Notes under the pieces: model-generated
Database searches by the model: none
Told to the model about the DNA's origin: nothing
The model's input: the letters and a program-made list of their open reading frames with translations, nothing else
Origin: a virus
Reading direction: 5' to 3' (one strand)
DNA length: 34,020 bases
Virus record (IMG/VR): IMGVR_UViG_3300024520_000288
Coordinates: 1 to 34,020 of that record
Shown: positions 1 through 34,020 of the stretch, piece by piece
How positions within the stretch are numbered: position 1 is the stretch's first letter
How the letters are laid out: each line of letters starts with the position of its first letter
Made by a program: the position numbers and the translations under genes

Positions 1-75
1 AATCACCAGTTTAAAATGGTGGATGCACATGGCTGCCCGAATGACGGGAATTTGAATTGGCGCGGAGATTATTGA
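1..75 (+). CDS. C-terminal end of an upstream virion gene (partial)
   Basis: The window opens inside a reading frame that runs 24 codons from base 1 and stops at TGA 73-75. It ends ...GCPNDGNLNWRGDY. It lies 28 bases before the next start and is in line with the virion genes, so it is probably the last part of a head-morphogenesis gene such as a scaffold or protease. Too little remains to name it. Confidence 0.5.
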   Translation, partial: NHQFKMVDAHGCPNDGNLNWRGDY

Positions 76-103
76 TTAATTTAATTTAACAGGAGGAAAT
101 AAA

Positions 104-907
104 ATGGAAGTAGTTGAAACTGGATCGTTAGCGGTTCAACACCAATGGTTCCTCGTAAACGACACTGACACATATAGAGTAGGTGCGTTAGTAGGTTGGG
201 AAGCAGGCGACACTGATGGCCTTATAATGGCTGGTGCGGCTGGTGCAGGCCCTGATGCAACTACAAAGATATGTGGTGTTATAGCAGCCGTAGATACACG
301 GGAGCCTACACATGTTAGTAGTGCAACTGCTGTGGGAAATAGTGTTGCAGGCGTTGTTACGCAGGCAGATCAGGTTGCGAGGGATTTAGGTTATAGTTCA
401 GACAAAGCACCTTTTGTAATGGGTGACAAGGCGGTACATGTAAAGGTGAATTTGCTTACACCTTGGACTAAGGTAAAGGTTCCTCTTTTCGCAGGAGATG
501 GTGCGTTTGGAACTGCAATTAATTTATTGACAGTAACTACAGGTTCAGCAACAGGACTTGGATTTACTTCAAATACATGTGGTTATACGCCAGTTGCAGG
601 TGAATCAACTTCGTATTGTCGTACAGGCGCAAATGCAGGTATTTTTAGAGTAAGTGATGATACCAGTGCTACGGTTGAAACGAATGATCTTGCTTTTACA
701 AATGACATTGCAGTTGGGGACACCTTTGTACGTGTGCCTTGCAGACAAGGCGAATCGTTCCTGGGTACAGATGCAGAGGGAACTTATTTTGATGGTCAAA
801 GCACTTCGGCCTCAAACTACTGGATATTCAACGTTCTTGAGTTGAACCTTAAAAATGCTGGGGAAGAGCATGTAATCGGATACTTTGACTATCAGCATTT
901 TGACTGA
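104..907 (+). CDS. Putative capsid decoration/head-associated protein
   Basis: This is a 267-residue protein started by a strong Shine-Dalgarno (AGGAGG, bases 91-96). It is rich in Gly, Ala, Thr and Val with alternating hydrophobic residues, which suggests an all-beta virion protein, and it has no signal peptide or membrane segment. It lies directly before the major capsid gene. In many tailed phages that position holds the capsid decoration or stabilisation protein, so the role is inferred from position and composition. I recognise no catalytic motif. It could instead be a head fibre base. Confidence 0.5.
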   Translation: MEVVETGSLAVQHQWFLVNDTDTYRVGALVGWEAGDTDGLIMAGAAGAGPDATTKICGVIAAVDTREPTHVSSATAVGNSVAGVVTQADQVARDLGYSSDKAPFVMGDKAVHVKVNLLTPWTKVKVPLFAGDGAFGTAINLLTVTTGSATGLGFTSNTCGYTPVAGESTSYCRTGANAGIFRVSDDTSATVETNDLAFTNDIAVGDTFVRVPCRQGESFLGTDAEGTYFDGQSTSASNYWIFNVLELNLKNAGEEHVIGYFDYQHFD

Positions 908-942
908 TAATACAAGTTGATTTTTAAATAAGGAGACTTCTA

Positions 943-1872
943 ATGGCTCAGAATACATCAGAAGAGTTTACCAAAATATTAGAAAATATGTTGACGAAGG
1001 CGGTTGAAGAAGAAGCGCATTTTGCTGACATTGATTCTATGATACCAAAGATATTCGGTTCCGGTACGTCAGATAGAGCATTTGAGGAGTATATGGCTAT
1101 ATCAGGCGTTAGGGATGCTTATGCATGGGGCGGCAAGTTCGTCACGCAGAAACAGTATCCTGGTTATACCAGTAAGGTTATCTTTCAGAGGTTTGCAAAC
1201 AGGGTGGAAATTGATCCTGCGCTTATTGAGGATAAGCAGTATTCCGTTCTCGATCAGCAGGCAAGAGACTTGAGAAATTCTTACGACAGGAAGAAAGAGA
1301 AAATGGGTGTCAATGTTTTCGCAAATGCGACATCTGCTGCCTTTGACTTCCAGGAATCAGAAGAGGGTTTAAGTTGGGCTAATTCCTCTCACACTACTAA
1401 AGTGCCAAGTGTAAGTACTACAACTGGCTTTAGTAATGTGGGCACAAGTACACTTGATCCTACATCTTTATCTGCGGCTCGTATTAGCATGATGAGGTTT
1501 AAGGATAGCATGGGCAATCACTTTAATACTCGTGACAGTCTTGCTCTCGTTATACCAGTGACACTTGCTGATACTGTAGACGAAATCATAGGTACAGGCA
1601 CAGGGCTTTATAGTGCAAATGGTACTATTAATGTGCATGAGGGTATGTATTCATCTATCCCTTGGGTATTGCTTGACGATTCAAGTACTACTGACTGGAC
1701 ATTGATTCGTGTGAATCAGACAAAGAGAGACTTGCTTTGGTTTGACAGAATTCTGCCAAAGTATATGGCTCATATTGATATGGATACATTGAGTTCGGTA
1801 CACAGTTTACATGGGAGATTCGGGTACCTTTTCAAAGACTGGAGATGGGGTTATCATAATAATGTAGCCTGA
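943..1872 (+). CDS. Major capsid protein (Mu gpT-like, HK97-fold type)
   Basis: A 309-residue protein with AAGGAG just upstream of the ATG. The N-terminus is acidic and helical (residues 1-30). The middle has a segment like the Mu-type major head protein: RFANRVEIDPALIEDKQY, then an YDRKKEKMGVNVFANA helix and a long beta-rich part with ALVIPVTLADT. The C-terminus ends with an aromatic, basic strand (FGYLFKDWRWGYHN), typical of this family. Size and position between a small head protein and structural genes fit. A hairpin plus T-run follows at 1877-1909, as expected for a highly expressed capsid gene. The family call is by motif memory, not alignment. Confidence 0.75.
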   Translation: MAQNTSEEFTKILENMLTKAVEEEAHFADIDSMIPKIFGSGTSDRAFEEYMAISGVRDAYAWGGKFVTQKQYPGYTSKVIFQRFANRVEIDPALIEDKQYSVLDQQARDLRNSYDRKKEKMGVNVFANATSAAFDFQESEEGLSWANSSHTTKVPSVSTTTGFSNVGTSTLDPTSLSAARISMMRFKDSMGNHFNTRDSLALVIPVTLADTVDEIIGTGTGLYSANGTINVHEGMYSSIPWVLLDDSSTTDWTLIRVNQTKRDLLWFDRILPKYMAHIDMDTLSSVHSLHGRFGYLFKDWRWGYHNNVA

Positions 1873-1876
1873 GAAG

Positions 1877-1909
1877 GGATATGGTATTTAGATATCCAAA
1901 CCGTTTTTT
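1877..1909 (+). terminator. Probable terminator after the capsid gene
   Basis: GGATAT (1877-1882) pairs with ATATCC (1892-1897) and is followed after six bases by six T. It sits four bases after the capsid stop codon. The six-pair stem is AT-rich, so termination may be partial. Confidence 0.5.
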
Positions 1910-1910
1910 C

Positions 1911-1939
1911 TTGTAATTTGGGTGTTTTTATGTTAGTAT
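1911..1939 (+). promoter_or_regulatory. Possible promoter for the HNH gene
   Basis: TTGTAA (1911-1916), a 17-base spacer and TAGTAT (1934-1939), preceded by TG one base upstream (extended -10 form). It lies between the capsid terminator and the HNH endonuclease gene, so it could let that gene be expressed on its own. The hexamers are imperfect. Confidence 0.3.
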
Positions 1940-1950
1940 AGCTTAAAATA

Positions 1951-2015
1951 TTAAGGGGCTAGGGTTCATGGCCCGAAAGTTGGTTTCCTGACCAATTGCC
2001 CTTTAATTCTTTTTT
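1951..2015 (+). other. Folded leader before the HNH gene, terminator-like
   Basis: TTAAGGGGC (1951-1959) pairs with GCCCTTTAA (1998-2006) over nine pairs with one G-U. It closes an inner hairpin TTGGT/ACCAA (1980-1984/1991-1995). A T-rich run (2007-2015) follows, so this could act as a terminator or attenuator just upstream of the endonuclease gene. Confidence 0.45.
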
Positions 2016-2042
2016 CAGGATATTATTTACAGGAGAATAATT

Positions 2043-2759
2043 ATGGCAGAATGTACTTGTAAAAATTGTGGTAAGGAGTTTGATGCGATTAGAAGAGGCG
2101 TTAAATTTTGTTCCACTAAGTGTCGTAGGGCAGATGAATATGTGAGGTGTCGAGAGACAATCCTTGATCGTGGCAAGAAGTATAAGGCAAGCAACAAGGG
2201 ACATATTCGTGAGTATAATGAAGAGTATTATGGCAATGTTAAAGCTGAAAGGCAGAAACAGCGAAGGTTGCTTCCTTTTGAAAAATGTATCATTTGTGAA
2301 GCAGAAATTGTTGATAGGCGAGTTGGGGTTAAATACTGTTCTATAAAATGTATTAAAAAAGCTGACTATTTAAAGCATCTTAATAAGAGGCTTGTTGTTG
2401 GCAAAAAGTACAGAGATTCTCATAAAGAAGAAATTAGTAAACGAGATAAGAAATATAGGCAGGAAAATTGGGAAGTTCTTAAAGTTAAGAAGCGAGTAGA
2501 TACTCGCAAACGGAGGGCAAGGATGTTGGGAGCAGAGGGTAGTTTTACTCAAAAAGAATTTGAGTCTTTAGTTGACCTTGTTGAGAATATTTGTCCTTGC
2601 TGTAATAAGGAATTTGATCTTAATGATTTTACTGCTGATCACATAGTTCCGATTAGTAGAGGAGGCTCTGATTATATCGACAATATTCAACCTTTATGTT
2701 TGCCATGTAATATGAGTAAAGGCACTAAAACCATAAATTATTTACAAGTAGTTTATTAA
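2043..2759 (+). CDS. Free-standing HNH homing-type endonuclease
   Basis: A 238-residue protein with three zinc-binding parts. Two treble-clef-like pairs lie near the N-terminus (CKNCGKEF...FCSTKC at about 5-28 and CIICEAEI...YCSIKC at about 82-103), then a basic linker. A C-terminal HNH module follows at about 184-225: CPCC, ADHIVPISRGG with the catalytic-type DH, then LCLPCN. Genes of this kind are mobile and cut DNA at sites lacking them. It is wedged between capsid and beta-helix genes and flanked on both sides by folded sequence, as expected for an inserted homing element. SD is AGGAG before ATG 2043. Confidence 0.85.
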   Translation: MAECTCKNCGKEFDAIRRGVKFCSTKCRRADEYVRCRETILDRGKKYKASNKGHIREYNEEYYGNVKAERQKQRRLLPFEKCIICEAEIVDRRVGVKYCSIKCIKKADYLKHLNKRLVVGKKYRDSHKEEISKRDKKYRQENWEVLKVKKRVDTRKRRARMLGAEGSFTQKEFESLVDLVENICPCCNKEFDLNDFTADHIVPISRGGSDYIDNIQPLCLPCNMSKGTKTINYLQVVY

Positions 2760-2766
2760 TAAGAGA

Positions 2767-2862
2767 GGGTGAGCTGTGGTTTGATTCCACAGGACAGAAC
2801 TGTTCCTGATTTTAGGGTAAGCTGTGGTTAATTCCATAGGACAGGAATGTTCCTATTTTTTT
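2767..2862 (+). repeat. Two tandem copies of a double-hairpin element
   Basis: Two copies 48 bases apart. In each, CTGTGG pairs with CCACAG (2774-2779/2787-2792) or with CCATAG (2822-2827/2834-2839), followed by a second small hairpin starting AGGACA and closing with TGTTCCT. The change CCACAG to CCATAG turns a G-C into G-U and keeps the pairing. The second copy ends in seven T (2856-2862), so it can act as an intrinsic terminator. It lies 3' of the HNH gene and abuts the SD of the next gene. Confidence 0.6.
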
Positions 2863-2875
2863 GAGGAGAAGAAAT

Positions 2876-3856
2876 ATGCCAATTTCAAATTTTCCAAATG
2901 GTATATCAAGTTATGGAATGCCGATATATGGCAATGGAATACCATTTACTATTGGTGCTGCAGGCAAGGGTAAGATATTTTTTGTTGATCCTACTAATGG
3001 TAATGATGGCAATACTGGTCTAGAGCCAGATAAGGCGTTGGCTTCGCTTGACAGAGCCAATACTTTGGTAACGACCAATAATCAAGATGTTGTTGTTTTG
3101 TCTGCAAATGCTTCACATGCAGTGCCTACAGGTGGTTTGAATGTAACTAAGAACAGAGTTCATTTTATAGGTTCTGCTGGAAGTGGTGGTCATTTCGGGC
3201 AGAGGGCAAGGGTTACTGCGGCTGCAACGGTTACTTCTATTGGCGCTATTGTAAATACTGGTGTTGGTAATTCGTTTACTAATATGAAGATTTCTAGTGC
3301 TTCGACAGTGGCGGCTTCGCTTCATGCTTTTGCAGAAGGTGGAGAATTTACAGTATTTAGGAATTGTTGGTTTGATAAAGAAACTGATCTTGATGAGACA
3401 GCAGCTTCTGATGTAGCTATGAATGGTGATAGTCCGATGTTTTATGATTGTACTTTTGGATCAACAGCAAGGATTACGGCGACTGCTATTATTAGGCCAC
3501 AGGTTCTTTTAACAGGTGGCTTGATTTCTGGCAAGAAATGTAGAGATGCGTATTTTGAGAATTGTATTTTCTGGAGAAAGTCAGGTGGCACTGCGTCAGT
3601 ATTTGTATATGGAGCAAATGCAACGGATGTAGAAAGAATGCTATTAATGAAGGATTGTACTTTCTTGAACAATGCGTTGTCTGCTTCGTTACCTGCTCAC
3701 GCAGTTGGTTTTGGAGCAGCACAAACAGAGGGTTCTGTGATACTTAAAAGTTGTACATCGGTTGATTGTACGATTCTTGCAGAGGCGGCTGTTGGTATTT
3801 TCGTAGATGGCGCTGTTCCGACTTTTGCGACTACAGGTGTATCTGTTGCTTCATAA
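2876..3856 (+). CDS. Virion-associated right-handed beta-helix-like protein
   Basis: A 326-residue protein. The ATG at 2876 is preferred over an upstream in-frame TTG (2861) because GAGGAG (2863-2868) sits at proper spacing before it. The start MPISNFPNG and the segment FFVDPTNGNDGNTGLEPDKALASLDRA are typical of phage beta-helix proteins that follow the capsid gene. After that come short repeating strands with stacked Asn/Thr/Val and motifs like FRNCWFD, FYDCTFG, FENCIFW and MKDCTFLN, which look like successive helix rungs. The likely role is a capsid or head surface protein. Enzyme activity on polysaccharide cannot be excluded. Confidence 0.6.
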   Translation: MPISNFPNGISSYGMPIYGNGIPFTIGAAGKGKIFFVDPTNGNDGNTGLEPDKALASLDRANTLVTTNNQDVVVLSANASHAVPTGGLNVTKNRVHFIGSAGSGGHFGQRARVTAAATVTSIGAIVNTGVGNSFTNMKISSASTVAASLHAFAEGGEFTVFRNCWFDKETDLDETAASDVAMNGDSPMFYDCTFGSTARITATAIIRPQVLLTGGLISGKKCRDAYFENCIFWRKSGGTASVFVYGANATDVERMLLMKDCTFLNNALSASLPAHAVGFGAAQTEGSVILKSCTSVDCTILAEAAVGIFVDGAVPTFATTGVSVAS

Positions 3857-3869
3857 AGGAGTTTAATAT

Positions 3870-4118
3870 ATGGAAAATTCAAGGTGTGTTTTTCATACAG
3901 AAGGTGATATGGGTGATGTGTTGTTTGTATTGCCAGCAGCTTCTAGGCAGTTAAGGGAAGGTGATATGGTAACGCATACTTCTCTGACAGATACTATTAG
4001 GTACAAGATTGAAACAGTTGATTATCATGTTGAAGAAGGGCGTAGACAGGGAATATTATCAACTAGAGATTATTGGAAAACGCCAGTTACGTATTTTGGA
4101 GTAAGTGTAGTGGTTTAA
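3870..4118 (+). CDS. Small virion-module protein of unknown function
   Basis: An 82-residue protein with a good SD (AAGGAG) before the ATG. It contains a central acidic stretch (HTEGDMGDVLFVLP) and ends in TYFGVSVVV. There is no membrane segment or metal motif. It lies 13 bases after the beta-helix gene and before a terminator-like hairpin, so it belongs to the late virion group. I do not recognise the family; a small head-completion or fibre accessory protein is possible. Confidence 0.55.
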   Translation: MENSRCVFHTEGDMGDVLFVLPAASRQLREGDMVTHTSLTDTIRYKIETVDYHVEEGRRQGILSTRDYWKTPVTYFGVSVVV

Positions 4119-4123
4119 TTAAC

Positions 4124-4168
4124 ATGGGACAGGCAATTAAGTTTGTCTGTCTCATACTTTTTATTCTT
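4124..4168 (+). terminator. Strong intrinsic terminator-like hairpin
   Basis: ATGGGACAGGCAA (4124-4136) pairs with the sequence ending CTGTCTCAT (4142-4155) over about 13 pairs, several of them G-U, with a five-base loop. The T-rich run ACTTTTTATTCTTT follows at once. It lies between two virion genes and directly before an SD, so it probably sets relative expression within the late operon. Confidence 0.65.
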
Positions 4169-4181
4169 TAAGGAGAAAATC

Positions 4182-5126
4182 GTGAAGAGTGTATTTGGTA
4201 AGCCGGACAGGCGAATTGATTCAAAGACTGGTGAGGAGAAGATTTGTAGTGAATATCCTGCATGGATGCAAGATAGTTCTATCAGGGAACTAGAGGCAGA
4301 TATGGATACTCGTGAGGGAGACATTAATGGTGGGTATGTTCCTCATGATGAAGTGTTTGGAGCGAAGCAGGCATTAAATGATATTAAAGAAAGATACGAT
4401 GACATTGTTCGTTCAAAGCCTCGATATAGTCAATCAGAAGAACAGATTATAACTGAGGAGCTTGATAAGGTAACGAATAAGGTAACAGATACTTTATATT
4501 CAAGATATGATCAGTTAAAGGGTAAGGGTTCTATTGCGAGGCCGCAGAGAGAAGCGGATTTGAATGACTTTCCTTGCATAGAAATCAATCCTGAAATTGC
4601 AAAGATGTTTAATCTTTGTGGTATGAGTGGTGGCAAGGTATCAAGGAATCAGGCTGATAAATTTAGAAAAATAGCATGTGCTTATTTTGGGCGTGATGAT
4701 GCAAGTAGAGAGGCGATAAGGCCAGAGAATAATACTAATCGTCGTCCTATGGTTGGTTATGTCAATGAGAGATTTGCGAAAAGATTTGAGGAAATACATG
4801 GAGAAAGAGAAATACCTAATTTTAGAAATAGTGAAACTGAAGCTAAGTCTCCGTCTAAAGACATACTTAAAGATAACGGTGTCAGTGTAAAAGAGAGGCT
4901 TGCTACAGCAAGGGAGAAGTTTAATCAGCCGGAAAATCAGGATAATGGCAAAGTGGTTGAGAAAGTAAAGCCAGTTGAGAAGGCAAAGCGTGTCAAGAGA
5001 ACGCCTGATATTTCTTGGCAGTGCGAGGAAGAGGGGTGTACCTTTAAAGGGATAACAAGGCAAAAAGGTGCGCATATGGCACGTCATGGAAGAGAGAAAA
5101 AATTAGCTTTAGCAGCAAAGGAATAA
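4182..5126 (+). CDS. Virion-module protein with C-terminal C2H2-like zinc finger
   Basis: I chose GTG 4182 because AAGGAG (4170-4175) sits just before it; the frame could extend further upstream but only through the terminator hairpin. The 314-residue product is mostly charged and helical (KPDRRID..., EQIITEELDKVTNKVTDTLY), with a low-complexity Lys/Glu/Val-rich linker at about 235-270. The C-terminus has Cys281, Cys286, His298 and His302 (C-X4-C-X11-H-X3-H), resembling a C2H2 zinc finger. Its role is unknown. Between capsid and adaptor genes, a scaffold or an injected DNA-binding protein would fit. Confidence 0.6.
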   Translation: MKSVFGKPDRRIDSKTGEEKICSEYPAWMQDSSIRELEADMDTREGDINGGYVPHDEVFGAKQALNDIKERYDDIVRSKPRYSQSEEQIITEELDKVTNKVTDTLYSRYDQLKGKGSIARPQREADLNDFPCIEINPEIAKMFNLCGMSGGKVSRNQADKFRKIACAYFGRDDASREAIRPENNTNRRPMVGYVNERFAKRFEEIHGEREIPNFRNSETEAKSPSKDILKDNGVSVKERLATAREKFNQPENQDNGKVVEKVKPVEKAKRVKRTPDISWQCEEEGCTFKGITRQKGAHMARHGREKKLALAAKE

Positions 5127-5132
5127 AATAAA

Positions 5133-6059
5133 ATGGATGGAAAGAGACTTTCTTATGAATTGAGGCAGCTTCTAAACGAGGAAGAGGGTTCTAATCAGAT
5201 TGATTCGTTTACTACTTTTAATCTGTTAAATAGAGGTGCGGTAAAGCTTAATCAGAGGATCAAGCATATTAAGAAAGATCAGTCTATTACTACGGTAGCA
5301 GATCAGACTGATTATACTTTAGATGCTGATTATCTTTCGTTGTATCGAGAGGACAACTTGGGATATGAAATTGTAAAATATAGTGATGGCACTACTATGC
5401 ATAATCTGAGGGCAACGGATGAAGATTCCTTTTTTCGCAATCAGACGAATGAAACTGTAACGTCTGTTACGATACCGGATAGCATTGCGATTGTTGATGA
5501 CAAGACGCTTGATAGTCAGGTATCTGGAACGACAACTTCTGCTGGCGCTGCGGCTGCTGGAAAGGCGACATTGACTGATACTGGTGCAGATTTTACTGAT
5601 GTGTCTGGTGGCGATACGGTTCACAATACATCTGATGGTAGTATGGGGGTAGTCATATCCAAGACTTCTTCTACTGTGTTGGTTACTGCTTTATTTGGCG
5701 GGACTGACAATGATTGGAGTTCTGCTGATGCTTATGTTATACAGCCACAAGCGAGGTATAAGATAGTGCTTGAGCCTCCTCCGAAGACAGCAGGGCATAC
5801 TGTTACTGTTCCGTATATTGCGCGTCCTGTGCCGGTGTATAGTGATTATGATATGTTTAGATTTCCGAGTCATTATATGGATGCGTTAATATACTTTTCG
5901 GCAGGATTTTACAAGTTCAGATCAGATGAGCCTAACTTTGGAAATGTATGGTTTCAGCAAGCAGAGCTTGCAGTGCGAGCTACAGTTGGAAATTCTAACA
6001 GGGCATTAAATAAAAAGCGTGTCAGGGTAAATCTTAAAAGACGACAGAGGAATGTTTAA
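5133..6059 (+). CDS. Head-tail adaptor-like protein
   Basis: A 308-residue protein. The N-terminal helical part (YELRQLLNEEEGSNQIDSFTTFN...AVKLNQRI) and the C-terminal part (FPSHYMDALIYFSAGFYKF... FQQAELAVRATVGNSNR) resemble head-tail connector/adaptor proteins of podoviruses, which sit below the portal. Between them (about 125-205) is a Thr/Ser/Gly/Ala-rich beta segment (GTTTSAGAAAAGKATLTD) that looks like an inserted Ig-like or decorative domain. The stop overlaps the next start by one base (TAATG), showing translational coupling to the hub gene. Confidence 0.6.
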   Translation: MDGKRLSYELRQLLNEEEGSNQIDSFTTFNLLNRGAVKLNQRIKHIKKDQSITTVADQTDYTLDADYLSLYREDNLGYEIVKYSDGTTMHNLRATDEDSFFRNQTNETVTSVTIPDSIAIVDDKTLDSQVSGTTTSAGAAAAGKATLTDTGADFTDVSGGDTVHNTSDGSMGVVISKTSSTVLVTALFGGTDNDWSSADAYVIQPQARYKIVLEPPPKTAGHTVTVPYIARPVPVYSDYDMFRFPSHYMDALIYFSAGFYKFRSDEPNFGNVWFQQAELAVRATVGNSNRALNKKRVRVNLKRRQRNV

Positions 6060-9000
6060 TGGCACAGAAAGATAATCCGCTAAAACCGTTTCAGCATGGT
6101 TTAACAGGCAGGTTGATAAAATCAGTTGATCCTGCAAAGTTGATATTTGCTTCGGAGGATGGCAGGTCTTTTACTTCGGACAATTTCACTGAGCTTAAAA
6201 ACATGAAGTATACTGATAATGGAGTTATCGGTGTTACAGGTGGCATGACTAAGATTAACACGACTGCATTATCTTCACATCCCAAGATCAGGAATGCATT
6301 TCAATTTAAAAAGGTACAGCCTGCGGAGAATCATTTATTGGTGCAAGCCTACAATTCTGGTGAAACGGAATCTAAGGTATTCCAGAATACTACGGCAATA
6401 CCATCGGCAGGTGATTTTTCTGCTACTGCTTTACATACAGACGATTCAAGTGCAACCAAGGGTAGGTTTAGTGATGCTCCTGATGAGCATGTAGTTTATT
6501 GTAATAGTCAGGAAACAATGTCATGGGGTGGTGATGAAACACGTGTGTCTAATTTTGTGGTATACGATCCTGATGGTTCTTTTAAGTATGATTATACTAC
6601 TAAGGTGCAAAACACCTTAACTGATTCAGACAATATTGCTACGCTGTTTCAGACACCGGCTGGAATTGATGCGAATACTCTTGTTTTGTTCCATTTTGAA
6701 GATACGGCTCCTTTTGAATCTTCTGATACAGGTAATACTCACAGTGGTGTTGCTGTAGGTGGTATGAATCGCAGTTCTGCGCAGGCAAAGTTCGGTACGT
6801 ATTCTGCTTTGTTCGATGGTACGAATGATAGGGTTACCGTAACAGATCATGCGGAGCTTGATCTCTCAGGGGGTACATGGACGATTGACATGTGGGTATA
6901 TGCGGACGACCTTGATACGGAAGTTGGATTGTATTCGCAAGGGACAACCGGCGCGGATACGGACTATATGACAATAAACGTATCGACTGCCGGAGTGGTG
7001 TCATTGTCGGTAGTGGCTGCGAGCGCAGAGGTGGTTGCTCTTGCAACTGCAAGTGGTGTCGTAACAGTGGATACATGGCATCACATCGCAGTGGTTTCTA
7101 CACCAGGAGCATCTGACACAGATTATCGTATATTTGTTGATGGTTCGCAGAAGGCATTTGTAAATGATGCACAGAAACCTGCTAATTATAATAGTACGGC
7201 AGTAATCGGGGCACAGATTACAGGTGATACTACTTCGTTATTCTTTACAGGGCATATAGATGAATTTAGGTTATCTGATTCTGCAAGGTGGACAAGTGAC
7301 TTTGCTGTAGAAACTGCTGCTTATGGAACTGATGCTGTTGTTCACATTCGTGTTGGTAATAATATGCCTCTTGAGGGAATAAAGTGGTATGTAGGCACCG
7401 CAAATACAACATCGGCAACTGCAAGGATATTGTATTGGAGTGGCTCTAGCTGGACAGCCGTTTCTAGCCTCTCTGACGGCACTGATTCAGGGGGAGTACC
7501 TTTGGCACAGACAGGCACAATGACGTTCGACAGCACGGCTTCTGTGGCTAAACAGAGCATTATCTCTGGCGACTTGGCATATTGGTACTTAGTGGAAATT
7601 CCGTTGGCTGATACAACAACAACGATAAGTCATGTAACATTACAAGAGCCTTTTCAGCCATTACAGGATATATGGAATGGAGAGCCTAGAGGGCTTGTTT
7701 CTGCAAAGTTATTTGAAGATAGTATAAATAAGGATTATACAACTAATATATTTAATGATGATTATAGCTATGATGATAGCACGAAGTTTGATGAATCTAC
7801 ATATATGATAATGGATTCGCTTGTTTCCTCTACGCAATACCTTCAATTGGGATTTCTTGAGAGGCAGCAAGGGTTACAGATAAAGATGATTCCTAATCAT
7901 GCGAATAGCACTGCCGGAACGGTATTGTCTCTTGATTATTGGAATGGATCGGCATGGACTTCTGTTGGCACTGTCCAAGATGGTACGATTGAGAATGATA
8001 TTAGTTTTGCAAAGTCAGGGATTATCACTTGGAATGCACTTGATGAGAATGTGGAGTTTACAAGAGAAATAAGTGGGGGGTTGCCTCTTTATTATTATAA
8101 GCTTTCATGGAGTAAGAATTTTGATGGGGATGTGCTTGCTTATTTTATGGCTGGTATACCGGTACAGAAGCCACTTAATAATTACAAGTTTTCTTTATTT
8201 GCTCAGAACAGATTGTGGCTGTTTTCAAATCAATCTGAGAACAAGAATGAGGCAATTGTTTCTGATTTAAATACTCTTAATGTTTTTAATGGCAAGGGTT
8301 CTGGCGATCCGTTTAAGTTTGGAGATAGGACGGAAGTGGTTGCGGCTACTGAATTATTTACAAGGTTGACTACCAGTTTGAGAAGTATTGTATTGGTGCT
8401 AAAAGAGAATTCTGCACATATTGTTACAGGTGATAATCCTGAAGATTGGAATGTTATTGATCTTAGTAATAATATGGGATGTAATGCTCCTTTGACGTTG
8501 GCTACTTCGACGTTGGGATTGGAATTTTCACCTTTGTCGAGGAAGCAGATTGCAATATGGCAGGGAAGTTCTGGCATATTCATGTTTGACAATGTGGCTA
8601 TACATGAAATATCCAGTGATATATCCAACTTTTTTGATCAGACACAATCTGAGGCTATCAAGCTTTCTCTTGCGGATGACAGTGTGGGTTGGATAGAAGT
8701 TGAGAATGGAGAGCATTTCTATCATTGGCACTTTGCTTCTGGTTCAGCAGCTACAGAGCTAAACAAGGAGTTGTGCTTCGACATTAAGAGGCAGAAATGG
8801 TTTGAGATCGACAGGGGTACTTCTAAGGCTTTGCAGGGTGGCCTCAGAGTGATTGATACTACAGGTAACATATATAACTATGGCTTTGAAGATAATGGCT
8901 ATTTACAGAGGCTTAACAACGGTACCGACTATGATGGCAATGATATAGACTATCATATGGAATTCGGGGATTTGTTGCCTGAGAACAATATAAATGTTTT

Positions 9001-9322
9001 GACCAGGTTAGATATGTTGAGGTTGATTACGGTGTCTAAGACAACGACAGCAAATACTATTAAGGTGGAACATTTTGGTGATACAGGCACAACGGCAACA
9101 TTAGACAATCAGACAGGTTCTAATTTTTATACGTTTAAGACAGCAAGGACGAATTATAGATTAGCAATGCCTTCACTTAGGGTAAATACACCTGCTCATG
9201 TATTTCATCGTCTTAAATTTACAATTAGCACTGATGACGAAAGTGGAACAGGATTTGAGCCGTTGTATGTAGGTGGCTTTTATAAGGTTGACAAGTTACA
9301 TCTTTTAAGTCTTACTGATTAA
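6059..9322 (+). CDS. Tail hub/stopper, P22 gp10-like beta-propeller with inserted LamG-like domain
   Basis: A 1087-residue protein. The N-terminus (to about 195) and the part after about 690 carry repeats such as FSLFAQNRLWLFSNQSENKN, VVAATELFTRLTTSLRS, LVLKENSAHIVTGDNPEDW and FSPLSRKQIAIWQGSSGIF, the pattern of gp10-type hub proteins that close the portal channel. Residues about 203-420 form a LamG/concanavalin-like jelly roll: LVLFHFEDT, SALFDGTNDRVTV, WTIDMWVYADD, TWHHIAVV, FTGHIDEFRLSDSARW. Such domains bind glycans. It is translationally coupled to the adaptor gene. The hub assignment is by pattern; the LamG-like domain is the safer part. Confidence 0.7.
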   Translation: MAQKDNPLKPFQHGLTGRLIKSVDPAKLIFASEDGRSFTSDNFTELKNMKYTDNGVIGVTGGMTKINTTALSSHPKIRNAFQFKKVQPAENHLLVQAYNSGETESKVFQNTTAIPSAGDFSATALHTDDSSATKGRFSDAPDEHVVYCNSQETMSWGGDETRVSNFVVYDPDGSFKYDYTTKVQNTLTDSDNIATLFQTPAGIDANTLVLFHFEDTAPFESSDTGNTHSGVAVGGMNRSSAQAKFGTYSALFDGTNDRVTVTDHAELDLSGGTWTIDMWVYADDLDTEVGLYSQGTTGADTDYMTINVSTAGVVSLSVVAASAEVVALATASGVVTVDTWHHIAVVSTPGASDTDYRIFVDGSQKAFVNDAQKPANYNSTAVIGAQITGDTTSLFFTGHIDEFRLSDSARWTSDFAVETAAYGTDAVVHIRVGNNMPLEGIKWYVGTANTTSATARILYWSGSSWTAVSSLSDGTDSGGVPLAQTGTMTFDSTASVAKQSIISGDLAYWYLVEIPLADTTTTISHVTLQEPFQPLQDIWNGEPRGLVSAKLFEDSINKDYTTNIFNDDYSYDDSTKFDESTYMIMDSLVSSTQYLQLGFLERQQGLQIKMIPNHANSTAGTVLSLDYWNGSAWTSVGTVQDGTIENDISFAKSGIITWNALDENVEFTREISGGLPLYYYKLSWSKNFDGDVLAYFMAGIPVQKPLNNYKFSLFAQNRLWLFSNQSENKNEAIVSDLNTLNVFNGKGSGDPFKFGDRTEVVAATELFTRLTTSLRSIVLVLKENSAHIVTGDNPEDWNVIDLSNNMGCNAPLTLATSTLGLEFSPLSRKQIAIWQGSSGIFMFDNVAIHEISSDISNFFDQTQSEAIKLSLADDSVGWIEVENGEHFYHWHFASGSAATELNKELCFDIKRQKWFEIDRGTSKALQGGLRVIDTTGNIYNYGFEDNGYLQRLNNGTDYDGNDIDYHMEFGDLLPENNINVLTRLDMLRLITVSKTTTANTIKVEHFGDTGTTATLDNQTGSNFYTFKTARTNYRLAMPSLRVNTPAHVFHRLKFTISTDDESGTGFEPLYVGGFYKVDKLHLLSLTD

Positions 9323-9336
9323 TAAAGGGGTATGAT

Positions 9337-9696
9337 ATGGCAATAGAAACAGAAGGAACTACTACACGTAGATTTTCACGTACTACAGGTGGAAGGCCAC
9401 TGATACAGCAGAGTGGAGCAAGGGTAGACAAGTCAGCGATAAGGGCTTTGCGGCAGGACATTGTGAGAAAAGGTGGTGCAGGGGCAGGGCCGGAAGCGGT
9501 ACAGGCATTTGCAGAAGGTGAGCTTGCGGCAGAGGCAAAGCTGAAAGCTGAACAGTCTGCGCAATCGTTGGCTTTTAGACAGAGACAGGATGAGTTGAAA
9601 GAAAACAGGAGGCAGTTTAATATTCAAGCAAGTGAAGCAAGGAAGCAGAGAAAAGCACAACAAGGCAACTTTCTCACAGGTCTTTTTGGAAGCTAA
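9337..9696 (+). CDS. Small alpha-helical, Gln/Arg-rich virion protein
   Basis: A 119-residue protein with AAAGGGG upstream. A basic N-terminus (TTRRFSRTTGGRPLIQQ) is followed by one long amphipathic helix (about 55-108) rich in Ala, Gln, Glu, Lys and Arg, ending GNFLTGLFGS. In P22-like phages small helical proteins at this place are injected with the DNA. It overlaps the next start by one base (TAATG). Function is inferred from position. Confidence 0.5.
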   Translation: MAIETEGTTTRRFSRTTGGRPLIQQSGARVDKSAIRALRQDIVRKGGAGAGPEAVQAFAEGELAAEAKLKAEQSAQSLAFRQRQDELKENRRQFNIQASEARKQRKAQQGNFLTGLFGS

Positions 9697-10046
9697 TGGA
9701 TTATACCGTAGAGCGTGAAGATAAAGAATATCGTGGCTATAAATACAATGGTTTTATAGATGGACAGGTTGCTGGCTACGTGGTTGGCTTTGAAAGAAAA
9801 CTGGATATATTTGATATTCAGCATTCTGAACTTGAGGTTCCTTTTAGGGGGACTGTAGCTGTCAGGGCTTTTTCTGAAATAATAAAAGCAGTTGAAAAGG
9901 ATTATAAATATATAATTTCTCGGATAGATAGTGAGGACAATGCTGAGGTTAAGATAGTATTGGGCGCTGGATTTCGTATAATAGGCACAATGGCTATAGG
10001 GAATAAGGTTTCTATAGAATTGTTAAAGGTCAGGGAGGGTAATTAA
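9696..10046 (+). CDS. Short GNAT-fold-like protein in the tail region
   Basis: A 116-residue protein. The C-terminal half (YKYIISRIDSEDNAEV then IVLGAGFRIIGTMAIG, then SIELLKV) resembles the last strands of GNAT acetyltransferases, where an EN-type residue pair precedes the acetyl-CoA region and GFRxIG follows. The protein is shorter than a full GNAT (about 150), so it may be reduced or inactive. It is tightly coupled to its neighbours (one-base overlap upstream, one base to the next start). GNAT-like genes are common near podoviral ejection genes. Confidence 0.4.
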   Translation: MDYTVEREDKEYRGYKYNGFIDGQVAGYVVGFERKLDIFDIQHSELEVPFRGTVAVRAFSEIIKAVEKDYKYIISRIDSEDNAEVKIVLGAGFRIIGTMAIGNKVSIELLKVREGN

Positions 10047-10047
10047 T

Positions 10048-11172
10048 ATGGCTAGATTAGGAGAGCAAATAGGAAGAGGTATTAATCTTGCTGCTAAATT
10101 TGCAGTGGGAGCAGGAGCGTTTGATCAGGTAGGTGCGCCGAAGGGCATTACACAAACGGGTTTAAGTTTGTTAAATCCAGGGCAGGGAGCAGGGGTTAAT
10201 CCTACAGTTGGAGATAGATTTAGAGGCGGGTTGTCTGCTATATCACCTACCTTCAGACAGGCAGAGTTCGTTAGAGGTATTAATCAGAGTAGGGGGATTA
10301 CAGATCAAGTTAATCAGGCTCAGCTTACAGAAATAAGAGCAGGCCAGAAGCCTATGTTCCTTGATGATATTTTTGGACAACTTGGGCCAGAAGCTAGAAA
10401 AGTATCAGAACAAAGACTCAGGGAAAATGGACTTCTTCAAACTGATCCTGAAACTGGCAAGCTTTTTCTTACTACTTCTGATGCAAAAACAAGACTTGGA
10501 GAGCTTAATAACGAACCAAGAGAACAGATTGAAATTAATACCGCTATGATGCAAGACACGAATAATAATATTACTAGAGTGACGGCACAGAAAGAGCGTG
10601 TGATTGAGGATATGGTTATTAAAGAAATGAAGCGAGAAGGACTTGATCCTAAATCTGCTACATTGTTGCCAGGAGTAAAGAAGAGGATTAGAGCTGAAAT
10701 AGAGCGTGGAGAAAGAGGAGATTTGTCAGCGACACAAGGGTTTGATCAGGAATTGCAAATCCTTCAAACTGAACTAAGTCAGGAAGAAACAAGGCAGCAG
10801 GATTTACAGGAAGAGATTGATTTGTCTACCGCAGATGCAAGATTGAAAGAGGCAAAGATTGAGGAAGCAAAACAGACAAGTTCTGAAATATTAACACCAA
10901 CAAAGCAAAAAGGGTTATTAATAGATGAATTGATGAGGCCAAAAAGTGAAGGTGGTGAAGGAATGTCAAGAGCAGAAGCAATACAATTTGCTTCAAGTTT
11001 GACATTATCAGAAACAGAACGATTGATGTTGAATTTTGGAATAATTCCAAATAGAGCTAATTTGAAGCCATCTGCATTAAAAGAGAGTGATAAGATTGAT
11101 ATAGGTGGTGATTCTACAGGTTTTAATATTACCGATGAAGAAATTAAAGAGTTAGAAAAGAAATCAAAATAA
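10048..11172 (+). CDS. Internal virion/ejection-type protein with coiled coil
   Basis: A 374-residue protein with a strong SD (GGGAGGG). The N-terminus is Gly/Ala-rich with a hydrophobic helical stretch (about 8-24), suited to membrane contact during ejection. The middle and end are charged; about 225-275 is a likely coiled coil rich in Gln/Glu (FDQELQILQTELSQEETRQQ). It is directly followed, one base later, by the very large internal protein, as in podoviral ejection cassettes. No enzyme motif is seen. Confidence 0.55.
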   Translation: MARLGEQIGRGINLAAKFAVGAGAFDQVGAPKGITQTGLSLLNPGQGAGVNPTVGDRFRGGLSAISPTFRQAEFVRGINQSRGITDQVNQAQLTEIRAGQKPMFLDDIFGQLGPEARKVSEQRLRENGLLQTDPETGKLFLTTSDAKTRLGELNNEPREQIEINTAMMQDTNNNITRVTAQKERVIEDMVIKEMKREGLDPKSATLLPGVKKRIRAEIERGERGDLSATQGFDQELQILQTELSQEETRQQDLQEEIDLSTADARLKEAKIEEAKQTSSEILTPTKQKGLLIDELMRPKSEGGEGMSRAEAIQFASSLTLSETERLMLNFGIIPNRANLKPSALKESDKIDIGGDSTGFNITDEEIKELEKKSK

Positions 11173-11173
11173 T

Positions 11174-14100
11174 ATGTCAAGAATGTCTGAATTAAAAAAA
11201 TCTGATCCAAGGTTAGCAAATATCAAAGATGATGTTTTGGCAGGATTTGTATATGACAAGAATCCAAAATTTGCCAAGATAGATAGGCAGATATTTATTG
11301 ATGATGCAATTGAAGACAAGAGCTTTATTGGCAAGGTTAAATCTGTTTTTACAGATACAGAATTCGTTCCTAGTGTAGGACCTGTTCCAACTATTGTTAC
11401 AGAAGCGATACCAAAGATTCCTAGAACAATAGAGAATCTTCAAGCAAAGGTACTGAGAAAAGGATTAGGATTAGACATTCCCGAAAGACTTGAATCTGTT
11501 GAAGAAACAAGCCCTCTTGATTTCGTATCAACTCAACGTGAAATCCCAAAAGCAATAGAAGAAAGGTTCCCTGATATACCACTTGAAGAAGCAGTAAAGG
11601 GAAGGCAACCTGGTGCTGTGTTTGCGGGGCAGGCATTAAAAGAACCGTTTAAAGAAGTAGCGGATTTAATAGGATTTGCATTAAGGCCAGAACAATTATT
11701 GGTAGTTGGCCCTGCTATTAATGTGGCATTTAGAGCTTTGGGATTTGTTGGCAAAGAAGCGTTTAAAGGTGTTAGGGATATTGTGAGATTGATTAAGCGT
11801 TCTGGTGTCAAAGAAGGAGATGCAGTTGAATCTATTGTAGAAAAGGTTTCAGGTCAAGTTGCCAAAGAGACAAATATTCCAAAGGCTGAGATAGAAAAAG
11901 AAATCCTTACTGAATCAAATAAGGTGAAAATTGTTCCTATATTAGAAGGTGCAATAAAAAAGTTGCCAGAAGAAGAAAGGTTAAATAAAGTTCCTGTTGA
12001 TCAGCTTATAAAGTTTATGATGGCTAAGGTTCAGAATATTGCAAATACTCATCACACTGAATCGTTTGATGTGATAATGAGTAGAATAGAGAAAGCTAAC
12101 TCTCTTTTCTCTGAAAAGGTTAAATTTACCAATAAAGAAAAAGCTGCCTTTTTTAGGTATGATGATATTTTAGGAAGCAGTGAGATAGATAGGATATTAA
12201 GTCCTGCTGATGCAAAAAAGTTTAGGCGATGGACGAGTGAGCAATTAGGGGAGCCTAAGCTTATTAAAAACATACAAGAGGAGGGAGTACTTAAAGGCGA
12301 AGGTAAAGCTTTCCGTCCTCCTGAGACACAGCCTAAACCGTTTAAAAAGGAGATACGGCCTTTAGAAGAAGTTGCAGAGGAAATAGAAGCAAAAGCCAGA
12401 GGTGAAGCTGCTAAAGAAGGGCCGTTTGATAAGATATTTGAGAGAATTGGCAAGAAGTTAAGATCAGAAGCGAAAGGGCAAGAAATTCTTGATGGTTTAG
12501 CAAAAAAAGGAGTTTCCCCAAATACAGTAGCAAGTAATTTTTGGGATAATACATGGAAGTTGTTAAATAATAAACAAAAAAAGATAATAGAGGATCATGT
12601 TTTTGCTAATACTCAATTTAAAATTGGTGAAACTTTAGGGTTTGATAAAAATAACAGGCGTATAATAGCGAAAACACAACGAGACATATCTGACAATGTA
12701 ATAGAATTTAGTGATGATGTTGAAGAGCTAGAAGGAGTGCAACGAGGATTAATTGCATTAATGGAATTTGCAAACCAAAATATTGGTGTAAAGGGAGTAG
12801 TAAAAAAAGTAATTAGTCCAAAGGTGCAAATTATAAAACCAAATGAATCAGCAAAAATTGAAGGTAATAATATTACTGCAGTTATATCTCCATCAGCTAA
12901 GGAAAGTGGTAAGGGGTTTCAACTAACTCTTTTTGATAGAAACTTTAAACCTATGAGCGATTCTCAGTTTGCTACTTTTGATGAAGCTTTTTCGACTGCG
13001 AAAAAGGTAACTAAGGAACCGCTTGCTGAACAAGCTAAGCCTCGTCTTCCTTTTAAAACGCAAGGAGGTAAAACGGTAGGCAGAATTGCAGAGGAAACAC
13101 CTCAAGATGTAAGTAATGCAATCAATCCTGCTTTTTCACCTGAACAGCGTGTTGGAATAAAAATTGATCCTATAGTACAAGAAGGCGCAGTTCCAAAAAA
13201 GATAGTTAGCAAAGCAGATATAATTAAATTCATGTCTGAAAAGATGGACATACCTATACGTATTGGCAGATTTAGAACTAAGGCGTTAGGTATATTTAAG
13301 GCTAAGCCTGAAATCATAAGAACAAAATTAGCAGATGATATTCCTGTTGCTGCACATGAGCTAGGCCACTTTCTTGAAAAATCTTTATTTGGAACCACAA
13401 AGCTTGATGGGCATGGATTGTCAGGTAAAAGCTTTCGTCCGTTCAGTGATGAATTGAGTAAGTTAGCAACGCCAGCCAATGCAGCAAGTAGTGTTGAATC
13501 TGAAGGATTTGCTGAATTTGTAAGTTTATTTGTAGTTGATAAAGCAAAAGCGCAAAAAGCTGCACCTAAGTTTTACAAGTGGTTTGTAGATGACATATTG
13601 GAAAATCAGCATCCGCAAGTAAAAGAAGTGCTTAATCAGATTAGTGATGATTTCGGAAGATGGATGAGGCAATCTTCTGTTGCTAAGGTAATGGGGCAAA
13701 TAGCTTTTGGTGACAAAGGAAGTTTTAAATTACCTTCACCAAGTAAGGTTTATACAGCAGGAAAAGATAAATTTTATCCGATTCAAATGGCAGTTAAAGC
13801 AATTAATCCAGATGTTGCTATTAGTGAAAATCCTTATATGTTATCAAGATTGTATTCTGACTGGATAGGTGAGGCCGAGCAATTTTTAAAGTTTGGACAG
13901 ATAAATACTAAGCCTGGCAAGTTTAAGATAGGACAGAAAATAGGGCCTTCTTTTGAAGAGATACTTGCTCCAATAAGAACTGAACATAGGGAGTTTAGTT
14001 CATTTTTAGTAGCCAAACGTGCAGTAGAGCTTTCTGGACGTGGAAAGATGACAGGCATTTCGCTTGGAGATGCACAGCAAGCATTAAAAGAATTGTCTAC

Positions 14101-16606
14101 TCCTGCATTCCAAAAAGCAGCTAAAGAATTAGATATATTTCAAGATAGATTTGCACAAAGAATGTTGGATGCAGGGTTTTTTACAAATGCAGATTATTTG
14201 AAATTTAAGAAAATGAACAAAGATTATGTTCCTTTTTTCAGGATAGCAGAAACAGAAACAAATGGAACAGGTGGTGCTATATCAAATGTGTTTAATCCGA
14301 TAAAGAAGCTATCTAGAGAAGGTAGTACTCGTCAGATAGTTGATCCTCTTGAATCTATTGTAAAAAATGTATATACGTTTACTGCTTTAGCAAAAAAACA
14401 GGAGATAAAAAAAGCTATTGCAGGATTGGCAAAGTTCGATAAAAGTGGCAAATATATAGAACGTGTCCCTCGTGAGTTCAAGTCTGTTGCAATATCTAAT
14501 GATGAATTATATAAAATATTCAGAGACTTTTCTAATTGGACAGAACGAACTGAGTTTAAAGAATTTAAAAAAGAATTTAGTAAAAAGACAGGAATAAAAG
14601 ATGGTGAAGTAAGCAAGCCTATTGAGAAGTTAGAATCTATAATAATAGATGCACTTAAAAAACGTGGCATGACTGAAGGTGAGGGAAAGGCTTTTGTCTC
14701 TCGACTGAAAAATGCAAAAGGAGCAAAAGAAATTGATTCTGCTGTTGAGACAGTAATAGAAAAGCAGACTATTCTTCATACTGTTAAACAAATGGATTTG
14801 GATTTACCTGAATGGGTAACTATATTTAGGCCAAAAGAATCATTGCCACAAGGGCCTTTTATTGAGGTCTTTAATAAAGGAAAAAAGACTTTATTCCAGC
14901 TTGATCCTGAATTACATAAAGCTTTTACTGGATTAGACATTGAGTCAGTTAATTTTATTGTAAGAGCAGCTTCTATTCCTGCGAGATTGTTAAGAGCAGG
15001 GGCAACGTTAACACCTGAATTTTCTTTAAAGAACATTCTTCGTGATCCGTTTAGTGCATTTGTATTTAGTAAGGATGGTTTTATCCCTGGCATAGATACA
15101 GCAAAAGGTTTCTTTCATGCTTTTAGGCAAGACAAGTTATATCAGGCATGGAGGGTTGGCGGTGGTGGGCATTCGATGATGGTGTCTTTAGACAGAGATG
15201 TATTACAGAAAAATTTAAAGCAGTTGCTCAATGATGTAACTGTGAGTGGTAAAGTAAAAAATATAGTAAATCACCCAATGGATACATTGAGAATAATGTC
15301 TGAATTATTTGAATCTTCAAATAGATTAGGCAATTTTTCTAAAACATATAAGAACTTTAATAAGAATATTCAAAAGGCTATTAAGTTTTCTGAGACAGCG
15401 CCTAAAACTTTAAATAAAAAGAAGCCATTTGTTGAATTTAAAATATCTGGCAAGATGCGTAAAGTTGAAAACACAAAAGAGTCATTGAGGCGATTTGCAA
15501 TACAATTAGAAAAGGAGAGATTGCCAGGGGCAGCGTTTGAGGCAAGGGAAGTTACATTGGATTTTAGTAAAATAGGTTCTAAGATGAAAGCCATGAATCA
15601 GCTTACTGCTTTTTTTAATGCAAGGTTAGAAGGCTATGATAAGTTTATTCGAGTGTTTAAGGAGCGTCCTGTAACTGCAATGGCAAAAGCCATGTCTGCG
15701 GTCACACTTCCAACTATGTATTTGTGGTGGGCAAATAAAGACGATCCTCGCTATCAGGAATTACCTCGATGGGAAAAAGCCTTGTTCTGGCATGTATTGA
15801 CAGACAAGCATATTTATAGAATACCAAAGCCGTTTGAATTAGGGTTTTTGTTTGGAACTATTCCGCAAGCATTTCTTGAATGGATGGACAAGAAAGACCC
15901 TGAAGGTGTAAAGCGTTTATTTGAAGATATAAATAGAGATGCAATTAATACAGTGCTTCCGACATCAGCGAAACTTGCATTTGAACAATTATCAGGAGAC
16001 TCTTTATTTACTGGTGCGCCTTTAGTTGGTAGGGCAGAGGAGAATTTAGCGCCTCCATATCAATCCAGACCTTGGACAAGTGAGACAGCTAAATTAGTAG
16101 GTAAGGTGCTTAATTATTCACCTGCTAAAATAGATGCGCTTGTTTTTGGTTTTACTGGTGGCTTAGGTAGGCTTGCTATAAAAGAAGGTGCGGATAGGGC
16201 AGTATTGCAATTTATAGATGAACCGATAGACCCTTCACCTACGTTTTCTGATATACCGATATTAAAGACTTTTACAAGTAGATGGCCTCGTGCTGATGCG
16301 GACAGTATTCAGTTGTTTTATAAGAAATATGGAAAGGCAAAAGAAGCGCAAAATACATTTATATCATTGGTAAAGGCAGGAGAGGCTAAACTTGCAAAAA
16401 CATATTCAGAGGAAAATCAACCATTAATTCAACAAGCAGTAGGAATGGAATTAACAAGAAATATGTTAGCAGATGGGCATAAAATTATAAGAATAATAAA
16501 CGAAAACAAAAATATGACACCTGCACAGAAGAGAAAGAAAATAGATGAAACTTATTTGTTTATGACAAAAGCAGCAAGACGTGGGTTAGCAACGAATATC
16601 AAATAA
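11174..16606 (+). CDS. Giant internal virion protein with zinc-metallopeptidase motif
   Basis: This 1810-residue protein is the largest in the window. Residues 728-732 are HELGH within PVAAHELGHFLEK, the zinc-binding helix of metallopeptidases; a later SEGFAEF at about 776-782 could give the third ligand. Near about 1515-1580 the run ELPRWEKALFWHVLTD and IPKPFELGFLFGTIPQAF matches what I recall of a domain common in phage polyvalent proteins. Such proteins are carried in the virion and injected, where they may form part of the DNA channel. The start has no clear SD; coupling to the gene one base upstream probably drives initiation, and ATG 11183 is an alternative. Confidence 0.7.
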   Translation: MSRMSELKKSDPRLANIKDDVLAGFVYDKNPKFAKIDRQIFIDDAIEDKSFIGKVKSVFTDTEFVPSVGPVPTIVTEAIPKIPRTIENLQAKVLRKGLGLDIPERLESVEETSPLDFVSTQREIPKAIEERFPDIPLEEAVKGRQPGAVFAGQALKEPFKEVADLIGFALRPEQLLVVGPAINVAFRALGFVGKEAFKGVRDIVRLIKRSGVKEGDAVESIVEKVSGQVAKETNIPKAEIEKEILTESNKVKIVPILEGAIKKLPEEERLNKVPVDQLIKFMMAKVQNIANTHHTESFDVIMSRIEKANSLFSEKVKFTNKEKAAFFRYDDILGSSEIDRILSPADAKKFRRWTSEQLGEPKLIKNIQEEGVLKGEGKAFRPPETQPKPFKKEIRPLEEVAEEIEAKARGEAAKEGPFDKIFERIGKKLRSEAKGQEILDGLAKKGVSPNTVASNFWDNTWKLLNNKQKKIIEDHVFANTQFKIGETLGFDKNNRRIIAKTQRDISDNVIEFSDDVEELEGVQRGLIALMEFANQNIGVKGVVKKVISPKVQIIKPNESAKIEGNNITAVISPSAKESGKGFQLTLFDRNFKPMSDSQFATFDEAFSTAKKVTKEPLAEQAKPRLPFKTQGGKTVGRIAEETPQDVSNAINPAFSPEQRVGIKIDPIVQEGAVPKKIVSKADIIKFMSEKMDIPIRIGRFRTKALGIFKAKPEIIRTKLADDIPVAAHELGHFLEKSLFGTTKLDGHGLSGKSFRPFSDELSKLATPANAASSVESEGFAEFVSLFVVDKAKAQKAAPKFYKWFVDDILENQHPQVKEVLNQISDDFGRWMRQSSVAKVMGQIAFGDKGSFKLPSPSKVYTAGKDKFYPIQMAVKAINPDVAISENPYMLSRLYSDWIGEAEQFLKFGQINTKPGKFKIGQKIGPSFEEILAPIRTEHREFSSFLVAKRAVELSGRGKMTGISLGDAQQALKELSTPAFQKAAKELDIFQDRFAQRMLDAGFFTNADYLKFKKMNKDYVPFFRIAETETNGTGGAISNVFNPIKKLSREGSTRQIVDPLESIVKNVYTFTALAKKQEIKKAIAGLAKFDKSGKYIERVPREFKSVAISNDELYKIFRDFSNWTERTEFKEFKKEFSKKTGIKDGEVSKPIEKLESIIIDALKKRGMTEGEGKAFVSRLKNAKGAKEIDSAVETVIEKQTILHTVKQMDLDLPEWVTIFRPKESLPQGPFIEVFNKGKKTLFQLDPELHKAFTGLDIESVNFIVRAASIPARLLRAGATLTPEFSLKNILRDPFSAFVFSKDGFIPGIDTAKGFFHAFRQDKLYQAWRVGGGGHSMMVSLDRDVLQKNLKQLLNDVTVSGKVKNIVNHPMDTLRIMSELFESSNRLGNFSKTYKNFNKNIQKAIKFSETAPKTLNKKKPFVEFKISGKMRKVENTKESLRRFAIQLEKERLPGAAFEAREVTLDFSKIGSKMKAMNQLTAFFNARLEGYDKFIRVFKERPVTAMAKAMSAVTLPTMYLWWANKDDPRYQELPRWEKALFWHVLTDKHIYRIPKPFELGFLFGTIPQAFLEWMDKKDPEGVKRLFEDINRDAINTVLPTSAKLAFEQLSGDSLFTGAPLVGRAEENLAPPYQSRPWTSETAKLVGKVLNYSPAKIDALVFGFTGGLGRLAIKEGADRAVLQFIDEPIDPSPTFSDIPILKTFTSRWPRADADSIQLFYKKYGKAKEAQNTFISLVKAGEAKLAKTYSEENQPLIQQAVGMELTRNMLADGHKIIRIINENKNMTPAQKRKKIDETYLFMTKAARRGLATNIK

Positions 16607-16626
16607 TAAATATTAATTCTTCCCAC

Positions 16627-16869
16627 ACCGTTTGCCCGACGGTTGCAATAACAGAGCCGCAGTCAATGGGGAGTGAGACTGCCGATAGCTACTTATCGCA
16701 AAAGTAGATTAGATATAGTTAAGACCTAATGTTGGCATAGCATGTTGCTTTGTCTGGGGAGGTGAAGCTATATCTAACAAGTGAAGTTGGATTAGATATA
16801 GTCGATGTGCTAAGAGCCACAAAAAAGCTTGGTAAAACGGAGGCTATATCTAATCCCTTCTTTTTATTT
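16627..16869 (+). ncRNA. Putative structured RNA with pseudoknot and terminator
   Basis: Four elements follow the last virion gene. Hairpin ACCGT/ACGGT is at 16627-16631/16639-16643. Hairpin GCAGTC/GACTGC is at 16659-16664/16677-16682. An H-type pseudoknot has stem 1 CGATA/TATCG (16683-16687/16694-16698) and stem 2 CTACT/AGTAG (16689-16693/16703-16707). Two long stems share the same arms: TTAGATATAG (16709-16718) with CTATATCTAA (16768-16777), and GGATTAGATATAG (16789-16801) with its exact complement (16844-16856). The last stem is followed by CTTCTTTTTATTT, an intrinsic terminator. No promoter of its own is clear, so it may be the processed 3' end of the late transcript. Class unknown. Confidence 0.6.
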
Positions 16870-16891
16870 CAAAATAAATAGAGTTTTTTTA

Positions 16892-16920
16892 TTGACAAAC
16901 TATAGTTTTCATGCTATAGT
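16892..16920 (+). promoter_or_regulatory. Consensus sigma-70 promoter with dyad operator
   Basis: TTGACA (16892-16897), a 17-base spacer, then TATAGT (16915-16920). ACTATAG (16899-16905) and CTATAGT (16914-16920) form a perfect dyad with eight bases between, covering the spacer and -10 box, the usual place for a repressor site. It sits just after the terminator of the upstream RNA element and would transcribe the periodic arrays and the gene at 17345. Confidence 0.8.
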
Positions 16921-16926
16921 TCTTTT

Positions 16927-17076
16927 ACAATCATTGAATCGAGTTGTGATCTCGAATGATCAAACCGTCTGATTGTCACAGTTGTAGAATCAATTCATGG
17001 TAGCAAAGGAGCTGGGTATAAATAAATTGATAGTGTTGTGTTATTCTGTAGGAGAAATATGTCAAAAGGTAGTAAG
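16927..17076 (+). other. Folded 5' leader before the first periodic array
   Basis: From the expected transcription start the RNA has a stem TCGAG/CTCGA that continues, past a small bulge, with TCAT/ATGA (about 16932-16960). A weaker hairpin TGATT/AATCA follows near 16970-16995. An SD-like AAAGGAG at about 17005 has no start codon after it. With the arrays, the leader of the gene at 17345 is more than 400 bases long, unusual for a phage this compact. Confidence 0.4.
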
Positions 17077-17097
17077 ATCATATACTATCAAATTTAA
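17059..17097 (+). CDS. Possible 12-codon leader peptide
   Basis: ATG at 17059 has AGGAGA at a good distance and reads MSKGSKIIYYQI before TAA. Its last codons run into the first periodic array, which begins at 17077. It may be a real leader peptide that brings ribosomes to the array, or chance. Nothing else supports it. Confidence 0.25.
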   Translation: MSKGSKIIYYQI

Positions 17098-17217
17098 TCT
17101 GACACAATAGAATCTTATTTTTAATATTATATATGACATTACCACATACCATAGCATGCGATCAGATATAATTTTTGATTAGACGTTACCATATATCATT
17201 ACATCAGATTTAATTTT
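17077..17217 (+). repeat. Periodic array 1: A-Y every 5 bases (27 units)
   Basis: An A followed by T or C recurs every five bases: 17077-17117 (9 units), 17126-17171 (10 units) and 17178-17213 (8 units), with two shifts of register. The three bases between are not conserved, so this is not a simple tandem duplication. It ends in the AATTTTAACTTTTT tail that other arrays share. Confidence 0.9.
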
Positions 17218-17338
17218 AACTTTTTATTAATGGAGGAGAATATATCATATATTACCATATGTCATCCTATAACATGTTATTCTACACAATCTAATGTTAT
17301 TTAATGTGATTTGATTTTAACTTTTTATTAATGGAGGA
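17208..17338 (+). repeat. 30-base direct repeat closing arrays 1 and 2, includes SD
   Basis: Bases 17208-17237 and 17309-17338 are identical except for one A/G, 101 bases apart. Each copy reads from the last array unit through TTTTAACTTTTTATTAATGG into GGAGGA. The second copy supplies the SD of the gene at 17345. The first has the same SD but no nearby start, so it may be a duplicate or a decoy ribosome site. Confidence 0.85.
17244..17317 (+). repeat. Periodic array 2: 15 units in one register
   Basis: A stands at every fifth base from 17244 to 17314 without a break. It is followed by T in 13 units and C in two (17254, 17284). The other three positions vary freely. The array ends directly in the T-rich tail and SD of the gene at 17345. 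Confidence 0.9.
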
Positions 17339-17344
17339 AGAGTA

Positions 17345-17935
17345 ATGGAAATAACTAAAACTGGAAAATTCATTACAGATTTTTACGGTTCTGCTCCGGC
17401 ACTTGGGGCAAGTGGTATTTTGAGCAAATGGGTAGAGGACAAACAAAGTGCATGGTTGTTGTCATGGGCTGATAAAGTTAAGAAGCGAGGGCAAGACGCA
17501 ATAGGGGCATTAGAAGAAATTCTCTCTGTATTTCACAGAGACAGCGATGGCAACCCTATACTTGGGAATTGGATGCTTAGAAGGTGCCTTGTGACGACAG
17601 GAGAAGCTATCTTTAATGCGCTTAAAGACAAGACACATCCTAAGAAAGCAATTATACCAATGGCTGTTAAGTTGGTAGAGCCGTTTCAAATCCATATTAA
17701 TAATGGTAAGTTAGTAAAAGAGCCTAATGGAGTAAAAACTTATACCGTGACAACTAAAGGTAGATCGTTTTTTAAAGCTTATGAATATATCGAGGCAGGA
17801 ACTGCATTTGATGCAACTATATATTTTGATGAAACTTTGATGTCAGAAGAGAATATCAATCAGTTGTTGGATAAGTGTGGAAGTGTGGGAGTGGGTGCGT
17901 TTAGAGAAAGATTTGGCAAGTTTGTGTGGGTCTAA
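17345..17935 (+). CDS. Array-embedded protein with RAMP/Cas7-like Gly loop
   Basis: A 196-residue protein with SD GGAGGA (17333-17338). The N-terminal half is helical with Trp-rich segments (SILSK-type start, AWLLSWADKVKKRG, GNWMLRRCL). The C-terminal half is beta-rich and ends with a helix LMSEENINQLLDKCG, then VGVGAFRERFGKFVWV. That GxGxxRxxxG loop resembles the glycine-rich loop of RAMP/Cas7-type RNA-binding proteins, and I recall similar C-termini in uncharacterised phage proteins. The gene lies between periodic arrays, two before and two after, so it may bind them or their transcript. The fold and the link are inference; no partner Cas genes are present. Confidence 0.5.
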   Translation: MEITKTGKFITDFYGSAPALGASGILSKWVEDKQSAWLLSWADKVKKRGQDAIGALEEILSVFHRDSDGNPILGNWMLRRCLVTTGEAIFNALKDKTHPKKAIIPMAVKLVEPFQIHINNGKLVKEPNGVKTYTVTTKGRSFFKAYEYIEAGTAFDATIYFDETLMSEENINQLLDKCGSVGVGAFRERFGKFVWV

Positions 17936-17944
17936 TCTTGTAAT

Positions 17945-18305
17945 ATTTAATCTGATTCGATCTTATATCATTTGATCTAATGTCACCTAAGATGAGATTT
18001 AATTCTATACGATGTTATAGACTCAAATTGTATATGATGCGATCTAATTCGATGCGATGCAATTTAATTATATATCACTTGATTAAATTAATCAGATTTA
18101 ACACCACCTTATGTGACACAATTTCATTTGATTTAATATTATTAAATATTATTACGTTATCAAATTAAATAAGATGCCATCAGATTCTATACTATTCCAT
18201 CCGATGCTATTTAATCTTATATCTTATCAAATCAGACTTGATCTCATCGGATCAAATATGATCTTATTTTCAGATGTGATAACATACGATGGTATTTTAT
18301 TTTAC
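17945..18305 (+). repeat. Periodic array 3: about 72 units
   Basis: The longest array. A-T or A-C recurs every five bases in six register blocks: 17945-17985 (9), 17992-18087 (19 of 20; exception at 18022), 18091-18151 (13), 18154-18219 (14), 18221-18266 (10) and 18274-18304 (7). The shifts between blocks change spacing to 2, 3, 4, 7 or 8 bases. It begins ten bases after the stop of the 17345 gene. There is no convincing gene inside. Confidence 0.9.
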
Positions 18306-18430
18306 TTTTTATATTACAGACATATTGACTCAGATGGGATGGCATAGCATAGAACAAAATGAAATTGAATGCTATATCACAGGATAGAATACAATTCGAT
18401 ACAATCGTATGGTACTTTAATTTTACTTTT
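18291..18430 (+). repeat. 20-base direct repeat closing arrays 3 and 4
   Basis: Bases 18291-18310 and 18411-18430 match at 18 of 20 positions (GGTAYTTTAWTTTTACTTTT), 120 bases apart. The core AATTTTA(A)CTTTT is the same as in the tails of arrays 1 and 2, but without the SD. Confidence 0.85.
18334..18418 (+). repeat. Periodic array 4: 17 units in one register
   Basis: A stands at every fifth base from 18334 to 18414, followed by T in 14 units and C in three (18354, 18379, 18414). It is richer in G than the other arrays, so the period is not a by-product of AT content. The sequence 18431-18490 after its tail shows no further period. Confidence 0.9.
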
Positions 18431-18503
18431 CTAGCCTCATGTTTTATTAGAGAAAATCAGGGGGCAAAGTTATTTTGTTAACTATTTTTGTAAGGAGAGA
18501 ATC

Positions 18504-18767
18504 ATGCAATTCAATGTAGATAGACAGAAAATTAATGACGATTTAGTGGAAATTTGCGATGCGGGATTGGAGTTGTTACGCAAGAAAAAACTAGAGCAAA
18601 CTGATTTCGGGAAGCTCAAGACAATGAAGGCAATGTCAAGTTTTATGAATGGAAGGATTGCTTTGGCTCAACAAGAAACAGCAAGGGAGAGGACAAGTCT
18701 TATACGAGCTAGGATGGAACAGCTTGGGTATGATGTGAACAACAAGGCGAAAGAAATAGAGGGATAG
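18504..18767 (+). CDS. Small helical protein of unknown function
   Basis: An 87-residue protein with a strong SD (AAGGAGAG). It is nearly all helical and charged (LVEICDAGLELLRKKKLEQTDFGKLKTMKAM, then MNGRIALAQQETARER), with no membrane or metal motif. It is the first gene after array 4 and so may be on the same transcript. It could be a small regulator or a nucleic-acid-binding protein; I do not recognise it. Confidence 0.6.
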   Translation: MQFNVDRQKINDDLVEICDAGLELLRKKKLEQTDFGKLKTMKAMSSFMNGRIALAQQETARERTSLIRARMEQLGYDVNNKAKEIEG

Positions 18768-18778
18768 GTTTTAATATG

Positions 18779-18810
18779 ACTGGCAATGCTCAGGATAGGG
18801 TGTTGCCAGT
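18779..18810 (+). other. Intergenic hairpin
   Basis: ACTGGCAA (18779-18786) pairs perfectly with TTGCCAGT (18803-18810) around a 16-base loop. A purine-rich AGGGGGAAAAGG follows rather than T, so it is not a simple terminator. An ATG at 18832 after that SD gives only MK and a stop, 12 bases before the next gene; re-initiation is possible. Confidence 0.5.
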
Positions 18811-18846
18811 TAGTTTTAGGGGGAAAAGGTAATGAAATAAAAAATT

Positions 18847-19119
18847 ATGAAAAAATACGAATTGAATGAATATAGATTCTTGGGGCTATTATGTATATAT
18901 GAGCATAGGTATAAAGACACGGATCAAACGTTGAGGTACTTGAGCAAGCCATATGGCTGTGTAGTATGTAACGCTGAAAGCTCTGAGAAGCGCAGGAAGG
19001 CAGGGAAAGTTAAGGCATGGCGTGAGGCTAACCCTGATACAGTTTTAGCTTACAGAGCGCGATATAAAGATGAAGAGCGTTATCGCCGGAAAAAGTATGT
19101 AAGGAAGCAAGGCAAATAG
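18847..19119 (+). CDS. Small basic protein with Cys pair, HNH-associated type
   Basis: A 90-residue protein. CVVCNAESSEKRR (about 38-50) followed by KAWREANPDTVLAYRARYKDEERYRRKK matches the zinc-binding and basic helical part that often precedes the HNH module in phage endonucleases. The HNH itself is missing, so this is either a separate DNA-binding protein or a shortened endonuclease. The stop codon TAG lies inside the 5' arm of a three-way RNA junction. No strong SD sits at its ATG. Confidence 0.5.
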   Translation: MKKYELNEYRFLGLLCIYEHRYKDTDQTLRYLSKPYGCVVCNAESSEKRRKAGKVKAWREANPDTVLAYRARYKDEERYRRKKYVRKQGK

Positions 19120-19188
19120 CAAAAACGCATCCTCTTGGTTCCCCTGGAGGATGGTGGGTTTGAGTTAACAGCCCACTTCTATTTGCCT
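19110..19188 (+). other. Three-way RNA junction covering a stop codon
   Basis: AGGCAAATAG (19110-19119) pairs perfectly with CTATTTGCCT (19179-19188). It closes two hairpins, CATCCTC/GAGGATG (19128-19134/19147-19153) and GTGGGT/GCCCAC (19154-19159/19171-19176). The 5' arm contains the upstream gene's TAG, and the 3' arm ends eight bases before the AAAGGAGG of the next gene. Ribosomes ending upstream would open the fold, so it may couple the two genes. Confidence 0.65.
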
Positions 19189-19208
19189 AAAAGAAAGGAG
19201 GCGGGAAG

Positions 19209-19520
19209 ATGAATAAGTCATATTATTATCTGGCTATGGGAATTATTACACTGTTCTATATACTTGTTGGTATCTATTATATAAATGGTGCAAACAAGTT
19301 CCATTGGTATTGCCTTTCATATTATGGAGGTAATGATACTCAGGAGATACGGACAAGTAAATATGTTGGATTTAAAAATAAACATATTACTAAAAACACA
19401 ATTGAGAAGTATAGACCTAAAGAATCAACTAAAGAATCAGCGTTAATATCTTGTTCATATCTAGGTTTCATGACGGAAGTTAAGTTCCGCAATAGCAAAG
19501 GAGGAACAAGATGTCAGTAA
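19209..19520 (+). CDS. Small membrane-anchored protein
   Basis: A 103-residue protein with a very strong SD (AAAGGAGG). Residues about 4-27 (YYYLAMGIITLFYILVGIYY) form one membrane helix, probably with the C-terminal part on the outer face. The rest is soluble with three cysteines. It overlaps the next gene by ten bases. In phages such proteins include superinfection and lysis factors, but nothing here identifies the role. Confidence 0.6.
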   Translation: MNKSYYYLAMGIITLFYILVGIYYINGANKFHWYCLSYYGGNDTQEIRTSKYVGFKNKHITKNTIEKYRPKESTKESALISCSYLGFMTEVKFRNSKGGTRCQ

Positions 19521-19747
19521 GTGACGATATGGAATTAAGAGAGGATAGATTGGCAGAGGCATATAAGGATTGGCTGATGAGGGAAGAGGGGTTAATGTTA
19601 TTAGTTGACCTAAGAGGTGCAGCCATGAATAATCCCATACCTTTGGACTCCTTAGAAAGGAAAGCTGTAATTAAAATGATATTAGATCGAGATGCTACAG
19701 GTAAATATAATCCTAATTTTGAAGATGTAAGAAATGGTATAAAGTAA
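19511..19747 (+). CDS. Small acidic protein of unknown function
   Basis: A 78-residue protein. The ATG lies inside the end of the membrane-protein gene, with AAAGGAGG before it. It is rich in Asp, Glu and Leu (MELREDRLAEAYKDWLMREEGLMLLVDLRG) and ends NPNFEDVRNGIK. It is likely a compact helical protein. I recognise no family. Confidence 0.55.
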   Translation: MSVSDDMELREDRLAEAYKDWLMREEGLMLLVDLRGAAMNNPIPLDSLERKAVIKMILDRDATGKYNPNFEDVRNGIK

Positions 19748-20094
19748 GAATCAGCGTTTGTATTTGTGATGATTGCAGGCGCTTGAAGTGTCATATACTC
19801 TTTAGCTCCTTTCGGGGTATGTGATGCAAGGGAGAAGTTCCTCGAGGGCTTCTTCCGACTAATTTAAACAAACCACAGCGCATTGAGGGCATTGTCGGAC
19901 TTGGGCTACCGTATGGAGGCAAGAGACGTATATCAAGAATAGATCATTAATGATAGCGGTGAGCGACCTGGACGTTGTGGTTTGACTTACAGTCAGGTTG
20001 ACAGTTATACAAAAGCGGCTGTCATTTGGATTAGTGGGTAATCACTGGCTGTTTATATTATTAATTTTAACTTAAACAACAAGGAGGTATTTGT
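19748..20094 (+). ncRNA. Gene-free stretch with structured-RNA features
   Basis: This stretch has no plausible gene but several stems. The best is CAAACCACAGCG (19869-19880) with CGTTGTGGTTTG (19973-19984): 12 pairs, one G-U, closing 92 bases. Others are CGACCTG/CAGGTTG (about 19964-20000, competing with the first), TGACAG/CTGTCA (19999-20004/20019-20024) and GGAGAAG/CTTCTTCC (19831-19856). The end holds AATTTTAACTT and the SD AAGGAGG of the next gene. It may be a long regulatory leader. No ligand-binding class is recognised. Confidence 0.45.
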
Positions 20095-20274
20095 ATGAAT
20101 GTAAAGAATGTGGACAAGGCAATTTTAACAATGCAGGAGCGGACAAAAGAGATTAGGGATTCTATAAATGCAAAGAGGGGCAAACTAATAACTCTTAGAG
20201 ATGCCAGTCAAAAGAAGTTAGATGTTTTAGATAAGCAACTTGAAATACTTAATGGCAATGGCAAGGCAGCATAA
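20095..20274 (+). CDS. Small coiled-coil protein
   Basis: A 59-residue protein, ATG at 20095 with SD AAGGAGG. The sequence (MNVKNVDKAILTMQERTKEI, then a Lys/Leu-rich heptad region to ILNGNGKAA) predicts one long charged helix able to pair as a coiled coil. It follows the folded leader 19748-20094, which may regulate it. Function unknown. Confidence 0.6.
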   Translation: MNVKNVDKAILTMQERTKEIRDSINAKRGKLITLRDASQKKLDVLDKQLEILNGNGKAA

Positions 20275-20289
20275 ATGGAGGGCATTAAA

Positions 20290-20394
20290 ATGAAGCATTA
20301 TGACAATCGGATTATCACTGCACTTGCGCTTGTATATTTTGCTGTGATGATTACTGCTTTTGCGGTGGGAACTTATTGGATATTTGTTAGATGA
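20290..20394 (+). CDS. 34-residue single-span membrane peptide
   Basis: ATG 20290 with GGAGGG upstream. The peptide reads MKHYDNRIITALALVYFAVM and then a further hydrophobic run ending WIFVR, so nearly all of it is one membrane helix with a charged N-terminus. The stop overlaps the next start (ATGA). Tiny membrane peptides are common in phage early regions; the target is unknown. Confidence 0.55.
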   Translation: MKHYDNRIITALALVYFAVMITAFAVGTYWIFVR

Positions 20395-20522
20395 GACATG
20401 CAGACTACGATATGTATTATGATTATATTGAGGTTGAGCCGGAAGACCAGGAGCAGCTTCGGGAATTGGAAAAAAGAGAGATAGAATATGAAGGCAGATA
20501 TAAAAACTACAAAGCCGATTAA
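20391..20522 (+). CDS. 43-residue acidic peptide
   Basis: The start overlaps the previous stop by four bases (ATGA), so translation is coupled; it has no SD of its own. The product is rich in Asp, Glu and Tyr (MRHADYDMYYDYIEVEPEDQ) and then helical (LRELEKREIEYEGR). It overlaps the start of the DUF6948-like gene by 35 bases in another frame. Highly acidic Tyr-rich peptides can act as DNA mimics, but that is a guess. Confidence 0.5.
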   Translation: MRHADYDMYYDYIEVEPEDQEQLRELEKREIEYEGRYKNYKAD

Positions 20523-20799
20523 TTATGTAATAGTAAGGACATATTCTGCTGGTGTACATGCTGGTGAATTATTAAAGCGTGAGGGGAAAGAGGTAACACT
20601 TAAAAACGCAAGGAGGCTGTGGTATTGGGAAGGAGCAGCAAGTTTATCTCAGTTAGCTATGGAAGGGGTAAGCAAGCCTGACAAGTGTAAATTCCCTTGT
20701 GAAGTTACCGAAATAACGCTTACTGAGGCTATAGAAATTATTCCATGTACCCAAAAAGCAATTGATTCAATAGCGGGGGTACCAATATGGAAGGCGTAA
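20488..20799 (+). CDS. DUF6948-like phage protein
   Basis: A 103-residue protein. The core YVIVRTYSAGVHAGELLKRE, then VTLKNARRLWYWEGAASLSQ, then a Cys-containing turn and ITLTEAIEIIPCTQKAIDSI, is a pattern I recall from a widespread phage family of unknown function (DUF6948). Length is as usual. It overlaps the next gene, a Gly-rich peptide, by 13 bases, an order I recall from other phages. Its role is not known. Confidence 0.7.
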   Translation: MKADIKTTKPINYVIVRTYSAGVHAGELLKREGKEVTLKNARRLWYWEGAASLSQLAMEGVSKPDKCKFPCEVTEITLTEAIEIIPCTQKAIDSIAGVPIWKA

Positions 20800-20951
20800 C
20801 TGGTTGTGGTACTGGTGATGGTGAAGGTGATGCCTATGGCAATGGTGATAGTTATAACGATGATTATATCGGTGGTTATGGTTATGGCGATGGTGATGAT
20901 TATAACATTGGTTCAGGCAATGGCTATATCACTGGCTGTGGTGATGGCTAA
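20787..20951 (+). CDS. 54-residue Gly/Asp/Tyr repeat peptide
   Basis: ATG 20787 lies inside the end of the DUF6948-like gene, with a weak GGGGG before it. The product is a low-complexity series of two- to four-residue units such as GDGEGD, GYGYGDGDD and GSGNGY, with about 40 percent Gly, many Asp and Tyr and two Cys. The codons follow the repeat, so the DNA is a degenerate GGT/GAT/TAT repeat. It could be disordered, self-associating or metal-binding. The clean stop and in-frame register argue for a true gene. Confidence 0.6.
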   Translation: MEGVTGCGTGDGEGDAYGNGDSYNDDYIGGYGYGDGDDYNIGSGNGYITGCGDG

Positions 20952-20987
20952 TAATTATTTATTAAGAAAGAGAGGTGGAATATTGCA

Positions 20988-21245
20988 ATGATAAAACAAT
21001 GTAGTAATTGCTTTCATTGGCTTAAATTAAAAGGGAAAAGCTGGGGTGGTTGTTCAAATCAGATGGTTAGTGGCAATGTAGGAAAATTACAAGCAGATGA
21101 CGAAGAAGAAATTTTAACGAACACAGAATATTTTGTATTTGAAGAAACTTTTTTATGTAGAGGGTATGAATTTATACCAAAGCAACATTTAGAAGAAAGA
21201 GAGGCGGAATATGGCGATAATGCCGAGCGCAGGAAAAGAATTTGA
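20988..21245 (+). CDS. Small Cys-rich (zinc-ribbon-like) protein
   Basis: An 85-residue protein with GAGGTGG upstream. The N-terminus has CSNCFHWLK and then GGCSN, with a further Cys at FLCRGYEF (about 56), a spacing that could hold one zinc. The C-terminus is charged and overlaps the SSB-like gene by 35 bases. Probably a nucleic-acid or protein adaptor. Family not recognised. Confidence 0.55.
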   Translation: MIKQCSNCFHWLKLKGKSWGGCSNQMVSGNVGKLQADDEEEILTNTEYFVFEETFLCRGYEFIPKQHLEEREAEYGDNAERRKRI

Positions 21246-21819
21246 GATTGTAAAGTCAGGAAGACACAAGGGTAGGCTAGTAAGGATTATAGATTTAGGC
21301 ACGCAAAAAGGTGAGTATGAGGGAAATATAACTTATAAACATAAGGCTCTTTTAATGTGGGAGCTTCCTGAGACTGAAATAACAGAGGGCGAGTTTGAAG
21401 GCAAACCATTCTTTGTGAGCTTATTTGCGACAGTGTCGCTTCATGAAGCCTCTATATTGGGGCCATTGCTTGTTGGTTGGCGCGGCAAGGAATTTACAGA
21501 TAAGGAGAAGGCTGAGTTTAATTTGCTGGAATTACTTGGCAAAACCTTTGACATTAATGTTATTCACAAAGAGTCTGATGGCAAAATCAAGGCAAGGGTT
21601 CACCAGTTATCGCCTTTGGAAGAAGAGGATTGTCCGGCAAGGGTAAATGACTTGGTTGCATTTGACTTGTCTGAGTTTAATCAAGAGGTATTTGATTCCC
21701 TTAGTGATAAGATAAAAGATATAATAATGAAAAGCCCTGAGTATAAGATCAGGAATGATGAAAACAAAGGTGACATAGCGGTTGCAGAAAAACAATTAGA
21801 AGAAGAATCGCCTTTTTAA
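21211..21819 (+). CDS. Single-stranded DNA-binding (SSB)-like protein
   Basis: A 202-residue protein with SD GAGGCGG. The order RLVRIIDLGTQKGEYEGN, then KALLMWELPE, SLHEASILGPLLVGWRGKEFT, and NLLELLGKTFDINVIHK fits the OB-fold phage single-strand-binding family. The C-terminus is acidic and ends EEESPF, like the DDDIPF-type tip by which bacterial SSB recruits partner enzymes. It should protect ssDNA in phage replication or recombination. The stop codon TAA sits in a run TTTTTAAAA followed at once by a perfect hairpin, with an open -1 frame of 96 codons beyond it. Confidence 0.7.
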   Translation: MAIMPSAGKEFEIVKSGRHKGRLVRIIDLGTQKGEYEGNITYKHKALLMWELPETEITEGEFEGKPFFVSLFATVSLHEASILGPLLVGWRGKEFTDKEKAEFNLLELLGKTFDINVIHKESDGKIKARVHQLSPLEEEDCPARVNDLVAFDLSEFNQEVFDSLSDKIKDIIMKSPEYKIRNDENKGDIAVAEKQLEEESPF

Positions 21820-21853
21820 AAGGCTCTGGGCAAAAGCCTCTATGTCCAGAGCC
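21813..21853 (+). promoter_or_regulatory. Candidate -1 frameshift site at the SSB stop
   Basis: In frame 0 the codons are CCT TTT TAA. A Phe tRNA on TTT could slip back one base and still pair fully, exposing TTA. Two bases after the stop, GGCTCTGG (21822-21829) pairs exactly with CCAGAGCC (21846-21853) over a 16-base loop. No T-run follows the hairpin, so it does not look like a terminator. The spacing is shorter than in well-known frameshift sites. Confidence 0.4.
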
Positions 21854-22106
21854 AACAGCAGAAGAGCTTTTCGGAGCAGAAACTAGGGAGGCTAGAGATT
21901 ATATTCATTTTAAAGCAGAATACAGGGAGTTATATCCTAAGACGTATGAGTCGGTAATGGATTTATGTTGTCGCAAGATGGGCAATTACGATTTCGTTTC
22001 ATGGTTCACAGACTCAGGCTACCCAACATATAAGAATATTACGAACAAGGGGCAGCAAGAGGATGTTGCAAGACAGTTGATTAAAGTTTGCGAAAAGAGG
22101 GAATAA
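21816..22106 (+). CDS. Open frame without its own start; possible SSB extension
   Basis: The frame is open for 96 codons from TTA 21816 to TAA 22104-22106. It reads LKGSGQKPLCPEPTAEELF and then a protein-like sequence (ARDYIHFKAEYRELYPKTYE, MGNYDFVSWFTDSGYPTYKN). There is no ATG, GTG or TTG before ATG 21957, which would leave only 49 residues. It fits best as a -1 frameshift extension of the SSB-like protein (about 298 residues in total) that would bury the acidic tip. The alternatives are a short gene from 21957 or a decayed gene. Confidence 0.5.
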   Translation, partial: LKGSGQKPLCPEPTAEELFGAETREARDYIHFKAEYRELYPKTYESVMDLCCRKMGNYDFVSWFTDSGYPTYKNITNKGQQEDVARQLIKVCEKRE

Positions 22107-22107
22107 T

Positions 22108-22356
22108 ATGGAAAAAATCAAAGTGACGCAAAAAGAAGCAGATTCAATTAAGACTCTTATTAGAGAAGAAAGAGCTATTGCAAAGACATTAGACATTGCA
22201 TGTGCGTACCATGCTCAAGCAAGGAAACCATTAGAAAAAAGAGTTGACGAATGGTGGAGTCTGGCAGGGATCAAATATAATTTAAACTTAAAAAAGGTAC
22301 GATACACTTTTAACATGGAAGATAATATGATTACTTTAAAAGAGGAGCCGGCATGA
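22108..22356 (+). CDS. Small protein of unknown function, coupled to Gp157-like gene
   Basis: An 82-residue protein with SD AGAGGG. It has a helical N-terminus (KVTQKEADSIKTLIREERAI) and a short aromatic C-terminal part (VDEWWSLAGIKYNLNLKKVR). It overlaps the Gp157-like gene by four bases (ATGA), so the two are probably made together. No motif is recognised. Confidence 0.6.
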   Translation: MEKIKVTQKEADSIKTLIREERAIAKTLDIACAYHAQARKPLEKRVDEWWSLAGIKYNLNLKKVRYTFNMEDNMITLKEEPA

Positions 22357-22853
22357 AGCTATATGAATTAGATCAAGAAATTGCTGATATGGAGAAATTG
22401 CTGGATACACATTTAAAAGAAACGCAAGGCGATCTGGACGAATTTGAATATAAAGAGCATTACGAGAAGCTCAAAGGTGAGCGTGAGCATAAATTGTTGA
22501 ATTTGGGAGCTTGGCATCTTAATGTTGAAGCGGATATAACTGCATGTACCAATCAAATAGAAAAGTTGACAAAGAGGAGAAAGCATGCGATCAACAAGGC
22601 TAAATGGCTCTCAGGCTTCATCAGATCGTTTCTAAGCCCTTCGGAACGAATGAAGGACGGAAGGGTACAGCTCTCATGGAGGAAGTCTGAGGGGCTTAAA
22701 TATGGCGATAGTTTTGACAGTAGGAAGTTGCCTATTGTGTTTCAGAGGATAACTTATGAGGTGAACAGGTCTGATTTGAAGGCTGCAATTAAGAATGGTG
22801 AAACGTTTGAGGGTGTGTCTTTAGAGCAAAGAGAAAATTTGCAGATCAAGTAG
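22353..22853 (+). CDS. Siphovirus Gp157-like protein
   Basis: A 166-residue protein. The central long helix with DITACTNQIEKLTKRRKHAI and NKAKWLSGFIRSFL, followed by the beta part VQLSWRKSEGLKYGD and AIKNGETFEGVSLEQRENLQIK, matches the Siphovirus Gp157 family in order and size. Family members lie beside SSB and recombination genes, as here. Their exact function is unknown; a link to phage resistance has been proposed for one member. SD GAGGAG. Confidence 0.75.
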   Translation: MKLYELDQEIADMEKLLDTHLKETQGDLDEFEYKEHYEKLKGEREHKLLNLGAWHLNVEADITACTNQIEKLTKRRKHAINKAKWLSGFIRSFLSPSERMKDGRVQLSWRKSEGLKYGDSFDSRKLPIVFQRITYEVNRSDLKAAIKNGETFEGVSLEQRENLQIK

Positions 22854-22920
22854 CGCCGGCCGGGTTGGTTGGTTATTGGAGTGGTCAATCATTTGAGTAG
22901 TTCAGGGCTACCGGCTGGTG
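22854..22920 (+). other. GC-rich hairpin bridging the gap to the next gene
   Basis: CGCCGGCCGG (22854-22863) pairs with CCGGCTGGTG (22911-22920) over ten pairs with two G-U, closing 47 bases. It starts right at the Gp157-like stop and ends three bases before ATG 22924. The next gene has no SD, so this stem may control or replace its normal start signal. Confidence 0.55.
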
Positions 22921-22923
22921 TTT

Positions 22924-23277
22924 ATGGACAAAACAATGGAAATAGAATTTTTAGAGGGCAAAGCAGTAATAATAAAATGGCTTGATAGTCATGGCATCAC
23001 TTCTGAATGGGAATTTAGAAATGAGATAAAGACACTACATCCTTGTTTATGCGTTTCAATCGGATTTGTTGAGGTAGAACACAAAGACTATATTACGATT
23101 TATCAAACAGGAGCGGATAAGCAAGTTTTGGGTAGAATGACTATTCCTAGATGTAGCATTATCTCAATTGCTAAAGTAGGAATTATGATAGACAATAAGG
23201 ACAAGGCAAAAACAATTAACTTCTATGAAGAATGCAAATGTCATAATGGTAAAGAAAAAGAAGGCAAGATCAATTAA
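22924..23277 (+). CDS. Protein of unknown function
   Basis: A 117-residue protein. ATG 22924 is preferred; GTG 22918 is in frame but lies in the hairpin, and ATG 22936 is also possible. No SD is visible. The product is mixed alpha/beta (EIEFLEGKAVIIKWLDSHG, CVSIGFVEVEHKDYITIY) with a Cys/His pair near the end (EECKCHNGKEK). It overlaps the next small zinc-ribbon gene by 53 bases. Confidence 0.5.
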   Translation: MDKTMEIEFLEGKAVIIKWLDSHGITSEWEFRNEIKTLHPCLCVSIGFVEVEHKDYITIYQTGADKQVLGRMTIPRCSIISIAKVGIMIDNKDKAKTINFYEECKCHNGKEKEGKIN

Positions 23278-23434
23278 GGAATGTAGCAGGTGCGGAAGGA
23301 AACTGAATACGGAGCGATTTGTATTTAGTGACTATCGCTATTGTTTAGCCAAAAATTCAGTTGGTAAATATAATTGGGGCTATTTTTGCCTGAAATGTGA
23401 GCCTTATCCAGTATTTAATGAGGAGAAAACATAA
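23225..23434 (+). CDS. Small zinc-ribbon protein
   Basis: A 69-residue protein. CSRCGRKL (Cys20, Cys23) and YFCLKCEP (about Cys54, Cys57) make a four-cysteine zinc ribbon, preceded by a basic KKKK run. ATG 23246 is an alternative start that removes most of the overlap with the previous gene. The stop is shared with the next start (TAATG). It is probably nucleic-acid-binding; phage early regions often carry such proteins as regulators. Confidence 0.5.
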   Translation: MKNANVIMVKKKKARSIKECSRCGRKLNTERFVFSDYRYCLAKNSVGKYNWGYFCLKCEPYPVFNEEKT

Positions 23435-23721
23435 TGAGCGAAAAGGTAAAGTTGATTATAAAACTCGAAAGTATTGCAATGAATGAGGGTAACTGGAAGG
23501 CGCTAGATTGCTTTCAGGCAATGAGTGGCAATACAAAGTCTGAGATAATTTTAGGTGGTATATTGTCACGTGGTATTAGGGCAGCAGTTGAGGATATGGA
23601 GGAAGGTTCTGTTGATAGGATAAAAGCGAAATTTGATCTTTCAGAAAAAGATGTAGAAACAGTAGATAAAATTGTTCGTGAAACTGGCAATATAAATAGT
23701 CTTTTTGATATTAAGATATAA
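23434..23721 (+). CDS. Small helical protein of unknown function
   Basis: A 95-residue protein with SD GAGGAG and a start coupled to the zinc-ribbon stop. Its sequence (KALDCFQAMSGNTKSEIILG, then IRAAVEDMEEGSVDRIKAKF, then DVETVDKIVRETGNINSLFD) suggests several short helices, as in small DNA-binding or ribbon-helix-helix-related regulators. No firm match. Confidence 0.55.
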   Translation: MSEKVKLIIKLESIAMNEGNWKALDCFQAMSGNTKSEIILGGILSRGIRAAVEDMEEGSVDRIKAKFDLSEKDVETVDKIVRETGNINSLFDIKI

Positions 23722-23736
23722 AATAACACTTGACAA

Positions 23737-23949
23737 ATGAAAATAATGAAAACAATAGAATTTACAACACCAGAGGGTAAGATTGCAATAATTTTAGAAC
23801 GTATTCAAGCTATTAAAGAAGGACATGGTGATCGTAAAGGAAAAGCTAATATTATAATGACTAGATTAAGCGAAGAAACGGATGATTATTTTCCGGTTGA
23901 AGAATCATATAACTTGGCACATAAAATGATTATTGATAGCCAGCCTTAA
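23737..23949 (+). CDS. Small protein of unknown function
   Basis: A 70-residue protein, starting at ATG 23737 or 23746. It has no SD; a TTGACA at 23730-23735 lies just before but lacks a good -10 box. The product is mixed alpha/beta (TIEFTTPEGKIAIILERIQA, GHGDRKGKANIIMTRLSEET). Its neighbours do not define a role. Confidence 0.45.
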   Translation: MKIMKTIEFTTPEGKIAIILERIQAIKEGHGDRKGKANIIMTRLSEETDDYFPVEESYNLAHKMIIDSQP

Positions 23950-23957
23950 ATTAATGC

Positions 23958-23985
23958 TTGACAAATTAAAATGATTATGTATATT
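23958..23985 (+). promoter_or_regulatory. Sigma-70 promoter before the Mom-like gene
   Basis: TTGACA (23958-23963), a 16-base spacer and TATATT (23980-23985). The expected start is near 23992, giving a leader of about 100 bases that ends in a terminator before the next gene. Confidence 0.75.
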
Positions 23986-23991
23986 TTGATT

Positions 23992-24093
23992 AATAAATAA
24001 ACAACGTTTACCGGAGCGTTTAAGAATGTTCGCTTTTTACGAGGCGGCTTAAAGGCTAAACAGGTTCCGGTTAAACTTGTTTGGCCTTTTTTT
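23992..24093 (+). ncRNA. Short RNA or attenuator leader
   Basis: The stretch from the promoter to seven T (24087-24093) is about 100 bases. AGGCTAAACAGG (24053-24064) pairs with CTTGTTTGGCCT (24076-24087), 12 pairs with two G-U, forming an intrinsic terminator. Its loop (24065-24075) is complementary to GTTTACCGGA at 24006-24015, so a loop-to-leader pseudoknot can form. It ends 11 bases before the Mom-like ATG and so is either a separate small RNA or an attenuator controlling that gene. Confidence 0.65.
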
Positions 24094-24104
24094 ATTTAAA
24101 GACT

Positions 24105-25322
24105 ATGATAATTTGCAAAAACCTAGAATGCACAAAAGAGATTATACCAATTCGACAGGATCATATTTATTGCAGCAAGCAGTGTAGAGATAAAGGGTTT
24201 AGAATTTTAAATCCTAATTATATTAAAGATGCAAGAGCTAATGGGAAATATAAGTTTGATAATAATACTTATAAAATAAGGCGTACTAAGTATATGTCCA
24301 ACCCTGATAATATGATCAAACTAAATGCAAGAAGAGCGGCATGGTTTAAATTTAAGGAAGTTCAATCATGTAGTATTTCCAGATGTACTGCTAAAGGAGA
24401 AAGACATCATCCTGATTATAATCAGCCTAGTGATATCATTTGGCTGTGTAAGAAACACCATGTCATGGCTCATTCTAAACAATGCACCATTGAACAATGC
24501 AATAATAAGCATTTAGCTTTAGGCTTTTGTAGTATGCATTATAAAAGATATAGAAAAGGAGTATTAAATAATTATTCCTTACCTGTTGGTAGTATATTTA
24601 ATAATTATTACATAAGTATGAATAAAGACAAAGGATATATATATCATAAACAGAATATGCTTTTTGGTAGTAAGGAAATTATTGGCTTTGGGGATAATGA
24701 TTGGTACGTTAAACAAATACCAAAAAAAACAAGCAAGCAAATAATAATAAAAAACCATTATTCAAAGAAAGTTTGTAACGATGCAACTACTCATATCCAT
24801 TTAGGTGTATTTATTGGTGGCAATCTTTTAGGGGTTTTACAATTTGGGTACGCCATGAATCCTTTAAGTGCAAGCAAAATTGTTAGAGGCACTAAAATAA
24901 ATGAATATAAAGAACTTAATAGAATGTGGTTATGTGATAGTGTTCCACGAAATGGCGAAAGCAAATCAATCAGTTATGCTATTAAATACATAAAAGGTAA
25001 ATATCCAAAAGTAAAATGGATACAAACCTTTGCTGATGAGCGATGTAACGGATTAGGAATTATGTATCAAGCTTGTAGTTTTGGCTATTATGGTTCCCAT
25101 AATAGCAAGTTTTGGTACTTTAAAGATGAAATATATCACAATAGCCACATTACAAATAACAACAGAAATAAAAAGGCACAATTAGAGAATCAAGGGTTTT
25201 TTGAAACAGCTAAAAGCTTCGAATTTCGCCAATTTAGATATATTAAATTTTTAGATAATCGGTATAAAAAAAAATGCACTTTGAAAGAGTTGCCATATTT
25301 AAAGCATTATCAATCAGATTAG
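24105..25322 (+). CDS. Zinc-finger/HNH/Mom-like (GNAT) DNA-modification fusion
   Basis: A 405-residue protein from ATG 24105 (a longer TTG start falls in the terminator). There are three N-terminal zinc parts: Cys4, Cys9, Cys23, Cys27; an HNH-like region at about 87-125 (CSISRCTAKGERHHPDY, IIWLCKKHHVMAH); and CNNKHLALGFCSMHYKRYRK. Residues about 195-350 match Mom-type GNAT proteins: NHYSKKV, HLGVFIGGNLLGVLQFG, INEYKELNRMWLCDSVPRN, then KWIQTFADE. Mom of phage Mu modifies adenines to block host restriction. The start has no SD and follows an attenuator-like leader, so expression is probably tightly held. Confidence 0.7.
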   Translation: MIICKNLECTKEIIPIRQDHIYCSKQCRDKGFRILNPNYIKDARANGKYKFDNNTYKIRRTKYMSNPDNMIKLNARRAAWFKFKEVQSCSISRCTAKGERHHPDYNQPSDIIWLCKKHHVMAHSKQCTIEQCNNKHLALGFCSMHYKRYRKGVLNNYSLPVGSIFNNYYISMNKDKGYIYHKQNMLFGSKEIIGFGDNDWYVKQIPKKTSKQIIIKNHYSKKVCNDATTHIHLGVFIGGNLLGVLQFGYAMNPLSASKIVRGTKINEYKELNRMWLCDSVPRNGESKSISYAIKYIKGKYPKVKWIQTFADERCNGLGIMYQACSFGYYGSHNSKFWYFKDEIYHNSHITNNNRNKKAQLENQGFFETAKSFEFRQFRYIKFLDNRYKKKCTLKELPYLKHYQSD

Positions 25323-25330
25323 CTACATAT

Positions 25331-25736
25331 TTTGAATAATCACGGTTGCCTTTGTTGTGTTGAAAGCGTTGTTTTATTAGCCTTGCCGGCGTAGCTTTAA
25401 AACAATGTAATATTAATCTTTCAACTTTCAAAGGTAACTGTAATTGTTTGAATAATCACGACTGGGCAGGTGCTTTAGGTTTGTTAATTTCGCCTCCGAA
25501 GATTGCTGGAATTAATAATAATATTGCCTGCTCAGTTGTAATTATTTAATGTCAGCAGAGATCAATGATCCTCATTTGAATAATTACGTGGTAGGGGGAT
25601 GAAAAGCAAGCCACGTTAAATAATGCTATAAGATGAAAACCCAGGCTCCGCAGCTTGTAGCCTTACGTACAAAAGGTTTTCACCCCTGTTATTAGTCATT
25701 GTTTTTACCTTAAAAGCAATGGGGGATAATAGGGGG
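25331..25736 (+). ncRNA. Three-fold repeated motif-plus-hairpin RNA element
   Basis: TTTGAATAATCACG recurs at 25331-25344 and 25447-25460, and as TTTGAATAATTACG at 25575-25588. Each copy leads straight into a stem starting at its last bases: 12 pairs 25343-25354/25429-25440, 12 pairs 25459-25470/25527-25538, and six pairs 25586-25591/25611-25616. The stem sequences differ but pairing is kept, with two G-U in each long stem. Two further hairpins follow (25632-25641/25675-25684, one mismatch; 25683-25736). There is no gene in 25323-25774; the element ends just before an HNH gene. Confidence 0.6.
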
Positions 25737-25774
25737 CTTTTGTACCGCCCTCCTTCAGCTTATCACTAGTTACT

Positions 25775-26380
25775 ATGAATAATAACTATCAAAAGTATCT
25801 TGAATCTGATGAATGGAAGAAGAAGCGTAGGGGAAAGTTTGCAGTATCTAAAAACAAATGTTGTGCTATTTGTTTATCTGTAGAAAACTTGCAAGTTCAT
25901 CATTTGTCATATAAGAATAACTTAGATGAAGTTCCTAATTGGGATTTAAGAATTCTTTGTAATACATGTCATCAGGCAACACATGATTTGATAAATTCAG
26001 GTAAGATTAAATTTACAAAAAACACTCATAATCATAGATTTTCTATTACAAAAAATGCGGTAAAAAAGCATTTAGGATTATATACTACTAAGCACGATAA
26101 GGCTTTACTTAAAATCAAAGGATACAGACAACTAAGCAGGTCGGTATTTAAAATAGTGAATCCTGAAATTGTTGAGGTTTTAACTAGTGAAATAATAGAA
26201 AGAGGTAAGAGCAGGCATGGTGCGTGGAATCTTGCACAATTTAGATTATTTGGATTTGACAATTTCCCTAAAAAGGGCTGGAAGCAAATGATAATTGGTC
26301 AAGAGTGGCCTCGTGAGACAATAAGTCAATTTCTTTATCTTAAAAATAGGCATTTGAAGGTAGTTAGCAAGGAGGATTAA
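25775..26380 (+). CDS. HNH endonuclease
   Basis: A 201-residue protein. The N-terminal HNH (about 10-75) has the start YQKYLESDEWKKKRRGKFAV, CCAICLSVENLQVHHLSY and ILCNTCHQATH, with metal-binding Cys pairs and the HH catalytic-type pair. The rest (RFSITKNAVKKHLGLYTTKH, KGWKQMIIGQEWPRETI) is an extra part of unknown function, perhaps for DNA binding. No SD precedes the ATG. The strongly folded 450-base region upstream suggests it is part of a mobile unit with that RNA, or is translationally controlled by it. Confidence 0.75.
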   Translation: MNNNYQKYLESDEWKKKRRGKFAVSKNKCCAICLSVENLQVHHLSYKNNLDEVPNWDLRILCNTCHQATHDLINSGKIKFTKNTHNHRFSITKNAVKKHLGLYTTKHDKALLKIKGYRQLSRSVFKIVNPEIVEVLTSEIIERGKSRHGAWNLAQFRLFGFDNFPKKGWKQMIIGQEWPRETISQFLYLKNRHLKVVSKED

Positions 26381-26719
26381 ATGTTAGAGACTAAAGTTGT
26401 GGTTGGGAATGAGCCGATGGAGCGGGTGGAGAAAGATACTGAGGTTGTGATTAATCGTGAGTATAATCCTGAGATACGGATGTTGTCTAATCATAGATTG
26501 GTTGGCAAGTATTGTATTCGGGTGAGTAAGTCTAGGAATCCGTTGGAGAAGAAGCATCGTGGGAGGTTAGAGAATTTGTGTAAGGTGTTGAATCGGATGG
26601 TGGCAGATAGGGAGGGTGTTTTTGACAGGTTTAAGATAGCGCCTTGCAAGAGTAGTTCTTCTCATCAGGTGATTTTACGTAAGGCGATACCAGGTGATTT
26701 AATGACGGCGGTGGAGTAG
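26381..26719 (+). CDS. Basic protein of unknown function
   Basis: A 112-residue protein starting directly after the HNH stop, with SD GGAGG inside the HNH gene. It is rich in Arg, Lys and Val (RMLSNHRLVGKYCIRVSKSR, then KKHRGRLENLCKVLNRMV), which suggests a nucleic-acid-binding role. It has no known motif and is probably co-translated with the HNH gene. Confidence 0.55.
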   Translation: MLETKVVVGNEPMERVEKDTEVVINREYNPEIRMLSNHRLVGKYCIRVSKSRNPLEKKHRGRLENLCKVLNRMVADREGVFDRFKIAPCKSSSSHQVILRKAIPGDLMTAVE

Positions 26720-26722
26720 GTT

Positions 26723-26893
26723 ATGAAAGCAATACAGGATTTAACTAGAGATGAATTGATAAGCTTTATTTATAATAATACAGAATTTGATACATTTGAA
26801 GATAGCTGTGAGTGTGCTGTTTGCGGTACTAATACAAATTCTTTGTTTTATTATGTCTGTGATGTTTGTGAGGAATTGTGTAATCGTGATTAA
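26723..26893 (+). CDS. 56-residue Cys-rich zinc-ribbon protein
   Basis: ATG 26723. The second half has CECAVCG and then CDVCEELC, a four- to six-cysteine zinc ribbon; the first half is an acidic helix. It starts three bases after the previous stop. Translation probably depends on coupling (GGTGGAG just upstream). A longer frame on the same strand that overlaps it looks like a shadow. Confidence 0.5.
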   Translation: MKAIQDLTRDELISFIYNNTEFDTFEDSCECAVCGTNTNSLFYYVCDVCEELCNRD

Positions 26894-27080
26894 AATATTA
26901 AATATTACTGGTTCTGACAGTGACGATGCTAAATATGAATTGTTTATCAATGGCGAGCATATTGCTTATTTTGAGCATAAGAGATCAGATGGGTTGGCTA
27001 GGTGTTTGATAGAGGCTGCGGATGCGGTGCTGGATGCTGATTATGAATTGTTTAGGATAGATTATGAAAGTACATTATAG
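26886..27080 (+). CDS. Small acidic protein of unknown function
   Basis: I chose GTG 26886 because the frame upstream only shadows the zinc-ribbon gene; GAGGAA lies about nine bases before. The 64-residue product begins MIKILNITGSDSDDAKYELF and ends in an Asp/Ala/Leu-rich helix (CLIEAADAVLDADYELF). It overlaps the methyltransferase start by 17 bases. No family is known. Confidence 0.5.
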   Translation: MIKILNITGSDSDDAKYELFINGEHIAYFEHKRSDGLARCLIEAADAVLDADYELFRIDYESTL

Positions 27081-27486
27081 CAGTAAGACACATGAATGGG
27101 AAACGCCAGGAGATCTATTTGATAAGCTGAACAAGAAGTTTAACTTTACTTTGGATCCTTGCTGTACTCTTAAAAATAAAAAGTGTGAAAAATATTATAC
27201 TGTTGAAGATGATGGATTGTCTTGTGATTGGAGTGGAGAGAGAGTGTTTATGAATCCTCCTTATGGCAGGGAAATAGGCAAGTGGGTTGAAAAGGCTTAT
27301 ATGTCAAATGCGTTAGTGATTGCGTTGTTGCCTGCCAGGACTGATACTAAATGGTTCCATGATTATATTTATTATGGAAAGTCTACTATTAAGTTTCTAA
27401 AGGGTAGGTTGAAATTCGGTAATTGTAAAAACAGCGCTCCGTTTCCATCAATGATAGTAGGATTCTGGAGGTTAGATATAGATTGA
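27064..27486 (+). CDS. Phage DNA N6-adenine methyltransferase (Dam type)
   Basis: A 140-residue protein. WETPGDLFDKLNKKFNFTLD followed by Asp-Pro, then NPPYG at residues 64-68, the adenine-methyltransferase catalytic motif, and a later TKWFHDYIYYGKSTIKFLKG and RLKFG fit the short phage Dam family (PF05869 type). It transfers a methyl group from S-adenosylmethionine to adenine in phage DNA, which protects against host restriction. Length is at the low end but all core motifs are present. It overlaps the next gene by four bases. Confidence 0.8.
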   Translation: MKVHYSSKTHEWETPGDLFDKLNKKFNFTLDPCCTLKNKKCEKYYTVEDDGLSCDWSGERVFMNPPYGREIGKWVEKAYMSNALVIALLPARTDTKWFHDYIYYGKSTIKFLKGRLKFGNCKNSAPFPSMIVGFWRLDID

Positions 27487-27986
27487 AATGTCCTCAATGT
27501 GATTTTGTCTTTACTCCTCACAAATACAAGCTGCCAGAATGGCTTGACGCTGATTTGTGGCATGAATTCGTGGAATACAGGAACAAGGTTATTAAATGTC
27601 CGATTACTGAGTTAGCGCAAACCAGGGCTATAAATAAGTTAGAGAAGTATATGAATATGGGATATAAGCCGGAGGATGTGATACATCAAACTGTTGACAG
27701 TGGCAAGTGGGTAGATTTGTATGAGCCTAGAGATAAGCAGCAAGAGGCTATTTTGAGGCGTGAGGCAGAGGCTAAGAAGCGTAAAGAACAGGAACTTCCT
27801 CGGAAAGCCGCGCCGGATATACTTGAAAAAATAGCTTTATTGATTAAGAAACAATTTGACATTGCCAGGAAGTTAAGAGGTGCAAAGCCATTGCAAAAGT
27901 TAGCCTTGAAAGCAGACTTGCATAATATTGAGGCGCAGATTAAAGATTTGAACAGTGGCGTGGTGAAGTTAGGGGATGTGATATGA
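27483..27986 (+). CDS. Replisome-organiser-like protein with N-terminal zinc motif
   Basis: A 167-residue protein starting at TTG 27483 (TTGA overlap with the stop upstream); no ATG is available. MKCPQCDF gives a Cys pair. Residues about 16-75 (LPEWLDADLWHEFVEYRNKV, TELAQTRAINKLEKYMNMGY, PEDVIHQTVDSGKWVDLYEP) match the C-terminal helical motif of phage replisome organisers and helicase loaders. A Lys/Glu-rich coiled region follows. It may help load a helicase. Family-level call only. Confidence 0.55.
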   Translation: MKCPQCDFVFTPHKYKLPEWLDADLWHEFVEYRNKVIKCPITELAQTRAINKLEKYMNMGYKPEDVIHQTVDSGKWVDLYEPRDKQQEAILRREAEAKKRKEQELPRKAAPDILEKIALLIKKQFDIARKLRGAKPLQKLALKADLHNIEAQIKDLNSGVVKLGDVI

Positions 27987-28150
27987 CAAGTGAATTTAAA
28001 GAGGAACAGCCTGAGTGTCCTAAATGTGGTGGGAAAATATGTGGCCCGAAATATGACACTGATGTGTTTCTGGATGCGGAATGGTTGATATATCGATGTA
28101 TGACTTGTGGTTATCGGTATCATACGGCATGTAGGGAGGCTGGGATATGA
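27983..28150 (+). CDS. 55-residue zinc-ribbon protein
   Basis: ATG 27983 overlaps the stop upstream (ATGA), and its own stop overlaps the next start in the same way. CPKCGGKIC and CMTCGYRYHTAC give a classic C-X2-C...C-X2-C zinc ribbon like those in transcription factors. It is probably a small regulator made by coupling with its neighbours. Confidence 0.6.
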   Translation: MTSEFKEEQPECPKCGGKICGPKYDTDVFLDAEWLIYRCMTCGYRYHTACREAGI

Positions 28151-28497
28151 GGCAAATTAAATTTCGGATATGGGATAAAAAAGAGAAGAAAATATATGAT
28201 AATTTATATCTTGAGACATATGGAGTTATCCTTCGTAATGAAATAGGAGTCAGTAGGCATAAGGATTTAATCCCTATGCAATTTACTGGGTTGCAGGATA
28301 AGGCAGGGAAAGACATATTCGAAGGTGATCTTTTAAAGCATGATTTGTGGGGAGTATCTGAAATAATATGGGAACATGGCAGTTTCAGAGGCACAAGTGA
28401 CAAACATGATATAACGCTTGCTGATCATCAGCTACAACGAAGTAGGGTAATTGGTAATGTTTATGAGAATAAGAATCTTCTAGAGGACAAGGCATAA
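28147..28497 (+). CDS. YopX-like protein
   Basis: A 116-residue protein with SD GGAGG. The start RQIKFRIWDKKEKKI, the centre IPMQFTGLQDKAGKDIFEGD and the end RSRVIGNVYENKNLL match the YopX family, very common in phages of Firmicutes and others. Its function is unknown; the fold is beta-rich. Length is typical. Confidence 0.8.
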   Translation: MRQIKFRIWDKKEKKIYDNLYLETYGVILRNEIGVSRHKDLIPMQFTGLQDKAGKDIFEGDLLKHDLWGVSEIIWEHGSFRGTSDKHDITLADHQLQRSRVIGNVYENKNLLEDKA

Positions 28498-28498
28498 C

Positions 28499-28852
28499 AT
28501 GGCCATATCGCCAACACAGCGCACGCTGAGGGCTTTGGAACAGCGAGGGTGTATCTCAGGTATAGTAGAGCGTTTCAATCAGTTTGGGGGTAAATTTGGG
28601 ATTCGTCAGGACTTATTTGGTTTTATTGACATTATCAGTTTATATCCTACTGGTATAGTTGGTGTACAGAGTTGTGGTCAGGCGTTTAGTGAGCATATGA
28701 AGAAGATATTGGAGAATGAAATTGCTCCTGAATGGATAAAGGTAGCAGGTATTGAGCTTTGGGGTTGGCGGAAAGTCAAAAAAACTAGGGGAGGTAAGTT
28801 AATGATATGGCAACCTAGATTGTATGTGTTTACTAAGGAGGATTTTGATTAA
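28499..28852 (+). CDS. Nuclease-fold (PD-(D/E)XK-like) phage protein
   Basis: A 117-residue protein with SD GAGG. RQDLFGFIDIISLYPTGIVG leading into VQSCGQAFSEHMKKIL, then GIELWGWRKVK and WQPRLYVF, is the pattern of a common phage family with a restriction-endonuclease-like fold: an Asp in FIDII, then a VQ strand in place of the usual ExK. It could resolve or nick DNA, or be a degenerate member. Last gene of the rightward block, before a terminator. Confidence 0.6.
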   Translation: MAISPTQRTLRALEQRGCISGIVERFNQFGGKFGIRQDLFGFIDIISLYPTGIVGVQSCGQAFSEHMKKILENEIAPEWIKVAGIELWGWRKVKKTRGGKLMIWQPRLYVFTKEDFD

Positions 28853-28855
28853 CAA

Positions 28856-28885
28856 GGGATAAGCCGAATTGCCTATCCCCTTTTT
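28856..28885. terminator. Terminator between convergent gene blocks
   Basis: GGGATA (28856-28861) pairs with TATCCC (28874-28879), and CTTTTTC follows on the + strand. The leftward genes end at 28893, so the same hairpin can stop both transcripts, though the T-run on the - strand is weaker. Confidence 0.75.
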
Positions 28886-28892
28886 CTTCTTG

Positions 28893-29099
28893 TCAATCCA
28901 GTTGTCGCAATCCTGTTTTCAAGAAGTTTTGAAAATCCATGTCGTGCTTTCCGCTCCTGTCAATTCCTAAAACTATCTGCTCTATTTCCTCTCTCTGCTT
29001 CAATGTTTTTTTCTTAGTGTCTGCATGCTTAGAATGCATGTGTAGCTGTAGTGTCATTGCTTCTAGGGGTTTGTCTTTAATAAATTTACTATATCTCAT
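28893..29099 (-). CDS. Small basic protein of unknown function
   Basis: A 68-residue protein with SD GGAGAGG on the - strand. It is rich in Lys, His and Met (MTLQLHMHSKHADTKKKTLK) with a helical end (DMDFQNFLKTGLRQLD). It overlaps the upstream gene by 11 bases. Last gene of the leftward operon; no family recognised. Confidence 0.5.
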   Translation of the reverse strand: MRYSKFIKDKPLEAMTLQLHMHSKHADTKKKTLKQREEIEQIVLGIDRSGKHDMDFQNFLKTGLRQLD

Positions 29100-29493
29100 A
29101 GTTCCTCTCCTCTCCTTTGTAATTTGTTGGCTCTATCGGGCTAACCGCGTTCTTTTGCCAAGTTTTATTATTGTCATTTTCGCATTTCTTGCAGAATCTA
29201 TTTCCTGATCCTTTAGAATCGAAGTAGTGATCTTTCTTGTGGCTTAATCCTAAACATTTGCGCCTAGTGATTTTCGGTTTAACCAAAGGCTCATACAGGA
29301 TAACAGTGCGCGCTTTGATCTTCGCTCTGTTGATCTTTGCATATTGCTGATTTCTAGCTTTCATACATTCCGTAGGACTGCCATCCTCAGACAAGCATAC
29401 TTTAGACTTGCCAGGAGGTCTACTCATTAACACAATTGGCTTGCCACATACCATACAAAGCTTTGTGACCCTTGAATCCTTTTGTTCTAACAT
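29089..29493 (-). CDS. Zinc-finger protein with two metal sites
   Basis: A 134-residue protein with SD AGGAAAGGAA. The N-terminal site CMVCGKPIVL...VCLSEDG...ECMKARNQQ, followed by a basic helix, is HNH-precursor-like. The C-terminal site RRKCLGLSHKKDHYFDSKGS then RFCKKCEN matches a zinc ribbon often seen in phage regulators. It lacks a clear HNH catalytic pair, so it is more likely a DNA-binding regulator. It overlaps the upstream gene by 74 bases. Confidence 0.6.
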   Translation of the reverse strand: MLEQKDSRVTKLCMVCGKPIVLMSRPPGKSKVCLSEDGSPTECMKARNQQYAKINRAKIKARTVILYEPLVKPKITRRKCLGLSHKKDHYFDSKGSGNRFCKKCENDNNKTWQKNAVSPIEPTNYKGEERNYEI

Positions 29494-29710
29494 TGGGTTC
29501 CTTTCCTGATTTAAAAGCCCTGCTTCTGGCTACACATTTAGTTACTATTCGACGTCCTGCGCCATATTCATATTTAACTTTTTCCATTTTCTCTATTTCC
29601 AATGCTGCTTTCGTTTCGTGATTTAGTACAGTCATGTAGTCTAATGCAGTTCTGAACTGCTCAAAAGAGATAGCATATCCGGCTCCTCTTAGGTTATAAA
29701 TTGGTTTCAT
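29420..29710 (-). CDS. Basic protein of unknown function
   Basis: I chose ATG at 29710 for its SD (GAGGGGAAG); a longer frame to 29749 has none. The 96-residue product is helical (FEQFRTALDYMTVLNHETKA), then Lys/Arg-rich (GAGRRIVTKCVARSRAFKSG), which suggests RNA or DNA binding. Its last 24 codons overlap the zinc-finger gene. Confidence 0.5.
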   Translation of the reverse strand: MKPIYNLRGAGYAISFEQFRTALDYMTVLNHETKAALEIEKMEKVKYEYGAGRRIVTKCVARSRAFKSGKEPNVRTKGFKGHKALYGMWQANCVNE

Positions 29711-29721
29711 GTTTCTTCCCC

Positions 29722-29919
29722 TCAATAAGTGTCTATAATTGTAAACCATTCTCCTGATACGAATACCTCGGTAAGCGCCGCTTGATTCTCTTCTTCTTGT
29801 GCGATATGCACCCTAGATACCTCTTTTGGCTTTAGCACTGGTTTGTATACGTATGCGCCAGCCGTAAGGATACCCCAGGCCATTATAGCTATGATAATAA
29901 ATCTGTAGATTAGTGGCAT
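29722..29919 (-). CDS. Small membrane or secreted protein
   Basis: A 65-residue protein with SD GAGAGGA. Residues 3-26 (LIYRFIIIAIMAWGILTAGA) form a membrane helix or uncleaved signal; the rest is acidic and ends VSGEWFTIIDTY. It overlaps the upstream gene by ten bases. Role unknown; effects on the cell envelope are possible. Confidence 0.55.
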   Translation of the reverse strand: MPLIYRFIIIAIMAWGILTAGAYVYKPVLKPKEVSRVHIAQEEENQAALTEVFVSGEWFTIIDTY

Positions 29920-30206
29920 TGTGTATCCTCTCTTTCTTCAATAAGTGATTCAATTCGCAAATAAGACTTACACCATCTTTCCACTTCCTTAACAACTGTA
30001 TCAAAGTCACCTGCCATAGTGTGTATCACGCCATGACAGCCGGATTCTTTTATTCCATAAATCTGTCCCTTTGCTATCATTCCTTCACCCCGATCTGTAA
30101 TCGTTGCGTGCATCTTCGGTGGTGCTTTGGTGTAATATGCCACGTTCTTGTTGTCAGTGGTTCCATACCACCATCCAGTGCTAGTTAACTCTTTCATTTT
30201 GTTCAT
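29910..30206 (-). CDS. Protein of unknown function
   Basis: A 98-residue protein with a strong SD (AGGAGG). It is mixed alpha/beta with Gly and Trp-rich turns (STGWWYGTTDNKNVAYYTKA, GEGMIAKGQIYGIKESGCHG) and a C-terminal helix with Cys (VVKEVERWCKSYLRIESL). First gene of the overlapping group 28893-30206. No known motif. Confidence 0.55.
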   Translation of the reverse strand: MNKMKELTSTGWWYGTTDNKNVAYYTKAPPKMHATITDRGEGMIAKGQIYGIKESGCHGVIHTMAGDFDTVVKEVERWCKSYLRIESLIEEREDTQCH

Positions 30207-30237
30207 TTGTGCTACCTCCTAGATAAATTAATAAAAT

Positions 30238-30294
30238 AATAAAATACTCAACCTATGGCATAGCGTGATGATGCCATAAGTTAATGATTTTATT
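30238..30294 (-). terminator. Terminator-like hairpin module 1
   Basis: Outer arms AATAAAAT (30238-30245) and ATTTTATT (30287-30294) enclose TATGGCAT/ATGCCATA (30254-30261/30271-30278). Read on the - strand it is followed by TATTTTATTATTTTATT. It lies right after the stop of the gene at 30296-30505, with the same outer arms as the module at 30535-30586. Confidence 0.6.
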
Positions 30295-30295
30295 G

Positions 30296-30505
30296 TTAGT
30301 TGCCTAAGTGATCTTCGTCCATGTCTGATACCTCAATCGCTGCTTCTAAATCTTCTTCGTCAATGTTTAGTTGATGCAAATACTCATCATTGACATGTCC
30401 TGCATATCCATAATATAACATGCTGCCTAATGTCTTAACTCTTGCCAAGTTACCGTCAGCGTCTATACATAAGTCTCCTCTTTTTAAATCAGCGATAGTT
30501 TTCAT
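30296..30505 (-). CDS. Small acidic protein of unknown function
   Basis: A 69-residue protein with SD GGGGAAG. It begins MKTIADLKRGDLCIDADGNL and ends with an acidic helix (IDEEDLEAAIEVSDMDEDHL), net strongly negative. It is flanked on both sides by near-identical hairpin modules, so it forms a stand-alone unit. Function unknown. Confidence 0.6.
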   Translation of the reverse strand: MKTIADLKRGDLCIDADGNLARVKTLGSMLYYGYAGHVNDEYLHQLNIDEEDLEAAIEVSDMDEDHLGN

Positions 30506-30534
30506 TTTCTTCCCCTTTGCTAAGTGATTAAAAT

Positions 30535-30586
30535 AATAAAATGATTAACCCTTGCCACCTGGATGGCAAAGGCAAATGATTTTATT
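30535..30586 (-). terminator. Terminator-like hairpin module 2
   Basis: Outer arms AATAAAAT (30535-30542) and ATTTTATT (30579-30586) enclose TTGCCA/TGGCAA (30552-30557/30564-30569). The stop codon of the gene at 30582-30782 lies inside the outer arm. The outer arms match module 1, while the inner stem differs. Confidence 0.6.
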
Positions 30587-30782
30587 CCATTTCTACAAAG
30601 TCGCCATTGCTAAGTTTAAAGATTAAATCCCCATTGTCTTTTTGTTCTGCTGAAGATATGATTCTTTTCCACTTACCAGGCTGACTCATAAAATAAGAAA
30701 TATGACTTGCTGAACATACTTCCTTTGTCTTTGCTAGTTCTAAAGCCGTGTCTTTGTCAATTTCTATAGTGCTATATCCCAT
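30582..30782 (-). CDS. Small protein of unknown function
   Basis: A 66-residue protein with SD AGGAGCGG. It is mixed (TALELAKTKEVCSASHISYF, then KWKRIISSAEQKDNGDLIFK). Its stop sits within a terminator-like hairpin. It lies downstream of the ArdC-like gene in the same direction, separated by one arm of the 27-base inverted repeat. No known motif. Confidence 0.55.
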   Translation of the reverse strand: MGYSTIEIDKDTALELAKTKEVCSASHISYFMSQPGKWKRIISSAEQKDNGDLIFKLSNGDFVEME

Positions 30783-30810
30783 TTTTCCGCTCCTGATCTA
30801 AAGTTAAAAA

Positions 30811-31749
30811 TATAAGATTAATTAAATTAGTGTGTCTAAAAAGATTAGAATTTACTTGTTGTCGTAAGTGATGTTACGAATATAATTAACTGCTTTTTGT
30901 GCTTTGCCTGATGCTGTAATGAGTAGCTTCTTGTCACCTTTTAGTTTGCTTAACCATGATTTGATATAGGCCGTACTGTTATCAATGGTTTTATGCATGA
31001 TGCCGGATTCGCCATTTAAGAAACTAGCTCCTATTTCAGCAATCAGTTCTTCTTTAGAATAACAATTAGGCCCGAATGAAATTTCTCCAGCAACTCCGTC
31101 ACGATTTAGTCTATCTTTGTGTCCAGTGGAATGAGTCAACTCATGGAACAAAGTAGAATAGTATTCAGGAGTTTTAGCAAAAGATTCTTTTTTCGGCATG
31201 TTGATAATATCCTGCCCAGGGCTGTAATATGCTCGCTGTTCTTCGTGAAATACTTTTGGCATGCCTAAAGGTAGTTCCTCAAGTATCTTTTCGGCTGAGG
31301 CTATCTGAGTGAATTCTGTGGTGTTTGTCTGTGGTTTAGGGTAGTCAATACCTTCTGTCTGGCATACGTTAAAGACATTGGAATACTTTAACATAGGTAT
31401 TTTGTCAGCCTTGCCAGTTTCTTCATTTACTTTACCGTCTAGGAACTTCCAGAAGATAATCGGAGTAGCCTTAGAACCTTTTGCTATCTTACCTTTAAGT
31501 TTTTGGCATTGCTTGAATGTCAACCAGTATTCAGAATTGAATGATTGCAGGTTAGTCATTATAGCGTTAACCCCTTGATACGTCTTGCCTGATATTAAGT
31601 TCTTACTCATGCCTGCTGTGTTCCAGGGTTTACGCCAGGGAACAACACCCTTTTCTAATTCTGTGATGATCCTATCTGTGATGATGTCATATGCCTTACT
31701 CATAATTAATGCTCCTTTCTCAAGACACACTAATTTAATTAATCTTATA
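30811..31749. repeat. Perfect 27-base inverted repeat around the ArdC-like gene
   Basis: Bases 30811-30837 (starting TATAAGATTAATT, ending GTGTGTCT) are the exact reverse complement of 31723-31749. One arm lies 14 bases after the stop and the other 19 bases before the start of the enclosed gene, so the mRNA ends can pair into a panhandle. No transposase is present and no target-site duplication is evident. Confidence 0.85.
30852..31703 (-). CDS. ArdC-like antirestriction protein (ssDNA-binding plus zincin domain)
   Basis: I chose ATG at 31703 (283 residues) since AAGGAG sits upstream; an extension to 31766 lacks an SD and runs through the inverted repeat. The N-terminus (AYDIITDRIITELEKGVVPW, KPWN, KTYQGVNAIM, YWLTFKQ) is the ArdC/DUF1738 ssDNA-binding domain. 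The zinc-peptidase motif is HELTH at 187-191, with a later Glu in ELIAEIGASFL as likely third ligand. Plasmid ArdC protects incoming DNA from type I restriction. Length is typical. It stands alone between inverted repeats. Confidence 0.85.
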   Translation of the reverse strand: MSKAYDIITDRIITELEKGVVPWRKPWNTAGMSKNLISGKTYQGVNAIMTNLQSFNSEYWLTFKQCQKLKGKIAKGSKATPIIFWKFLDGKVNEETGKADKIPMLKYSNVFNVCQTEGIDYPKPQTNTTEFTQIASAEKILEELPLGMPKVFHEEQRAYYSPGQDIINMPKKESFAKTPEYYSTLFHELTHSTGHKDRLNRDGVAGEISFGPNCYSKEELIAEIGASFLNGESGIMHKTIDNSTAYIKSWLSKLKGDKKLLITASGKAQKAVNYIRNITYDNK

Positions 31750-32494
31750 CGCAAACATATCAACACGGTACACTTAAAGTAAATAAGTTATTTTTCTAAA
31801 TCTTTGTAGTTTTTTACATCATTTTCTTCAATTGTCATAGGCATCAATACTGCAAGAAATTCTTGTTTCCTGGTTATGCTTCTAGTGGATATTTTCACTG
31901 CTATGTCTTTGGCTTCAATTTCTAGGATTACTCTCTTGTCTTTGCTTTCGTCTTTGTCTTCATCTTTGAGGAACTCTTTTGCTAGTTTGCAGATTTGCTC
32001 AAGCTGTATAACATTGAGTGCGATTTTCAAATTGGAATCTTTGTTTTTAGGAATCACTTCGTTGTAGTTGGGATAGCGATAATCTTTTGTGTTAGCGATA
32101 ACAACATTGCTTGAATCAAGGTTTGTAGTGGCTATCTTTGTGGTTCCGTTTTGGCTTACTACTGCTTGATTGCAAATTGAGTGTTCCCTGTTTTTTGGAA
32201 TTGATTTTCCTATTTCAATGGCTTGTTTGCTATCCAGGATAAAAGGTTCTGTTTCTATTTGTTGAAAGCCATTTATATTTGGGAATAATTCGCTATCAAC
32301 TTCTGGTCTTGTTACTCGGTACAAACAATGTCCGTTATGTGCTATAGTTGCGTGTTGTTCTACAAGCAATTCTCTGCAATTTTCTTTAATGTTTACAGTT
32401 CCAATGTCTAAATTGCTTTTCGTTAGAGTGTGCATAGTTCACCTTCTCTCTTTTCAAAAGAGTTAACCAAGTGTACCGAATTGATATGTTTGCG
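31750..32494. repeat. Near-perfect 26-base inverted repeat around the clamp-like gene
   Basis: Bases 31750-31775 (starting CGCAAACATATCAA, ending GGTACACTT) are the reverse complement of 32469-32494 at 24 of 26 positions; the two differences are adjacent and central. The arms lie 12 bases after the stop and 33 bases before the start of the gene inside. The left arm directly abuts the right arm of the ArdC repeat. Confidence 0.85.
31788..32435 (-). CDS. DNA sliding-clamp (beta-clamp)-like protein
   Basis: A 215-residue protein with SD GAGAAGG. The central part (NLDSSNVVIANTKDYRYPNY, then NEVIPK, then LKIALNVIQLEQICKLAKEF) matches the clamp segment YPDYxxVIP with the helix after it, as in short phage homologues of the DnaN beta clamp; the rest is beta-rich. 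It would tether a polymerase or other factors to DNA. It is shorter than bacterial DnaN (about 370), so it probably has two domains or is divergent. Confidence 0.6.
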   Translation of the reverse strand: MHTLTKSNLDIGTVNIKENCRELLVEQHATIAHNGHCLYRVTRPEVDSELFPNINGFQQIETEPFILDSKQAIEIGKSIPKNREHSICNQAVVSQNGTTKIATTNLDSSNVVIANTKDYRYPNYNEVIPKNKDSNLKIALNVIQLEQICKLAKEFLKDEDKDESKDKRVILEIEAKDIAVKISTRSITRKQEFLAVLMPMTIEENDVKNYKDLEK

Positions 32495-32502
32495 GAGGCC
32501 TG

Positions 32503-32531
32503 ATAATTAAACGTTTAAGGGATTGTATCAA
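32503..32531 (-). promoter_or_regulatory. Promoter and palindromic operator for the leftward genes
   Basis: On the - strand, TTGATA (complement of 32526-32531), a 17-base spacer and AATTAT (complement of 32503-32508). The perfect palindrome TTAAACGTTTAA (32507-32518) covers spacer and -10. The transcript would begin close to the right arm of the 26-base inverted repeat, leaving that arm at the very 5' end of the mRNA. Confidence 0.6.
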
Positions 32532-33029
32532 AATCGCTTACCAGGGTATATCATTAGCATGATAACACCTTGCTAACTAGATTGTAAATGAGCTTTACTG
32601 CTTGCCGATATTACATAGTCGCACTACTCATGCCAAAAAACTCTATTAATAATAAAGTATTTTGTGAGATGAACAGGAAGTATTTTCTAAAGCATGAACT
32701 AAGTATAATAGCAGTAACATGTTAATGAATATTGCTTGTTTCCAGGCAAGTAAAAATAAATATTCTCAAGCCGTGCCAAAGTAGTCATATCTAACGATAT
32801 ATCCTACACTTATTTTCGATTTACAAAATACATACCCCCTCAACTCTGTCGCCATACAAGATGTGGACTTGCTGACAGGATTGTAAATTATCAGCAGTTT
32901 CTTACAAAAAGGTTCGACATTTTGTCACCGGCAAATCAGAAGAAACAACATAAGAGACTTACTGCAAATACCCCTACAACATCTTGTAGCCAACCAAGTG
33001 ACAATCTGACAAAGAGACAAAAATAAAGC
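32532..33029. other. Gene-free stretch with one long-range stem
   Basis: No gene is seen. The main feature is TACAAGATGT (32855-32864), exactly complementary to ACATCTTGTA (32979-32988), closing 114 bases that contain TGCTGA/TCAGCA (32870-32875/32891-32896). The rest is AT-rich with no clear repeat. It may be a folded RNA or part of a control or origin region between divergent genes. Confidence 0.4.
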
Positions 33030-33059
33030 TTGACAAAATACTCAAGGATGTGGTATGCA
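33030..33059 (+). promoter_or_regulatory. Sigma-70 promoter (extended -10 type)
   Basis: TTGACA (33030-33035), an 18-base spacer and TATGCA (33054-33059) with TG one base upstream. The expected start is near 33066, 90 bases before a strong terminator. Confidence 0.65.
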
Positions 33060-33065
33060 TGGTTA

Positions 33066-33155
33066 AATAGTAGTTGCGCCACTAACGTAATTTGACATAG
33101 TAGCAAGGAAAAACCCTTGTATTGTTATTAGTGGTAACAATGCCGGGGTTTTTTT
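33066..33155 (+). ncRNA. Short RNA ending in an intrinsic terminator
   Basis: ATTGTTA (33121-33127) pairs with TAACAAT (33135-33141), extended by CCC (33114-33116) with GGG and followed by seven T (33149-33155). The terminator loop and the base next to it read TTAGTGG (33128-33134), complementary to CCACTAA at 33079-33085, so the RNA can form a loop-to-leader pairing like the one at 23992-24093. It is either a small RNA or a leader for the frame at 33173. Confidence 0.6.
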
Positions 33156-33172
33156 GCTGATAGCCAAAACGT

Positions 33173-33361
33173 ATGGATAAACCAGAAGACCACAAGGAGT
33201 GTCCGACATGTATGTTCATACAACAGGATTGCATTATTTGTTGTTACAAAGATAAAAACGAACATTTTCTGGATAATAGACATAGACGAGTTAATTCTAA
33301 AGGCCCCAACAATAGCATTAATCCAAAAGTATGGAATGCTAAAAATAGAGCAAAGATATAG
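33173..33361 (+). CDS. Possible small Cys-rich protein
   Basis: A 62-residue open frame with no SD, just after the terminator. It reads MDKPEDHKECPTCMFIQQDC followed by IICC, then an Asn/Lys/Arg-rich part. The Cys spacing could bind zinc, and the adjacent leader could be its attenuator, but codon bias is weak and the - strand is also open here. It may be chance. Confidence 0.35.
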   Translation: MDKPEDHKECPTCMFIQQDCIICCYKDKNEHFLDNRHRRVNSKGPNNSINPKVWNAKNRAKI

Positions 33362-33372
33362 TAAGCAGTGAG

Positions 33373-33871
33373 GTTGTGACAATTCTATCATGTAGACAAG
33401 GTCACGGCAACGTATAGGCTCTAGCATGTAAGAGCCCTGATGCGAACTAAATATGTGATGTAGCTAATATAAACTGGACAGAAATAACACTGTCTGCCCA
33501 GGGTGAAAGCATATCGCATTAGCAACAGGCTATAACAAAGGCCGGAAGTCATGCAGCGTAGCGAACAGGGGAAAGCCAAAACGGTGAAAACATGAACGCC
33601 CTGGCAAGTAGTGCGCTCGATCTCAGAGTAAGTAGAAAAAGAGCCTTTTCTTTTTATAGCTCTCTATGTATACTTAATAGAGAACCGGTACAGACTTACT
33701 TTACTAAATAACGCTGCTGTTGACTGCCGTTTCTTCTGCTGTTAGATTGCTTTTAAAAAAGATGCGCCAAAGCGTTCACGAAGCATTCAACTTCACGATA
33801 GAGTAAGTACGATCGGGTTCAATACCTGTAAACTGTCCATACGGGGCTCTGCAAAGTGAGACAACAGAGCC
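33373..33871 (+). ncRNA. Gene-free stretch with many stems; possible large structured RNA
   Basis: No gene lies in 33362-33905, but stems are dense. GTTGTGAC with GTCAC-CGG-CAAC (33373-33411); GGCTCT/AGAGCC (33417-33422/33431-33436). CTGATGCG/CGCATTAG (33437-33444/33515-33522) closes CTGG-ACAG/CTGT-CCAG (33474-33501). CAGGG/CCCTG (33566-33570/33599-33603); AGTAAGT/ACTTACT (33627-33633/33694-33700) closes smaller hairpins; GGCTCTG/CAGAGCC (33845-33851/33865-33871). AGTAAGT recurs at 33802-33808 and could compete for the same partner. Class not recognised; it may be one long RNA or several elements. Confidence 0.45.
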
Positions 33872-33905
33872 TAAATAAAATATTCTATAATACAGAAGCC
33901 CAAAC

Positions 33906-34020
33906 ATGAAACCAATTGACAAAAATAACATCTCAGCTAAACCAGTATTCGACAAACTAAAAGAATTAGAAAAATACAAACCACCACCAAATATAAACAA
34001 AGCAATCGAAATACTCAGCA
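33906..34020 (+). CDS. Start of a + strand gene (partial)
   Basis: ATG 33906 runs open to the window end (38 codons). It begins MKPIDKNNISAKPVFDKLKE and continues with a Lys/Pro-rich helix. A TATAAT at 33886-33891 would place transcription start only about eight bases before the ATG, with no SD, so the mRNA may be nearly leaderless. Base composition is more A-rich than the late genes. Function unknown. Confidence 0.5.
   Translation, partial: MKPIDKNNISAKPVFDKLKELEKYKPPPNINKAIEILS

Follow-up and report, generated by a model that had tools for sequence, protein, structure and literature searches.

The window, as we call the whole 34,020-base IMG/VR virus record analysed here, encodes capsid, SU10-like adaptor and LPD38 proteins, and in this phage setting it carries a gene for a 196-residue protein, which starts with an ATG seven bases downstream of a GGAGG Shine-Dalgarno sequence (Table 1). 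The initial annotation had placed the start of this gene at 17244, a position that falls within the upstream array and leader. The flanks of the gene are non-coding: 739 nt separate it from the end of the previous gene at 16606, and a further 568 nt follow its stop codon. The previous gene (11174-16606) encodes an 1810-residue protein of virion type; it has an LPD38 domain and relatives among the proteins of Pelagibacter and other podoviruses.

As had been claimed, arrays bracket the gene (17073-17319 upstream and 17931-18414 downstream); the two are non-coding and have a strict 5-nt period and the consensus NNN-A-Y, with about 140 units in all. They were called with an HMM that expects A and T at two of five phases, and which found exactly two periodic regions across the whole 34-kb window. 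A occupies position 4 in 133 of the 140 complete units; at position 5, T predominates (119 units) over C (17), A (3) and G (1). The backbone is highly fixed (~95% for A, ~85% for T), while the variable positions are close to maximal diversity. The longest exact run of AT at every fifth base was 13; in 1000 shuffles of 17001-18450 that preserved dinucleotides it was 7 at most, and no other dinucleotide at this spacing gave a run of more than 5 anywhere in the 34 kb. The arrays had lag-5 identities of 0.49 and 0.52; for the intervening gene, from which the periodicity is absent, the value was 0.26. Tandem Repeats Finder did not report the arrays, as conservation is lacking at three of the five bases (60% of the unit). 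Slips delimit blocks of 5-20 pentads, not always within the published range of 9-16 (block B has 14), and the downstream array holds ~70% of the units.

Four blocks are closed by tails. Those at 17209 and 17310 have the tail word TTTRATTTTAACTTTTTATTAATGGAGGA, and the two downstream of the gene (18293 and 18416) have it shortened to TTTWATTTTACTTTTYTA. It had also been observed that the upstream array, through its tail, leads into the Shine-Dalgarno sequence of the gene; this holds, with GGAGG lying inside tail 2. Neither the tails nor the terminal hairpin (18434-18464) exceeded shuffled sequences in stability, and no structured tail was found. The candidate promoter upstream of the first array is the best in the region, yet the count of promoter-like sites there is not above that of shuffles. 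Rfam gave nothing at gathering, its one match (E 0.22, far below the gathering score) being upstream of the arrays. Between the gene for the 1810-residue protein and the candidate promoter sit two tandem stable hairpins (16709-16777 and 16792-16853), which have the stems TTAGATATAG...CTATATCTAA in common, belong to no Rfam family and, when folded with a little extra sequence, gave -24.9 and -27.2 kcal/mol.

Elsewhere in the window, counter-restriction genes at 24081-25322, 27064-27486 and 30852-31766 (-) encode a Mom-family protein (E 7e-63), a Dam methylase (E 6e-25) and an ArdC-type antirestriction protein (E 5e-31). At 2766-2859, two tandem copies of 47 nt (AGGGTAAGCTGTGGTTTAATTCCACAGGACAG...) may be a duplicated hairpin or terminator.

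Table 1. Features in and around the pentad arrays of the window (vrRNA, guide RNA; L108, contig of the closest relative).
Feature	Position	Strand	Basis
Candidate promoter TTGACA-17-TATAGT, TG before -10, upstream of first array	16892..16920	+	11/12 consensus matches
Array A, ~27 NNNAY pentads broken by two slips; candidate for one or more vrRNA guide regions	17073..17208	+	HMM, periodicity
Tail 1, TTTAATTTTAACTTTTTATTAATGGAGGA	17209..17240	+	repeat families D3/D6
Array B, 14 NNNAY pentads without interruption; candidate vrRNA immediately before vipr	17241..17309	+	HMM
Tail 2, TTTGATTTTAACTTTTTATTAATGGAGGA, holds Shine-Dalgarno GGAGG (17333-17337)	17310..17338	+	repeat search
Vipr homologue, predicted RAMP/Cas7-like, 196 aa	17345..17935	+	phrog_4652, PDB 36pp, fold matches
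G-loop GVGAFRERFGKF, codons 182-193	17888..17923	+	Vipr alignment, L108 homologue
Array C, ~72 NNNAY pentads in slip-delimited blocks of 5-20	17931..18292	+	HMM
Tail 3, TTTTATTTTACTTTTTATATTA	18293..18314	+	repeat family D9
Array D, ~19-20 NNNAY pentads	18315..18415	+	HMM
Tail 4 and conserved element TGTTTTATTAGAGAAAATCA, possible hairpin 18434-18464	18416..18465	+	element common to L108
87-aa ORF after arrays; only weak vap candidate	18504..18767	+	syntenic in L108, 59% identical

Homology and predicted fold of the 196-residue protein

The window protein matched PHROG 4652 (E 7.2e-9), whose listed function is unknown. Vipr of Escherichia phage SUSP1 (KT454805.2, 28474-29061) matched the same PHROG (E 1.4e-96), which places the two proteins in one family. 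A 2026 preprint describes VIPR as a guide code that is noncontiguous and may be ancestral to CRISPR (PMC13142463). The best PDB sequence match of the window protein was likewise "SUSP1 Vipr protein" (36pp, chain D), a match that is weak for the window protein alone (E 0.019) and rises to E 6.3e-18 with a profile of the protein and its relatives. A profile built exclusively from GGY/GCA-type Viprs recovered the window protein among the ORFs of the fetched loci at E 2e-6; with a leave-one-out profile of all known Vipr members the value was E 1.1e-7. In tblastn searches the protein found Felixounavirus and Suspvirus proteins at 22% identity. Pfam, NCBIfam and PADLOC gave nothing useful for it (PADLOC-DB 2023 is without a Vipr model), protein-pattern scans of IMG/VR found no close relatives, an alignment of nine Viprs proved too diverse to serve as a query, and an IMG/VR scan with the upstream capsid-side protein as bait found no relatives either. 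The protein forms a very long branch (best identity 23%) that the tree does not place; therefore, we do not claim a single origin for A-Y backbones.

A Gly/Arg loop like that of RAMP-type RNA binders had been noted at the C-terminus, and it is real: the protein ends in GVGAFRERFGKF followed by VWV, and G182, R187 and G191 are invariant across an alignment of nine Viprs. An AlphaFold2 model of middling confidence (pLDDT 60.5, pTM 0.54), built from five sequences, predicted a beta-alpha-beta-beta-alpha-beta core, in line with the RRM core expected of a Vipr protein. All 50 of the 50 PDB fold matches listed for this model were Cas7-family chains (Csm, Cmr, Cas7-11 and type VII Cas7; best E 1.6e-4), and the best BFVD (viral) match was named a Cas-system-associated RAMP superfamily protein (E 5e-7). 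The guess of a RAMP/Cas7-like fold is thus upheld by these matches and by membership of the SUSP1 Vipr family; structure prediction, which had been put forward as a check for a fold unrelated to nucleic-acid binders, returned Cas7-family matches and left that reading standing. As part of the wider VIPR reading given below, and at the same high confidence, sequence and model together indicate that the window protein is a divergent Vipr, a minimal RAMP relative of Cas7.

The closest relative, from one scan of genome contigs, lies on a 5.7-kb contig binned in a Maribacter MAG (L108). This contig holds the last 69 residues of a homologue that is 67% identical to the window protein and has the G-loop GLGAFRARFGKF. 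The C-terminal part of vipr is followed there by A-Y arrays and then by an 82-residue homologue (59% identity) of the 87-residue ORF of the window. The arrays keep the A-Y backbone, as DAT, while their variable bases are fully different from those of the window. Such turnover of variable bases on a retained backbone suits guide arrays, not fixed operators. The 87-residue ORF itself had no PHROG, NCBIfam or significant Pfam match; no convincing vap accessory gene was found, and no neighbour was recognisable as SUSP1 vap1 (phrog_5926).

Pentad arrays beside Vipr-like genes in other phages

We scanned IMG/VR for arrays alone, requiring twelve A-T(Y) steps at 5-nt spacing and using no protein. The 98 stretches found were mostly simple repeats; 11 were diverse (normalised entropy at least 0.8) and 87 less so. 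Four ORFs in these loci matched the GGY/GCA-only Vipr profile (two in L008, one each in L034 and L013), all of them in the 11 most diverse loci, and three of the four (in L008, L034 and L013) directly adjoin the AT array. Overall, a Vipr-like or winged-helix/RAMP-like gene lay beside the array in 6 of the 11 diverse loci compared to 0 of the 87 less diverse ones, a count that includes two unproven proteins (L056 and L023) and two loci from one contig. A stricter array pattern returned only loci found before. Among seven phage Vipr loci fetched by protein similarity, six carry pentad arrays, with the backbones GGY, GGC or GCA. Protein and arrays thus occur together in independent genomes, in support of the proposed partnership of the two. 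The SUSP1 locus, read here in the same way, has GGYNN (YNNGG) arrays upstream and downstream of the gene, as published (PMC13142463).

Several of these loci have features of their own. Two Vipr homologues are encoded in L008 (IMGVR_UViG_3300005323_000039; 1257-1906 and 8328-9300), and the backbones next to them differ: the first adjoins GAT/NN, and the second is followed by what, by eye, are interrupted GGTNN runs. Two orthogonal VIPR systems possibly coexist there. In L013 (IMGVR_UViG_3300021168_000016; 8287-8589), RAT/NN arrays directly after a Vipr homologue are split by repeated GAAGTATTTTTATACTGGAATTAT, likely a vrRNA tail. phiHSIC and Vibrio phage 1.266.O (L102 and L103) have Vipr homologues by GCA/NN arrays, a backbone unnamed in the main text of the VIPR preprint.

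In L056 (IMGVR_UViG_3300031999_000111; 3531-4630) and L023 (IMGVR_UViG_3300009320_000035; 7142-8327), fully NNNAY arrays flank, or directly precede and follow, a protein of 266-271 residues that has a winged helix at its N-terminus and the motif GxGANxxVxGG in its C-terminal part. These loci may represent a winged-helix/RAMP fusion type of VIPR. We did not accept the proteins as Vipr relatives: profile comparison was not significant, the model was of low confidence, only the winged helix was recognised, and the RAMP likeness of the C-terminal part is loose. A further diverse AT-every-5 array (L019, 3281-3397), on a 157-kb viral contig, has no Vipr-like ORF nearby; it could be protein-less or have a trans-acting partner.

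Proposed guide function of the arrays and its alternatives

In the type example of VIPR, that of SUSP1, the RAMP homologue Vipr works with guide RNAs of 9-16 YNNGG pentads and a constant 3' tail; DNA is recognised by a 1-nt skip rule, targets lie in satellites and prophages, and silencing of competitors by the RNA-guided DNA-binding Vipr complex has been shown (PMC13142463). From sequence, the structural model and analogy with SUSP1, we consider it highly likely that the window locus is a divergent VIPR system, in which Vipr and NNNAY guide RNAs (vrRNAs) would target DNA. According to the wording of the preprint's text, each of the seven VIPR types has GGY/NN "or a related consensus (fig. S17)" (PMC13142463). 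NAY/NN departs from the characterised GGY/NN and may already stand among those published variants; tandem pentads of a constant triplet plus NN are present in the window under the "related consensus" wording, not under strict GGY.

The arrays would most likely be transcribed rightwards, in the direction of the gene, with a strong promoter-like site upstream of the first array (16892-16920), and the transcript would be cut or terminated into vrRNAs, each of ~9-20 pentads followed by a constant tail. Array C is probably several concatenated or overlapping vrRNAs. By analogy, Vipr subunits would polymerise along the vrRNA, probably one per pentad, so that the proposal in the initial annotation of one protomer per five bases is plausible. 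Each subunit would hold a constant [N]AY triplet, equivalent to the GGY of characterised systems, and present the NN dinucleotides to a gapped DNA target. The complex would probably repress transcription of competing phages or satellites, and the system, as in SUSP1, is probably a programmable DNA-silencing weapon against rival phages. When guides B, D and C4 (eight units each, 1-nt skip) were searched for natural targets in IMG/VR collections, which may leave out records near the window, they matched 6, 24 and 11 stretches, with flanking units at chance level. No targets were found in the window or in ~1 Mb of fetched loci (skips 0-3, and other choices of variable bases).

The arrays themselves bear on how they would be read. 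N3, the base just before A, is enriched in G compared to N1N2 (40/140 vs 39/280, p 5e-4) and poor in C (p 0.03 in the window, p 0.003 in L108). Taken with the corresponding triplets of L034 and L008 (GAT), L013 (RAT) and L108 (DAT), this suggests that N3 stands where GGY has its first G and is less strictly specified, leaving the two bases after Y as the reading positions. A different register, which we think unlikely, would shrink the backbone to A-Y and have all three variable bases read, as a repeated contiguous guide N1N2N3. Each protein subunit would then read a codon-sized triplet and the protein would remove the guide interruptions; such a code, if true, would make an RNA guide intermediate between VIPR and CRISPR-type guides. 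The N3 bias, the absence of any match between the contiguous N1N2N3 decode and isolate phages, and the rate of in-frame stop codons in that decode (6 vs 6.8 expected, a chance rate on which a codon reading was rejected) do not support three-base reading. As for the strand, T is replaced by C at position 5 in 17 units of the window arrays, compared to A by G at position 4 in 2 (two-sided binomial ~7e-4, by hand), and N-A-Y lies on the sense strand of the gene in L034, L008 and L056, as read with a model that weighted C above other substitutes, which the window HMM did not. Since the AT step is self-complementary, a duplex DNA element should tolerate A->G as often as T->C, and the asymmetry, with the sense-strand N-A-Y elsewhere, points to RNA. 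We therefore regard as very improbable that the arrays are a DNA element (an origin, a partition site or a filament nucleation site with an AT step per half turn) bound by the protein as duplex. Such an element would account for AT-rich, intergenic DNA with an identical lattice on both strands; it fits neither the strand bias nor the orientation of arrays along the sense strand in other phages, nor the GGY or GCA lattices, rather than AT steps, of homologous loci, nor a predicted fold of RNA-binding class.

The initial annotation suggested self-repression in the manner of T4 gp32, and a protein of this kind, gp32- or TRAP-like, would coat the NNNAY leader and block its own ribosome-binding site, with the arrays as binding sites and not guides. 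The position of the Shine-Dalgarno sequence in the array B tail agrees with this, and there is a precedent in TRAP, which recognises RNA at a 5-nt period, (G/U)AG plus 2 nt. However, most units are downstream of the gene and would be superfluous for leader repression, nothing seen requires self-regulation, and the complete change of variable bases on a kept backbone, relative to a 67%-identical homologue, fits guides better than operators. The homologue that has been characterised binds DNA with the help of an RNA guide (PMC13142463), and the closest characterised relatives use their arrays as DNA-recognition guides. The gp32-like mode thus finds no support, and as an account of the arrays autoregulation seems to us a poor prospect. 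Because the array B tail contains the Shine-Dalgarno sequence, self-repression through it is possible as a side effect, and would be compatible with VIPR as secondary feedback. A gp32-like OB-fold single-strand binder was also considered and rejected, the model and PDB fold search giving RAMP matches instead. It is scarcely credible that the arrays are decayed microsatellite or low-complexity DNA placed around the gene by chance: most stretches in the pattern scan are simple repeats, but here near-maximal diversity at the variable positions accompanies a nearly fixed backbone, and it is diverse arrays, not simple ones, that adjoin Vipr-like or winged-helix/RAMP-like genes (6/11 vs 0/87, two of the six resting on the unproven L056 and L023 proteins and two coming from one contig).

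Comparison with known systems

With the Cas7-family RAMPs (Csm3, Csm5, Cmr, type VII Cas7), the window protein has in common a predicted fold, a Gly-rich loop of the RNA-binding kind and an expected polymerisation on RNA. It differs in its minimal size, in a spacing of 5 rather than 6 nt and in the lack of other cas genes and CRISPR repeats: the window contained no CRISPR-type repeat array, and no class 1 cas gene was present among the proteins scanned against PHROGs or Pfam. TRAP sites resemble the arrays in 5-nt-period RNA recognition with unconserved spacers; the TRAP protein is unrelated, and its sites consist of 11 repeats and have no guide function.

The VIPR of SUSP1 (type II; PMC13142463) is much closer. 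In both, a ~20-kDa RAMP carries the G-loop motif and belongs to one PHROG family, pentad arrays flank its gene, the constant triplet has a pyrimidine in third place and is joined by variable positions, and there are 3' tails, constant in SUSP1 and recurrent in the window. Its backbone is GGY, compared to NAY with a relaxed first base in the window, and it has four vrRNAs of ~100 nt, compared to ~140 pentads. The tail sequences of the two are unrelated, and no stable fold was found in those of the window. If the window locus is indeed a VIPR system, a function is attached to PHROG 4652. The array scan also shows that systems of this type can be located without recourse to the protein.

Period-5 arrays by Vipr also occur in phiHSIC and Vibrio phage 1.266.O (GCA/NN) and in LittleE and Trine (GGC/NN), where a phrog_4652-type protein was tested for phiHSIC and LittleE only. 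These backbones keep G first and, unlike the window, have no A-Y. L034 and L008 (GAT/NN) and L013 (RAT/NN) do have A-Y in the backbone and Vipr beside the array, with G or R as the first backbone base where the window has N; their Viprs group in a supported clade that shows no tie to the window protein. An A-Y code in a distant Vipr lineage, with GAT, RAT and DAY as intermediates, suggests that evolution can alter the constant triplet and still retain the pyrimidine and the 5-nt spacing, and the natural series GGY, GCA, GAT, RAT and NAY could be used to map the protein residues that read the backbone.
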